Assembly (NCBI GenBank): GCA_905221615.1
Contig: CAJNDT010000001.1
Span: forward strand, 2,221,894 to 2,285,893
Direction: 5' to 3'
DNA: 64,000 bases
Source of the DNA: Symbiodinium sp. CCMP2592
Taxonomy: Eukaryota > Sar > Dinophyceae > Suessiales > Symbiodiniaceae
In this document: positions 1 to 64,000 of the stretch, piece by piece
How the letters are laid out: each line of letters opens with the position of its first letter
Position numbering within the stretch: position 1 is the stretch's first letter
Notes under the pieces: generated by a model
Told to the model about the DNA's origin: nothing
Database searches by the model: none
Seen by the model: the letters and a program-made list of their open reading frames with translations, nothing else
Program-made: the position numbers and the translations under genes

Positions 1-3000
1 ACTCGAGGAGTGTGACCGCCTACGTTAGCAGAATTGCTCGTGGTGTTCACTCCCGTTCCGTTTGACCACGAGCATGTGGCTTGGGCAAGACTGCCCTGAG
101 CAAAGCCGCTCCGAGTTTTGCAGTCTGCCCGTGCTGGCATGTGATGCAACCTCGTGCTCCGTCCGTCGTGCACTGTGGAGGAAGAGTCCTGCCCCAACTT
201 TGTTGCCTGTAGGCGACGATGATATCCTGTGGAAAGGCTGCTTGCGTTGCTGCCTGTGAGCCTGATCTGAGGTGATCCTATTGGGCTGGGTTGGATGTTC
301 TTGCACACTGGCCGCGGTCTCAGGTCGCAGACATCCGCAGGCATCCATAGTCAGGCAGCCGTGGAATCAGCCTGGACCAGCTGCGACACACAGCCCTCAC
401 CGGAAGATCTTGTATGCCGGCCTTGTACCCGAAACCGAACGCCCCCAAAAGCAATGACCCGGAGCCCCATCTAAAGTCACTTTGAGGTCTTCCTCTGGCC
501 GAGATGCTTCGAAACGTTTCACCTTTGATTGCAAACGCAGCCCGTGTACAGTGCCAGCGTGAGGCCGCACTTGCAGCTCAAAAAAGTGCTTCGGGTTCTT
601 TGGGGTTTAAGGATGTATGGGTTCGGGGTTTGGGGTTCTGTACTGAAGGGTTTAGGGTTTAGGGCTACAAGGTTTGAGCTTTTACGGTTGAAGGGCTTTC
701 GGGTTGAACGGTCTGTCGGCTTTGGAGTTGGATGTTGAACTGAATTGGGTGCTGCGCCACCTCGCCATGAAGCTGCGCCAGGTGGCCAACAGGGAGGGTA
801 GCAAGCTTGAGGAGAACATGACGATCTCAAGCGCATACTCATATCTTTGGAAGGTTCCTTCCCTTTGACGGGTTGCCATTCCGGAGTTGGGGAACTTTCA
901 GCAACATGGTAACATGGCCAATGGAGCAATGGGCTTGGACAGAAGTTGTATCTAGGAGGATTCGAAAGCTCCTCTTACACCTACACACTGTTTTAAGCGT
1001 CATCCACATCTTCAACTAGTAACTAGTACCCACATCTGATGATGCGAAATGCGCTTTGGTGGCCATGTTTCCAGGCTCGTGCTCCGTGTGCTCATGCTTG
1101 CACCTGGCTCGCGACCGTCGGAACACGCACGGAGGTCCCGGGAGAAAGGTGCCCTGGTGTGTGGTGCCCTCACACCGTGTTGGAACCTTCTCCCTGGGTG
1201 TGAGCCTCAGGATGCAATCATGCATGCTGCTTAAGCTCACGCGTTTTGGATCATGTTCGATGCCAGCTCTGCGATGCATGGTTTCCAGGCATGGGAGTCA
1301 ATGAAGCTTTGGCCATCATCCAGAAGATGGGAAGTCCGTGCCCTACGTTTTCGCGAGTTTTCGAAAGTCTACCTCTACATACCCCGAACCCGCCACTCGC
1401 AGGTGGTGTGGCAATCCTTTCTGGATGTGAAGATTGATATTGAGCATGTATCCCCAACACTTGTCTCTGCTGCAAGAAATCCGGCTGCTCACTCTCTCGA
1501 CTTTGGCCTGTCTTTATCTCCTTCGCTGTTTGAGACATCTTGTTCTCTGCGACGGCCTGTCCGATGGACAGGCCAAGACTGTACGCCTCGGACAACAGCC
1601 CAAAGTCGCATGATACGAAATCCGTCCTCGTCGCATGTCACGTTTGCCGGGAGTCTGCTGCAGAGGTGGATGATAGGGAGAAGGACTGACAACCACTGTG
1701 TGATTTGGCTATCCTGCTTGGTTTCCCGCCTTCTCATGCGTGTCCCTTCGATCACTGGTCGCCCTTTTCCGGCTTGTCTGTCCTCCGCAGAGACAAACTG
1801 GAAGCTCGTGGTCAATTTGACATCAGTCGGAACCAGACACCTTTCAGATCTTCAGTGCAATGGCCCGGGGCACTCGACGGTCTGTCGGCTCGGTCAGCTG
1901 TCCATCGTTTCGCAGGCATGATGCTCTGAAGCAAGTCTGCGAGCGTCCTCAGTGAACTCTTCCCTAACGCGTAAGGCATCACTTGTCGTCGTGCAGCACC
2001 TGTGTGAAAGTAAAGCAAGTATCTGCTGGGCATTGTTTGGCCATCAGGTCTGGACCATGCGGAGCTCAGCTTCCACGAGCAGTGAGCTCACCTTCCCAAG
2101 ACGGTGACAACAATGATAATAGCAAAAGTAGGAAACCTAATCAGAATAAGCATGAGTCAAGCGATTAACCAAGAACCATAACATCAATATCACTAGCAGT
2201 AATAACCATAAGAACAGGAACAACAAACAACATACCAGCATCAATAGTCGCAGAAGTCACACAAGACTAGTCGAAGAGAGTCAAGAGGTGGCTTCACCTT
2301 CGGACCTTGGAAGGTCCTGTCCTTTCGATGCAGACCTGACCGTGCGCTTGCCATCCTGGGGGCCCGGGGCCCGAGCCTGTTACTGTTGGGGTTCCTCACC
2401 GCCTCACCCCTCGTCTTATGGAAAGATGGTGCCCATTTCCGCAAGGATCCAGCTGTGCTTTGATGCTTACCAGCAGGAGTGTTGCTGAAAGGGTTTTCGC
2501 CTGCTTGCAGCTGCAATCTCACGCTTGCCGAAAAGCTGCCCTCCTCCTTGATCCACGGTCTTTCCAGGACCTCCGGGTCATCACCGTGCGCCTGCAGGCC
2601 GAGTGCCAGCAGAGCCAGAGAGAGAGAGAGCTTTCGCGCAAGTTGGGGCGCTCAGGGCGACGCGACGGAGGCCAAAAGCGGGAGGCCAGGAGCCGCCGGG
2701 GCCGCCGCCGGGGCCAGCGGCCCGGAAGTTCCGGAGGCGCCGGGCACAGGGCAGAGGGCTCAGAGCTGAGACTTCTGAGACGGCGCCCCCTTCTGCAGGG
2801 GAGCCTGCTTCCCAGCCTGGTCTACGGCGGCCGCGAGTTTGCGGCCGCGGGGCTGGCGCCAAGCCTCCGCGAGGTGGGAAAGAGATCGAGAGATCGAGAG
2901 GGGACTCGGACGTCTCGCTTTTCCTTGCGCCAGATCTACCAGATGTTCGGCCCCACGTGGTGCCCGGCCTGAGGTTCAGAACCGTTCCATGCCGGTTAGA

Positions 3001-6000
3001 GAAGTTCGGCTGTGAGGATCGGTGACTTCAGACAGCAGCCTGAACCCCTCTACCTGCCGTGGCCTCAAGATCTCCGAAGTCTCGCTACGACTGATGGTCA
3101 CCAGCTAATGGTCACCAGCTAAGGCTTCAGTATCCTGGACTGGCCTTTGAATTTCCACTGCCCCAGGACTTACATCGAAGCCTTCTCTGCACCTCTCCTC
3201 CATTCGCAATGCCGCAATGCTCTTCCCAGGATCTCTTCGAAGCTTTGGCAGCCTCCAACTTAGCCACTGCGGAGTGATGGGCTTCGGGCGCTGTTTTGGA
3301 GAATTGGAAAGGGTCCTCAGAGCCAAGCTCCACACAGAACCCGGAAAAAACCTCTCCCGAAGCTCATCCCGTGCTGATGTCAGGCAGCTCAGACAGTGAG
3401 TGCTCTCTGTAGCCATTTGGTTGTGATGTGAGTAACAATGGGTCATCACATGTCGTCTCCGACCTTGTAGTCAGAACATGTCAGGACAACAGCTGGTAGT
3501 GTCCATAAATACAGCACACGAACTCGTGACAGACAGAGCATACGATGAGCAATCACGTGATCTGGCTTGACAGCTTAGGCAAGAACCCGTAAGACCAGTC
3601 AATAATCCTAGCATCAACTGGTCAGTTTTATGAGCGTCCCTGGCTCTTGCAAATCCTCTATGCCTTGCCATGCCTGCTCGCCAGCAGTTGTGCCATGTGG
3701 TGGAGCTACTGCAGTGCGCTTTGCTACCCTGCCTCAGCAGCGGCTTGGACTTGAAGAAGTGTGGGGCCTAGGGCCCTGCTGCCATCCACACTTTTCTCAA
3801 GGCCGATCGCTCGCGGCGATGGAGGGCATCTGCAAGGAGTTGCGCAAGACCATCGTCGCAGGCAGCCTAGAACGGAGCAAAGGCGCCGTCCCGTCGGGGT
3901 CTCGTGCCAGGTGAGCTCTGGGCCCGATGCTTTAGCTTAGCGTTGCCCGACTTCGCCTGCCCCTCAAACCTTGCGACGCCTTGCGATCAAGAGCGGCAAG
4001 GCAGTAGAAGTGGAAGCGCATGAGGAGCTTTCTCCGACTTGCCTCACAGTCCTGAACTGCGAAGGCTGGGCAAACCCGGTTAGCCGGGTTCCTGTTGTGG
4101 AAGTAGGATACGGTTGCTTGCTTCATCTTGCCTTGTCGTCTTTAATTGTAAGGAGATGGCCGCGGCCGTGGCGAGCTCAAGCACATCCTCGGCACTCTTG
4201 CAGCAGTGCCTCGGGCCGAACTCTCCACAAACATTTTTGAGATGGCCACTTGTCACTGGCGTGTTTGCACCGGCAGTCCGAGCTGCTTGTGCAACTGCTG
4301 TGGGATGGGGTGTTGAGTGTTGTGCTGTTCACAGTCAAGCCCAGAAGAGCTTGGGAGAAGCCAGCAGGATGCTGGCTTGCATTGTCAAGTTTCTCTCGGA
4401 CCATAGTGTCAGAATTCGCATTCATAACGGCCCAGAGCCGCTGGGAAATGTGATGCGGTGATGCGAGCCGAGGTGAGGAGCCATGCAGTCATCGACTTGA
4501 AAGGTGTTCGACTGCCCCTTCCAAGCCCAGCAATGGCAAAGCAGCTCTTGTCCAAGGCCGCCAGTGTCCGGCTTCGACCCGCATTGTGTTCACATGTCAC
4601 TGGTGACTGTGGTTTCTCTCAGACGACGTGCGGATGCTTGCGCCTGCATATAAGGTGTGCAGCACGAATCTCCGACCTCTGCTTGCAGGTTGAAATGGCC
4701 AGAATCAAAGCCTTGAAGCAAATGGAAGAAGCAGGACGCCACACCAGAACTCATTGCAGTTCTAGCTGTTTAGCTCCACTGGTCCTACTTTGCAAGCATT
4801 TTTTGCATCGGATTCAGAGTCTGCGTCGATGCATTCATGTTTCAGTTCTTGGAGCTGGCATTGCGCATGACGGTCAAGAAGCCGAAATGGAGGAAGGTTA
4901 GCAAGTTCAAGTCTTGTCGAGGTCCTTGCACATTTTACCGGTTTAGCAATGTTGCTGGTGATGTGGATGCTTGAATCTCCGCTTGCCCTCTTTGGTTTTC
5001 CGTTTTCAGGTTGAGTCTACGGATTGTGTATCTAGTGCGAACCTTCCGAAATGAAAATGTGCCACGCTTGTTCACCGCTGTCCGCTTCTTCTGTATCTGG
5101 TGCAGGAGTTCCTGGACGGGTTTTGATGCGGCATGTCTGTCCATGCCTTAGGGAGCCACAGATGCAACCCCACACACCCACATCCCTCGAGCCCCAAGCC
5201 CGAAGTACCCTGTGGTGTCGGAGCACCACCCGAGGCTTCCGTCAGGAGGCCCAGGTGCCTGCCCCATACCGTGGCCTTGACGTCATTTGCCGCGCGAGTG
5301 TCCGGATCCTACGTGGTTCTTTTCTGCGAAACTCCATCGTCTTTTGACAGTGCTCTTGCAACCCAAAGGAACCCATACTTTTTGACTTGGAGAAGCCGGA
5401 TGGTCAGATCCAGTCGCACCCTGGCCTATATCACTCACATACTTCCTGTTTTCCTGTAAGGTCGTGTGGTTGTTGCAGCACGCAAGCATACGCTTTCATT
5501 CGAAGGCTGGCTCTCCAGCTGAAGTGGGTGGAGAACGAGGCAGCAGTGTTGCTCGGAATGGCCGTATCTTTGACCTTTTGTTCCTGCGAGGTGCGCCTAC
5601 GCGTGATGCTGGTGCAGAACGGCATGTGGGCACGACTGCACAAGCTGCTGCAGGGACATGTCGCGCTTGCGTTCGGCAAATTGATCTTCGCATTCGTACA
5701 TCGTCCGCTCAGGTGGCCTTTTCCTGTGGCATGCTTGCAGTATATTTTCTTGAGCAGTCCGTGGTAGATGACTGCCCACTCCTAGGTTGCTGAGTCAGAA
5801 GCCAGAACCTTGGCCGTGGACGTTGTGGCTACGAGCAAAATGCCATTGCTTGCGACGAGGGGTACACAGGCCGGGCGATGCCGGTAGCCTCAGAGCCTCA
5901 CGTTGCTCAACTCCCCTTCAGCAGGTGAAGCTCGGGGCGGGTTGGTATCCAGCCAGGAGCTGATCTGCGAGTCTTGTTCCTGTCTTCTTTCCCGTCCTTG

Positions 6001-9000
6001 CTCTCGTCCCTTTCCGCGCAGTCGCTTGCATCTTCGGACCTGCACTGAGACCAGCGGCATCACGGCCGCGATGATGCCGACATCAGATCTGTTTCGGCTC
6101 CTGGCAACCGATGGCCTTACCTGCGTCATCGCCGTCTGTGACTACGTCGAGAGACCCTCGGGCTCGAACAGAACCGCCTTCATTGATGCTCGAAGTCCTG
6201 TTTCGTGCTTCAAGCTCCTGTAGCTGTCCGAGGCCATGCAGTGAACGCGGGCCTCAGTTGCGTGCTCAGATGTTGCAGCACGGTGGAACTGAGTCCGTCA
6301 TGTCCTGATGCATGCCCAGCCGGCGACTGCAGGCTACGTGAACTGTCTCTCTTTGCAGTTTCCCTGATGCTTGGAGAGAACGAGCCATCACGAGGTTGTC
6401 GAAGAACATCTCATATCATGCATGCGAAGTCAGCCTCCCGTTTGTGTTGAAGCATTCATGTCCTTCTTCTTTCGAGCGTGGCGACTCGTGATATCAGGAA
6501 ACAGACGCATAATTCACCTAGACAAGAAAGAACATCTTTGGCGCAAAACCCTGCCCAATACCGCAGCGATTGCGAGACTTCTTGGGGAAGCCAGACAAGA
6601 AGTTTCGTTTGCAATTCTTGATTTCATCTTTGTATGCGATGGACACAGTACCCGTGAGTCTTTGCAACTGCAGAGCTCGACAAGGTCCACTTGCAGTGTT
6701 TCTTCTACTTGCTAGCCAACTAAATCTATTGCAGACCTCACTCTGGAGCATCCCGCCAAGTGGACCTTTCATGGCCAACGTTGCCATGTCCAGGCTCCTA
6801 GAGATCGAGGTGCCTTGCGCAGGGAGGACTGCACCTTTCACTTAACGCCATGCGTTAGGAACCGTTAAACGTCACGCCTGGAAGTCTGAGGGGCTTTGAG
6901 GGATGCAGCTGGAAGTCTAGAGTCTATCCGCTCGAGGAGGCGGCTTTAGCTTGATAGGTTGCGCGGGTGTCGATGGCACTTATCATGTGACTTCAGTAGC
7001 TGCACCGTTGGCGGCAGCGCCCGGAGCAGCTGTAACTTAGCACGCCGGAAACTACTTCAATTAGAGGATCTGTTGCAAACCCGTGCAGGGCACCGCCAGG
7101 GATAACAGTGAGCATTGCCGCTCCATTTCCATAAGGTAGGGGACATGGGCTGGGAACCGCCGGCGAGCGAGCAGTGGTAAATTGGAGGCGTACGCGGAGA
7201 ACACGCTCGCACAGCCCGGTCTCATGAGTCTGTCGCTCAACATGTCTCAGCCCGAAGGCCATGTCAATCAGGGAATCTCTGACAGCCTGCCGATGAAAGA
7301 TCATCGGCAGCACTGTGGGAAGCGCATCTGCTGTGCAGCAGCCAAAGTGCTGCCAGCGTGTTCAATTCCTCGTCGTGATGGAGTTTGTCAGCATTGCAGG
7401 GAGTGCTATCGTGTCGACTTCTAATAAAAACGAGCAATCACTCAACCGATTCTGCCTTCCCTGGTCGGACTTGCGCGTGGCAGGCCACTGATTCTAGTTT
7501 GGGAATGTTTCATTTGGTGACAAGCCGACGGCGTTGCACAAGTAAGTGCAGTCCGATGTTTTCTCTTCAGGCCGTTCGGTTTGTGCTTCTACGAATTGAA
7601 GCTGCAAGCAAGCATACCACCCCGAACGGGGTGGTCTAGTACCGCTTGCTTAATTCGATTTTCTGATGTCTCTGAGTCATGGCGCTGCGAACCTTGGAGA
7701 AGCTACTGGTAATCTGAATATTCTTAGTAGCCATGGGATCTTTCTGCGTGGATTCGCCTTGCTGTCGCAGCAGAGCGTCATCGTGAATTCACCGTCCAGA
7801 GAGAGGAAGCCCGGGGTGACTTTTTAAAGTTGAATGACGGCGCCGCTTGGACAAGCTTTTGAACTGAGCCTTCTGTTTATGCACACGGCCAAAGACAACC
7901 TCGACAGCGCAAGCAGCGCAAAACTGCGGCATGCTCGCAGTCACCGCTCGTCTACAAGCAAAGCTCTGCTAGCAAGATCTCGCACGAGACTCGGTGCCAT
8001 TTTGGGGTTCCGCCTCCCGAGGCGAAAGGGGAGCATCCCATGGACCTGGAAGGAAGGCACGAAACCGTCTAACAGCTGGCGGGCGAATGTACAATTTGTT
8101 GTGAAGACGGTGCCAGGGCGCCGCTCACAGCGTCCCGACTCTGGGTCTTTGCCGCCACCTCAAGAGGGGACGCCGCGACGACTTCGGTGAGGGAAGTTTT
8201 CTTTGTTGAAGGCCTCAGACGCCTCCTTTGAGACTCCCATCTCCGTGGTTCCAGATCTGGTGGAGGTGCCCGGGGAGCAGAGCCACAGGGCCCTTGAAGA
8301 AAAGCTGTGCCCTTGCAGGCTGTCTCTGTCCACCCCGGCCTGGGGGTGAAGATGTCGGGGAAGAGGCTGCGCTTTGGGGCGATGCCACAGGCCCATCTTC
8401 GCTGAAGCGACCCGATCACCCCGATCACGTTCTCGCATGGGTCCGTGAGGACGTCTTCTCAGACTTCGGCCCGCCTCAGCAGGCGGTTTCGTTTTCAGTC
8501 TGCAGCTTCTGAGTGTCGGATCCCAAAGTTTGGAAGGTTTGTGTGAAGGACTTGATCCAGAGTGCTTCTCAGTTTTTGCTAGGCTGCTGGGTCCGAAAAC
8601 CCCCTCAACTCACCTCCCAAGGCCGCCTCTGGACGCCTTCCGCATCCACTCCCGCACGCCGCCAGCCCCTTTCACCTGCAGACACGAGGCCGAAAGAGAG
8701 CATGGACAGCACGAGAACTGCGAGGCTGAGACCGGCGAGCTTGGACTACTACTACAACTACTTCTACCTCGGTCCGGATACCCAGTGTCTGCCGTAGAAC
8801 CACGCAGAAAGACTGCTGCAGGAATGGACGTGCTCTTCGACGGGTGCCGACCTTGCTGGGAAACGCCGAAACGCCCCCACCTTCCTTGCTGACACCACAT
8901 GAGGCAGACCCATCTGGTGCAGAAGATCGTGCTCCACACGTCCGGGACCCAAGATGCTCTGAGCTTCAGCGGATGGGATCTGCAGATGCCAGGAATACAC

Positions 9001-12000
9001 CAACTCATGAGCGTTTCTCCCGGTATACGATCCTTGGATGTGGAACTTGGCACGAAGAGGAAATCTCTGCTTCAAGATCAAAAGCCCTCCGAGGCGGTGT
9101 TTCTTCCAGTTGCAGATCGAGGACTCCTGCAGCAGGGCCCAGTGCCGCACAGACAGATCTAAGAGTCTCATTTTGTGTCGCCTGCTGCAGGGCTTTAAAT
9201 GGCCCAAAATGAGCCATGGCAGAGTCAAGACGCGCAAAGTTCGTGGAGCGACAACGTGAGTTTCACCGTGGTTCCAGTTTTTTGGCCAAGGCACCTTGGT
9301 CGGTGGTTGATGATGTTGGAGTCTGTTTGATTCGCCCCTGTTTCATTCTGGAAACTGTCCAAGGCACAAGCTCATGAGAGCCACCATCGCCATCACGAGG
9401 ATGACAAGAAAGGCATCGGAAAGACTATGACGGTGCTGTTCACAATGTTCCTTTGTTGCAGGGGCAGAAAGCCTCAACATGTTGAAAAGTAGGGATCTCT
9501 CAACCTGACCTGAGGTTCGGCATGAGCATCTTGACTGACTTGCAGAGCCGCCCTTGGCTTGATCCATGCGTGCGAAGCGAGGCAGCTGGTGGGTTGGCAA
9601 CGCAATATTTGCTCAACTCCCGCTGCTGGTCTCTCGCCTGCCGGAGTCAGATGCCCTCGGCACGCAGCTATCGATGATGGTGCAAGCAGGTCGGAGTTGG
9701 TTATTGACTGAAGCACTGACACAGTGCAGTCCGCATGAGGCAACATCTTCTCCATCAGCTACAAGATCATTGAGCATCACGTGGGGCCGTTGGATGCAGC
9801 TCAATCACAACGACGATTCTTGTGCTCTTCCTAGCTTTGAAGTTGCTTCACGGTGCTTCGCTGAAAGGCAAACCTTGTCGTCAACGGCATGCACCAAGCA
9901 TCCCTTCTTCTTTTGATGTTCCTGGCTCTTTTCTGGGAGCCACGGCAGCAAATCCTCAAGTCCTCTGCCCACAGCTTCTGCGCCAGCTTTGGGTCCGAGG
10001 ACTCGCAGCTGATGGGTCGGAGCCTGCCTTTGCTGGGATTTTCGATTCTCGCTGGTGGCCTCGGCTGCCTGTCGGATCTGACCTATTGGCACCCGGGCAG
10101 CAAGGGATGGGAGCCGAAGATGGCCTTGGTCGGCCCCGGCCCGTTCTCAGGTCGCTGGTGATGCGGCATCCTCCACCGTGTACCAAAGCTGTCGGTGTAG
10201 GACCGGCCGGCCGGTGCGGCAGCACGCTTCACATCGCTTCAGAAGTTTTACACCATCTGCTTTGACAGGCATGTCTCTTGGCAACTTCGTGGTTCTTGGC
10301 TTGTCCACCGTTCAGGCAAAACACGCATGAGCCTGGTACTGGAGATGCAAACCCGCCACAGTTGTGCCTAGCCGCTTTTCGACAGGTTACGGGACGCAGT
10401 GTGGACAACCCCCGCTTTGGAGTGACGAACTTCTTCGTGCTGGCAGCACTGTTTCAGCGACCAGGTGGCACTATGGTTATTGACTCATCAGACTCATGAT
10501 TGGTGCGCGTTGCCAGTGACGCTGCGTTTCAGTTTTCATCGGATTTCGAGGATGCTTTGGGGTATCGTCACGCTCATCGTCCAGGACAGAGCTTGGGATC
10601 GATGTGATCAGTCAGGATGACGAAGTAAAGCATAATACTTAGGCCTCAAAGCTTAGACTTCAAAGTAAAACCTGTAGGCCGCCCAAGCCGAATCAACCCT
10701 GGCAGGACAAGCTTGGCCCTGCAGTGGTCTGGGCCGCGGGATTCGTTTCGGAAAGCTTCGGGAAGCGCCTCCTGAACTTAATAAATCCCATGCACGAGAG
10801 CCTCAGCAAATCTGGCAAAAGGATCTGCATCTTTTTGTGATTCTCTCAAAAAACTAACCAGATAGTACATATGACGTAGACATCATGCCAGCCTAGACCC
10901 CACACAGTGAAACAAGACCGACTGTAGCAGACCCAGCAGGCCAAACCAAATGCATCCAAAACCCCCAAGCCCAGCCCATGTGTCCAACTGCGCGCCACGC
11001 TGGCAGGAGCACGGCCGGCACTCCAAAACGCGCACCGCATTGTGGTGGCAACCGAAGATAACCGAAGTTCCACCTCAAAAAGTGCCTGGGGCCTTGTCGG
11101 GAGGAGGCAAAAACCCGAGTCGCAGGCCTCGCAGTGTGGCGGGAGGACGATAAACGGAAAATGGCTTCAAAACAGCGGACAACGTGAACTCTGCACGGGG
11201 CCGTTGCACGAGCACAATATCTCATGTGTCCAGCGTCCACTTGCAGACTACTGCAGTGAATCCCGAGCAAGCAGTGTGGTTTTTCGGGACTGTTGGCGAC
11301 TCGAGTGCTCCCAAGACCAAAATGAGCAGGGGACCTTGGCGGGAGCAAGATATCCAACCAAAACACAGCAAAGGACACTGAGGCAGCGATGGATTTTGCA
11401 ATAAGCTTGTTTTAGGACGCCTAATAACATGTTCTAGCAGGACTTCGGATCTAATCATCTAATCTTGCACCACGGCACAGCAGCCGGGATTGGCCGGACA
11501 CGCCTCGCAGCAACCAGATCCTGTGTCGGCTTAGCAGTCCTGCAAGTAGCCCCATACCACTCTTAGAGCAGACATGACATAGCACGTATACATGTCAACG
11601 TATGCTTATGGAAAGGTCGATGACATGTATGGATGTACAGACAAACATGTCTTCGTCTTGCAAGCACCGAGGAAGGCGGTCGCCTTGCTGCGCGCTGAGC
11701 AGGAGGAGGTGCAGGAGGCCCAGCCGGCAGGCGGAGTGACGGACCACCCGGGGCCAAAGTCCTCGGGGCTGCCGCGGAAGAAGAAGCGGCTCGGATAGCT
11801 TCGGGTTGTCGGAGTTTGGGGGACCCTAGGCCCGAGAGAAGTGCAAAAGCCTTTTGGCGCGTTTTCGTTGCTTCGGCGAAGAATGTTGCGAGCCGTGCCA
11901 AGGATCTTGCTCTTTGAAGCGGTTCCTTGGTCTCTTAGCGGTTTGACTGTCGCGGAAGAAGCTTCAAAAAGGATCGATGTGTCGAGCTGAGGTCAACTTC

Positions 12001-13432
12001 TGTACATATGCCACAACTTACACCTTGCCTTGTATTTTGCCTTTCGTCGCGGCGGCTTTTCCTGAGACTGGGCGAAAATCAAATTAAAAGCATTTCATGT
12101 CCAGTTCTGCTTTTTGCTTTTGCGGCATACTTCGTCATGGCCCCAGGAGAGAAGTCAACAATGCCATCTGCTCCTGAATATGATGATCTTTCAATCCATT
12201 GGGGACGTCAGCGGTCGAATGCTGGCTCCGACGTCCAAGCAGCTCGGACGAGTCTAGCAGTGGTTGAAAACATCTGATCGCACAGCATTAGCTCCGCCAC
12301 AGGAGTGGATCCTTGCAAAAAAAGCTGCCGCTGGTTGGCGGTGTTGTGCTTCCTCTCTGCTTCAGCATTCTCATAGCTACGGCAGTGGAAGCTTCGCTCC
12401 ATGTAGAATGGTCTACAACCTGCTTGAAGGCTCTCATTACTGTCATGATACTGTCATGGATGCGAGCAGATCGCATCACGTCCACGATTGAGGACACTTC
12501 CATTATCTCCGATGTGCTGTCCTACGAGCAGGTCCCCGAAAGAGGGATCCGACCTGCCGCAGCATGATGCCAGCCGTGTCTGCAACAGTAAAGATCAAAA
12601 GCTGCATATGCATGCATAGTCCGCAGAGCAGGCAGCATTGGTTCTTCCGCTGATAGTAATGTGCTTCTTCTTCTCCCGCGGCATGCTCGTCTCTGCCGTC
12701 TTCCTTCGAGCGAGAGGCAAGTCTCGAGTAAGCTCAGAAGAACTCAGAAGTTCAAAGAGCAATGGGGGATTTAGGGCCGTTTTTGCCAGGCCTCACCAGT
12801 AGCCGCGAGGCGGCGGAGCACTTGGCCTCGACCATGGGATTCTGCGGCCAGATGGGCGCACTGTCTGCCAATGTTGGCACCCAAGTGGAATGCTTTGATT
12901 TTGGGGCGTCTTTGATTTTGTTGGCTCTGCCAAGTCGAAGCTTCAACATCTTGGGCCTTGCATGCTTCAGGTCATCACCTTCGCAATTGTCAACTATTTC
13001 CACTGAGAAGCGATCGCGTTAATGCACCAGCAGCAGTCCAGTCGGGATTTGCCTGGTTCACACATGGCTAGGATGTGTGGAATACCACGGCCACCCGTGA
13101 TTGCTTGCATTGTTTCCAGAGAAAAGAACAGCCTCTTGCGTGGTTCGGGCTCCGAGCTCTGACGGAACTGCCGGGAAAGTTCAGTGGGCTGTGCAGGTCA
13201 TGGTTGGGCTGTGCAGAAGACCATGCTCTAGTGCCACAGTAGGACTCGTAAGCACGCAAGAAACTCGCAGTAATGAAGAGTATTGCGAAGAGATTAATTT
13301 TAACGCTACGCCGCCCGCCTCGGCTGTGTAGCGGCAGGGCGAGGGGGCAGTCGATGTTTTTTTATGCTAGGGCGGCCTGTCAAACCCCAACCTTTACACG
13401 GTTGTTGAGACGAAGTGCGAGGAGAACGGGTA
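1..13432. other. No supported gene; low-repeat left flank
   Basis: I find no protein family I can name in either strand here. Open frames are short (at most about 220 codons), overlap on both strands and have no recognisable motifs. A few stretches look faintly exon-like, for example about 4689-4745 after a TTGCAG acceptor-like site, about 5585-5700 and about 6570-6650, so intron-rich host gene material is possible but unproven. A weak TTTAGGG-like patch lies at 598-740 and a 14-bp tandem duplication at 3094-3121. The stretch has almost none of the microsatellites, palindromes and telomere-like arrays that fill the right side of the window. Confidence 0.5.
598..740 (+). repeat. Degenerate TTTAGGG-like patch
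   Basis: The stretch contains GGGTTTAGGG-type heptamers, best at 648-664, mixed with GGGTTCGGGGTTTGGGG variants. It resembles the interstitial telomere-like patches at 45536, 46636, 48330 and 54795. It is the only such patch left of the retrotransposons. Confidence 0.5.
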
Positions 13433-13476
13433 CAAGGGGGAAGGAGGGGAGGGGGGAGGGGGGGGGAGGGGGGGGG
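13433..13476 (+). repeat. G-rich tract at the left edge of copia copy A
   Basis: GGGGA/GGGGGG runs end directly at the TG of the 5' LTR. The 3' LTR of the same copy is followed by G5 (23320-23324), so a GGGGG target duplication is compatible but cannot be told apart from a low-complexity target or a sequencing artefact. Confidence 0.6.
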
Positions 13477-13725
13477 TGAAACCATAAACCTCTAAAGGGG
13501 TAGCTCTAACAGGTACCTACAGCAATGGCTGCATGCTCATACATATACATTCCGCTGCCCATTGGCTCACAGTGGTTTTACCATATTGAGACAAGACAAG
13601 CTCTCCTTGCGTAGCAAGACAAAACAACTACTGTCCGTGTGCAGGGCGCTGCCCTTTGATCCTTAGGGAATAAACTGGTCATACACCTCCTTACAAGGAG
13701 TATCCCTTGGGGGTGTATCGGCACA
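13477..13725 (+). repeat. 5' LTR of copia copy A
   Basis: The LTR is 249 bp, starts TGAAACC and ends GGCACA. The same unit occurs at 23075-23319 (+), 23359-23607 (-) and 39034-39281 (-). Its 3' end contains nested inverted repeats: ATACACC pairs with GGTGTAT around an inner CTCCTT/AAGGAG stem (about 13680-13718). A small AGGGC/GCCCT stem lies near 13642-13656. It is short for a copia LTR, and I could not place TATA or polyadenylation signals with confidence. Confidence 0.93.
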
Positions 13726-13731
13726 GTTTTC

Positions 13732-13747
13732 TGGTAGCGGAGCCCGG
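13732..13747 (+). other. Primer-binding site (initiator-Met-like tRNA)
   Basis: TGGTAGCGGAGCCCGG lies 6 nt inside the LTR. Its complement would be a tRNA 3' end CCGGGCTCCGCTACCA, with U72 opposite A1, the pair typical of eukaryotic initiator tRNA-Met. Initiator tRNA-Met is the usual primer for copia elements. The tRNA identity is inferred because no host tRNA is available here. Copy B has the same site at 39012-39027. Confidence 0.7.
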
Positions 13748-13827
13748 AAAGGGCCGCCCGCCTCACAAAGTCCGCTACAGCGGTCGGCCTCGCCGAACGC
13801 TTAACCAAGCGGATAAGAGGCAGCACA

Positions 13828-14028
13828 ATGTCGAGCTCGCATAGCGAAGCCGACGGCAGTTCCCAATCCTCCGGGGGATATGAGAACGAAGAGACCTCCC
13901 AAGGTCCAGCTACTTATGTCGCACAGTCATATGCAACATCTGACCGCATGCTTGCATCATTAGGCATAACGCCTAAGATCGCGCCTGCCTATGATGGCAC
14001 CACTCGTGGTTTGAGTATGAACAGTTGA
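13828..14028 (+). pseudogene. gag N-terminus (copy A), cut by a frameshift
   Basis: This open block starts MSSSHSEADGSS and has 66 codons. It is the start of the gag-pol polyprotein: copy B continues in the same frame (from 38931 on the minus strand) into the block that here begins at 14025. Near 14004 copy A has ACCACTCG where copy B has ACCACCTCG, a single-C loss that ends the frame early. The N-terminal region is rich in Ser, Glu and Gln and shows no named domain. The start is chosen because the ATG is the first in frame after the primer-binding site and is shared by both copies. Confidence 0.75.
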
Positions 14029-16379
14029 TTGACGACTGGTGCGACATAACAACGCTGGATGACACCAAAAGAGGTCCGTCTCTCAAGACGAGGCTCTCCG
14101 GATTGGCCGCAGTACAAAAGGAATCACTCAACCGAGAAAGGCTTGCAGCCCCAGATGGAGTAGATTACTTCAAGAAGAAGATGCGTCCATTTTTCGTGAA
14201 AGGAGAACAGTACGTTTTCCTGTGGCGTTTCCTCGGCCTATTCAAGGCATGGAAGGGCAACCAAGACTTTGTGACTTGGATTGCTAAGTTTGAGATCGTG
14301 CTACAGCGCGTGAGAAACTCATGGATGGATCTCTTACCAGAGATAGTTCTGGAAGATGCCCATCCGGATTTCATGCAGGCTGTGCAGGCAGATCAAACCT
14401 TCATGCGCCTACAGGATGCAACCGAGAGAGACACATACGCCGCACGTTTCTTCGAAACATGGAACAAGGAACGCCTTGATAATCATCGAAGAGCGTTTCC
14501 TCTAAATGATAATCTCCTAGCTCTCCTCTTCCTAGTGCAGTCCGACCTAAATGAGATGCAACGTGAGAGGTTGGTAACAGCATTGACCAACCAAGGTTAC
14601 CGAATTGAGACCTACACGTACCCTATAGTACGGCAGACCATGTTCGATCAGTTCTCAACGACCAGAACTGGTCTGCAGGATCCCAATATTCGGCACACTT
14701 CTCACAAGAAGGACCGCCATGGAAGGAGAGATCAACGCCGCAAACGCGGAGGTCGAAACTTCCTCATCCTCGATCAGGGTGAATACGACGGAGTCGATGG
14801 ATTCTGGCTCCAAGACGAAGACACCCTTGAGGAAGGCTTTCTTGCCGCCGAGGATGAAGAAGCTGTCTTCTGGACAGTTGACGACCATGAGGCCTTCGTT
14901 GCAAGGAGATTCAAAAAGGGAAGAAGACCAAGAATGCGTCCCGGATCACCGGGAAGAGCAAAGGGTGGCAAGCGAAAAGGACGTGGCCGTTTTAGGTCAT
15001 ACCGCGGAAAAGGGAGAGCCAACCAGGCAGAACATGATCCAACTGATTCCAGCTATTTCGGTAAAGGTAAAGGAAAAGAAAAAGGAAAAGGTGGAAAAGG
15101 CAAAGGAAAAGGAAAGGACAAAGGAGATAAAGGAAGCTCCTTCAAGGGTACAAAATCAAAAGGCAAAGGTAAGGATACAGCTAAGTCTGCCTCCTTACAA
15201 GGAGACCAAACTGGATCTCCACAGGCCTATGAAAGTTCCACCGCACCGAGCTGGGATTCATGGTATGAGGACAGTTATTATACTGACTCCAGTTGGAATT
15301 ATGCCGCTTATGACGATCAAACGTCTTATACATACTATGCATCACAAGCCTCACGAAGAAAGACACGGAAAAAGAAGAGAAGAAATCAAGCAGGATCATC
15401 AGGTAGAGGCACAGATCCGAGCGCGCACCAAGAACCCGTGTACAACTCATCAGTGAGTTACGCGCCCCAGGTTTTTGAACCATCCGAGGGGCAAGGTGTG
15501 GAGACTGCAACAGCAGTGTTTCCGTTGCAGCACACCGTCCTATCTGCTCTCACAGAGCGGATCAATCTTGATAAGAGCCCTACCTTTGTCATACTTGACT
15601 CTGGTTGTACTAGGGCTATGGGTTCCCGCTATGCGGTGAACAGGCTTATCAAGGCCGTGAAGCAACATGCCCCAGGCATGATTGATTTCACTTTTTCACC
15701 TTCGAACACGAAGTTCTCTTTCGCAGATAGTGAAACAGCTCTTATCAAGGAGCGTGTAACTCTATGGTTTAACACAACTCCAAGAAGAGATACAACCATA
15801 GAAGTTTTGGATCAGGGAAGAGTCCCCATTTTGTTCTCCATTGAACAGATGAGAAATCTAAGAATGACCCTCGAGTGTAGTCCAACAGCTGACCTAGCAA
15901 CGTGTGAAGCTTTCGGTTTGTATAAAACCCCTCTTCCGATTAGTACCAATAACCATTTGGTATTGGACCTTCTAGGCTTTACTTCCACCAGGAAGTACCT
16001 TCCTAAGTCAGGTACATCGTTCCGTGCGACGGAGACTGCTCTAGGAGCCAATAAGCCTTATGTTAGGATACCGGAAGGTCGCTGTCCAGCCTGTGCCGGA
16101 CAGAAAAAGGCTCACACGTACCTCAAGGGTTGTGACAGAGCACCTGAGGGAGCAGCTGATCCACCACCGAAGAGGATTTCAGGAAAAAGAAGCCTCTTTC
16201 ATCTGATCCGGCAGAATCATCTGCCAAGAAACTTGATCCACCAGAATCATCTGGAGATGTTCCTGAGCCTTCCGGACCATCGGAACCATCATCAGGCTCT
16301 AGGGACAAACCTGCAGAATCCTCTGCACCACATGAACCTCCAGAAGAAGAAAGACTTGAGGTCCCACCTGCGAAGATAA
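14025..16379 (+). CDS. gag and aspartic protease block of copia gag-pol (copy A)
   Basis: This open block has 784 codons and continues the frame begun at 13828. The first part is an alpha-helical gag-like region. It is followed by a strongly basic stretch with repeated KGKGKGK units (about 14935-15180) that could bind RNA in place of gag CCHC knuckles. The protease signature D-S-G-C-T is encoded at 15597-15611. A C-x2-C-x6-H-x5-C zinc-knuckle-like motif follows at about 16084-16134, after the protease rather than in gag. Near 16182 one G is missing relative to copy B, so the last 60 or so codons are out of frame and the true frame continues into the block whose first ATG is at 16655. Function: particle formation and polyprotein processing. 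Confidence 0.85.
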   Translation: MIDDWCDITTLDDTKRGPSLKTRLSGLAAVQKESLNRERLAAPDGVDYFKKKMRPFFVKGEQYVFLWRFLGLFKAWKGNQDFVTWIAKFEIVLQRVRNSWMDLLPEIVLEDAHPDFMQAVQADQTFMRLQDATERDTYAARFFETWNKERLDNHRRAFPLNDNLLALLFLVQSDLNEMQRERLVTALTNQGYRIETYTYPIVRQTMFDQFSTTRTGLQDPNIRHTSHKKDRHGRRDQRRKRGGRNFLILDQGEYDGVDGFWLQDEDTLEEGFLAAEDEEAVFWTVDDHEAFVARRFKKGRRPRMRPGSPGRAKGGKRKGRGRFRSYRGKGRANQAEHDPTDSSYFGKGKGKEKGKGGKGKGKGKDKGDKGSSFKGTKSKGKGKDTAKSASLQGDQTGSPQAYESSTAPSWDSWYEDSYYTDSSWNYAAYDDQTSYTYYASQASRRKTRKKKRRNQAGSSGRGTDPSAHQEPVYNSSVSYAPQVFEPSEGQGVETATAVFPLQHTVLSALTERINLDKSPTFVILDSGCTRAMGSRYAVNRLIKAVKQHAPGMIDFTFSPSNTKFSFADSETALIKERVTLWFNTTPRRDTTIEVLDQGRVPILFSIEQMRNLRMTLECSPTADLATCEAFGLYKTPLPISTNNHLVLDLLGFTSTRKYLPKSGTSFRATETALGANKPYVRIPEGRCPACAGQKKAHTYLKGCDRAPEGAADPPPKRISGKRSLFHLIRQNHLPRNLIHQNHLEMFLSLPDHRNHHQALGTNLQNPLHHMNLQKKKDLRSHLRR

Positions 16380-16654
16380 AGACTCCAAAGGGTCTTAAAA
16401 ACCTTCTGAAGAAATCCCGCAAATATGCGGTTAAATCTCCTGTTGAAGAGAAGTCTAAGGTCCCAGGAGCTGATGACGGGACGGAGGTAAGACCACTTGA
16501 GTCAAGAGAATACCCGGCTCCTGGTACAGACTCACCTACAGGTGAAGAGATTGTCGCAGAACCTTCGCCATCTCTTCCCATTGCTCTTCGCAGGATTCAT
16601 GAGAAGCTTAAGGACCCTGTAGAACTCTATAAGCTTCACCTTAAGCACCGTCAT

Positions 16655-19600
16655 ATGAGTACGGATCAGTTCAAGCGACGCACAAAAGCCTTACAGATCC
16701 CAAAGGAGATCTACGAGCTATATGACCAACTGGTCAAAAAGTGTTCAGCCTGCCAGGAACATGTGAGAGCTCCTTCGAGAGCGAAGATTTCTGGTCTAAG
16801 ATCAGAGACTTTCGGTGATCTCACCTTCGTAGATCACGGTGAGCTTCCAATTCCCGGCAAGGATAGTCGCTTAGTATTTCTTATTCTCTATGATGGAGCA
16901 ACAAACTTGTTGACTGCCGAAGTAGTCCAGGATAAAGAAGAACATACTACAATGTCGATTATGAATGACTACTTTGAGAAATTTCAGATCAACCCAAAGG
17001 TTGTAGTTGGAGATCAAGCATTCATGACTCCAAAAATGGAGGCTTATTACAATCGGCAGAATATCAAGCCTGTGGCAACAGGACCTGGAACACCATGGCC
17101 CAACAGGGCCGAAGCTGCTGTAAGATTGCTGAAGCATCAGATTAAGCTCATACTTCAGATCCTGAAGGATGGTGACCCGCAGTATAACGGAATCACCATG
17201 AAGTATGGCAACCTCGTTCGCCAAGCATGTTTGGCAAGAAACTCTTCGATTACCTACGGAGGAGTTACTCCTTTAGAAATGGCCTTTGGAAGGCGTCCTC
17301 GAGATGTTATAACACCAGAGAACGCTGATCCCAATCAGTTGACAGGTAATCCAACTGATACGGAAGTCACTGCGAGAGCCATTAAGGAGCTTGCCAACAG
17401 GGCTTACCAAGAGGCACGCCAATCTGATGATCTGCGTAGAGATCTTGCAGCCAGACTGTCAATGACCCAAGGACCTTTCTCTTTGGGAGATAAGGTTTTC
17501 TACTGGTCAGAAGATAAGTCTAAGATTGGATCCACTGGGTCCAAACATGGATCTTGGCTAAAAGGAAAGGTGATCTCCGAACTCGGAGGATCCATGGTAG
17601 GTGTGGATCTTGGAACACGCATCGTCCGTGTCAATATCTCAAAACTGAGGAAAAACTATGACATAACATCTGATGTGGAGATTCCTCTCGCGCCTGATGA
17701 GGAAACTCTGACGTCAGAAGGTTCTGACCACGCAAGTTGCATGGTCACCTTCGATGCTTCCCTGCAGTCGACAGACCTAACGATTCCACATCAAGAGTGT
17801 CACTGGCAGGTCACCAGCACTGGGAAGATTGACTTCCTAGAACTCTACGGCGGATCTCCCCGCATGAGTCACAAGGCTGCCCTGTCAGGTCTTCGAGTAG
17901 GTCAGCCAGTCGATTTGCGTAGCGGTCTAGATCTTGAGCAACCGCAAGGTCGCTCCAATCTTCTTAGGATCATCAAGGAACAAGAACCTACTATTATTGT
18001 TATGTCACCGGACCATTCTCAGTGGTCTAGCTGGTACTCACAGTGGAAGAAAGGCTCTGCCAAGAGACTTTCTGTTTTAAAATTCTGTGAATCGGTCGCA
18101 GACCACCAAATGAAGCTCGGACGTTACTTTGTTCTTGAGAACCCATACTACAGCAGGCTCTGGTCTTCACCAGAAGCAAAACGCCTGTTTTCTAATCATA
18201 AGATCAGCTATGAGGTCTGTAACCTACAGGCCTATGGCATGAAAGATCCAACAGGATACTATGAATCGAAATCTTCGATTTTTATGCACAACTTGCCACC
18301 GCAAGTTTTAATTCCTCTCCAGAGGCATTCTGCCAAAACGAAATCTCCAACATCTCCACCAGGAGACGAAAAGGGTATTCAAGGCTACGGTCTTAAAACG
18401 AAACTCGCACAAGTGTATCCTTATGAATTCTGTGAGACCTTTGCCTCGTGTTTGGCAAGATTCCTGAAACGAGATGCGTATGCATCTCATCTGTCTTTAG
18501 TCACAGACATACTAGAATACTCTGGAGATGAATGCCTCCAGGGACTTTCGGAACTTCTTGATCAGGAGTATTCACTTTTGACAACAAATCCTCTCAAGGA
18601 TTCAAAACTCCTGCAAGATCCGAAAATCAGATCACTTGTTGCTAGAGTAAATTCTTTATCGAGTAAAACTGAATTACCATTGCATCATTCCAAACCATCA
18701 CCGTCCCTTGATGCCTTGGTGTCAGACATTACTCGCCTTAGATCAAGACTCTTACCAGGGTCTGGTTTCGAACAGTGTACTCTATACAGAGGTACATTTG
18801 GAACAGTTAAAGCACTCACCAGTGTAACTGATGGCGTTCTTGTCTTCTGGAACAAGAAGAAGCCCAATTCGACTATGACGTGTTGCTTGCCGCACCAGGT
18901 TTCCTGGAACAAAGTACACCCATCAACCTTCTCGGGGGTGCTATTCCAGATGACAGGCGGCAAGACTTCACCGTCCGTGCGAACACCGCCGGATGTAATC
19001 ATGTCGGACGAAGAGGTTTCGCCGTCAGACCCGTCAGAACCAATGAGCACTAATCGCTCACGGATCACATCTGACGATGTTTCTATGCCGGAACCAGATC
19101 AGCCGATGCCTCCCGGCACGCCGCCGTCGCGTCCTCCTCCTCCCGTACCTCCACCGCGACTACCGGCCGTTTCCTCCGATGAGCCCGTGGCTCCTGCTCG
19201 GGCTAAGCCTCGCGTGCATCCGCCTCCTCGCGTTCCGTCTCCTCGGCGTCTGGGGGGTGATGTGTCGCCAAGGTCTTCATCGGAAAGGAAAGTTTCGCCG
19301 CACAAACAGAAATCACCTTCACAGGTGCCGACACCAAAACCTAAACCGAAGGCACATCCACAGGGACCCATTCTTCCGTTACAACAAGATGAAGAAGACA
19401 CTGAAGAAGAACTGGTCCCAGACGACCCCGGACAACCGTCCGCTCCTCCTCACACTTCTGGTTCACCAGAACCGGAGAGCGATGCCGAGTCAGAAAACAC
19501 AAGGTATTACTCTGATGAGGAAGGTGACTTGGTCGTAGATGAGAAGGACTGGGTCCTTCTCACAGAAGAACAGAAACTGTGCAGTAACACAGGTTCTTTC

Positions 19601-21694
19601 TCCATGCCTCGGTACATGCATGGCGGACCCGTAGACATCAGAGAGGTAACATCAAGAGTGAGGTCAGACCGAACACGGTATAAACCCACTAAAAGGTTTC
19701 GATCTGACATCCGTGAAGAGTATGATCTTCTCACGGAAGAGGACAAGGCCTTATCTCTAAGTTCCTCCAGGAACTCAGCGAACTTAACCCAGAAGGCACA
19801 GCGGAAGGAGGCAACCGCCAAGGAAAAGCGTGAGATGAAGAAACAGTTTGATGAAGCGAAAGCAGCAGAATATCAGAGCTGGCTAGACAATGATGTCTTT
19901 GAGCTCGTCGATACACGGAAACTCGGAAACATCCGAAATTATGTCACTGGTCGATGGGTCCTGACTCTAAAAAGAGACAAGGACGGAAACTTCCTTAAGT
20001 GCAAGGCCCGATGGGTCCTGAGAGGTTTCCAGGATCGACAGAAGGACATTCAGCAAACTGATAGTCCTGCTGCGAGTCGCCCAGGTTTCCGCTTAGCGAT
20101 TCAACTAGCAGCTAACAAGCTGTGGAATTTGACACACATCGACTTAAAGACTGCTTTCCTGCAGGGTGAAGCCTATGATGAGTCGAGAGACATAATCTGT
20201 CAGATTCCTCCTGAAGCAGGTTATCCTTCCTACATTGCAGCGAGGATGAAGAAACCCGCTTATGGACTTAACGATGCACCTCGAAGATGGTGGAACATCG
20301 TTGATAAGGCACTCCTGTCTTATGGCCTGGTGCCAACCCGTGCGGATCGCTGTACATATGTTCTGTATGGTAAGAAGTCTGCAACAGCAGATGCTGAGCT
20401 CAAGAAGTCTCAGCCAAAGACCATGGAATCAGCGATTGACTATCTCCTAGATCCCATAGCAGGCAACAATGCCAAGGGTAGACAGGTACATGGAGTAGTC
20501 TGTTTGCATGTAGATGACCTGTGCATGGCCGGTGATGACACCTTTCGTAAGGCCGTGATTGAATCGATCAAAAAGGAATTTGCAGTAGGTTCTGAAGATA
20601 CGAATGATATTATGTTTGTAGGACAGAGATTAGTCTGGAAGGATGCTACAGCATCAGTGCCAGCACATATCTCAGTAAATCAGAACCTAGCTGTTGAAGC
20701 TCTAGAAGAAATTGTTTTTGACAAGAAGCTCAACAATGAGCAACAATGCACACCACAGCAGCACACTGCTTATAGAAGTGTTTTAGGACAGATCAACTGG
20801 CTACAAAGCCGGACTCAAGCTCACATCTGTTATCGCTTCAGTCGGTGTGCGAGCAAGGCTGCCAAGCCTACTATCGGTGATATCCGAGAATTGAACAAAC
20901 TTGTTAGGATTTTGAAGTCTACCGAAGTAGAATTGCGTTTTTGGCCGCTGAAAGGAAATCTCAGAATCCTCGGTTACCCTGATGCTTCCTACAGGAACAA
21001 TGATGACAAATCATCTCAGAGAGCACATGTTATTTTCCTTGCTGAAGATCGAAATCCAAAGCTAAAGGGAATGAAACAATCAGCAGCAGCTGCTTCTTCC
21101 AAGAAGAACGATTTCTCTGAATCCTCTATTAAGGAAACATCCTCGAGAGGTAGCCTGGTGGATTATGAGTCTCACAAGATTACGACAACCACAATGTCCA
21201 CAACAGTGGCAGAGCTTAACGCACTGATGCGTTGCTTTGGTACCTGCCTGTTCCTCAAGGGACTTTGGGCAGATCTCTCATCAGAGACCGTACCTATACA
21301 TATCAGAACAGATGCGAACAATCTTGTGACAACAGCAGGCACGACACACCTTCCAGAGCAAAAGGAAACTCACCATCTTATACAGATGCTTCGTAAGGAA
21401 TCCAACTCTGGATCATTAGATGACCTAGCTCATGTAAGCTCGAAGTACTGCCTAGCTGATGCATTAACAAAGCATTCGGCACAACCTGATGAGCTTATCA
21501 AGGCTCTGGAAACAGGAAACTTACCAGAAACAGACATTCATCCACCCTTCCGTGAACTCCTTCAACATAAAGCTTTCACTGTTCGGTGGATTATAGACAA
21601 CCTTAGGAATGCCGCTACAGCGGTAGCCTTCCTTGGAATTGATGTCTCAACAGAGATTTACCGATTATTTTACTGCCAAGGAACATGGTGGTAG
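16655..21694 (+). CDS. Integrase, methyltransferase-like, RT and RNase H block of copia pol (copy A)
   Basis: This open block has 1,679 codons. The same frame is open upstream to about 16182, so the ATG at 16655 is not the natural start. An HHCC-like zinc region (H-x3-H, then C-x2-C near codons 31-34) precedes the integrase core with D60, D120 and E153. A basic integrase C-terminal region follows. Residues about 391-500 look like a Rossmann-fold methyltransferase: F-L-E-L-Y-G-G (motif I), S-P-D-H at 451-454 and L-E-N-P at 494-497. A long Pro/Ser-rich acidic linker leads to the copia RT, with the V-D-D catalytic site at 1286-1288, and to RNase H, ending at codon 1679. The product would copy and integrate the element. 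The RT/RNase H part is identical in protein to copy B. Confidence 0.93.
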   Translation: MSTDQFKRRTKALQIPKEIYELYDQLVKKCSACQEHVRAPSRAKISGLRSETFGDLTFVDHGELPIPGKDSRLVFLILYDGATNLLTAEVVQDKEEHTTMSIMNDYFEKFQINPKVVVGDQAFMTPKMEAYYNRQNIKPVATGPGTPWPNRAEAAVRLLKHQIKLILQILKDGDPQYNGITMKYGNLVRQACLARNSSITYGGVTPLEMAFGRRPRDVITPENADPNQLTGNPTDTEVTARAIKELANRAYQEARQSDDLRRDLAARLSMTQGPFSLGDKVFYWSEDKSKIGSTGSKHGSWLKGKVISELGGSMVGVDLGTRIVRVNISKLRKNYDITSDVEIPLAPDEETLTSEGSDHASCMVTFDASLQSTDLTIPHQECHWQVTSTGKIDFLELYGGSPRMSHKAALSGLRVGQPVDLRSGLDLEQPQGRSNLLRIIKEQEPTIIVMSPDHSQWSSWYSQWKKGSAKRLSVLKFCESVADHQMKLGRYFVLENPYYSRLWSSPEAKRLFSNHKISYEVCNLQAYGMKDPTGYYESKSSIFMHNLPPQVLIPLQRHSAKTKSPTSPPGDEKGIQGYGLKTKLAQVYPYEFCETFASCLARFLKRDAYASHLSLVTDILEYSGDECLQGLSELLDQEYSLLTTNPLKDSKLLQDPKIRSLVARVNSLSSKTELPLHHSKPSPSLDALVSDITRLRSRLLPGSGFEQCTLYRGTFGTVKALTSVTDGVLVFWNKKKPNSTMTCCLPHQVSWNKVHPSTFSGVLFQMTGGKTSPSVRTPPDVIMSDEEVSPSDPSEPMSTNRSRITSDDVSMPEPDQPMPPGTPPSRPPPPVPPPRLPAVSSDEPVAPARAKPRVHPPPRVPSPRRLGGDVSPRSSSERKVSPHKQKSPSQVPTPKPKPKAHPQGPILPLQQDEEDTEEELVPDDPGQPSAPPHTSGSPEPESDAESENTRYYSDEEGDLVVDEKDWVLLTEEQKLCSNTGSFSMPRYMHGGPVDIREVTSRVRSDRTRYKPTKRFRSDIREEYDLLTEEDKALSLSSSRNSANLTQKAQRKEATAKEKREMKKQFDEAKAAEYQSWLDNDVFELVDTRKLGNIRNYVTGRWVLTLKRDKDGNFLKCKARWVLRGFQDRQKDIQQTDSPAASRPGFRLAIQLAANKLWNLTHIDLKTAFLQGEAYDESRDIICQIPPEAGYPSYIAARMKKPAYGLNDAPRRWWNIVDKALLSYGLVPTRADRCTYVLYGKKSATADAELKKSQPKTMESAIDYLLDPIAGNNAKGRQVHGVVCLHVDDLCMAGDDTFRKAVIESIKKEFAVGSEDTNDIMFVGQRLVWKDATASVPAHISVNQNLAVEALEEIVFDKKLNNEQQCTPQQHTAYRSVLGQINWLQSRTQAHICYRFSRCASKAAKPTIGDIRELNKLVRILKSTEVELRFWPLKGNLRILGYPDASYRNNDDKSSQRAHVIFLAEDRNPKLKGMKQSAAAASSKKNDFSESSIKETSSRGSLVDYESHKITTTTMSTTVAELNALMRCFGTCLFLKGLWADLSSETVPIHIRTDANNLVTTAGTTHLPEQKETHHLIQMLRKESNSGSLDDLAHVSSKYCLADALTKHSAQPDELIKALETGNLPETDIHPPFRELLQHKAFTVRWIIDNLRNAATAVAFLGIDVSTEIYRLFYCQGTWW

Positions 21695-21918
21695 TCTTGT
21701 TTGCTGGTAGCACAACCATGTGCTGGATTTTCTATTTAGACTGTTTTTCGTCTAAAAGAAAATTTGTGTCTGCAAGCTGCGTTTTCATCAAGATCAAACA
21801 TGTTCATGAGAACTATATGTTCTGTATCATCCGCAGCCGCTTTCAGCCTCGAGCTTCACAGCAATCAGCTTTTTGAGCTAACCAAGCATTCCTGATCCTG
21901 TTTGGTCATCGTGCCGTA
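21695..21918 (+). other. Intergenic leader between pol and the 3' ORF (copy A)
   Basis: This 224-nt stretch has no open frame of note. It contains an A-rich motif (21753-21772) preceded by a short AGAC/GTCT hairpin. The motif recurs with one mismatch just before the 3' LTR. Relative to copy B this leader is about 3 percent diverged, unlike the RT region directly upstream. Confidence 0.6.
21753..21772 (+). promoter_or_regulatory. Purine-tract motif repeat 1 (possible extra PPT)
   Basis: TAAAAGAAAATTTGTGTCTG occurs here and, with one mismatch, at 23053-23072, only 2 nt before the 3' LTR. Copy B keeps both (about 30985-31004 and 23610-23629). The copy next to the LTR may contain the polypurine tract that primes plus-strand DNA. 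This one may be a second priming or processing signal. Function is inferred. Confidence 0.4.
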
Positions 21919-22824
21919 ATGAGCACACGATCAAACTTCCGTAGCCGTGATGGACACGCCCTACCAAGGGCAGTACAGGCGTACCATGAGCGACATCCAC
22001 ACATGGATAGCTCTTACCCCGAGTCTCGTCGGGACGCATCACGTCGACACACCGAACACGGTGGACACCGATTTCACAAACGTGAGAAAAATAACGAGCC
22101 TCCGTACATTTACATGGGTCACCAACAGGTGTTCAATCCGCGTCCAAGAGATCTTGCTGACCTGATCTTACGATGTGGCCATGCGAGTCGAGCAAGGCTC
22201 ACTCCAATCTCCAAACATGGAGTCAGGCTCTACGAAGGAGTCCTCCAAGGACCATGGGACAACAGTCCCCTTTTATACTGGGATAACAACGTGGGCAATC
22301 ACGCTCGTGATCCACGCCAGTTTTGTACGATGCTTGCACATCACCTTCAGACTGGCCTCCCACAGGAGGTAAAACAATGTGTGAGTCTTGATGCATCTGG
22401 AGAATATGACTATTCCTCCTCAGTGCCAAGACTGGTAGAGGTAACAGGTCTCTCACCAGAGATGTGCTTCCACATTCTTTCCAAGACCAACAAGGTCGGA
22501 AGGTGGTTGGCACACTCAACAAGACACCTTCAGAATCAGCGCCAAGATCTCTTTGCTGGCCAACACAATTATCTTCTGGACATGTCCAAATTGGCCGATG
22601 CAGAGCTCGCACAATATTCACCACAAGAGATCGCGCTTGGTGTTCTCCTTAACACCAAGTCCAGGTTCGTGGTCACTATGGTTTATGACCAAGATGGCAG
22701 GGCTGAAACAACAGCTGCCGCCGTTACCATCCCACAGGAGGCAAATGTGATGACCATGACCAAACTTTTCCTCTCGGCAGTTGGAGGACACGGTTCACGA
22801 CGAACTCTAACAAGAGCACAATGA
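21919..22824 (+). pseudogene. Truncated post-pol ORF (Tpt1-like N-terminal part), copy A
   Basis: This open frame has 301 codons and starts MSTRSNFRSRDG. Its first 296 or so codons match the N-terminal half of the copy B ORF at 30839-29013 with about eight amino-acid changes. It then stops shortly after a deletion join at 22805-22817. It keeps an L-I-L-R segment and a K-S-R-F segment that resemble the N-terminal lobe of Tpt1/KptA RNA 2'-phosphotransferases. It lacks the downstream H-A-T and F-D-A parts of that fold. It is unlikely to be active as a transferase in this copy. Confidence 0.7.
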
Positions 22825-23052
22825 AGGGCTGCATAATTCGGTAGTAGAACATTACCAGACCTGATCTTGTACAGATGATCTCTCTGACCAATATGCATGA
22901 GTGTGTGTGCAAAATGAGTGGAGTGTCCTCAGCAGTGTACTTCAGTGCCATACCTAGCATAAATAATATGCTGTTTTTATAATGAGTCCAAACTCCGCAA
23001 CTGTGACAGTGGGCATAACAGTATATGTGTGAATGTGCGGCCATGCTTCCGG

Positions 23053-23072
23053 TAAAAGAAAATTAGTGTCTG
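23053..23072 (+). promoter_or_regulatory. Purine-tract motif repeat 2, before the 3' LTR
   Basis: TAAAAGAAAATTAGTGTCTG ends two bases before the LTR TG. AAAAGAAAA is the only purine run near the LTR and is the best candidate for the plus-strand primer, although it is not directly adjacent to the LTR as is usual. Confidence 0.4.
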
Positions 23073-23074
23073 TT

Positions 23075-23319
23075 TGAAACCATAAACCTCTAAAGGGGTA
23101 GCTCTAACAGGTACCTACAGCAATGGCTGCATGCTCATACATATACATTCCGCTGCCCATTGGCTCACAGTGGTTTTACCATATTGAGACAAGACAAGCT
23201 CTCCTTGCGTAGCAAGACAAAACAACTACTGTCCGTGTGCAGGGCGCTGCCCTTTGATCCTTAGGGAATAACTGGTCATACACCTCCTTACAAGGAGTAT
23301 CCCTTGGGGTGTATCGGCA
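23075..23319 (+). repeat. 3' LTR of copia copy A
   Basis: The LTR is 245 bp. It differs from the 5' LTR only by one missing A (AAAC to AAC in the TTAGGGAATAAAC segment), one missing G in the G5 run, and loss of the last two bases (it ends GGCA). It runs straight into a G-rich spacer. Confidence 0.9.
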
Positions 23320-23358
23320 GGGGGGAGAGGGGGGCAGGGGGAGGGGGGGAGGGGGGGG
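23320..23358. repeat. G-rich spacer at the centre of the inverted pair
   Basis: The spacer is 39 bp, almost only G with a few A and C, and separates the two 3' LTRs that face each other. No other sequence lies between the elements. It is the symmetry centre of a very large palindrome and a plausible point for an assembly or sequencing artefact. Confidence 0.75.
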
Positions 23359-23607
23359 TGTGCCGATACACCCCCAAGGGATACTCCTTGTAAGGAGGTG
23401 TATGACCAGTTTATTCCCTAAGGATCAAAGGGCAGCGCCCTGCACACGGACAGTAGTTGTTTTGTCTTGCTACGCAAGGAGAGCTTGTCTTGTCTCAATA
23501 TGGTAAAACCACTGTGAGCCAATGGGCAGCGGAATGTATATGTATGAGCATGCAGCCATTGCTGTAGGTACCTGTTAGAGCTACCCCTTTAGAGGTTTAT
23601 GGTTTCA
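23359..23607 (-). repeat. 3' LTR of copia copy B
   Basis: The LTR is 249 bp and the same length as the 5' LTR of copy A, with no differences seen. It reads TGAAACC to GGCACA on the minus strand. Confidence 0.92.
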
Positions 23608-23915
23608 AACAGACACTAATTTTCTTTTACCGAAAGCATGGCCGCACATTCACACATATACTGTTATGCCCACTGTCACAGTTGCGGAGTTTTGGACTCA
23701 TTATAAAAACAGCATATTATGTATGCTAGGTATAGCACTGAAGTACACTGCTGAGGAAACTCCACTCCTTTTGCGCACACACTCATGCATATTTGTCAGA
23801 GAGATCATCTGTACAAGATCAGGTCTGGTGATGTTCTACTACCGAATTATGCAGCCACTCATTGTGCTCTTGTTAGAGCCTTGTGATTCACTGTTGTGAA
23901 ACTCTGAGAATTTTC

Positions 23916-26900
23916 TTATCTCAGATTCGGATCCAGGTTTGGATCATAGGCTCGAGCGTAGACGTTCGGATGTGGCTCATCCGGGTCTGAGTGGTCTTCT
24001 TCGGAACTTGAAAAGATTCCGAATAATCTGTTCTCAGCCCTGGTGAAGGCGGCATCTGCAGTATCATATCCATGGTTGGATGTTGTCGCCTTTGGCTCGG
24101 CCTTTGGAGCAGCTTGTGAGCTGACTGGAGTTGCCTTGGCTTTTGCCGGTTGCGGCTGCTTAGCCTTTGCCCGTTCAGCCCTTCTTCTTTCAAGCTGTCC
24201 GTCTGAGGACGCCCATGATCTTTCACTTTCATCTCCTGAAGGAGATAAGGCGTGGGCATAAAGGCTATTCCAGTACTGTGGTGCAGAAGGAGTTAGGACT
24301 TCTTCATTGTCAGATTCTGATTGGTCTTCCTCAGAGCTTTGGTCGTCAAAGAGTGTCTCGAGGACATTTTTGAGATTGTTATTTCTTCGCTCTATCTCTA
24401 GTGAGGAATGGACCAATTGGTTAAAGACTGTCCTTGAGTCCTTCAGTGCCGTGAGAAGGATTTCCACTCTGGATAGAGTATCTTGGATCGTGTCAAGATG
24501 TTCCTTTCTTTCCTCCTTGTCTCTCTGGATAGAGCCTCGCAATGCTTGTGCGATTCTGAGGAGGTCTGTGTATTTCGCAAGAGGCATAGTTACCGTTTGA
24601 TTGTCATGTATGACAGTTGTTTCGTCGCCGCTTAAGTTCCTGAATAGGACTTCCACGACTGGTAGGAACTCCGTGCTCCACGGTTCCTCTTCATCATATG
24701 TTTCTACGTGCTGTAGCACGCGTTGTGTAAACTGGCCGGCTGCTTCTACCGTTGCATCGATAGAGCTGACGTGTCTTGATACTATGTTTCGGCACGTAAC
24801 GTTAATTGCCTGGCCTTGATTGGCTTCGTCAAGTGCAGCGTCTGCATAGGTGCAGAGTCCACTGTTGTGGGCTTCTCTAGCTGCCTTTCGTTGAATACGC
24901 CGATTTTGACCTCCTCTTCTGGTAGGACCTTTTGGTCTTGGAGGATCAGAAGGTACTGTTCCTTTCGCCTTCGGCGGAGGACTCTTAGGTGGAGGTGACA
25001 TGTTAGCCTTGTTAGGCCCTGGTGGCATTGCCTTGGGCGCTGATGACGATGCGGCACTTGGGAGTGCAGATGTACCTCTGGCCTTTGCCGAGGATCCCTT
25101 AGGGATCGATGTGTAGGTAATCTGCATGGCTTCCTCGGCCATTTGTGCATGCAAGGCATCCTGGAATAATTGTGTCATGTGAGGAGTGTTACTTGCATCA
25201 TCGTAAGTCTGGAAGCGCTCAATATCTCTTTCGGTGCCACGTGGTCGTGTATCACCTCTTTGGAAAGGATCATTCCTGCGAATCTCCGCAACTTGTACTG
25301 CATGGAGGCAGTTTTTGCACAGCACCTTCTTGCAGACATCTCTTGCTTGCTTAAGCTGGTAACAGCTGTCTGAGAGGTGGTAGACTTCGCTTCGGGAAGT
25401 ATGCCAGATAGGTCGCAGATCAGTTGTTTCTCCGGAATTAACCCTGTTGGGTCCTAAAGGTTCACGCGTCTGCGGTTCATCCTCGGGTTCGAGGAATGGA
25501 ACTCTTTGGTTCGCTGCTGCTCTTGATTTTGGTTGTTGGCGCTCCATACATCTGATAGGAGGCCTGGTAATCTGCTTCCACATCCAGTGTAAGCCCATTA
25601 GCAGCAGGAACACATTCCACGTGATGCTGAAGACGGAGAAGTCTTGCTCACTGGTTAGTGAGTCTGGAAGTGAAGTTTCATCAGTCTTGGTAGACTCTGC
25701 GTTTGCTCCACCTCGGTTGCGGTGTCCGAACCAGCCCGACAACCCCGCTGCTGTAGCAGCTGTTCTGAGTGCCTTGCCGCTCGGAGCAGACGGTGGACGC
25801 GATGCCTTCCTTCTTCTCCTCCGGCTGGAGGATTCGTCCTCTTGTTCCTCTTCATCTCTCTGAGCAGACATCAAGTTTGATGTTTCTCTTTCGTGTTCTT
25901 CGATGTCACTTTTTGTTGGTGACGGTTCTTCTTCTAGTCCATCCAGCTCTTCCAAAGACATGTTGAGCTTGTCAACAATATTGGTTCTTTGAGGCCTGGA
26001 CCTTGATCTTGGTAGATCTTGTTGTGAAGAGGACGATGATTCCTGGTTCCTTCTTGGAGGAGGACCTTCAGGCTCGCTGGGACGTTCAGGCTGTGGCCAC
26101 TCCCAGAATCTTCCATATCTGTGATGGCTACCTGATGGTTGCGATTTGTCGTACCAGCTGTTGCCGGATGAGTAAACGAATGAATCGTTGTAACCCCAGT
26201 ATTCAGCATTACGCTGCTTGTAAGCCTTTCGCTTGTCAGCGATCTTCTGGACCTGGGCATCTGACCGGTTGTGTTTCCCTTTTGTAAGGATTGGTTGTAT
26301 CGTGAAGCCCAATGGGCTATGCCAATCTTTGTCAGTGGGACCCAACCATAGGTCAAGGTTAGAAAAAGTTGAATAGTACTGCTTGACTGAAACAAACAGA
26401 CGGATATCAATATCCCTGTTGTTGTTCGTGTCCTGCCACATATCTGAGATTCGTTCCCAGTATGTTCTTTCAGCGGCAGGTGTGACCTCTCTTGGACTAG
26501 GTGACGCCGTGTGCGGCGTTTTACTCCAGTCAAGGATATAACTGTTGATACAGTCAAGGTCAGCAACTTTCTTCGCCGGGTCCGCCGGTAGACGATCTGC
26601 ACGTGCCAGTCTGTGCTGGTCGGAGTTGTTCAAGCAAAGATGTCGCACTTGTGAGTGCCTTCCTGCTATTCTGTTGAATGCTGCAAGTTTCTTCTCCAGG
26701 TATAGAGAAAACAAACTGTTTCGCGGGTGAACGTCTCCACCTTTTAAGGTGAGCCTCGACGCAATATTATTGAGATCTCCCGCTATCACATCCGGTTTAA
26801 AAGGGAGAATCTCGTTGAGGAACGCGTTCACCAGTTCGCGTCTCTGTTCTTCCTTATGAGTCATGAACGAGTTGAAATGGACGATCGCGATGGTGATGAC

Positions 26901-28151
26901 CTTGTAAGGCCCTTTTGTACACCACATCTCGTCAAGATCGTTAGATGCTTCTTGTGAGAAGATCTCTGCGTATGTCTCAAAGTCTTCCTCTGGTGGCTCA
27001 TCACCCTCGACATGGCCGTTCCATTCACAGAGAATCGGCGAGGGGTCGAGGTTCGACAGTGTCAGGCAAGCCTCTGGTGAGAGGTAAGAGCCATCAGTGG
27101 GTCCATCCTTGTCAGGATTTTTGCCCTTGAGTGGGTCATATCCGATAATCTGCATGAACTCGTCTCTCGTCATCCTTTGGCCAGAATTTGGGTGGACCCA
27201 TTCTTTTGCCTCTGGTATGGTACTGTGGTACCCGAATGTGAGGCGGCACACCGCACCGTGGCATGCCCACAGTCGCTTCTTGGTACCACCATTCTTAGGC
27301 TTCATTGTTCGATGACGGTAAAAGTGGTGGACGAGAGCGATGTCTGTCGTTGGGTCACCCTTGACTCCGATGTACATTGAGGGTGCCTCAGGCTCCTTGG
27401 GAGGAGAGTGGATTAGCATCCCTCTGTATTCGTGTTTTCGCATGGTTGCGATTGAGTACTCTGACGCAAGTGCTCCTGCCTCGAGTACGAGGGTAATATG
27501 AGCTGAATTGTTGAAGCACATGTCAATAAGAGGGTGATAATCGAATCCCTTCTCAGGTTTGAGCTTCTTTTTGGGATTCCCTGCGGGCACCGGCGCTCGA
27601 TCCATATTTCCCCAGTTGAATACCACTAGATTTAGCGATACGCTATCTGGGTTCGAGCCTTCAATGTATTCTCTCTTCTCATTGACACCGGCCATCCTAT
27701 TGCGAACTATCTCGTAATGTGCATCGAGCACCAGTTTGTCTTCGTGGCCAGTAAGAGTGAGAAAAGAAGCCGGGTGGCTTGTTCTAGAGTCCTTGATGTT
27801 GATGTGACTCTTGTTAACGCTCTTATATTCCTCCAGGGTTGGAGCCTCTGTGGAGCTGTCATACGTATTCGGAGGATTGTTCCTGATATCATCAAGGCTG
27901 TATGGATCTACGCCTGGATGGTCCTTTTCGAACATGCTTCTTGCGTGTTCGCAATACATGTTGATTTTCTGGACTGCCAAATCTACGTCCTCATGTGTGA
28001 GGATGGCCTCGTATAAAAACTGACGCTCATCTGAGGTCATTCCTGCTCTCACCTTTGGAGGTCTCAAGGCAATCGATTGGCAAGACGCACTCGCACATCC
28101 GTTGTTTACCCTGTGGGGTAAGTCGACAGTCTGCACATACAATCGTTCCAC
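23916..28151 (-). CDS. Large post-pol protein with endonuclease/exonuclease/phosphatase-like domain
   Basis: This open frame has 1,411 codons. The more likely start is the internal ATG at 28040 (codon 38), which overlaps the end of the preceding ORF by 14 nt. Between about residues 170 and 620 the motif order resembles the EEP nuclease fold: F-N-W-G-N (about 175), V-L-E-A-G (about 220), V-H-F-N-S (about 424), G-D-L-N-N (about 457) and W-H-S-P-L (about 612). A Ser/Arg-rich region and a hydrophobic segment that could span a membrane follow at about 830-853. Next comes a Cys/His cluster (Y-H-L-S-D-S-C, then L-C-K-N-C, about 920-950). The C-terminal third is Pro/Ala-rich with a likely coiled coil. 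EEP nucleases are typical of LINEs, not copia elements. The assignment rests on motif order and could be wrong. Confidence 0.6.
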   Translation of the reverse strand: MERLYVQTVDLPHRVNNGCASASCQSIALRPPKVRAGMTSDERQFLYEAILTHEDVDLAVQKINMYCEHARSMFEKDHPGVDPYSLDDIRNNPPNTYDSSTEAPTLEEYKSVNKSHINIKDSRTSHPASFLTLTGHEDKLVLDAHYEIVRNRMAGVNEKREYIEGSNPDSVSLNLVVFNWGNMDRAPVPAGNPKKKLKPEKGFDYHPLIDMCFNNSAHITLVLEAGALASEYSIATMRKHEYRGMLIHSPPKEPEAPSMYIGVKGDPTTDIALVHHFYRHRTMKPKNGGTKKRLWACHGAVCRLTFGYHSTIPEAKEWVHPNSGQRMTRDEFMQIIGYDPLKGKNPDKDGPTDGSYLSPEACLTLSNLDPSPILCEWNGHVEGDEPPEEDFETYAEIFSQEASNDLDEMWCTKGPYKVITIAIVHFNSFMTHKEEQRRELVNAFLNEILPFKPDVIAGDLNNIASRLTLKGGDVHPRNSLFSLYLEKKLAAFNRIAGRHSQVRHLCLNNSDQHRLARADRLPADPAKKVADLDCINSYILDWSKTPHTASPSPREVTPAAERTYWERISDMWQDTNNNRDIDIRLFVSVKQYYSTFSNLDLWLGPTDKDWHSPLGFTIQPILTKGKHNRSDAQVQKIADKRKAYKQRNAEYWGYNDSFVYSSGNSWYDKSQPSGSHHRYGRFWEWPQPERPSEPEGPPPRRNQESSSSSQQDLPRSRSRPQRTNIVDKLNMSLEELDGLEEEPSPTKSDIEEHERETSNLMSAQRDEEEQEDESSSRRRRRKASRPPSAPSGKALRTAATAAGLSGWFGHRNRGGANAESTKTDETSLPDSLTSEQDFSVFSITWNVFLLLMGLHWMWKQITRPPIRCMERQQPKSRAAANQRVPFLEPEDEPQTREPLGPNRVNSGETTDLRPIWHTSRSEVYHLSDSCYQLKQARDVCKKVLCKNCLHAVQVAEIRRNDPFQRGDTRPRGTERDIERFQTYDDASNTPHMTQLFQDALHAQMAEEAMQITYTSIPKGSSAKARGTSALPSAASSSAPKAMPPGPNKANMSPPPKSPPPKAKGTVPSDPPRPKGPTRRGGQNRRIQRKAAREAHNSGLCTYADAALDEANQGQAINVTCRNIVSRHVSSIDATVEAAGQFTQRVLQHVETYDEEEPWSTEFLPVVEVLFRNLSGDETTVIHDNQTVTMPLAKYTDLLRIAQALRGSIQRDKEERKEHLDTIQDTLSRVEILLTALKDSRTVFNQLVHSSLEIERRNNNLKNVLETLFDDQSSEEDQSESDNEEVLTPSAPQYWNSLYAHALSPSGDESERSWASSDGQLERRRAERAKAKQPQPAKAKATPVSSQAAPKAEPKATTSNHGYDTADAAFTRAENRLFGIFSSSEEDHSDPDEPHPNVYARAYDPNLDPNLR

Positions 28152-29391
28152 AGGAATAGCAAAAATAGCCTGTAGGCTGTTTGCAGAGATCGCAGAGAGG
28201 ATTGTCTGGTCGAGGCAACATTCGTATCCTTTGGTTAAGGCTCATGGCTGTCCTGCGTACTCCTACAAATCTCTCCTTGTTAGGAGGCGCAGAGGAGGAA
28301 GATGCTGACTCTCTGGGTCTGTCCCACTCCTCTTCGTCAGGAGCCTCAGAATCTTTGATCATGAGTGGACTTCGGATTTTTCGATTCCATCGACTAACCC
28401 AGATTCTTTCTTGCATTTCCTGTTGCATAGCCGGGTTAGACGGTGACTTCGAAATTCGGTGCTTGGTATTTTCTCGAATCCGAGCGCTGATGCGCTCATG
28501 TTCTCTTACGAGATCTTCCTCATCAGCAGGTTCCTCGTATTCGAGGTTGAGCTTGCTTCTGTTGACTCGATAATAGGTTTCTGTTTCAGGATCGAAGAGA
28601 ACTAGGAATGTTTCCTTCTCCTTTTTAGGAGATTTTGGTTTTCTTGGCTCTTCGTCTGAACTCTGAACATATTCTGTTTCAGGCTTTGGTTGGTCAAGTT
28701 TGACCTTCTCAAGTTTCTCTGTGATCTCTTTCGTGGGAGATTCTTTCTTCTCCTCTGATGCTGCAGGTGCAGAGTTCGTCTTGTGAGACGGATTAACATC
28801 AACTCGGAGTTCTGAGGATGACGAAGATTTTGAGCTCTTCTCGCTCTTCCCGCTCTTTCCGCTTGACGCCGTCTCAGCGTCTGATTCTTCGTCACAATCC
28901 TGGTTAGGATCTGGTTCCTCAGGTTCCGTCTCTGTTCCAGAAGATTCTTCCTTGGGAGGAATTACGTTGGCAGAAGTATCCTGGACAGGTTCTGGAGGTT
29001 TGTGACCTGTCGTTATCTTAAGAACTTCAGTGGCGCTTCTGGTGCCGTCGGAGTTCCAGAGCTGTCCCATAAGACTGTCCGGATCCTTGTCGGCCTCGGC
29101 CTGCCGGGCGAGCTTGGATCTCGGGTGGATCTCCTTTGCAGTAGTTTCCGTGTTCGGAGGTACTTCACCTGCAGAAGCGGTTTGCTCCTGGTTTGGAGCT
29201 GTGTCAGCCTCTGTATTTGGCAGAGAGAAAGACTTCTTGTGAGAAGATCTAGCCTTGGGAGGCTCTGGAGGCAGATTTCGCCTTGACATCTTGCGAAGTG
29301 TCGATTCGATCTCTTGCCGTAATTTGAGCACCATTTCTTCGACTCGTAAGTCGCTGACGGCATTTGTTCGGAGCAGTGGTCTGCCCACCAT
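28027..29391 (-). CDS. Acidic linker with C-terminal Cys-rich zinc finger (post-pol module)
   Basis: This open frame has 454 codons. A short helical region near the start (E-E-M-V-L-K-L-R-Q-E-I) is followed by a long Glu/Ser/Lys/Pro-rich, probably disordered stretch. Near the C-terminus (about residues 398-440) there is a Cys cluster C-D-L-C, C-Y-S-C, C-A-D-C, C-E-C that looks like a treble-clef or B-box type zinc finger. It overlaps the upstream ORF by 379 nt, but in the overlap this frame looks like real protein and the other does not. The join is more likely a frameshift in a longer polyprotein than two independent genes. One missing base near 29395 would fuse it to the upstream ORF. No family is recognised. 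Confidence 0.55.
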   Translation of the reverse strand: MVGRPLLRTNAVSDLRVEEMVLKLRQEIESTLRKMSRRNLPPEPPKARSSHKKSFSLPNTEADTAPNQEQTASAGEVPPNTETTAKEIHPRSKLARQAEADKDPDSLMGQLWNSDGTRSATEVLKITTGHKPPEPVQDTSANVIPPKEESSGTETEPEEPDPNQDCDEESDAETASSGKSGKSEKSSKSSSSSELRVDVNPSHKTNSAPAASEEKKESPTKEITEKLEKVKLDQPKPETEYVQSSDEEPRKPKSPKKEKETFLVLFDPETETYYRVNRSKLNLEYEEPADEEDLVREHERISARIRENTKHRISKSPSNPAMQQEMQERIWVSRWNRKIRSPLMIKDSEAPDEEEWDRPRESASSSSAPPNKERFVGVRRTAMSLNQRIRMLPRPDNPLCDLCKQPTGYFCYSCGTIVCADCRLTPQGKQRMCECVLPIDCLETSKGESRNDLR

Positions 29392-30839
29392 GGTCCGATG
29401 CTCTTGAGCTCATCGTATTGCGATGATACCCAGAGTGTTTCAGAGGGTGCAAATACGGCGCTAAGAGTACGGGCATGCACTACATCTGGTGTAGCAAACA
29501 TCCCCGCTTGCGACTGCCACATGTTTGTGACTTCGTTCACTACGTTATTTGCGTCGAATACTAGAAGCAGTGCCTTGTTGGCGCGCAGCAAAGTCGGATT
29601 AGGATTCGCCAGGTTTAGCGATGAAAACTGAACAGTGTCCCTATTGGAACGACTGTTTTCATTCACGAGAGCTTGAAGACCTGGTGAGGTCACCACCTGA
29701 GATAAGAGGTTTGATGGTACCAGACCATGCCTCAGGATTGAGGATAGTGCATGCAAGTCCGTGGCATGCATGATGTAACAAGGGTTGTTCTGTCGAACAA
29801 AATCTTCCATGCCTACGGGCCTTGGAGCGTTAGTGGAGAGACGCTGTGCATGAGACTGCACAGGATTGCTCCCCGTTGCCATGAAGTCTGAGATGGTCAT
29901 GTGTGACCTTGGCCTCTCTTCTTCAGGATCTGGTTCTTCAGCTCTTGGTAGAGTTCTTCGTGAGCCGTGTCCTCCCACTGCTGAGAGGTAAAGTTTGGTC
30001 ATGGTCATTACATTTGCATCCTGTGGGATGGTAACGGCGGCAACTGTTGTTTCAGCCCTGCCATCTTGGTCATAAACCATAGTGACCACGAACCTGGACT
30101 TAGTGTTAAGTAAAACACCAAGCGCGATCTCTTGTGGTGAATATTGTGCTAGCTGTGCATCGGCCAACTTGGACATGTCCAGAAGATAATTGTGTTGGCC
30201 AGAAAAGAGATCTTGGCGCTGATTCTGAAGGTGTCTTGTTGAGTGTGCTAACCACCTTCCGACCTTGTTGGTCTTGGAGAGAATGTGGAAGCACATCTCT
30301 GGTGAGAGACCTGTTACCTCTACCAGTCTTGGCACTGAGGAGGGATAGTCATATTCTCCAGATGCGTCAAGACTCACACATTGTTTTACCTCCTGTGGGA
30401 GGCCAGTCTGAAGGTGATGTGCAAGCATCGTACAAAACTGGCGTGGATCACGAGCGTGATTGCCCACGTTGTTATCCCAGTATAAAAGGGGACTGTTGTC
30501 CCATGGTCCTTGGAGGACTCCTTCGTAGAGCCTGACTCCATGTTTGGAGATTGGAGTGAGCTTTGCTCGACTCGCATGGCCACATCGTAAGATCAGGTCA
30601 GCAAGATCTCTTGGACGCGGATTGAACACCTGTTGGTGACCCATGTAAATGTACGGAGGCTCGTTATTTTTCTCACGTTTGTGAAATCGGTGTCCACCGT
30701 GTTCGGTGTGTCGACGTGATGCGTCCCGACGAGACTCGGGGTAAGAGCTATCCATGTGTGGATGTCGCTCATGGTACGCCTGTTCTGCCCTTGGTAGGGC
30801 GTATCCATCACGGCTACGGAAATTTGATCGTGTGCTCAT
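29013..30839 (-). CDS. Post-pol ORF with Tpt1/KptA-like ADP-ribosyltransferase-fold domain
   Basis: This open frame has 608 codons starting MSTRSNFRSRDG. Its coding character ends near 29396, and the last 125 or so codons look like out-of-frame sequence over the next ORF. Segments in order resemble RNA 2'-phosphotransferase (Tpt1/KptA): L-I-L-R-C-G-H (about 84-90, usual L-R-H), N-T-K-S-R-F (about 250), Y-I-M-H-A-T with I-L-R-H-G-L (about 353-371, usual H-G-T...GL), and L-L-R-A-N-K-A-L-L-L-V-F-D-A (about 415-430). Tpt1 removes the splice-junction 2'-phosphate from tRNA using NAD+. Some catalytic positions differ (the LRH histidine is Cys), so activity is uncertain and a general ADP-ribosyltransferase fold is an alternative. 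The start lies 225 nt after the pol stop. Confidence 0.5.
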   Translation of the reverse strand: MSTRSNFRSRDGYALPRAEQAYHERHPHMDSSYPESRRDASRRHTEHGGHRFHKREKNNEPPYIYMGHQQVFNPRPRDLADLILRCGHASRAKLTPISKHGVRLYEGVLQGPWDNSPLLYWDNNVGNHARDPRQFCTMLAHHLQTGLPQEVKQCVSLDASGEYDYPSSVPRLVEVTGLSPEMCFHILSKTNKVGRWLAHSTRHLQNQRQDLFSGQHNYLLDMSKLADAQLAQYSPQEIALGVLLNTKSRFVVTMVYDQDGRAETTVAAVTIPQDANVMTMTKLYLSAVGGHGSRRTLPRAEEPDPEEERPRSHMTISDFMATGSNPVQSHAQRLSTNAPRPVGMEDFVRQNNPCYIMHATDLHALSSILRHGLVPSNLLSQVVTSPGLQALVNENSRSNRDTVQFSSLNLANPNPTLLRANKALLLVFDANNVVNEVTNMWQSQAGMFATPDVVHARTLSAVFAPSETLWVSSQYDELKSIGPWWADHCSEQMPSATYESKKWCSNYGKRSNRHFARCQGEICLQSLPRLDLLTRSLSLCQIQRLTQLQTRSKPLLQVKYLRTRKLLQRRSTRDPSSPGRPRPTRIRTVLWDSSGTPTAPEAPLKFLR

Positions 30840-31063
30840 TACGGCACGATGACCAAACGGGATCAGGAATGCTTGGTTAGCTCAAAAGGCTAGTTGCTGT
30901 GAGGCTCGAGGCTGAAAGCGGCTGCGGATGGTATAGAACATAGAGTTCTCATGAACATGTCTGATCTTGATGAAAACGCAGCTTGCAGACACAAATTTTC
31001 TTTTAGACGAAAAACAGTCTAAATAGAAAATCCAGCACATGGTTGTGCTACCAGCAAACAAGA
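30840..31063 (-). other. Leader between pol and the post-pol module (copy B)
   Basis: This is the counterpart of 21695-21918. It holds the A-rich motif at about 30985-31004 and no gene. Several substitutions separate it from copy A. It could serve as a subgenomic promoter, splice or internal-entry region for the downstream ORFs, but no specific signal was recognised. Confidence 0.45.
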
Positions 31064-32512
31064 CTACCACCATGTTCCTTGGCAGTAAAATAATCGGTAA
31101 ATCTCTGTTGAGACATCAATTCCAAGGAAGGCTACCGCTGTAGCGGCATTCCTAAGGTTGTCTATGATCCACCGAACAGTGAAAGCTTTATGTTGAAGAA
31201 GTTCACGGAAGGGTGGATGAATGTCTGTTTCTGGTAAGTTTCCTGTTTCCAGAGCCTTGATAAGCTCATCAGGTTGTGCCGAATGCTTTGTTAATGCATC
31301 AGCTAGGCAGTACTTCGAGCTTACATGAGCTAGATCATCTAGAGATCCAGAGTTGGATTCCTTACGAAGCATCTGTATAAGATGGTGAGTTTCCTTTTGC
31401 TCTGGAAGGTGTGTCGTGCCTGCTGTTGTCACAAGATTGTTCGCATCTGTTCTGATATGTATAGGTACGGTCTCTGATGAGAGATCTGCCCAAAGTCCCT
31501 TGAGGAACAGGCAGGTACCAAAGCAACGCATCAGTGCGTTAAGCTCTGCCACTGTTGTGGACATTGTGGTTGTCGTAATCTTGTGAGACTCATAATCCAC
31601 CAGGCTACCTCTCGAGGATGTTTCCTTAATAGAGGATTCAGAGAAATCATTCTTCTTGGAAGAAGCAGCTGCTGCTGATTGTTTCATTCCTTTTAGCTTT
31701 GGATTTCGATCTTCAGCAAGGAAAATAACATGTGCTCTCTGAGATGATTTGTCATCATTGTTCCTGTAGGAAGCATCAGGGTAACCGAGGATTCTGAGAT
31801 TTCCTTTCAGCGGCCAAAAACGCAATTCTACTTCGGTAGACTTCAAAATCCTAACAAGTTTGTTCAGTTCTCGAATATCACCGATAGTAGGCTTGGCAGC
31901 CTTGCTTGCACACCTACTGAAGCGATAACAGATGTGGGCTTGAGTCCGGCTTTGTAGCCAGTTGATCTGTCCTAAAACACTTCTATAAGCAGTGTGCTGC
32001 TGTGGTGTGCATTGTTGCTCATTGTTGAGCTTCTTGTCAAAAACAATTTCTTCTAGAGCTTCAACAGCTAGGTTCTGATTTACTGAGATATGTGCTGGCA
32101 CTGATGCTGTAGCATCCTTCCAGACTAATCTCTGTCCTACAAACATGATATCATTCGTATCTTCAGAACCTACTGCAAATTCCTTTTTGATCGATTCAAT
32201 CACGGCCTTACGAAAGGTGTCATCACCGGCCATGCACAGGTCATCTACATGCAAACAGACTACTCCATGTACCTGTCTACCCTTGGCATTGTTGCCTGCT
32301 ATGGGATCTAGGAGATAGTCAATCGCTGATTCCATGGTCTTTGGCTGAGACTTCTTGAGCTCAGCATCTGCTGTTGCAGACTTCTTACCATACAGAACAT
32401 ATGTACAGCGATCCGCACGGGTTGGCACCAGGCCATAAGACAGGAGTGCCTTATCAACGATGTTCCACCATCTTCGAGGTGCATCGTTAAGTCCATAAGC
32501 GGGTTTCTTCAT
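31064..32512 (-). CDS. RT C-terminal half and RNase H of copia pol (copy B)
   Basis: This open block has 482 codons and matches the end of copy A pol residue for residue. It carries the RT catalytic V-D-D (in L-H-V-D-D-L) and RNase H acidic residues in G-Y-P-D-A-S, V-A-E-L-N-A-L and R-T-D-A-N-N. Its first ATG is internal. An extra C in a C run near 32530 separates it from the upstream block. Role: reverse transcription and removal of the RNA template. Confidence 0.9.
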   Translation of the reverse strand: MKKPAYGLNDAPRRWWNIVDKALLSYGLVPTRADRCTYVLYGKKSATADAELKKSQPKTMESAIDYLLDPIAGNNAKGRQVHGVVCLHVDDLCMAGDDTFRKAVIESIKKEFAVGSEDTNDIMFVGQRLVWKDATASVPAHISVNQNLAVEALEEIVFDKKLNNEQQCTPQQHTAYRSVLGQINWLQSRTQAHICYRFSRCASKAAKPTIGDIRELNKLVRILKSTEVELRFWPLKGNLRILGYPDASYRNNDDKSSQRAHVIFLAEDRNPKLKGMKQSAAAASSKKNDFSESSIKETSSRGSLVDYESHKITTTTMSTTVAELNALMRCFGTCLFLKGLWADLSSETVPIHIRTDANNLVTTAGTTHLPEQKETHHLIQMLRKESNSGSLDDLAHVSSKYCLADALTKHSAQPDELIKALETGNLPETDIHPPFRELLQHKAFTVRWIIDNLRNAATAVAFLGIDVSTEIYRLFYCQGTWW

Positions 32513-35500
32513 CCTCGCTGCAATGTAGGGAAGGATAACCTGCTTCAGGAGGAATCTGACAGATTATGTCTCTCGACTCATCATAGGCTTCACCCTGTAG
32601 GAAAGCAGTCTTTAAGTCGATGTGTGTCAGATTCCACAGCTTGTTAGCTGCTAGTTGAATCGCTAAGCGGAAGCCTGGGCGACTCGCAGCAGGACTATCA
32701 GTTTGCTGAATGTCCTTCTGTCGATCCTGGAAACCTCTCAGGACCCATCGGGCCTTACACTTAAGGAAGTTTCCGTCCTTGTCTCTTTTTAGAGTCAGGA
32801 CCCATCGACCAGTGACATAATTTCGGATGTTTCCGAGTTTCCGTGTATCGACGAGCTCAAAGACATCATTGTCTAGCCAGCTCTGATATTCTGCTGCTTT
32901 CGCTTCATCAAACTGTTTCTTCATTTCACGCTTTTCCTTGGCGGTTGCCTCCTTCCGCTGTGCCTTCTGGGTTAAGTTCGCTGAGTTCCTGGAGGAACTT
33001 AGAGATAAAGCCTTGTCCTCTTCCGTGAGAAGATCATACTCTTCACGGATGTCAGATCGAAACCTTTTAGTGGGTTTATACCGTGTTCGGTCTGACCTCA
33101 CTCTTGATGTTACCTCTCTGATGTCCACGGGTCCGCCATGCATGTACCGAGGCATGGAGAAAGAACCTGTGTTACTGCACAGTTTCTGTTCTTCTGTGAG
33201 AAGGACCCAATCCTTCTCATCTACGACCAAGTCACCTTCCTCATCGGAGTAATACCTTGTGTTCTCTGACTCGGCATCGCTCTCCGGTTCTGGTGAGCCA
33301 GAAGTGTGAGGAGGAGCGGACGGTTGTCCGGGGTCGTCTGGGACCAGTTCTTCTTCAGTGTCTTCTTCATCTTGTTGTAATGGAAGAATGGGTCCCTGTG
33401 GATGTGCCTTCGGTTTAGGTTTAGGTGTCGGCACCTGTGGAGGTGATTTCTGTTTGTGCGGCGAAACTTTCCTTTCCGATGAAGACCTTGGCGACACATC
33501 ACCCCCCAGACGCCGAGGAGACGGAAGGCGAGGAGGCGGATGTACGCGAGGCTTAGCCCGAGCAGGAGCCACGGGCTCATCGGAGGAAACGGCCGGTAGT
33601 CGCGGTGGAGGTACGGGAGGAGGAGGACGCGACGGCGGCGTGCCGGGAGGCATCGGCTGATCTGGTTCCGGCATAGAAACATCGTCAGATGTGATCCGTG
33701 AGCGATTAGTGCTCATTGGTTCTGACGGGTCTGACGGCGAGACCTCTTCGTCCGACATGATTACATCCGGCGGTGTTCGCACGGACGGTGAAGTCTTGCC
33801 GCCTGTCATCTGGAATAGCACCCCCGAGAAGGTTGATGGGTGTACTTTGTTCCAGGAAACCTGGTGCGGCAAGCAACACGTCATAGTCGAATTGGGCTTC
33901 TTCTTGTTCCAGAAAACAAGAACGCCATCAGTTACACTTGTGAGTGCTTTAACTGTTCCAAATGTACCTCTGTATAGAGTACACTGTTCGAAACCAGACC
34001 CTGGTAAGAGTCTTGATCTAAGGCGAGTAATGTCTGACACCAAGGCATCAAGGGACGGTGATGGTTTGGAATGATGCAATGGTAATTCAGTTTTACTCGA
34101 TAAAGAATTTACTCTAGCAACAAGTGATCTGATTTTCGGATCTTGCAGGAGTTTCGAATCCTTGAGAGGATTTGTCGTCAAAAGTGAATACTCCTGATCA
34201 AGAAGTTCCGAAAGTCCCTGGAGGCATTCATCTCCAGAGTATTCTAGTATGTCTGTGACTAAAGACAGATGAGATGCATACGCATCTCGTTTCAGGAATC
34301 TTGCCAAACACGAGGCAAAGGTCTCACAGAATTCATAAGGATACACTTGTGCGAGTTTCGTTTTAAGACCGTAGCCTTGAATACCCTTTTCGTCTCCTGG
34401 TGGAGATGTTGGAGACTTCGTTTTGGCAGAATGCCTCTGGAGAGGAATTAAAACTTGCGGTGGCAAGTTGTGCATAAAAATCGAAGATTTCGATTCATAG
34501 TATCCTGTTGGATCTTTCATGCCATAGGCCTGTAGGTTACAGACCTCATAGCTGATCTTATGATTAGAAAACAGGCGTTTTGCTTCTGGTGAAGACCAGA
34601 GCCTGCTGTAGTATGGGTTCTCAAGAACAAAGTAACGTCCGAGCTTCATTTGGTGGTCTGCGACCGATTCACAGAATTTTAAAACAGAAAGTCTCTTGGC
34701 AGAGCCTTTCTTCCACTGTGAGTACCAGCTAGACCACTGAGAATGGTCAGGTGACATAACAATAATAGTAGGTTCTTGTTCCTTGATGATCCTAAGAAGA
34801 TTGGAGCGACCTTGCGGTTGCTCAAGATCTAGACCGCTACGCAAATCGACTGGCTGACCTACTCGAAGACCTGATAGGGCAGCCTTGTGACTCATGCGGG
34901 GAGATCCGCCGTAGAGTTCTAGAAAATCAATCTTCCCAGTACTGGTGACCTGCCAGTGACACTCTTGATGTGGAATCGTTAGGTCTGTCGACTGCAGGGA
35001 AGCATCGAAGGTGACCATGCAACTTGCGTGGTCAGAACCTTCTGACGTCAGAGTTTCCTCATCAGGCGCGAGAGGAATCTCCACATCAGATGTTATGTCA
35101 TAGTTTTTCCTCAGTTTTGAGATATTGACGCGGACGATGCGTGTTCCAAGATCCACACCTACCATGGATCCTCCGAGTTCGGAGATCACCTTTCCTTTTA
35201 GCCAAGATCCATGTTTGGACCCAGTGGATCCAATCTTAGACTTATCTTCTGACCAGTAGAAAACCTTATCTCCCAAAGAGAAAGGTCCTTGGGTCATTGA
35301 CAGTCTGGCTGCAAGATCTCTACGCAGATCATCAGATTGGCGTGCCTCTTGGTAAGCCCTGTTGGCAAGCTCCTTAATGGCTCTCGCAGTGACTTCCGTA
35401 TCAGTTGGATTACCTGTCAACTGATTGGGATCAGCGTTCTCTGGTGTTATAACATCTCGAGGACGCCTTCCAAAGGCCATTCTAAAGGAGTAACTCCTCC

Positions 35501-35531
35501 GTAGGTAATCGAAGAGTTTCTTGCCAAACAT
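32487..35531 (-). CDS. Integrase C-terminus, methyltransferase-like domain and RT N-terminus (copy B)
   Basis: This open block has 1,014 codons. The first 18 or so codons are out of frame, and the natural frame resumes at the missing A near 35482. It holds the integrase C-terminal region and the methyltransferase-like region (F-L-E-L-Y-G-G near 34914, S-P-D-H near 34745, L-E-N-P near 34617). A Pro/Ser-rich acidic linker and RT motifs up to the K-T-A-F-L-Q-G segment follow. It ends at the extra base near 32530. Differences from copy A are few and cluster in the Pro-rich linker. Confidence 0.88.
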   Translation of the reverse strand: MFGKKLFDYLRRSYSFRMAFGRRPRDVITPENADPNQLTGNPTDTEVTARAIKELANRAYQEARQSDDLRRDLAARLSMTQGPFSLGDKVFYWSEDKSKIGSTGSKHGSWLKGKVISELGGSMVGVDLGTRIVRVNISKLRKNYDITSDVEIPLAPDEETLTSEGSDHASCMVTFDASLQSTDLTIPHQECHWQVTSTGKIDFLELYGGSPRMSHKAALSGLRVGQPVDLRSGLDLEQPQGRSNLLRIIKEQEPTIIVMSPDHSQWSSWYSQWKKGSAKRLSVLKFCESVADHQMKLGRYFVLENPYYSRLWSSPEAKRLFSNHKISYEVCNLQAYGMKDPTGYYESKSSIFMHNLPPQVLIPLQRHSAKTKSPTSPPGDEKGIQGYGLKTKLAQVYPYEFCETFASCLARFLKRDAYASHLSLVTDILEYSGDECLQGLSELLDQEYSLLTTNPLKDSKLLQDPKIRSLVARVNSLSSKTELPLHHSKPSPSLDALVSDITRLRSRLLPGSGFEQCTLYRGTFGTVKALTSVTDGVLVFWNKKKPNSTMTCCLPHQVSWNKVHPSTFSGVLFQMTGGKTSPSVRTPPDVIMSDEEVSPSDPSEPMSTNRSRITSDDVSMPEPDQPMPPGTPPSRPPPPVPPPRLPAVSSDEPVAPARAKPRVHPPPRLPSPRRLGGDVSPRSSSERKVSPHKQKSPPQVPTPKPKPKAHPQGPILPLQQDEEDTEEELVPDDPGQPSAPPHTSGSPEPESDAESENTRYYSDEEGDLVVDEKDWVLLTEEQKLCSNTGSFSMPRYMHGGPVDIREVTSRVRSDRTRYKPTKRFRSDIREEYDLLTEEDKALSLSSSRNSANLTQKAQRKEATAKEKREMKKQFDEAKAAEYQSWLDNDVFELVDTRKLGNIRNYVTGRWVLTLKRDKDGNFLKCKARWVLRGFQDRQKDIQQTDSPAASRPGFRLAIQLAANKLWNLTHIDLKTAFLQGEAYDESRDIICQIPPEAGYPSLHCSEDEETRLWT

Positions 35532-35944
35532 GCTTGGCGAACGAGGTTGCCATACTTCATGGTGATTCCGTTATACTGCGGGTCACCATCCTTCAGGATC
35601 TGAAGTATGAGCTTAATCTGATGCTTCAGCAATCTTACAGCAGCTTCGGCCCTGTTGGGCCATGGTGTTCCAGGTCCTGTTGCCACAGGCTTGATATTCT
35701 GCCGATTGTAATAAGCCTCCATTTTTGGAGTCATGAATGCTTGATCTCCAACTACAACCTTTGGGTTGATCTGAAATTTTTCAAAGTAGTCATTCATAAT
35801 AGACATTGTAGTATGTTCTTCTTTATCCTGGACTACTTCGGCAGTCAACAAGTTTGTTGCTCCATCATAGAGAATAAGAAATACTAAGCGACTATCCTTG
35901 CCGGGAATTGGAAGCTCACCGTGATCTACGAAAGGTGAGATCAC
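35447..35944 (-). CDS. Integrase catalytic core block (copy B)
   Basis: This open block has 165 codons and carries the three acidic residues of the DDE core: D in V-D-H-G-E, D in V-G-D-Q-A-F and E in N-R-A-E-A-A. It is bounded by an extra T near 35932 and a missing A near 35482, both in short runs, so it is a slice of the pol frame rather than a separate gene. Role: strand transfer of element cDNA into the host genome. Confidence 0.85.
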   Translation of the reverse strand: MISPFVDHGELPIPGKDSRLVFLILYDGATNLLTAEVVQDKEEHTTMSIMNDYFEKFQINPKVVVGDQAFMTPKMEAYYNRQNIKPVATGPGTPWPNRAEAAVRLLKHQIKLILQILKDGDPQYNGITMKYGNLVRQACLARNSSITYGGVTPLEWPLEGVLEML

Positions 35945-37262
35945 CGAAAGTCTCTGATCTTAGACCAGAAATCTTCGCTCTCGAAGGAGCTCTCACATGT
36001 TCCTGGCAGGCTGAACACTTTTTGACCAGTTGGTCATATAGCTCGTAGATCTCCTTTGGGATCTGTAAGGCTTTTGTGCGTCGCTTGAACTGATCCGTAC
36101 TCATATGACGGTGCTTAAGGTGAAGCTTGTAGAGTTCTACAGGGTCCTTAAGCTTCTCATGAATCCTGCGAAGAGCAATGGGAAGAGATGGCGAAGGTTC
36201 TGCGACAATCTCTTCACCTGTTGGTGAGTCTGTGCCAGGAGCCGGGTATTCTCTTGACTCAAGTGGTCTTACCTCCGTCCCGTCATCAGCTCCTGGGACT
36301 GTAGACTTCTCTTCAACAGGAGGTTTGACCGCATATTTGCGGGTTTTCTTCAGAAGGTTTTTAAGACCCTTTGGAGTCTTTATCTTCGCAGATGGAACCT
36401 CAAGTCTTTCTTCTTCTGGAGGTTCATGCGGTGCAGAGGATTCTGCAGGTTTGTCTCTAGAGCCTGATGATGGTTCCGATGGTCCGGAAGGCTCAGGAAC
36501 ATCTCCAGATGATTCTGGTGGATCAAGTCTCTTGGCAGATGATTCTGCCGGATCAGATGGAAGAGGCTTCTTTTTCCCTGAAATCCTCTTCGGTGGTGGA
36601 TCAGCTGCTCCCTCAGGTGCTCTGTCACAACCCTTGAGGTACGTGTGAGCCTTTTTCTGTCCGGCACAGGCTGGACAGCGACCTTCCGGTATCCTAACAT
36701 AAGGCTTATTGGCTCCTAGAGCAGTCTCCGTCGCACGGAACGATGTACCTGACTTAGGAAGGTACTTCCTGGTGGAAGTAAAGCCTAGAAGGTCCAATAC
36801 CAAATGGTTATTGGTACTAATCGGAAGAGGGGTTTTATACAAACCGAAAGCTTCACACGTTGCTAGGTCAGCTGTTGGACTACACTCGAGGGTCATTCTT
36901 AGATTTCTCATCTGTTCAATGGAGAACAAGATGGGGACTCTTCCCTGATCCAAAACTTCTATGGTTGTATCTCTTCTTGGAGTTGTGTTAAACCATAGAG
37001 TTACACGCTCCTTGATAAGAGCTGTTTCACTATCTGCGAAAGAGAACTTCGTGTTCGAAGGTGAAAAAGTGAAATCAATCATGCCTGGGGCATGTTGCTT
37101 CACGGCCTTGATAAGCCTGTTCACCGCATAGCGGGAACCCATAGCCCTAGTACAACCAGAGTCAAGTATGACAAAGGTAGGGCTCTTATCAAGATTGATC
37201 CGCTCGGTGAGAGCAGATAGGACGGTGTGCTGCAACGGAAACACTGCTGTTGCAGTCTCCAC
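35916..37262 (-). CDS. Protease, zinc knuckle and integrase N-terminus block (copy B)
   Basis: This open block has 448 codons and starts at an internal ATG just after the missing T near 37286. It contains the aspartic protease D-S-G-C-T (about residues 31-35), the C-x2-C-x6-H-x5-C knuckle, an acidic Pro/Ser linker, and the HHCC zinc region of integrase (K-H-R-H, then C-S-A-C). Here the linker frame is unbroken, which shows that copy A lost a base near 16182. It ends at the extra T near 35932. Confidence 0.87.
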   Translation of the reverse strand: METATAVFPLQHTVLSALTERINLDKSPTFVILDSGCTRAMGSRYAVNRLIKAVKQHAPGMIDFTFSPSNTKFSFADSETALIKERVTLWFNTTPRRDTTIEVLDQGRVPILFSIEQMRNLRMTLECSPTADLATCEAFGLYKTPLPISTNNHLVLDLLGFTSTRKYLPKSGTSFRATETALGANKPYVRIPEGRCPACAGQKKAHTYLKGCDRAPEGAADPPPKRISGKKKPLPSDPAESSAKRLDPPESSGDVPEPSGPSEPSSGSRDKPAESSAPHEPPEEERLEVPSAKIKTPKGLKNLLKKTRKYAVKPPVEEKSTVPGADDGTEVRPLESREYPAPGTDSPTGEEIVAEPSPSLPIALRRIHEKLKDPVELYKLHLKHRHMSTDQFKRRTKALQIPKEIYELYDQLVKKCSACQEHVRAPSRAKISGLRSETFGDLTFRRSR

Positions 37263-38437
37263 ACCTTGCCCCTCGGATGGTTCAAAACCTGGGGCGCGTA
37301 ACTCACTGATGAGTTGTACACGGGTTCTTGGTGCGCGCTCGGATCTGTGCCTCTACCTGATGATCCTGCTTGATTTCTTCTCTTCTTTTTCCGTGTCTTT
37401 CTTCGTGAGGCTTGTGATGCATAATATGTGTAAGACGTTTGATCGTCATAAGCGGCATAATTCCAACTGGAGTCAGTATAATAACTGTCCTCGTACCATG
37501 AATCCCAGCTCGGTGCGGTGGAACTTTCATAGGCCTGTGGAGATCCAGTTTGGTCTCCTTGTAAGGAGGCAGACTTAGCTGTATCCTTACCTTTACCTTT
37601 TGTTTTGTACCCTTTGAAGGAGCTTCCTTTATCTCCTTTGTCCTTTCCTTTTCCTTTGCCTTTTCCACCTTTTCCTTTTTCCTTTCCTTTACCTTTACCG
37701 AAATAGCTGGAATCAGTTGGATCATGTTCTGCCTGGTTGGCTCTCCCTTTTCCGCGGTATGACCTAAAACGGCCACGTCCTTTTCGCTTGCCACCCTTTG
37801 CTCTTCCCGGTGATCCGGGACGCATTCTTGGTCTTCTTCCCTTTTTGAATCTCCTTGCAACGAAGGCTTCATGGTCGTCAACTGTCCAGAAGACAGCTTC
37901 TTCATCCTCGGCGGCAAGAAAGCCTTCCTCAAGGGTGTCTTCGTCTTGGAGCCAGAATCCATCGACTCCGTCGTATTCACCCTGATCGAGGATGAGGAAG
38001 TTTCGACCTCCGCGTTTGCGGCGTTGATCTCTCCTTCCATGGCGGTCCTTCTTGTGAGAAGTGTGCCGAATATTGGGATCCTGCAGACCAGTTCTGGTCG
38101 TTGAGAACTGATCGAACATGGTCTGCCGTACTATAGGGTACGTGTAGGTCTCAATTCGGTAACCTTGGTTGGTCAATGCTGTTACCAACCTCTCACGTTG
38201 CATCTCATTTAGGTCGGACTGCACTAGGAAGAGGAGAGCTAGGAGATTATCATTTAGAGGAAACGCTCTTCGATGATTATCAAGGCGTTCCTTGTTCCAT
38301 GTTTCGAAGAAACGTGCGGCGTATGTGTCTCTCTCGGTTGCATCCTGTAGGCGCATGAAGGTTTGATCTGCTTGCACAGCCTGCATGAAATCGGATGGGC
38401 ATCTTCCAGAATTATCTCTGGTAAGAGATCCATCCAT
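37121..38437 (-). CDS. gag basic region block (copy B)
   Basis: This open block has 438 codons covering the central and basic parts of gag, including the KGKGKGK-rich stretch (about 37640-37700). The last 50 or so codons, after the missing T near 37286, are out of frame. The first ATG lies before the missing base near 38392, so the first 12 or so codons are also out of frame. Together with the next block upstream it forms one gag. Confidence 0.8.
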   Translation of the reverse strand: MDGSLTRDNSGRCPSDFMQAVQADQTFMRLQDATERDTYAARFFETWNKERLDNHRRAFPLNDNLLALLFLVQSDLNEMQRERLVTALTNQGYRIETYTYPIVRQTMFDQFSTTRTGLQDPNIRHTSHKKDRHGRRDQRRKRGGRNFLILDQGEYDGVDGFWLQDEDTLEEGFLAAEDEEAVFWTVDDHEAFVARRFKKGRRPRMRPGSPGRAKGGKRKGRGRFRSYRGKGRANQAEHDPTDSSYFGKGKGKEKGKGGKGKGKGKDKGDKGSSFKGYKTKGKGKDTAKSASLQGDQTGSPQAYESSTAPSWDSWYEDSYYTDSSWNYAAYDDQTSYTYYASQASRRKTRKKKRRNQAGSSGRGTDPSAHQEPVYNSSVSYAPQVLNHPRGKVWRLQQQCFRCSTPSYLLSPSGSILIRALPLSYLTLVVLGLWVPAMR

Positions 38438-38931
38438 GAGTTTCTCACGCGCTGTAGCACGATCTCAAACTTAGCAATCCAAGTCACAAAGTCTTGGTTG
38501 CCCTTCCATGCCTTGAATAGGCCGAGGAAACGCCACAGGAAAACGTACTGTTCTCCTTTCACGAAAAATGGACGCATCTTCTTCTTGAAGTAATCTACTC
38601 CATCTGGGGCTGCAAGCCTTTCTCGGTTGAGTGATTCTTTTTGTACTGCGGCCAATCCGGAGAGCCTCGTCTTGAGAGACGGACCTCTTTTGGTGTCATC
38701 CAGCGTTGTTATGTCGCACCAGTCGTCAATCAACTGTTCATACTCAAACCACGAGGTGGTGCCATCATAGGCAGGCGCGATCTTGGGCGTTATGCCTAAT
38801 GATGCAAGCATGCGGTCAGATGTTGCATATGACTGTGCGACATAAGTAGCTGGACCTTGGGAGGTCTCTTCGTTCTCATATCCCCCGGAGGACTGGGAAC
38901 TGCCGTCGGCTTCGCTATGCGAGCTCGACAT
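38254..38931 (-). CDS. gag N-terminal block (copy B)
   Basis: This open block has 225 codons starting MSSSHSEADGSS at the natural gag-pol start, and the frame runs intact past the point where copy A is broken. The last 45 or so codons are out of frame after the missing base near 38392 (AATCGG where copy A has the complement of AATCCGG). It probably forms the first part of the capsid-like protein. No named domain was recognised. Confidence 0.8.
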   Translation of the reverse strand: MSSSHSEADGSSQSSGGYENEETSQGPATYVAQSYATSDRMLASLGITPKIAPAYDGTTSWFEYEQLIDDWCDITTLDDTKRGPSLKTRLSGLAAVQKESLNRERLAAPDGVDYFKKKMRPFFVKGEQYVFLWRFLGLFKAWKGNQDFVTWIAKFEIVLQRVRNSWMDLLPEIILEDAHPISCRLCKQIKPSCAYRMQPRETHTPHVSSKHGTRNALIIIEERFL

Positions 38932-39011
38932 TGTGCTGCCTCTTATCCGCTTGGTTAAGCGTTCGGCGAGGCCGACCGCTGTAGCGGACTTTGTGAGGCG
39001 GGCGGCCCTTT

Positions 39012-39027
39012 CCGGGCTCCGCTACCA
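39012..39027 (-). other. Primer-binding site of copy B
   Basis: This site is identical to 13732-13747 on the other strand, TGGTAGCGGAGCCCGG, just inside the 5' LTR. An initiator-Met-like tRNA is the inferred primer. Confidence 0.7.
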
Positions 39028-39033
39028 GAAAAC

Positions 39034-39281
39034 TGTGCCGATACACCCCCAAGGGATACTCCTTGTAAGGAGGTGTATGACCAGTTTATTCCCTAAGGAT
39101 CAAAGGGCAGCGCCCTGCACACGGACAGTAGTTGTTTTGTCTTGCTACGCAGGAGAGCTTGTCTTGTCTCAATATGGTAAAACCACTGTGAGCCAATGGG
39201 CAGCGGAATGTATATGTATGAGCATGCAGCCATTGCTGTAGGTACCTGTTAGAGCTACCCCTTTAGAGGTTTATGGTTTCA
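39034..39281 (-). repeat. 5' LTR of copia copy B
   Basis: The LTR is 248 bp and differs from the 249-bp form only by one missing A (GCAGGAG in place of GCAAGGAG). It abuts a C run on the plus strand at 39282. Confidence 0.92.
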
Positions 39282-39482
39282 CCCCCCCCCCCTGTGGTTC
39301 CTGTGGTTCCCCCCCCCCCCGTGGTTCCTCTTGCTTTTCCCCCTCCCTTTTGTGGTTCTTCTGGTTCCTGTCTCCCCCCTCCCCCCCTGTGGTTCTTCTT
39401 CTTCTTCTTGTTCTTGTTCTTGTTGTGTGGTCGCCCGGGTCGGGGGGGGGGGGGATACCATTGGGGGGGGGGGGGGGGGGGG
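39282..39482. repeat. C/G homopolymer and TGTGGTTC low-complexity block
   Basis: The block holds C runs, repeated (C)TGTGGTTC(C/T) units, a TTC array (about 39395-39422), then long G runs (39441-39482). It forms the outer edge of copy B. Similar G runs border the other LTR edges. Confidence 0.8.
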
Positions 39483-40371
39483 TCGAGAACGCGGAGCGCG
39501 GGCACATATAAGGGCTACTATAAGGGATCTATCCGGGTACTCATAGCGTTTTGGGGATTACTATGCTGTAACTATAATCAGGAACCCCCTAAAACTGCAC
39601 AGGTAATGATTTAGGCCCCTATAGTACAGACTAAAACCCCTAAACCCATACCCTGAAAGCTAAACTCTACCTTAACCCCACGTAACCTACCTTTTTAAGG
39701 ACTTATAAAAAGAAACCATATTCGGGAACCCTAAAAAGGTAGGTTCCTTAGGGTCCAGGTGAACCCTGAACCCAAAAAAAGCGACCAGACCCCAACCCAG
39801 TGCTTTTTGAGTGTCGGAGTTTCGGTTTATGCGCCATCATGGACTAGGGAGCTAGAAGTTAGGGCAACGCATGCACCTAAGCTACCGCACGCTTTTCTGC
39901 AGGTGTTCGGGTGTCGAGGCCTTTGCGTGAAATTCTAAGCGCTTCAAGGACAGCTTACTTAAGGGGTTGGGGGTGGGCGGGGAGTGGGAGGAAGGGCTGA
40001 TGTCATTCTGGTGTCGCCAACTTTGTCTGAAAAAATGTGCTCTGAACCCATGCCTGCTAGCAATGATCAAGAAAATGCAGATATGCCTCTGAGAATGACA
40101 TTCAGGAGCGATGTAAAGAAAACATGCGACGTCCTATGCTTCAATATCTGCACTGTCTTAACTGTTGTGGTTTGGCACGCCAAGGCTTGGGGTAAGGTCT
40201 GGAGGGTAAGGCAGAGCAGTTTACTGCCGGGTAGGGTTGGGGTAGGGTATACGGCCTTGTTGCAGTCAAGAGGCGTCTGGCCCCAGCGCTCGCGAGTTAC
40301 TGTGGAGAAAGAGCCAAGAAGTGGCGACCACATAGGGTTTAGGGCTTAGGGTTTGGAGTTTTGCCAGGTCT
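39483..40371. other. No gene; start of repeat-rich flank
   Basis: The stretch contains one family-2 palindrome (39548-39624), an imperfect inverted repeat (AACCTACCTTTTTAAGG and CCTAAAAAGGTAGGTT, about 39685-39752) and a few TTTAGGG-like heptamers near 40337. No protein was recognised. Confidence 0.5.
39548..39624 (+). repeat. Short palindromic repeat family 2, copy 1
   Basis: It shares TTATACTATAGCTATAAT...GGACCCCCCAAAA...GGTAATTATTTAGGCCCC-type sequence with copies near 42612, 49393, 49912, 50804 (-) and 54576. The ends carry GGGG(CCTA) and TAGGCCCC inverted repeats. It looks MITE-like. Confidence 0.55.
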
Positions 40372-40499
40372 ATAGTAGTACAGTAGTAGTAGTATAGTAG
40401 TATAGTAGTATAGTAGTACGTATAGTAGTATAGTAGCATAGTAGCATAGTAGTATAGTAGTATAGTAGCATAGTAGTATAGTAGTATAGTAGTATAGTA
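40372..40499. repeat. TATAGTAG microsatellite
   Basis: The array holds tandem TAGTATAG/TAGCATAG units of about 8 bp over about 128 bp. Confidence 0.9.
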
Positions 40500-40599
40500 A
40501 ATAAAGGTTATTGAAGGTTCCCCGCTCTCCAAAGCCCGGAAACCGCTAGCACGAGAGAAAGAGCGGTTCGTTATTTGAAACGGACGGCACAGTCTGAAA

Positions 40600-40722
40600 G
40601 GGGAAAAGGAGGGACCCTTAATGGGGACCCCTACCCTATAATGGGCTATATAAGGGGTATATAATAGCTATATTAAGGGTATATACCTAGGGGTCCTTCT
40701 TGTCCCTCCTTTTACCCTTGGA
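40600..40722 (+). repeat. MITE-like palindrome family 1, copy 1
   Basis: The terminal inverted repeats are of the form AAAAGGAGGGACC...GGTCCCTCCTTTT. The core is AT-rich, with ACCCTATAATGGGCTATATA and TATATACCTAGGGGTCC segments. It is about 85-90 percent like 50356-50483. There is no ORF, so mobilisation would need an enzyme from elsewhere. Confidence 0.7.
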
Positions 40723-41165
40723 CAGTCATCAATGACGTGCTGGAGCCCTATGTCGAGAACCCTACTGCAGTAACGAGGCGAGCGGCCCACGATTCGGCTG
40801 AATAACTCAACTTGCAAATCTAGTATTTAGGGCCAAGCCTTTCTAAGGCTTAGGATTTAGCTCGTAAGTGCGATGCAGGCATTTTCGGATCTCTTGTTGG
40901 ATCCATCTCCGCACTCGCCCAAGGGGCCATGCCAACGAGATCAGACCACGGCATCGTCGCGGAGATCTACGGCTCGCGTATACTTACAATATCTGGAACA
41001 CATGTGTAGGATGGTCAAAGGCCACCCTTTCAAACGGGCAAACAATTTCTAGAGCATGCTAGGCTTCTCCTGAAGCGCAGTGAAGGGAGGGGTCCGGCCC
41101 AGGCGACACAGTTCGGCAATCATCATCCAGTCCTAGTGCCCCCCAATAAGTACTGCCAATATGAC
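40723..41165. other. No gene recognised
   Basis: This is unique-looking sequence between a palindromic repeat and a trinucleotide array. A 64-codon open frame at 40868-41062 shows no family resemblance. Confidence 0.4.
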
Positions 41166-41383
41166 ACGACGAGGACGACTGCTGCTACTACTACTTCTAC
41201 TGCTACTACGACTCCTACTCCTACTCCTACTTCTACTTCTACTTCTACTTCTACTTCTGCTACTACTACGACTACGACGACTACGACGACTACGACGACT
41301 ACTACTACTACTACTGCTACTACTACTACGCGGTACGACTACGACTACGACGACGACGACTACTACTACTACTACTGCATTAA
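41166..41383. repeat. CTA/CTT/CTC/CGA trinucleotide array
   Basis: The array is about 215 bp of C-T/G-N triplets with blocks of CTA, CTT, CTC and CGA. The block structure suggests repeated expansion after single-base changes. Confidence 0.9.
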
Positions 41384-42039
41384 TTCCTACTCCGTCTGCG
41401 CTGGATGCGACTGCTTGCTCCAGCTACTTCTGCCGCAGTGGCTACTGCTGCGATAACTACTGCTGATACTACACTTGCTCATACGATAGCTAGTGCTGAG
41501 TGCTACTTAGTAGCTAGCATGATGTTCCGCTACGACAAAGGAAACTCGCAGCTATCGATACTTCCTTCACGTGCTGATGGAATGCGAGAAGCGCCTCCCC
41601 ATCACTGCATGCCTCAGGCACCCCATCAGCGAGTGCTCATGACGTCTTAAATCCTTGTCCTCCAACCTGCACACGTGGCGAACTACTCTTCAGGTTCTGA
41701 GCAGGGCGGGCCTTCAGTCTCGGGACTTGTGGTGGGGTCGAATTTAACCACCAATCTATTTCCTATTGTTTTGTAGAGGAACCAGAAACTGTTAAAGGTG
41801 TTCTTTCTCGAAACAGTGTGGTGCACTCTACGGGGCGTTTACATTGGGATGAATGAGTAATGGTCCCCAGTCAGTGGTCCTGGCAGCTTTGGTTGCGGCC
41901 GTGGTCGTGGTGCTGGTCGCCATAATGGTCCTCGTTGCGGGTTTTGTCGTGGTCGTCGTGGGGTCCTGGTGGTCCTGGTCTTCTCGGTCGTCGTGTTCCT
42001 CGTGGTCGCGGTGGTCGTCGTGATGCTCGTGGTCGTTAT

Positions 42040-42040
<1 letters not shown>
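41384..42040. other. No gene recognised
   Basis: The stretch holds ordinary sequence, then GGTCGTGGTCGTGG-type degenerate triplets (about 41890-42040) leading into the GT tract. Confidence 0.4.
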
Positions 42041-42129
<89 letters not shown>

Positions 42130-42130
42130 C
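42041..42130. repeat. (GT)41 tract followed by (GC)4
   Basis: The tract is alternating purine-pyrimidine over about 90 bp, a strong candidate for Z-DNA. Confidence 0.95.
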
Positions 42131-42611
42131 ATGGCGCGTGGTCGTTTGACCTTTAAAGCTGTGGTCATCTTGGATTCCTCTCTGGTGCAACCCTCTCTTC
42201 CAGTCAGGGCCCTCCCTTATTTCGAGAACCGTAATGATAGCACCACATAGACCCGAAACAGTCAATACCCCAGGGAGGACCACTGGAGGACCACACCAGG
42301 GCCGCATTTCCAGACGAGACACCAAACCCGCGTATACGAGATGGAGGTCGAGAGGGTAAAATTAGAGTAGGGCTGTCAGGCTCTTCTTGGAGCACGGTTA
42401 GCAGTTGACAATGAGACCGTGGTGGAGGCCAGCCTTGCACGCTCACAGCTTCGACCTGATCTGCTCACTTGCAACGTAAGCACCTGTCAATATCAACACA
42501 CGGTTTGTGATACAAACCACTGTAAAATTTCGGTTGAGCCCCACAGAATCCGCATAAACCCCTGAACCCTCACACCCTCACACCGAAGCGCTTAATATAA
42601 TAATTAGAATA

Positions 42612-42689
42612 GGGCTTTGGGGCCTATTATACTATAGCTATAATAAGGAGCCCCCCAAAATAGTACAGGTAATTATTTAGGCCCCTCTA
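42612..42689 (+). repeat. Short palindromic repeat family 2, copy 2
   Basis: This copy begins TTGGGGCCTATTATACTATA and ends AATTATTTAGGCCCC. It is the clearest copy of the family. Confidence 0.65.
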
Positions 42690-43026
42690 TTAACCCCAAA
42701 TCGCGACTCCGAACACTCCCTCCCACATCCGCCTCCTGGATCCCGTGGTCGACGACGGCCTGAAGAAGCTCAAGCCTTCAGAGGGAAGAGGTTCGGAGGG
42801 CGGACTTCAAGCAGCATATTGTAGTACTGTAGTGTTATTGTGGGAGTGTTATGAAACTTGCAGTGGAAAAAATAGTATAGTAGTATACAGTATACGGTAT
42901 ATGTAATGCCTAAGAGCCAAGCCCTGAAGCCTGAACCGCAAGTCCTCTTTGAAAGCCTTATAGTTAAACCTTATAGACCCTGATAACAAAACTGAAGGTT
43001 GTGGTAGAGTGCAGTACTTAAAGGCT

Positions 43027-43132
43027 CACGGGACTTAGTGAGTAAGGTTATAAGTAGGTTATAATTAGGATAACCCCACTTAGGGGACTTAAAACCCCAA
43101 TTATAACCTACTTACTAAGTCCCATGATCCTC
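43027..43132 (+). repeat. MITE-like palindrome family 3, copy 1
   Basis: The left end GGGACTTAGTGAGTAAGGTT pairs with the right end TTACTAAGTCCCATGATCCT, and there is an inner TATAAGTAGGTTATAATT / AATTATAACCTACTTA inverted repeat. A second copy lies at 55427-55537. It has no coding capacity. Confidence 0.75.
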
Positions 43133-43252
43133 TAAGTAGGCCCTCAAGGCTGACGCCCACGGTCTAGGCTTAAGGAGTACGCTTCTGGAGCCTTGGGCTT
43201 TCGGTGTAGAGTTCAGAGGGGCCTTGACTCGGGCCTTGGGATGCTTGCAAAC

Positions 43253-43357
43253 ATACTATTATTACTATTACTGGTATTATTACTACTATTATTATTACTA
43301 TTATTATGACTATTATTACTATTATCATGACTATTACTACTATTATTGTTACTACTA
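43253..43357. repeat. ATT/ACT trinucleotide array
   Basis: The array holds tandem TATTATTACTAC units of about 105 bp with a few substitutions. Confidence 0.9.
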
Positions 43358-43528
43358 AGCACCTTGAAGTCAAGTCAGGCTTGTTCGCTCGGATCTTGGG
43401 CTGGTAGAGACTTAGCTGCGTTGCTTTGCTTAGGAGTTCGGGAGAACAGCTGAAGCAAGCCTTGCACATCGTCGTATGAAGGCTTTCGGTTTTTGACGTC
43501 TGTGTGCTGTGGTTCTGAGCGAAGACTC

Positions 43529-43625
43529 CTCCTCCTCCTCCTGCGCCTCTTCCTCTTCCTCTTCCTCTTCCTCCGCCTCCTCCTCGTCCGCCTCTTCCTC
43601 TTCCTCTTCCTCTTCCTCTTCCTCT

Positions 43626-43662
<37 letters not shown>

Positions 43663-43757
43663 GCTACTACTACTGCTACTGCTACTGCTACTGCTACTGC
43701 TACTGCTACTGCTACTGCTACTGCTACTGCTACTACGACGACGACTACGACTAGGAC
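43529..43757. repeat. CCT/CTT, CTA and CTG compound trinucleotide array
   Basis: The array is about 230 bp in three homogeneous blocks: CCTCTT, then CTA, then CTGCTA, ending in ACG triplets. The long open frames across it in several phases are artefacts of the repeat. Confidence 0.92.
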
Positions 43758-44402
43758 GACTGCCACTACAACTACTCCTTGAGCTTTGATCCTCAACCCT
43801 AAACCCTTCAACCTAACGGCCCCAAAACTCGAAGCCGACCACAAAAACAATCCACAAACCCACGGCCCCCAGACGTCCAACGCCCCGAAAACCCCAAAGC
43901 CCTGAACTCCGGGGCTCCAACTCGAAGCTCTTCGATGTCGGCGGCTAAGGCCTCGCAGTGAGGGAGCTGAGGGTCGCAAGGAGCAAGCCTGCTACGGTTC
44001 TTAGTTGCTGAGTTCATAAGCCCCCCCAAAGTGTACACTTTTAGTTTCATCGTGGGCAATACTATCCCGAAAAGTGTAAAGTGTATCCACTCAGCTACCA
44101 AGGGTTTAAAGAATGGCCGTTGGGCCTTTGGGGGCCTTCGGGGGTGTCGGGCTCAGGGGTGAGAGAGAAAGCCAGTGGACCGAATGAGATGCTTGTTGCT
44201 ATGGCTGCTTGAACACAATTAACATGCGAGTGGCCAGCGATGTTACCAGCCTTCCTATTCAGAATCAAGAATCAATCAATAGTCCTTCTAACTGTCCTTC
44301 TTGTGACGGCGACAAAGAGGGTGGCGTTGACGATAAGGAAGAGGAAGATGAAGCTGATGATGATGATGATGGCAGTGACGACGACGAATAGGACAGTGAT
44401 GG
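43758..44402. other. No gene recognised
   Basis: This is mostly unique sequence. It contains the perfect 14-bp palindrome AAAGTGTACACTTT (44028-44041) with nearby AAAGTGTA echoes, and GAT-rich triplets near 44345-44385. Confidence 0.4.
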
Positions 44403-44590
44403 AAGTGGCCGTGGCCGACGCAGTCGCGGTGCTGGTGCTGCTGGCGCTGGCCCTTGTGGTGGCGGTGGCGGCCGGGGTGGTGTTGGTGCTGCTGGTGCTG
44501 CTGGTGCTGCTGGTGGTGCCGGTGGTGCCGGTGGTGCCGGTGGTGCTGGTGGTGCTGGTGGTCCTGGGTGCGGTTGGTGGTGATGTTGGT
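44403..44590. repeat. GGTGCT-type triplet array
   Basis: The array holds tandem GGTGCTGCT and GGTGCCGGT units. Open frames here code only for Val/Leu or His/Pro runs and are not genes. Confidence 0.88.
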
Positions 44591-46030
44591 GTGATATTGC
44601 TGATGAAGATGCCATGGACACGATGTGGCTGGTGATGGTGAGATTTTGATGCCGATGCTGATGATGATAATTATGATCATCATCCCCACTATCATGCTGA
44701 CCCTGGGCCTGTGTGTGACGATGATGATGCCGAATTGCTGCTGGTTGTGTATCCGCAATGTGGCTGTTGTCGTGAACATCTGATCTAAACCCTTAGCACC
44801 TACATGATCATCGTGGATATGGCCCTGTTTGTCTCACTATTCCCAGCATTCTGACTATTCTGCGCTCCATCCTTACTAAGAGGATAATCACTGCCATCGT
44901 CCTGTACTTGTAAATATCACCATTCTGCGTCCCTTCCTGTGATCATTGATATCAACGCGCTTGCCTTGCAACCAATACTTTTCACAGGTAAACCAGTATT
45001 GAAGGCGGAAGGCAGGTGCCAAGTTGCAAAGCCGCTGACTTTTGGCTTTTGCGTCGCATGTCCACGGAGCGGGGCAGGAAAAGCACGTCATACTCTGAAT
45101 GTTGCAGTCTACGGCCAAATGCCCTGAACTAAACCTAGAGACAAGTTTCCTGCCTTGCTAAGGAAACGGAAACATGCTGCACACTCTCTTGGCATGCCCG
45201 ACTTGTTCAAGGCTGATGCGAGGGTGAGGGGTCCCTCTCCTGCTGAATGGCCACGTTCAAACTGGTGGATTCCACCGAACAAATGGGATGCCTTCCCAAA
45301 GGCCCGCTTATGAAATTGCTACAGTTTGTTTCATAACATTGTTGCTTTTGCGAGGAATCTTCCCATGAATGCTAGTCTCCCTGTCCATTGATGGTATGTC
45401 TGCCGTCCTTGTTAAGACTATGGATCTCAGTCTGACAAATGTTGGAGCAGAGATGATACTTGCATGATGTGCTCAGCAATGCAACGCATCTGCTCACACG
45501 ACGATGGGGACCTCCTTGGCGTCACCTCATCAAGGCTTAGGGTTCGGGGTTTAGGGTTTAGGTTTTACGGTTTGGGGCTTAGGGTTTGGGCTGCAAGAGC
45601 AAGAGCCCCAGAAGTCTCCGACGGAAAACTGCAGGAAAAGTCCGCTCCGCAGCCTACTTCATAACCACTTGAAGCTCAGGCTTCCTTTTTGATTCATTTT
45701 TTGCGACGAAGGCCCGGCAGCTCTCAGCAAAAATGCCCACCAACAAACAACAAAACCTTGCTGCAATCAGACAGGCCCTTTCTTTCGTTTCGACATAAGC
45801 CCTCGCAGACTTGCACGTAACCTAAACAAGGCAAGCCGCTAAGTGGTGTGAGGAGGCCGATGTAGATCCCACCCATCACGGGGCGAGCGCGGAAGCCCCT
45901 TTGCAGGGATCCAAACTTGAATGGAGCGAGGGGTCGAAAACCAAAACCAGTGTTTAACGAGTGTAAGAAACCATATCATAGCACCTTTGGCGATAGCCGA
46001 AGCAATAATAGTGTACTTGCGAAAATGGCA
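44591..46030. other. No gene recognised
   Basis: The only structured part is a TTTAGGG-like patch at 45536-45590. Short open frames on both strands show no family resemblance. Confidence 0.4.
45536..45590 (+). repeat. Degenerate TTTAGGG patch
   Basis: The patch holds repeated TTAGGGTTTAGG and TTTGGGG-like heptamers over about 55 bp. Confidence 0.7.
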
Positions 46031-46040
46031 CAGCGGCAGC

Positions 46041-46053
46041 AGTAGTAGTAGTG

Positions 46054-46091
<38 letters not shown>

Positions 46092-46246
46092 CGTAGTAGT
46101 GGTAGCAGTGGCAGTAGTAGTAGTAGTAGTAGTAGCAGCAGCAGTAGCAGCAGCAGTAGCAGTAGCAGTAGCAGTAGCAGTAGCAGTAGCAGTAGCAGTA
46201 GCAGTAGCAGTAGCAGTAGCAGTAGCAGTAGCAACAGCAGTACACA
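46041..46246. repeat. AGT then AGTAGC trinucleotide array
   Basis: The array is about 205 bp: an AGT block (46041-46130) followed by a regular AGTAGC hexamer block. Confidence 0.92.
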
Positions 46247-46635
46247 AGACAATTCGTCACAACCCCCGGCTTCATGTGGCCGGTGATGGTGTCGTACCAA
46301 TCCTCGGATGTCTCTCTCTGCTTGCTTCCACTTGATCATTGCTTCCCGGCTTCATGTCGGACAGTGGCTGCAGGCTTGAAAGTGGCCTAATTAGCCACAT
46401 TTACCATGCAAGGATCGAGCAAAGCCACACGTGGCCCTCAGAGAGCATGTGCTAGGCTATGAGGCCACCAAACAAGCCGATTCGTAAAACCTGATCCACA
46501 GCGTTCTCTCAGAGCCGCTTTCTTAAATAAGAGTAGGAAGTTTCCGAAAGATCGATGACACACGACCAAATCAATAGGCAGGAACGCCGAAAGATTGGAG
46601 CCCTAATGATCGGAATTGGAAATTGTGGTATAGTA

Positions 46636-46692
46636 CTTTAGGGTTTAGGGCTAAGGGTGTAGGGTAGGGTTTAGGGTTTAGGGCTTAGGTTT
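46636..46692 (+). repeat. Degenerate TTTAGGG patch
   Basis: TTTAGGGTTTAGGG units with CTAAGGG variants lie immediately beside a TATATAGTACAGTATAG run. Confidence 0.7.
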
Positions 46693-46771
46693 ATATAGTA
46701 CAGTATAGAAAGGAACGCTCTGGACTCTGGATTTAAGTTGGTAATTGCTTGCTTAGGCTTCAACTTGTACT

Positions 46772-46785
46772 GCAAGCACAAGCAC

Positions 46786-46826
<41 letters not shown>

Positions 46827-47045
46827 GCAGAAGCACCAGAATCAGCAACAGCAACGGAGGTCAAGACAGCAACCCAACTTAAAATCCTACTAGTTTGCTG
46901 CTGCTGCTGCTGCTGCTTCTCGCCGTCCTCCTTGTCCTCCTACTACTGCTGCTACTACTGCTACTATTGGTACTACTGGTACTACTGGTAGTGACTGGTA
47001 CTAGTGGTGCTACTGGTACTGCGACTGCTACTGCTTCTGCTATTG
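46772..47045. repeat. CAG and CTG/CTA triplet arrays in opposite sense
   Basis: (CAG)n at about 46788-46830 is followed about 65 bp later by (CTG)n and CTA/GGTACT triplets at 46895-47045. The two blocks could pair as a hairpin. Confidence 0.85.
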
Positions 47046-48169
47046 CTCGTTGTGCAGCTGAAGGTCCGTTAGCGGAGCACGGTCCGGGGTGGAGGCTGCG
47101 AATCTCCATAGGTCGTCAATGGCCGCCGTGAAATGTTCCTGCTTTACGTAATTGAAGGGCCTTACCGAATAACTTCATTCGGGTTTTAGGGTAGGATATG
47201 CGGTGCTTAAAATACAGGAATTATACAGGGATGCTATTCCTTCTTTCAACTTATTCAGACCCGTATACTGGTTGGAAAAAAGGGCCGTAGGGCCTTGTTG
47301 GGGCTTGGAGCCACTAATGGCTGGTATATGCAGTTCGGCTCATGTCTTCGTTTGTTGGGCTCAACTACGTGGATGAGAAGGTCAATTCATGCCTTTGGGC
47401 AAAGGGATTCGGGTTTCAGCGCTTTGCCTCAAGCCTCGACCTTGAGCGTTGCTGCAGGGTTTCGGATGTTGAAGCCTCTGCTTCGGGTATTCTTCTGATT
47501 GTTGACTTGCAATACGGCTCGAGCTGACTGCTCGAAGGGAGTAGTGATCAGAGCTTCAGGATTAATAGCATTACAGCGTACATGCGACGCAGCAAGCCCA
47601 AGAATAGAAGAGACATGCGAGCCCTTCTTTGACGACAATGCCTCCTGCATGCTGCACCGTAAGCTTATGCTGATGCTGGCTTGCAAAAGCTTTCGTGTGG
47701 GAGTAGAGTTTGTGTGCATTCTGCTGCTGTATGTAAGGAAGGTTTCAGGTTCAAGGGCATTATTCTACCAATGCGTACACCGTGCAGCAACACACTATCG
47801 AGCACAAGGGAGGCTACAGGCGAATCCGGTTAAGCTTGACCACTAGATATGCTTGCGCAAGGCATGCCTGCTTGTAGAAAGCCGCCGACCACGTGGACCA
47901 GTCAGCCTTTGTGTAGTTGTGACCTCAACAAGAAAGCCACTGCGCTCTGGGAGTTTCCACTTTCTTGAGCTCTGAGAGCCTTTACCCAACACTGCTTCGA
48001 AAGATGAGTGAGCGCGACCGAAACCTTGCGCTTCCGCTTCGACCTCCTCAACATCGAGACTCTGGACAGGAAATCCCCACAGTAGAAAGCGAACGGTAAA
48101 TGTCTGGAGCTTTGAACCCCTCTCTCCCCCAGGAGACTAAGCCCACTCTCAGCCGAAAGGAGGCCTGAA
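47046..48169. other. No gene recognised
   Basis: Open frames of about 60-115 codons occur on both strands (for example 47499-47846), without any recognisable motif. No repeats of note were seen. Confidence 0.4.
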
Positions 48170-49250
48170 TCTCAAACCCTGAGCCCTAAATCCTTTAAAG
48201 CCTAAACCCTAAACCCTAAATCCTTTAAAGCCCGGGTGGCGATCGTCCAGCGGAATGCCGTAGCTCTGTCCTTGGGTTTCAGGCTCAGGGGGAGAGGCGA
48301 AGGCTTGAGTCTCACTGGTTCCAAGGCTTCAGGATGGACTTTAGGGTTTAGGGTTTAGTGGGTAGTGGGTTTAGGGTTTAGGGTTTGGTGGGTTTAGGGT
48401 TTAAGGTTTAGTGGTTTAAGTTCAGGGTTTAGTGGGTAGTGGGTTTAGGGTTTAGGGCTTGGTGGGTTTAGGGTTTAGGGTTTAGTGGGTTAAGTTCAGG
48501 GTTTGGTGGGTAGTGGGTTTAGGGTTTAGGGCTTGGTGGGTTTAGGGTTTAGGGTTTAGTGGGTTAAGTTTAGGGTTTGGTGGGTAGTGGGTTTTGGGTT
48601 TAGGGCTTGGTGGGTTTAGGGTTTAGGGTTTAGTGGGTTAAGTTCAGGGTTTGGTGGGTAGTGGGTTTTGGGTTTAGGGTTTGGTGGGCTTAGGGTTTAG
48701 GGTTTAGTGGGTTAAGTTCAGGGTTTGGTGGGTAGTGGATTTTGGGTTTAGGGTTTGGTGGGCTTAGGGTTTAGGGTTTAGTTGGTTAAGTTCAGGGTTT
48801 GGTGGGTAGTGGGTTTTGGGTTTAGGGCTTGGTGGGTTTAGAGTTTAGGGTTTAGTGGGTTAAGTTCAGGGTTTGGTGGGTAGTGGGTTTTGGGTTTGGG
48901 GTTTGGTGGGTTTAGGGTTTAGGGTTTAGTGGGTTAAGTTTAGGGTTTAGTGGGTAGTGGGTTTAGGGTTTAGGGTTTAGTGCGTTAAGTTTAGGGTTTA
49001 GTGGGTAGTGGGTTTAGGGTTTAGGGTTTAGTGGGTTAAGTTTAGGGTTTAGTGGGTAGTGGGATTAAGGTTTAGTGGGTTTAGTGGGTTTAGGGTTTAG
49101 TGAGTTTAGGGTTCAGGGTTCAGGGTTTGGTGGGTTTAGGGTTTGGGGTTTAGTGGGTTAAGGGTTTGGTGGGTTTAGGGTTTAGGGTTCAGTGCGTTAA
49201 GGGTTTGGTGGGTTTAGGGTTTGGGGCTTAGCGGGTTAAGGGTTTAGCGG
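48170..49250 (+). repeat. Telomere-like higher-order minisatellite
   Basis: This block of about 1 kb is built from TTTAGGG and variants (TTTAGTGGG, TTTGGTGGG, TTAAGTTCAGGG). From about 48340 the motif GGGTAGTGGG recurs at intervals near 74 bp (about 48361, 48435, 48509, 48583, 48657, 48730). This shows a secondary repeat unit made from diverged telomere heptamers. A CCCTAAA-oriented piece precedes it (48190-48232). Confidence 0.9.
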
Positions 49251-49392
49251 TTTCCAGAAAATCATACGTAAGAGCCTCAAGATTCAGCTAAGGCTTTGCG
49301 GAGCATTCAGTCATAAGAGCCTCAACAACTAAAGATGCTTTGCTGTAGCTTTTAATTCCTGGACCATGCGAAAGCCCTACATGTCTCTTCAG

Positions 49393-49466
49393 GCCGGAGC
49401 CATTGTACTATAATCATAATAAGGGACCCCCAAAACAGCATTGGCAATTATTTAGGCCCCTACAAA
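49393..49466 (+). repeat. Short palindromic repeat family 2, copy 3
   Basis: It contains CCATTGTACTATAATCATAA, GGGACCCCCAAAAC and AATTATTTAGGCCCC. A CCCTAAA array follows directly. Confidence 0.6.
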
Positions 49467-49557
49467 ACCCTAAACCCTAAACCCTAAACCCTAAAGGCCC
49501 TAAACCCTACCTAAACCCTAAACCCCAAACCCTAAACCCTAAACCCCTAAACCCTCC
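49467..49557 (-). repeat. CCCTAAA array
   Basis: The array is about 90 bp of CCCTAAA (TTTAGGG on the minus strand) with few variants, the purest telomere-type tract in the window. Confidence 0.85.
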
Positions 49558-50355
49558 ACCAGAAGATGGTTGCTCCTCCGGGACCCCAAAGGCCCTCCTC
49601 CGGAAAAATGGAGGATGCAAACCAAAACCCGGGGCCCTCGGCCTAGATCGTGGGATCCTTAGGAAAGGGACGGGCGAAAAGAGGCCCCGAAATATCAGAA
49701 ACCCACAACCCACCATGCGAGGATGAGAGTCGACGTGTTCCGTACTCGATGGCCTCCTTCTCGAAAACCTGATAGCTCTGGGCTTGTGAACGACCCCGGA
49801 TCCTAATGCGGCTACGGTTTTCGGGCGTTGCAGTTCTTATGGGTCTGAGGGTTAAGGCTCGTGGGTTTCTCCTCTTTTCGATCGGCTCGGGGCCTACATG
49901 CTTAGAATGGGGATTTGGGGCCCATTCTGCTATAGTTATGATAAGAAAATCCCAAATAGTATAGGTAATTATTGTTGCGCCTATAGTATAGTACTGCTTG
50001 CAACGCTTGGCAGGGCAAGGCTGTGCATGTAAGGCCCATCTGCTCAGAGCGATGCCCCAATCCGCGAAACCATAAAACACGAAATTGCGAAGATCCCTGA
50101 ACCCCGAAATCTATGCGCCAAGAACCTGATCGCCCCAACATCCTTAAGTTGGCACCCTACATCCTCCGCGGCAGAGAGCAGAAACCACAAACCGCCAGTC
50201 CTGACTGAACAAGTGTAGTACTTCCAAATTAAACCTGGGCGTTTAGCTTCTGTAAGACTCCTCTGGCAGCACCCAGTATTTTTGAGAGCCCCGAAGTACT
50301 GTGTTCAAGCTGCGGAAAGCAGCTTACCCTAAACCCTAAACCCTTCTACAACTCA
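49558..50355. other. No gene recognised; family 2 repeat inside
   Basis: The stretch contains a family-2 palindrome copy at 49912-49986 and a short CCCTAAA run at 50328-50343. No protein was recognised. Confidence 0.4.
49912..49986 (+). repeat. Short palindromic repeat family 2, copy 4
   Basis: It starts GGATTTGGGGCCCATTCTGC and ends TAGGTAATTATTG, a diverged copy. Confidence 0.5.
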
Positions 50356-50483
50356 AAGGGGAATAGGAGGGACCCTTAATGGGGACCCCTACCCTATAAT
50401 GGGCTATATAATGGATATATAATAGCTATATTAAGGGTATATACCTAGGGGTCCTTAATAGGGGTCCCTCCTTTTACCCTTGG
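50356..50483 (+). repeat. MITE-like palindrome family 1, copy 2
   Basis: It has the same order as 40600-40722: AGGAGGGACCCTTAATGGGG at the left, AT-rich core, and TTAATAGGGGTCCCTCC at the right. This copy keeps the better-matched terminal inverted repeats. Confidence 0.75.
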
Positions 50484-50803
50484 AACAAGCATCCCGGGGC
50501 TGAAGGCTGGGAGATGATCCGATGAGCTCTTCCAGGCTTCTTGGGGCCAGAGGCCTCGGAATGAGGGGGGGCTGCCACCCAAAAGCAACAAATCCTAAAC
50601 CCCCTACCCTAAACTCATCCCGAAATCCTAAACCCTAATCCGCTTAAACCTAAACATACTACACTATATAGACATAAACCCAAACCGCGCGCAGGCTGCC
50701 TTTCGAAAACCTCCCAAAGCTCCCCTGGAAACTTCTTTTAGCAAAGCTGAGGTTGCTGCACTGTCCGGGAAGAGGCCTCAAAGCGTTCACGCAGACCAAA
50801 AAG

Positions 50804-50874
50804 GTGCCTAAATAATTACCTGCAGTATTGCACTATTTTGGGGGGTTTCCTTATTGCTTATTGTAACTATAGGA
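50804..50874 (-). repeat. Short palindromic repeat family 2, copy 5 (reverse)
   Basis: The minus strand reads TTATAGTTACAATAAGCAAT, CCCCCCAAAATAGTGCAA and GGTAATTATTTAGGC, the family consensus order. Confidence 0.55.
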
Positions 50875-50994
50875 TAACATACCCCCAAACCCTATTAAAA
50901 ACCCGGGTAACCCCGTCCAAGCCCCTTCATTCGGCAAAGTTTGCACATGGAGGCTGCGCCCCCAAACCCCCGCTTTCTTTACGCTGCAATATCT

Positions 50995-51440
50995 GCCGAA
51001 TACCAAAAGGAAGAAGCCACACGTCTTCGCTTCAGGGGTACAACCCGATGAAAACAAAGGGAACAAAGTTGAAAACCGAGGTTAAAGTTTGAGAAGACAA
51101 TCGAAACAACTTCTCCAACAAACAAGAATGACAAAGACACACGTTTTCGCTTTAGAGTGGCAAAAAGTACACCAAACAAACAGAAAAATCACTGAAAACA
51201 AAGATTAAGGTTCAACCGCACATCTTCTCCGGCAAACAACAAGGAAGAAGCCACGAGTCGATGTACAACGCAAAGAAAAAAGTAAAATCACTGAAAAAAT
51301 GGCTCAAGTTTGAGGAAACAATCGAAGCGTCTTGTCCAACCGACAAGAACAACTCAGCCACAAGTCTTCGCTTTAGAGGATGGAAAGCGAAGAAAACAAA
51401 GTGAAACATCACTGAAAACAAAAAATGACATGCAGAAAAC
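50995..51440. repeat. Degenerate minisatellite, period about 115 bp
   Basis: Three to four units carry CACACGTCTTCGCTTCAG-like sequence (about 51020, 51137 and 51360, with a weaker unit near 51256). It is followed by GAAAACAAAG and AAGTTTGAGAAAACAATCGA segments. The minus-strand open frames here are translations of the repeat. Confidence 0.7.
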
Positions 51441-51526
51441 CATCGCAAAAACACCGAACAATTTTGAACCTTGGTTAAAATCTAGGTTCGAACCCAGGTT
51501 TGTTCAACCTCTGTTACTCATCTTTT

Positions 51527-51527
<1 letters not shown>

Positions 51528-51586
<59 letters not shown>
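51528..51586. repeat. (GA)n tract
   Basis: The tract is about 29 GA dinucleotides with no interruption. Confidence 0.95.
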
Positions 51587-51590
<4 letters not shown>

Positions 51591-51872
51591 AGAGAGAAGC
51601 CTACTTCTTTGCTCAGCCCGCAAGTGGGGCGGGTGGGGAGGTCGGGTCCAAGCATGAAGCGAGGGTGCCTCAGCAAATGAATCCTTTAGTCTAGTCGTAA
51701 TTATAGTCGGCTACAGTTAAAGTTGCGCAGTGTCAGGGAATTACTCATTCAGTACTGTGAGGCGGTTGGCATGTTTACCTAGGTATGTCAACATGACACG
51801 TGGGAATGCCAAGCAGGATGCACACCTATAGCAGCATCACACGGACACCGAGTAGGTCCTCGAAGAAGGCTC

Positions 51873-51917
<45 letters not shown>

Positions 51918-53510
51918 TAATAATAACAATATTAATGATAATAATAATCACAGTAATAATAGGACGAATCATAATAGTATTACTAATTATAATATAGTAA
52001 TGTTTGAAAATCACATAGTACTAATACTATCAATAATAATGCTAATAACAATAGCAAGTGTCGAAGGAGTCCAAGCACTCTACAAAACACGAAGCCTTGT
52101 GTGGACTGAAAGTGTCCAACACCAATGGTAGCGTAAGCAAGCAACGAAGCAAGGCGAGACTTGGTCGCGAAGCAGCACAGATCGTGATAAACCTAAATTG
52201 CACACACCATCTCCACCGTTCGCAGTAGCAGAAAGTCCATCGCGTCACCGAGACAACCCATCATCGTCAACAACAGCAGCACCATGTCAATAATATTAAC
52301 GATACTAGTAACTAATACAGTGATAACAATTTGATATCACGAACCTTTCATCATACTACTGTAGTAATGATACTAGTAGCAGTTTAGTCATCATCATCCG
52401 CAGCGGCAGCACCCTGCCTGCGCCGCGTAAACAGCAATGCAGGTCAAGTGCCGCAACATGCAGAAGTAGCTACGGTGAGGGCAGAGACTTGTTGCATTTT
52501 GTACAAAGACGAGCCGCCTTGGAGGTTCAGCACCTTCTGCCATACCAGATTGTACTTCCTCGGCTGCCAGTAAGAGATATGGGAGTCTCCGAAACTAGGG
52601 GACCCTAATATAGTACCCCAAGTAGTAGGATCCGGATTATAAGGACCCCAAATCAGGCACCCCTTTTTTTGGACACCCCCATATCCAAGTTGCTGTTTTT
52701 CCCGGCATAGGTGATCAGGCTTCGTATCCTGGGGTGCCATAAGGGATCCTTTTCAGGGATCTATAGAGCTCCTTTAAAGGATTCCTTTAAGGCTACTATG
52801 GGGCTCTATAACAGGGATAGAAGTTCCGAACTCTTGCATATCGAATGCCGAAGCAACACAAACTACCGGAATTGCTCGCTTGGCATCTGGGACCACGTTC
52901 CAGGAAGATCATACTGCCTTCGGAAATGGTCCCCTGGCAAGCACAGTCAGTCGTAGTCGCACAGGTCTCAGCTCTATATCGCCTGGTTCCACTCATGTTG
53001 CTGGCAGATGCTCATCATCACACATCGCTTACGAGCATTGAAAGCAGAAAAACTAGCAACAAGAATTCAATACCACCAATTACCGATGGTCATGTGAGGC
53101 TGCTGCCACGGATTTGTCGACGGGCTGTAACTTCTTCGGCCCTGATTTGTGGTTCAGGGTTCGGCTAAGGGACGGGAGCTTTCCTTCAAACTTCGACTCC
53201 AAGACATGGGTCAAAAACCCCGGCAATCACCATCCAAGCCCTACATTGCATGAACCGGAAACCCCCCCACCATCTACCACGAAACCGGAACCGGAAAGCG
53301 CTCCACCCTAAAGCACCCCACGCACAACGATGCCGGAAAGGCCGTCAGCTGCTCCATGCAGCCAGTCGTTGACGAAGCCCTGACCCAAGATTACTGGACT
53401 AGGGGCTGTGAGTGGGACCTGGACCTTGACCCCGGACCCCGAAACCGACGGCCCTTACAAGTAAAGCCTAAACCCCTCAAGTGGCAAGCTCCTAAAGACA
53501 CAAAGCACTA
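51587..53510. other. No gene recognised; AT-rich triplet array inside
   Basis: An ATA/AAT array of about 90 bp lies at 51873-51960. A segment near 52590-52810 has AGGGATC/GATCCCT inverted fragments. The minus-strand frame at 52740-52444 and the plus-strand frame at 52845-53168 have no recognisable domain. Confidence 0.4.
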
Positions 53511-54575
53511 ATTAGCCTAAACCCCTAAACCCCTAATATCTAAAGCCCTAAACCCCTAAACTCACAAAGCCCCAAATCCTATGCCCCCAGTCGTCATCGG
53601 CTTGACTCGGTTCGCCTGCGCGAGCTTCTGGTACTTCGCCGACTCGGTCTCCTGCAGCCCGAAAAGCACGCGGATCACCCCAAAAACTTTCCCCACGAAA
53701 GGCGGGCCAGAAGATTGTATGACAACTTCAAGTACGGCTGCCATCATGCTGTATACGTCCGCAGATGTAAAGGGCCAGGGTTTCAGAACTTGAATACCAG
53801 AGCCGACAATTAACCTCAATCAGCCCGGCCGACGACAACAGCAAGGAGACCATGAACTATTTTGGTGACGATTGCGATGGTGACGATAAAGATGGCGATG
53901 ATGATAGTGATGGGGCCGATGATGGGGATGCGGGAAACACGACACTGACAATGAGAGTGATTCGGACCGGAATGAGAATGAAGCTGATGGTGACCATCAT
54001 GGTCCTCATCATCATCATCATCATCATCGTCGTCATCGTCATCATCATCATGAAGACGGTGGTGTGGCAATTGCCGCATGATTTGGATGACCCTGATCAT
54101 GTTGATGATGCAGCCGCCGCTCATGCCACACCGGGATGACAACCACGGTGAACAGGACCATGACGCTAAACCCTGCACCCTAAACCCAGCGCTGGTGTTA
54201 CCATCACCAGGCCAACCATGCTACTGAATATGCTCAGCATCTCTTCTTCGTGATTCCTGTTCTGCAGGCGCCCTAAACCCTAAACCCTAAGGCCGCCTGC
54301 CCCGACAGCTTGAGCAGCTCTGCGTAGGCCGCCAGGGCGACGATGCCCTTCCCAGCCTGGGCAGGTGTTGGGGGGCTCAGGGTTTCAAGTTCAGCTCTCG
54401 ATTGAGGCCGCAGGGCTCCTTCTCAGGGCTGGGTACCCTAGCCCAACAAAACGCCAACCTTTTCAATTATGGTTGGGTTATATAAACCCGAAAACTCCAG
54501 CAGGTTAAAGGTTACTTACTCACCTACTAAGCCTCAGTCAGCATTCGAACTCCAAATTCGATGATTTGGGTGCAC
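53511..54575. other. No gene recognised; ATC array and CCCTAAA fragments
   Basis: There are degenerate CCCTAAA pieces at 53511-53572, 54165-54185 and 54269-54290 and a CATCAT triplet run at about 54000-54050. An open frame on the minus strand at 53819-53562 is not recognised. Confidence 0.4.
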
Positions 54576-54628
54576 TGGGGCCCATTATACTGTAACTATA
54601 CTCAGGAACCCCCCAAAAGTAGTATATC
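54576..54628 (+). repeat. Short palindromic repeat family 2, copy 6 (partial)
   Basis: It contains GGGGCCCATTATACTGTAAC and AGGAACCCCCCAAAAG but lacks the GGTAATTATTTAGGCCCC end. Confidence 0.5.
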
Positions 54629-54794
54629 TGTTCTGTTCTGTGTCGGACTCTCGTGCCTTCGGTAAGGCGCGTCCCAAATTTATTCATTGATAAGACCCCT
54701 ATGGCGTGGCGTATGGCCTTGAGCTTGGGTCGAAGCTTCGGCTTCGAGGTCTTTAGAGCTCAGGGCCTAGGACTAGTTCGGGATTCGAGGGCTT

Positions 54795-54850
54795 GAGGGT
54801 TTAGGGTTTAGAGTTTAGGGTTTAGGGTTCTAGGGTTTAGGGTTTAGTGT
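54795..54850 (+). repeat. TTTAGGG patch
   Basis: The patch holds about seven TTTAGGG heptamers with single-base variants. Confidence 0.75.
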
Positions 54851-55426
54851 TTAGAATTCAGAACTTCATGGGTTTGGCTGAAAGGACTGCGGGCTGTGAA
54901 CCAACGTCTTTCTGCTGCCCGGCTGGGCAGTGAGAGTTACTGCCACAGTATAGCTACCAGTACCATTTGTCTACGATCGCCATGAAGGACCATTGCAGCT
55001 TCGTTGCTGTCACTACTCAGCTCATCCTGAATCGAAGGCTCCCACATCCCCCAATTTTTTGTAAGGACACTGCCACGGCTTGTCCATGCCTCACATCGCA
55101 CAAGGAATTCGCGAACCCTCTCGTCGGAATCACTGCAAACCCTCGTCGTCTCGTGCAGGTTACAGCCGACTCGCAGTGACCGCATCACAACATCCAATAC
55201 TGACCACATCCGTCTGTGGGTAGAACAGTAGCCACTCATCGATCGTTACAGGGCACGGTGCGCCGTTTCGTAGGCACCGAGAAACGTAACCGTCCTCAAT
55301 AGCGCAGACCTTGCTTTTGCTTAGCCCTCCTCCGAAAGTCTGCCAGGAGCTGTCATCTGGCGTGCACCCGCGCAGAGTCTCCGCGGGTGATTGCAGCTGA
55401 CAGCCCCGGGAATTGATGCTGCTCGG
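54851..55426. other. No gene recognised
   Basis: A 100-codon minus-strand frame (55239-54937) lies just downstream of the PIWI-like sequence but shows no PIWI motif. Confidence 0.35.
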
Positions 55427-55537
55427 AGGATCATGGGACTTGGTAAGTATGGTTATAAGTACCCTAAGTGGGGATATAAGTGTTTACAAGCATAGTTACC
55501 TTAACTATAACCCTAGTTACTAAGTCCCATGATCCTA
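55427..55537 (+). repeat. MITE-like palindrome family 3, copy 2
   Basis: The outer ends AGGATCATGGGACTTGGTAA and TTACTAAGTCCCATGATCCT are inverted repeats matching at 19 of 20 bases. The interior is AT-rich with further TATAAGT/ACTATA echoes. It is a member of the same family as 43027-43132. Confidence 0.85.
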
Positions 55538-55736
55538 TAAGTGTCAGCCGAACGATTCTCTGCTTCCTTGCGGTGATTCACGATGACACCGTGACAAGGC
55601 TCTGCGAGATGCCGGGATACCGCTCGCATGGGTACATACACTCATCAACGAAAATGCTCGCTTTTTTTCAATGCTTTCTCTCTGAAGTGCCTCCCAGCAT
55701 GGGCCTACAGAAAGAAAAGCGTCCGCGTGGCACTCG

Positions 55737-57290
55737 TCAAGAATGAAAGTGCAGCAACCTGGAGTTCACTGTCGGACCCTGTTCGGAAGGGATCCGCACA
55801 GCGTTTGGACCGTTGTAGTACATAAGGCAGAGCCGGTTTGTGAGGTTCTCGATCAGCTGCAAGGGTGATTCAGCTCGATTGATCAATACCATATAGTGCG
55901 TTGGGACAGCGCTCCCTTTAGCAATGGCCTGGCTGAGCAAGAAGAACCCGAGAGTGGGACCAGGACAAATTGCAGGATCATCCACAACAGCACCTGGCTC
56001 AGGCTTTCTGATGTTCTCCTTAGTCATCCCTGAAGATCCGCATGTCAGTCTTCCTTGCGATGCCGACAATCACAAGTTTGGGTGCGTAGCCTTTCTGAAA
56101 CTTGGCAGCCGCGTTCACTACTTGCACCAGCGCTTGCATCTCTATGGCATCAACCAGGGGCCATTCCTCCTGGTTCCCCGATGCACGGTACACAACAATG
56201 GTTTCCGGCAGGATGCCATCATTGCAGTCCATGAAAGCATTGAGTGCATCACGGAAGAGGTGCCGCAGTTCAACTGACAAGCTGGTCCTCCACCGCTGCA
56301 CCGATGGAGTAGTACTGAAAGAATACTTGTCGAAAGTCGCAGAGATCCCGAGCCATCCCGAGCCATCGGGCCCCTTCGGAGGTGAGATAGACATCAACGC
56401 CAAAGATCATGAAAGGACGCTTCCTAAAAGAATCCGTGAAGGCAGCATCCTCTGAATCCTTGGGGATGATTTGCCACAAGGGCCCACAGAACTTCGCGTT
56501 GATCTGCTGGACCACCTTGTGGAGGATAGAGCCGATGGACTGGTCCCTGCGCACAACCTGCGAGAGGCAAGGATGTCGGTCGCATGCCATTTGCTTGAAG
56601 CAATGGTACACCTTCCTCACGTCCTTGTTCGGGATGAGCAGCATCATCAGCTGGGTGCCCGGGTGAATGTACTCCTCGATCCTTGACTGCAGTTCCCCGT
56701 GTTGGTCATTGCAGCAAGCCTTCTTTGGCTCCTCCAGCTTGCAGCCGAATAGCATAGATCTTCTTTTCATTGAAATTGAAGAACCTGCACAGTCTCTAGC
56801 TGCTTTGCTTCCACCTCGAGAGTCTCTGTAGGTGGTCCCAACTGACAGCCCCAGGCATTGAGTGCTCTGGAATGTCGCAAAGAACGTTCCAACGCCGACT
56901 CAGCTGGGATCTCCAACAAGCCGCCCAGTTCTTCAGTCAATTCATCCTCCATTTCCATGCTGTGCCTCACGATAACATGGTGCCTCTGCTGTGAGGAGAG
57001 ACTTTGATCTGCTTCAAGACCTCTCTCAGGGGGCTCTCCTCCTGGCGCATCTCGTCTGTCACCAAACTCTGGCAGCAAGAAGCCCTTTCTTCGTTGGATA
57101 AACTTCCAGGTGCTACAGACACACAGATTCGCAGCCATTCAGACCTGATTTCCGGAACTGTCCGGAAGATTTCTGTTCCTTCCATGGCACCGTCAGGACT
57201 TCCACAGTATTCTGGGCACTGGCCGGCTTGTGCAAGACATCCAGTTGCAGTAAGAGCGCAGCACTACCCAGCCAGATGATAGTGTAATAT
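55737..57290 (-). pseudogene. PIWI-clade Argonaute relic, 5'-truncated and frameshifted
   Basis: Reading the minus strand across several frames gives a PIWI-family series. First is a segment with L-L-L-Q-L-D-V-L-H-K (57260 region, usually just before PAZ). Next come F-L-L-P-E-F and T-D-E-M-R (57090-57030), then an L2/MID-like region (56960-56770). The PIWI domain follows with P-F-M-I-F-G-V-D-V (near 56405), L-P-E-T-I-V-V-Y-R (near 56200), P-E-P-G-A-V-V-D-D and A-V-P-T-H-Y (near 55900). The frame changes at least four times over 1.5 kb without intron-like gaps, PAZ is mostly missing, and the N-terminus is absent. The usual Y-R-D-G reads Y-R-A-S, so one catalytic Asp is lost. PIWI proteins bind small RNAs to silence transposons. 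This copy is probably a decayed retrocopy, though sequence errors may add to the frameshifts. Confidence 0.75.
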
Positions 57291-58502
57291 AATAATGTAG
57301 TTTTATGATAGACGATAATCCTACATGATATTATCATATTACAGTATGATATTGGCAAGATTCACAACACATCCGCTGATTGCACGGTGCATTCCCTTGA
57401 GCTGCCTGCCAATCGCTGTATCCGGCGTTGCCCCGCTAGCTGGGAGCAGTGCACTGCCCTGCCAGCGAAGCAACCCTAAACCCTAAACGCCTAAACCCTA
57501 AACCCTAATGACCCATTTGCCCATCTTGGGTCTTCTGCGCCCTGATTTCGGCCACGTGGCAAACGCTTGATTGTACAGGCTTGCCGTTCTCATCGCGTAG
57601 CTTCAATGGGAACTCGTCCACTTTGGTGGATGAAAGAGTGCAGCCAGGCAGCCGAATCACAAAATGAAGCGCTTTTTCCTCATGTCGGCCCATCTACTCT
57701 CAGGCAGCTTCTGCTCATAATCCGTCGAAGTCTTTGGATCAGCAAGATCATACTCACGTTGGTGGATGCTCGTTGTCCAGGCCATCCGAAAAAGATTCTC
57801 CCTCACTGGGACGGTCTTCTCGTGATTGCCATCGGTAGCTGTGGTCCGATATGGTGCGATCCGATTCTACAGGAGACCAATTGTCTTGGTCCATTGCCCA
57901 GCTGCAGAAGCAAACTTGCTGCCTGGCTGCCAAGCATGACTGCTAGCCAGAGCAATGAGCAATGAGCCACCCGGGTTTGCGGTGGTATTGAAGCGTCAAA
58001 GCGCTACCCCAAGTACTAAGCAGTGGTCTAGGATTCAGGGATCCAGACTTCCTAATTTAAAGATCTTGGGCTTGGAGTGGATAGGAACGTCTAGAGTCTA
58101 TGGTCCCGGGACTGCGGTATCACTCCGGCATAGTTCGGGCTTCAGCCCCGCGGCACCGAACCACCACTTGCAAAGCCAAAACTTAATTTGCAGGCGAGCT
58201 GCAAGGTTGACATTGTGCGGGTTGGGGCCCTGCGCGGCATGCCGCAGAAAGTCTAGCCCGATGAACTTGCAATTTTAAACCGGGAAGAACCGTTGCGATT
58301 GTCTCTCAGTGTTCGTAATGTATATAGAAGCAGCAGCGAAACCAGTCTTAACGGTCTTAATAGTCACTGGGTCTGTTCATGCCATAACTCGGATGAACAA
58401 CAGCAACAGCAGCAGCAACAACAACAACTACTACTACTGCTACAGCCGTTGTGGTACAAAGGTCAGCACAGATAGCAGTCCAGTAGACGGTGACCGAATG
58501 CG
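57291..58502. other. No supported gene; upstream of LINE ORF1
   Basis: The stretch holds a short CCCTAAA run (57474-57508) and CAG/CAA/CTA triplets at 58399-58444. The 62-codon minus-strand frame 57693-57505 has coding-like composition but no recognised family. The 5' UTR of the LINE probably lies in the right part, but its left end cannot be placed. Confidence 0.4.
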
Positions 58503-59648
58503 ATGTGGCATCATAACAGCACTGGTAACCCTGGCGGCTATACATCTTATAGTCCGGCACCATGGAGGAACAACTACAGAAACCAGGGATGGCGAGCGGG
58601 GAAAATTGCTTGGAACTCGCATCACCTCAACACTGTTGTGGACTACTCGGGGCACAACAAGTATGTATCCTGTGCATTTTGTGGGGACTGGAGGTGGATC
58701 AACAGATTGCACCACATGCATCGATGTTCATGTGGAGCACCATGGTCCCAGGATGCCTGGAACACTTTTTACGAGACCTACGGAACCTTGGCTCCTGCAC
58801 AATCAACTCACAACCAGAAAGGAAAAGGCAGGCAGAATCGGCAACAACATGGATGGTTTGACGGCAAAGGAATCGGTTCACAAGAATATCCAGACTATGC
58901 ATTCTCAGCAAATGGTCCAGATGCAAGACGGCGCCAGCCATCACCCCAACGTCAAGCGACAGATGTACATGATGCTCGCAGCCAAGAAGATGAGTCAGTT
59001 GAACTTCCCCCTCAAGTATGGCAAGTCTGGCAGGATCTCACCAATCATATTTTGGGTAGATTTGCTCCCAGTGATCAGTTCCGTGCCAGCGCGGAGAACT
59101 TCATGCAGAAATTTAGACCAAGGGTTGATCAGGCAGCCCAAGCACAGAAAGATCTACGCGAGGCGCAGTCCATGGTCCGACAGCTCGGAAATCGAAGACA
59201 CATCTTACAACAACAACTTGACAAGGCCAAAGCACGGCAGGAGGAGTTGGAACAGAAGCTTGAAGAGTTGGATGAGGAGATTGCCGAGGCGGCAAAAGCA
59301 CAGCATACAGCCACTACAGCGTACAGTGAATATGTACTCCGTTCCAAACTCTTGGACCCAGCTGTTCCGCAACTCCAAGATCTCTCACCTAGTGACATTG
59401 AGCTACTTGGCGACATACCCAAGCTTGAAGCCTTGTTGTCAGAAGTGGGATCTACTCTCAGCGAAAGCCAACGGCAACGGTTTGCACAGTTGTTGCAGGA
59501 TTCAGAGTTCACCAATCTATATGCCAAGAGACGTAAGCAAGGCACCCAACCCAAAGAAGATCTTTGGGAGGAAGCAGGCATTGAAAACGACGAAGGGGGC
59601 ATGGAACTACAGCAAGACAGACCGGATCAACCACTACCCGGCCTTTAG
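58503..59648 (+). CDS. LINE ORF1 protein (zinc finger and coiled coil)
   Basis: The frame has 381 codons. The N-terminal part is rich in Asn, Trp and His. Residues 57-77 form a Cys/His cluster (C57, C60, H70-H73, C75, C77) that could bind zinc. A basic Gln/Lys-rich stretch follows. Residues about 205-280 form a strong coiled coil with heptads rich in Gln, Glu, Lys and Leu. LINE ORF1 proteins bind element RNA and trimerise through such coils, which is the inferred role. It overlaps ORF2 by 128 nt if ORF2 starts at 59521. The start is the first ATG of the open frame, and translation could begin slightly upstream. No RRM domain was seen. Confidence 0.82.
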   Translation: MWHHNSTGNPGGYTSYSPAPWRNNYRNQGWRAGKIAWNSHHLNTVVDYSGHNKYVSCAFCGDWRWINRLHHMHRCSCGAPWSQDAWNTFYETYGTLAPAQSTHNQKGKGRQNRQQHGWFDGKGIGSQEYPDYAFSANGPDARRRQPSPQRQATDVHDARSQEDESVELPPQVWQVWQDLTNHILGRFAPSDQFRASAENFMQKFRPRVDQAAQAQKDLREAQSMVRQLGNRRHILQQQLDKAKARQEELEQKLEELDEEIAEAAKAQHTATTAYSEYVLRSKLLDPAVPQLQDLSPSDIELLGDIPKLEALLSEVGSTLSESQRQRFAQLLQDSEFTNLYAKRRKQGTQPKEDLWEEAGIENDEGGMELQQDRPDQPLPGL

Positions 59649-62600
59649 CATCGCATACAACACCAGTCACCGACAGTGGCAAAAATTTTCCGCTCTGACA
59701 TCCAGCCAGCAGAGCTGGAATCAGGGCAAATCATCATCATCATCACTGGAGCCCCGCAGTACACGCGCTGCTGTATTTGCACCACACACTCCATCATTGA
59801 CACCAGATGCAGGGTGGCAAGTGAGAGTCGTTTCACCTTACGCACATCTTGACAAGAAAATTTTAAACGCCATGAGGGAACCCACCAGTATAGAAGCACA
59901 GCCGGGTGATGTTTGCCATGAAACATTTTCCTTACTTTTCGCGAACATCACATCTTGGTCTCCCCATGCGCAAGAATTTTTCCGAAATGCGAGGCAGCAA
60001 GTGTTAATGCTGGCAGAACACAAGCAATTCGATGTGGAAGATATGGGTAGAGTGCTAACCAAATCTGGGTACCACACCGCTGCACAGGCCGCAATCATGA
60101 AGGATGCAGGGCCCAGCTGCGGAGTCGCGATTGCCACGAAATCTTACTTGAATAGCACCCCACATCCAGTAGGCAATGAGCGATGGCTTTCCAAGATCTT
60201 GAGGTTTAAAGGCTTTAGCATGGCTTTAGTGGTTGCTTATTTCCCGGTGGATGGCATACAACACAGTCAATACAAGCAACTGCAGTTGGAAATAGGCTCC
60301 TATCTGGGTTCATTAGACACTACCTGGATACTTGCCGCTGATTTCAATTGCCAGCCTGAGGAACTGGCCAGCACAGGATGGCCCAGGCGTATTGGCGGAC
60401 AGATTGTGAGTCCAAACCAGCCTACTATTAGCACAGGCTCTGTTCTAGATTACGTTATAGTCGCCAGAACTTTAGAGGGAACAGTCAACGTATCAGTTGA
60501 ACTTGCCGTACCGTGGAGGCCACATTACGGGTTGAACATTTCTTTCAAGGCCAGCGTACTTCGAACACCTATTCCCACACTCAGCAGTGTCAACCTCACA
60601 GTAGGCGTAGGACCACGAATGCCGTGGAATCGTTACGCGAGAAATTCGCCTAAGAATGCGTTGGAAGACGGCTACACACAATGGTGTTTGCAGGCTCAGC
60701 AGTACTTGGGTTGTACGGACACAGAGAAGGGGCCACTTTTAGGACACCGACCAGTGATTATCATGCAACCGCGCGTTGAAGCCAAGCACATGGACAATAC
60801 GCACAAGGAAACGCATGTTTGGTACTGGGCTACCATTAACAGACTTGTTCGGGATTGGGACCGCTTAGACATTTCCAAACAGACACACAAAGAGCTGCTG
60901 CAACAGAAGCTGCAAGGTTTATCCACTAGGCTAGATGAGTTTTGGGGTGTCACTGAAACCGAATCTGACAATGTAGGAGAGAATTTCCCCGTGTTCTCGG
61001 ACCCACACAACTTCAGCAGAAAAGGTATGCAAAAACTCTTGGGAAATTTGTGCTTGCCGGGAGAAGTTATTCGGAAGAACCTTCTGCACACTTTACAATT
61101 GCGGTTTCAGCACGCCATCAAACTAGCACACTTCACCAAGCGAGTGGAACTTGAAGCGAAGCTAGGAAGTCTAGGAGCTGCACACAAATTTCTGAAACGT
61201 GATGAAGTTTCATCCGCTCGACCTTTTACGCACCTGGACGTGGAGCGTCGACCCCAAGCCCGTCGAGAGTATTGGGTCGGGATATGGGGTGAAGTCATGC
61301 GTGATTGTTTTCCGAGTAAACGCTTGCAACATCTAGCTTTAGACCAGGCAGACAAGCTCAAACCCATCTCATCCAGTCAGATTAGGCACACTTTGCGACA
61401 CATGAAAAGCAAAAAGGGTGGAGGAGATGGCTGGTCGCTTCAGGCCCTGAAAGCTCTCCCTGACGAGGCCTTTTCGGGTTTAAGCTGGTTGTTTCAAAGA
61501 GTGGAGCGGGGTCTTGATTGGCCATTAGGAGTGAAATATGTTGTTGTGGCCATGTTGCCGAAAAACCTTGAAACAGAAAGGCCAATCAGTTTGACGTCGT
61601 ACATATACCGGTTGTACATGAAAATGCGCCAACATTTAGTCGACACCTGGGTTAAAGGCATCATGACTTGTTCACCTTGGGACGGGGCTGTGCCAGGAGG
61701 AAACGTGTTTGATCGAGTTTTAGGCCGCATGCTACGAAGTGGAGTTATGATTTATAGCTCTCAGTACCAAATCACGTTGTTGCTAGACATCAATAAGTTT
61801 TATGACAGTGTGGACCGAGAACGCCTCGTCGACGAAGCTCTAGAACTCGATTACCCCCCACTCGTGCTTTTACTGGCCATGTTAGTTCATGCTAGCCCCC
61901 GGACGCTCGTAGCAGAGGGACAAGCCTCAGACACCATCTCTCCACGTTACAGTATCTTACAGGGATGTCCGACCTCTGTAGCTCTAGCCAAGGCGTACCT
62001 TTTCCAGGCTCTTCGAACCCTTCATGACCTGTACCCGGATTTTGACATCTCGTCTTGGTTGGATGATTTAGCTTTCGACCGATGCGGATCGGATGCCCAG
62101 GCTCTGGTTACTGAAATCACCTCCCTGTATCTGAAATTGGTTAGGCTCCTCCACAGTTTAAACCTTACCATCAACACTCGTAAATCCGGCTTTCTATGTA
62201 GTCATGCCTCGTTGCGCAGGGCATTGAACACCCATTTCAAGCGTTTCTTTCCAGGAGTGTCCTTTCCAAAGCCTCTAGATTGTGTAAGAGACCTAGGTGT
62301 AGACAATAGTGGTGGAAGACTTCGCAGGTTGCCCACGGCCAAGCTGCGCATTACCAAGAGTCTAAGAAGAGCTGCCAACATGAAACACACCCCGAGGAAG
62401 CTCCGCAAAAATCTTATTCAGACCAACGTTCTAGCCAGTGGGCTCTGGGGTGTGCAAGGACTAGGCCTAGCTCCAAGTACACTTCACATGTATCGTGCGC
62501 GGATAGGCCGAGTGGGGGGCTTCGCCCACAAACTCGGATGCCTAACTACGGCGTGGAGATTGTTTAGCGACAAATCGGTAGACCCACTTCACAAAACCCT

Positions 62601-64000
62601 ACTCCAACAGGTGAGTGGTTTCTTCGATACTGTAGCGTCCCTCCCGGCCAAGTGGATTGTTCACCTCCGTAGATCCTGGAGATTAGCTTACCAACGAATT
62701 GCCAGCAAGTCCAGACATTGGCATTACGCACGGGGCCCCATGACCAGTTTACTATGTAGACTGAGGGATTTGCAGTGGGAGGCACCAGATCTTGATGTAT
62801 GGACGGACCCAACTGGTTCTCAACATACTCTGAACTTCGCGAATCCCCTTATGCAATCCCAGATGACCTTTCACCTGATTGAAACACAAGAAGCCTTACT
62901 GTGGCGAGCTTCCAGCCGGCATCCAGGAGGTAAAGGTTTAGAGAAAGGTGCAGATGTTAGTGTGGCATCGAAGCATTTACGTCAACTGCAGAACATAGGC
63001 CAGATACGTGCACTACATGCGCTAGTCCAGGGCAGTATCCCTTCAGCTGACAATCACTTGCTTGACGAGTGCCCTTTTTGCAAGCAATCCAACCCGACAC
63101 TCCTACATCTACTATGGCAATGCCGTGAGCTAAACCAGATCCATGGAGAGCCCCCTGGCGAATGGGTTAGGCAAGCAGAATCCTGCACCCACCCCTGCTA
63201 TTGGCTTCGTGGCATCGCTCCATCCTCGTGGACTCACTTAAAAGAAAGAACCCGCCTTAACCTGGAAACCAACACCACAGAAACCGGCATTTGGGTTAAT
63301 GGGGCCGTTTTGCATGGTTATCGTTATGGAACGGATGGGAGTGGAGGTCGCAATAACTCCGATAAACGTTGCAGGCTATGTAGCTGGGGGATCTCGGCCG
63401 TTGCTCTTAGTCATGACGGCACATGGGAATGTGTGGGTACGCGGGCAGGTTTTCTGGAAGGCCCCAAACAAACAGTGCCACGTGCAGAGTTGCGAGCTCT
63501 GGTTGAGCTGATATGCAGCACGCAAGGTGAAGTTCATTTCAGCTGTGATTCGTTAGTAACGGTGAAGAACCTAAAACGCCTCTTGCACAGTCGGAAAATC
63601 AAACACAAAACATTACATGCCGATCTTTGGTTGAAAGTTGTTAGCAGTCTTGAAAGGCAGATCCACCCGATGTGGGTCAAGTCGCATGTTGATAGGAAGT
63701 CGTTTGAAGAACTCTTCGGTGATCAATCAGATTGGGCCTTTGTCTCCAACCAGCATGCGGACAGCGCTGCCGGAGAGAGAGCGAAGTGGCTGGATAAGCA
63801 GGCTACGTATGCCACATATCATGATATAAACCGACTGATTGATCAGAAATTGTTTCGAATTCAACAACACTTGCTTCCTCGCATTGCTGGCATCCTGTCG
63901 GCCATTCCACATCACGCCAATCTTTTTGGGCCGCGCCCGGCAACTAGACAACAGTTTCTAGATCTTCTGCGAACCACACACCCATGGCATCATTGGCAGT
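59521..64000 (+). CDS. LINE ORF2: endonuclease, reverse transcriptase, RNase H (partial at 3')
   Basis: The frame is open from at least the ATG at 59521 to 63999 (1,493 codons) with no stop. The EEP endonuclease has N142 (A-N-I-T-S-W), E166 (L-A-E-H), D274 and N276 (A-D-F-N), D310 (L-D-Y) and H335 (R-P-H). RT has D756 (L-L-L-D-I-N), Q814-P817 (Q-G-C-P) and D848-D849 (W-L-D-D). A C-x2-C-x8-H-x4-C finger covers 1184-1201. RNase H has D1272, E1323, D1343 and D1414. The protein would nick target DNA and copy the element RNA from the nick. The start is uncertain because the frame is open further upstream within ORF1, so reinitiation or frameshifting from ORF1 is possible. It is truncated only by the window edge. 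Confidence 0.92.
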   Translation, partial: MPRDVSKAPNPKKIFGRKQALKTTKGAWNYSKTDRINHYPAFSIAYNTSHRQWQKFSALTSSQQSWNQGKSSSSSLEPRSTRAAVFAPHTPSLTPDAGWQVRVVSPYAHLDKKILNAMREPTSIEAQPGDVCHETFSLLFANITSWSPHAQEFFRNARQQVLMLAEHKQFDVEDMGRVLTKSGYHTAAQAAIMKDAGPSCGVAIATKSYLNSTPHPVGNERWLSKILRFKGFSMALVVAYFPVDGIQHSQYKQLQLEIGSYLGSLDTTWILAADFNCQPEELASTGWPRRIGGQIVSPNQPTISTGSVLDYVIVARTLEGTVNVSVELAVPWRPHYGLNISFKASVLRTPIPTLSSVNLTVGVGPRMPWNRYARNSPKNALEDGYTQWCLQAQQYLGCTDTEKGPLLGHRPVIIMQPRVEAKHMDNTHKETHVWYWATINRLVRDWDRLDISKQTHKELLQQKLQGLSTRLDEFWGVTETESDNVGENFPVFSDPHNFSRKGMQKLLGNLCLPGEVIRKNLLHTLQLRFQHAIKLAHFTKRVELEAKLGSLGAAHKFLKRDEVSSARPFTHLDVERRPQARREYWVGIWGEVMRDCFPSKRLQHLALDQADKLKPISSSQIRHTLRHMKSKKGGGDGWSLQALKALPDEAFSGLSWLFQRVERGLDWPLGVKYVVVAMLPKNLETERPISLTSYIYRLYMKMRQHLVDTWVKGIMTCSPWDGAVPGGNVFDRVLGRMLRSGVMIYSSQYQITLLLDINKFYDSVDRERLVDEALELDYPPLVLLLAMLVHASPRTLVAEGQASDTISPRYSILQGCPTSVALAKAYLFQALRTLHDLYPDFDISSWLDDLAFDRCGSDAQALVTEITSLYLKLVRLLHSLNLTINTRKSGFLCSHASLRRALNTHFKRFFPGVSFPKPLDCVRDLGVDNSGGRLRRLPTAKLRITKSLRRAANMKHTPRKLRKNLIQTNVLASGLWGVQGLGLAPSTLHMYRARIGRVGGFAHKLGCLTTAWRLFSDKSVDPLHKTLLQQVSGFFDTVASLPAKWIVHLRRSWRLAYQRIASKSRHWHYARGPMTSLLCRLRDLQWEAPDLDVWTDPTGSQHTLNFANPLMQSQMTFHLIETQEALLWRASSRHPGGKGLEKGADVSVASKHLRQLQNIGQIRALHALVQGSIPSADNHLLDECPFCKQSNPTLLHLLWQCRELNQIHGEPPGEWVRQAESCTHPCYWLRGIAPSSWTHLKERTRLNLETNTTETGIWVNGAVLHGYRYGTDGSGGRNNSDKRCRLCSWGISAVALSHDGTWECVGTRAGFLEGPKQTVPRAELRALVELICSTQGEVHFSCDSLVTVKNLKRLLHSRKIKHKTLHADLWLKVVSSLERQIHPMWVKSHVDRKSFEELFGDQSDWAFVSNQHADSAAGERAKWLDKQATYATYHDINRLIDQKLFRIQQHLLPRIAGILSAIPHHANLFGPRPATRQQFLDLLRTTHPWHHWQ

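Follow-up and report, generated by a model that had tools for sequence, protein, structure and literature searches.

A Symbiodinium Ty1/copia family with a conserved third ORF related to Tpt1 and, less firmly, to EEP nucleases

Introduction

Enzymatic extra domains are described as rare in LTR elements in PMC9289625, where an m6A demethylase carried by such an element is presented; other known cargo includes esterases or DEDDy exonucleases (PMC5408684) and methyltransferases (PMC5890265). The window analysed here, a 64,000-nucleotide stretch of the 1.1-Gb genome of Symbiodinium sp. CCMP2592, contains a 15.9-kb Ty1/copia-type element (copy B) in which 7 kb separates pol from the 3' LTR. This raises the question of whether these 7 kb belong to the element and what they encode. 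An earlier note had described them as three overlapping ORFs with motifs resembling an RNA 2'-phosphotransferase, a Cys-rich finger and an EEP nuclease.

Results

The assignment of the element to Ty1/copia was examined using its LTRs, its primer-binding site and its pol domains (Table 1). The LTR pair has TG...CA ends and is accompanied by a tRNA-type primer-binding site, which presumably corresponds to the initiator-Met tRNA that it resembles. In the equivalent region of copy A, a second member of the family in the window, Pfam detected RVT_2 (residues 1244-1403, E 3.4e-17, 63.3 bits for a cut-off of 31.6), preceded by a weak rve match (residues 223-312, E 0.024, 15.3 bits for a cut-off of 32.6). 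The gag-pol of copy B had been reported as complete; its content is, but its reading frame is interrupted by indels. The extra ORFs lie within the LTR pair, downstream of the pol stop codon (31064-31066) and ahead of the 3' LTR, in agreement with the reported module after pol. A resemblance of the pol segment 17765-18529 to cytosine methyltransferases found no support in Pfam or PDB search, and Rfam gave no match at the gathering threshold.

Table 1. Features of copies A and B in the window (EEP-like residues are numbered in ORF3, counted from 28040)
Feature	Position	Strand	Details
5' LTR of copy B	39034..39281	-	TG...CA ends, about 248 bp
Primer-binding site TGGTAGCGGAGCC	39015..39027	-	complementary to tRNA 3' end including CCA; 6 nt from LTR
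gag-pol of copy B	31064..38931	-	putative integrase then RT, frame interrupted
Leader, pol to module	30840..31063	-	93-100% identity to copy B in 20 loci
20-bp motif TAAAAGAAAATTTGTGTCTG, first module flank	30986..31005	-	identical in divergent copy L061
Third ORF (module)	23916..30839	-	split into three ORFs in copy B
Tpt1-like domain	29487..30272	-	ORF1 residues about 190-451; TRH, K-x-RF, GGH, HAT, NRDTVQF landmarks
B-box-like zinc finger	28120..28206	-	PF00643, E 1.9e-5, 25.2 bits, cut-off 24.1
EEP-like nuclease region	26298..27632	-	N142, E187, H388, GDLN 421-424, D496, DWH 572-574
Single hydrophobic segment, possibly transmembrane	25578..25640	-	mean hydropathy 1.43, residues 801-819
Cys/His motif, possible zinc ribbon	25302..25403	-	H..H..C..C..C..C, seen in sequence
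20-bp motif TAAAAGAAAATTAGTGTCTG, second module flank	23610..23629	-	beside 3' LTR, expected polypurine-tract place
3' LTR of copy B	23359..23607	-	
Copy A, same family, 9.8 kb	13477..23319	+	about 6.06 kb of module missing; module start kept at 21919-22824

The three ORFs were found on the minus strand as reported (30839-29013, 29391-28027 and 28040-23916), but they are not separate genes: they are fragments of a single ORF that is disrupted in copy B, since 19 of the 72 scored genomic matches carry a single stop-to-stop open frame of 2318-2324 codons. Counted from its ATG, the module encodes 2304-2310 amino acids in the eight open copies examined, and the proteins P0004 (1900 amino acids) and P0005 (1477 amino acids) each span all three ORF parts. 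In every one of the 20 loci fetched from the 72 matches, the module follows pol with the same leader between them (pol end at 2571-2574 and module start at 2801 of the fetched stretches). The divergent copy L061 has the same arrangement (pol end at 573, module from 802), so that the position is unchanged in 21 of 21 loci inspected. The 72 matches and the linkage to pol in 20/20 loci exclude a nested insertion restricted to this locus, as well as misassembly and contamination. Furthermore, pol and module are joined in predicted proteins of both S. microadriaticum and CCMP2592, the S. microadriaticum protein P0006 comprising RVT_2 and the module, and relatives at 62-67% identity come from S. microadriaticum, strain KB8 and other sources. 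Two or more named Symbiodinium lineages thus have the third ORF, and since what it encodes is conserved at further loci and in further Symbiodinium, chance does not account for the open frame. Scans of viral and prokaryotic contigs with ORF1 found no relative.

Comparison of the eight open copies gave a dN/dS of 0.122 over 28 pairs; the value is higher, at 0.26, for residues 1-200, and among the three bins that cover the EEP-like region two reach 0.18 and 0.15. The third ORF is therefore a high-copy, pol-linked component of the family under purifying selection, which has preserved it intact in many copies.

Copy A could be taken for a module-free form of the element; this was ruled out, as the start of the module is still present. 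Copy A retains the first ~300 codons and picks up again immediately after the module's stop, with about 270 nt left to the 3' LTR; a 13-nt microhomology flanks the missing segment as two imperfect copies. Copy A was derived by deletion. In the 9.35 kb that precede the deletion, 109 substitutions and eight one-base indels separate the two copies, and all eight indels fall in LTR, gag or pol. The CA end of the 3' LTR of copy A comes two bases early.

The relation of ORF1 to Tpt1/KptA was assessed with PF01885, whose curated cut-off is 26 bits. The window copy scored 15.1-15.7 bits (E 0.024 with the whole ORF, 0.016 with a slice) and the best match, in the divergent copy L063, reached 24.6 bits (E 3e-5), covering positions 3-175 of the 177-position profile. 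E values were 0.025 for P0004 and 0.11, 0.18 and 0.04 for L062, L065 and L067, respectively; the search gave no match in P0005, in L064 or in P0001, a protein cut short within the domain. In P0004, the unrelated family PF15761 (E 0.011) scores slightly above Tpt1. When each of 8 masters was compared by hhalign with a single Tpt1 alignment of 8 sequences, P lay between 4.9e-6 and 1.5e-4, and none of 100 column permutations reached the score with any of 3 masters; a smaller reference set with L029 as master gave P 0.19.

Four residues are catalytic in Tpt1/KptA: R, K/H-x-R and R. Of these, R138 of the yeast-length chain was located. The arginines of TRH, K-x-RF and NRD occur in this order in the module, the N-terminal lobe alignment behind them being not significant alone (best P 0.047, hhalign), and they are kept in every shown row that covers them except for one loss in L061. 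In P0004, Q replaces the K. LRCGH (R85 of ORF1) was rejected as the N-lobe site since its Arg is not conserved in relatives; TRH, at residues 201-203, is the better candidate. The module differs from Tpt1/KptA in its score below the cut-off, in having HAT for HGT and Thr or Ser for the His of R-x-H, in about 90 extra residues inside the domain, and in that the domain is part of a retroelement protein. The reported 2'-phosphotransferase-like motifs thus hold as a profile-level relation, which sequence comparison establishes, but not at the Pfam cut-off or for the N-terminal lobe standing alone.

The hallmark residues of the EEP superfamily are, in order, N, E, H, GDxN, D and DH. They are found in this order in the window, in L061, in P0004 and, where covered, in P0010 and P0006; P0005 is without the last motif, near the protein's end, and the module has DWH in place of the usual DH. 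A 45-residue core matched EEP with hhalign (P 4.4e-4, 0/200 permutations), compared to P 0.14 for the same region against the Tpt1 alignment; with XthA as sole EEP reference, P was 0.29. PF03372 gave no match in six proteins covering the region (window ORF3, a window slice, P0004, P0005, P0010 and L061), and NCBIfam found nothing in six proteins. A regular expression for the motifs (0/20000 shuffles) carries no weight because it was composed after the sequence was seen. The core match and motif order suggest an EEP relation, as had been noted, although Pfam and NCBIfam matches are lacking, and this relation is less firm than that to Tpt1.

The reported Cys-rich finger was recovered as zf-B_box, above the cut-off in the window copy and weaker in relatives (12.5 bits in P0005, 8.8 in L061), and is not among the Pfam matches of P0004. 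The Cys/His motif further downstream has no Pfam match. Querying the PDB by sequence with profiles or slices of the module gave nothing, or E values of 0.4 and worse to unrelated proteins. The structure check proposed in the earlier note yielded nothing usable: AlphaFold2 models of ORF1 1-500 (5 rows) and ORF3 1-640 (6 rows) had pLDDT values of 33.5 and 30.8, and are therefore uninformative on fold, so that fold matches would be meaningless.

Discussion

Judged from these resemblances, the module likely combines a Tpt1-like domain, a B-box-like finger, an EEP-like core, a possible membrane segment and a Cys/His motif. We favour, with some reserve, the reading that this Symbiodinium Ty1/copia family carries a third gene for a multidomain protein of ~2300 residues, which would act on RNA ends. 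How it might do so is a guess that we hold only tentatively. The protein would act during the replication cycle of the element, the Tpt1-like part removing 2'-phosphates from RNA termini or ADP-ribosylating them and the EEP-like part cutting phosphodiester bonds, while the finger and the membrane segment would position it. Its substrate could be RNA of the element itself, the tRNA primer, or host RNA; in the last case the protein would counter an RNA-based response of the host.

The place of the ORF between pol and the 3' LTR, its large size and its one hydrophobic segment recall an env-like surface or membrane protein, in which the enzyme resemblances would be incidental; in the relatives P0002 and P0004, the shared ATG is preceded by an N-terminal hydrophobic stretch. 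We consider this improbable, as the Tpt1 similarity spans the whole domain, the EEP catalytic-type residues are conserved and ordered, a stop codon closes the frame ahead of the ATG in the window copies, and, of the features typical of env (signal peptide, TM anchor, fusion features), hydropathy analysis shows one weak membrane-like segment with a peak of only 1.43. Somewhat less improbable, yet still unlikely, is that the captured domains have lost their enzymatic activity and function today as an RNA-binding or assembly scaffold. HAT for HGT, the absence of a His after the NRD-type Arg, the Q of P0004, DWH in the last EEP motif and the long Ser/Pro/charged linkers of the protein would fit such a loss, whereas the retention of the three arginines, L061 excepted, and of the EEP-type residues across subfamilies argues against it.

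The two near-identical 20-bp motifs that bracket the module could be the scar of an acquisition, and the module could be another mobile element or a host transcript nested in the copia element and amplified as a passenger. This reading is largely refuted and very improbable: the place after pol is the same in all 21 loci inspected, one of them from a divergent subfamily, pol and module share predicted proteins in two lineages, the module is under purifying selection and has an open frame in 19 of 72 matches, and, of the two motifs, one sits at the LTR junction and the other within the longest stretch of identity that the leaders of the window and L061 share.

We found no earlier report of a Tpt1-like/EEP-like copia third ORF in the open PMC literature. 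A conserved ORF joining the two domains would represent a novel type of cargo and could offer a way into the question of why Tpt1 domains are abundant on repeats in this dinoflagellate. A broader and rather speculative proposal is that Symbiodinium retroelements and repeats of several kinds repeatedly captured Tpt1-type domains in an RNA-end conflict with the host, the third ORF being an RNA-repair or counter-defence machine; if true, dinoflagellates and their mobile elements would be in conflict over RNA ends (2'-phosphate or NAD/ADP-ribose).

Partial precedents exist. Plant aORF-3S LTR elements of the Athila/Bagy2 type likewise carry an additional sense ORF downstream of pol and ahead of the 3' LTR, with a possible membrane segment, but the relevant part of PMC7264820 describes these ORFs as env-like and names no Tpt1, B-box or EEP, in contrast to the ~2300-residue Symbiodinium ORF. 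In the bdelloid rotifer elements Juno and Vesta, an LTR element likewise captured an enzymatic ORF3, described as a DEDDy exonuclease or GDSL esterase for which RNA 3' end processing is proposed, but enzyme folds, host and element clade all differ from the Symbiodinium copia case (PMC5408684, in the portion concerned). SymbioLINE-Dnmt and SymbioDIRS-Dnmt3 are likewise Symbiodinium retroelements with a nucleic-acid-modifying enzyme under purifying selection; unlike the copia third ORF, they are LINE and DIRS elements with the domain in ORF1 or Pol, and abundant Symbiodinium copia elements are described, in the same part of PMC5890265, as being without any DNMT domain.

Full-length Tpt1 domains also occur on other high-copy repeats of the CCMP2592 genome. 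In one repeat, a ~665-codon ORF combines a PARP-like with a Tpt1 domain (about 100 of 150 among the matches listed), and a further long-ORF repeat family also carries a Tpt1-type domain.

A third ORF at a fixed position after pol

The 1.098-Gb assembly (5383 contigs), which carries the window at C1:2221894-2285893, was searched with ORF1, the first of the three pieces into which the module of copy B is broken, and 72 matches were scored out of 1617 first-look candidates. All 72 were at least 86% identical, and a stop-to-stop frame of 2318-2324 codons was open in 19 of them. Twenty of these loci were fetched, 12 from the 23 best-scoring and 8 chosen for their open frame. In every one, pol ended at 2571-2574 and the module started at 2801 of the fetched stretch, the pol match being partial or split between frames in a few (L018, L023-L025) and one copy (L020) having lost an internal part of the module. 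With the protein P0010 as query, 63 matches were scored out of 2825 candidates; six places 66-67% identical to P0010, and C1417 (64%), came ahead of the window's own kind. L061, one of the six, has the pol-leader-module order of the window.

Among proteins, the nearest named match was P0003 of Symbiodinium sp. CCMP2592, with 99% identity over 35% of ORF3. P0004 (1900 aa) and P0005 (1477 aa) each hold ORF1-ORF3 within one protein, P0006 ('RE2', S. microadriaticum) joins RVT_2 and the module in a single predicted gene, P0007 (strain KB8) contains parts of the module, and pol and module sequences are mixed in both P0008 (CCMP2592) and P0009 (S. microadriaticum); P0004-P0009 are gene predictions, which may skip or fuse parts. 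Proteins from outside CCMP2592 were 48-66% identical to the window ORFs (matches of at least 390 residues). No match named from outside Symbiodinium was returned by three protein searches of limited sensitivity, P0001, P0002, P0004, P0005 and P0010 having no species name. In L061 (526-1947), P0002 and P0004, the module frame stays open 5' of the shared ATG and extends the N terminus by a hydrophobic stretch; a stop closes this frame in the copies of the window.

Anatomy of copies A and B

The two copies lie tail to tail in the window, and their four LTRs are identical apart from short-homopolymer indels and the final two bases of the 3' LTR of copy A; both insertions therefore look young. Sequencing error could also account for the homopolymer indels, and that would have a bearing on the broken frames in both copies. 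The RVT_2 match in pol was clear, and a weak integrase match (Pfam, E 0.024) was placed 5' of it, in copia order. Downstream of the pol stop of copy B come a leader of about 225 nt, the module, about 310 nt and the 3' LTR. The match of copy A to copy B runs through A 22817 (B 29941) and resumes from A 22805 (B 23878), just 3' of the module stop, and the 13-nt overlap at the junction is a microhomology whose two B sites differ by one mismatch. Copy A thus derives from the B type by loss of an internal stretch, the outcome expected of a template jump or a deletion. G- or C-rich runs edge both copies, with G at both sides of copy A and G left, C right at copy B, which thus has no clear target-site duplication. 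The LTR of L020 likewise ends in a C run.

Coordinates of features in the window
Feature	Position	Strand	Description
Copy A	13477-23319	+	LTR element
Copy B	39281-23359	-	LTR element
Module of copy B	23916-30839	-	third ORF, between pol and 3' LTR
ORF1	30839-29013	-	piece of the module
ORF2	29391-28027	-	piece of the module
ORF3	28040-23916	-	piece of the module
Pol segment	17765-18529	+	integrase-RT interval
Edging runs	13436-13476, 23320-23358, 39282-39340		G- or C-rich
TTTAGGG-type repeats / 74-bp minisatellite	45537-45590, 46637-46693, 48346-49240, 49465-49555, 53516-53561, 54796-54854, 57472-57508

A 20-bp motif, TAAAAGAAAATTWGTGTCTG, occurs four times in the window, each time exactly (up to 3 mismatches permitted), compared to 0.01 expected in shuffles. 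In each of copies A and B it lies 5' and 3' of the module position. The downstream site adjoins the 3' LTR, beside which a polypurine tract is expected, and the upstream site is inside the longest identical run shared by the window and L061 leaders. By analogy with the central tract known in some retroelements, TAAAAGAAAATTWGTGTCTG may provide a second plus-strand priming site; alternatively, it may be a scar of module acquisition.

The Tpt1-like domain

With the window slice, the KptA family (PF01885) of Tpt1-type RNA 2'-phosphotransferases ranked first among Pfam families (E 0.016). P0004 matched it too (E 0.025); P0005 did not, nor did P0001, which stops inside the domain. When five of six further pieces from the P0010-search places were scanned, PF01885 was matched in L063 (E 3e-5), L067 (0.04), L062 (0.11) and L065 (0.18) and not in L064. 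The L063 match takes in both lobes (profile positions 3-175 of 177).

For profile-profile comparison, 33 module rows, of which 13 passed the program's filter (effective number 1.6), were set against eight Tpt1 sequences: the host-type L030, the repeats L029, L031 and L037, E. coli KptA and three plasmid KptA. P values ranged from 4.9e-6 to 1.5e-4 for every choice of column-setting sequence, and no column permutation reached the score (0/100 in each of three tests). With a smaller reference set, P was 0.0035 with L037 as master and 0.19 with L029. The alignment corresponds to the C-lobe; the N-lobe by itself did not reach significance (best P 0.047). Its landmarks in the module, TRH, NTKSRF and GGH, follow the order of Tpt1 LRH, KQRF and QGHS. 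Yeast R138, which we take to be a catalytic residue of Tpt1, is the Arg of RNHVH, and its counterpart in the module is the Arg of NRDTVQF.

The EEP-like region and the B-box-like finger

For the EEP-like region, a Pfam match was absent in all six proteins covering it, as was an NCBIfam match in the NCBIfam scan. The module profile (14 rows, 5 after filter) was compared with 9 bacterial EEP references (YbhP, seven plasmid proteins and XthA) and 14 EEP regions from the Symbiodinium genome searched. Forty-five columns (VHFN...GDLN) were aligned with P 4.4e-4, a score reached by none of 200 column permutations. By reference set, P was 0.0018 for the 9 bacterial sequences, 0.0084 for the 14 own-genome regions and 0.29 for XthA alone. 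In the module, N, E, H, GDxN, D and DWH follow one another as the motifs of EEP enzymes do; they are unchanged in L061 and P0004 and, where covered, in P0005, P0010 and P0006, except for the last motif of P0005, near its end. The zf-B_box finger scored 25.2 bits in the window (Pfam cut-off 24.1), but the score fell to 12.5 for P0005 and to 8.8 for L061.

Selection and predicted role of the third ORF

Among 8 open copies (28 pairs), dN/dS, a measure of selection, was 0.122 for the whole third ORF. Per 200-residue bin it was lowest at residues 1001-1200 (0.028) and highest at residues 1-200 (0.259), the bins being 0.259, 0.108 and 0.16 in the Tpt1-like part and 0.028, 0.184 and 0.145 in the EEP-like part (about 1070-1514). 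The comparison of copies A and B, which draws on few changes, gave dN/dS values of 0.015 (pol), 0.14 (gag region) and 0.25 (the part of ORF1 that both retain).

We favour a third ORF product that would be an RNA-end-processing protein, translated from a message of its own. An acceptor for the dinoflagellate spliced leader may lie in the leader. Two rival readings are that the protein would have an env-like role, or that the domains would be dead and reused as a scaffold.

Tpt1 domains on other repeats and further features

The PF01885 search of the genome gave 152 matches, 150 of which were scored out of 1550 candidates. Those listed were nearly all full-length, with E values no higher than 4e-35. 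Open frames of 663-667 codons held about 100 of the 150 listed; this ORF of about 665 codons belongs to a high-copy repeat and is exemplified by L037 (2664-4655). In the L037 frame, the only one of these read, a full-length Tpt1 (E 1.4e-39) comes after a PARP-like match that stays below the cut-off (E 2.4e-4). L029 and L036 represent a second repeat type, with full-length Tpt1 in long open frames (E 2.9e-51 and 8.6e-45); this ORF recalls a retroelement ORF1 by eye, and RT was not seen in the short flanks. We infer, because of copy number alone, that the Tpt1-bearing repeats are mobile. L030 (Tpt1 E 4.9e-48, plus matches to PDB Tpt1) looks like the host TPT1 gene.

The pol segment between integrase and RT resembled a cytosine methyltransferase by eye (FLELYGG... 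motif), a reading that Pfam and PDB searches did not support. Interstitial repeats of the TTTAGGG type are also present in the window, and units of this type occur within a 74-bp minisatellite.
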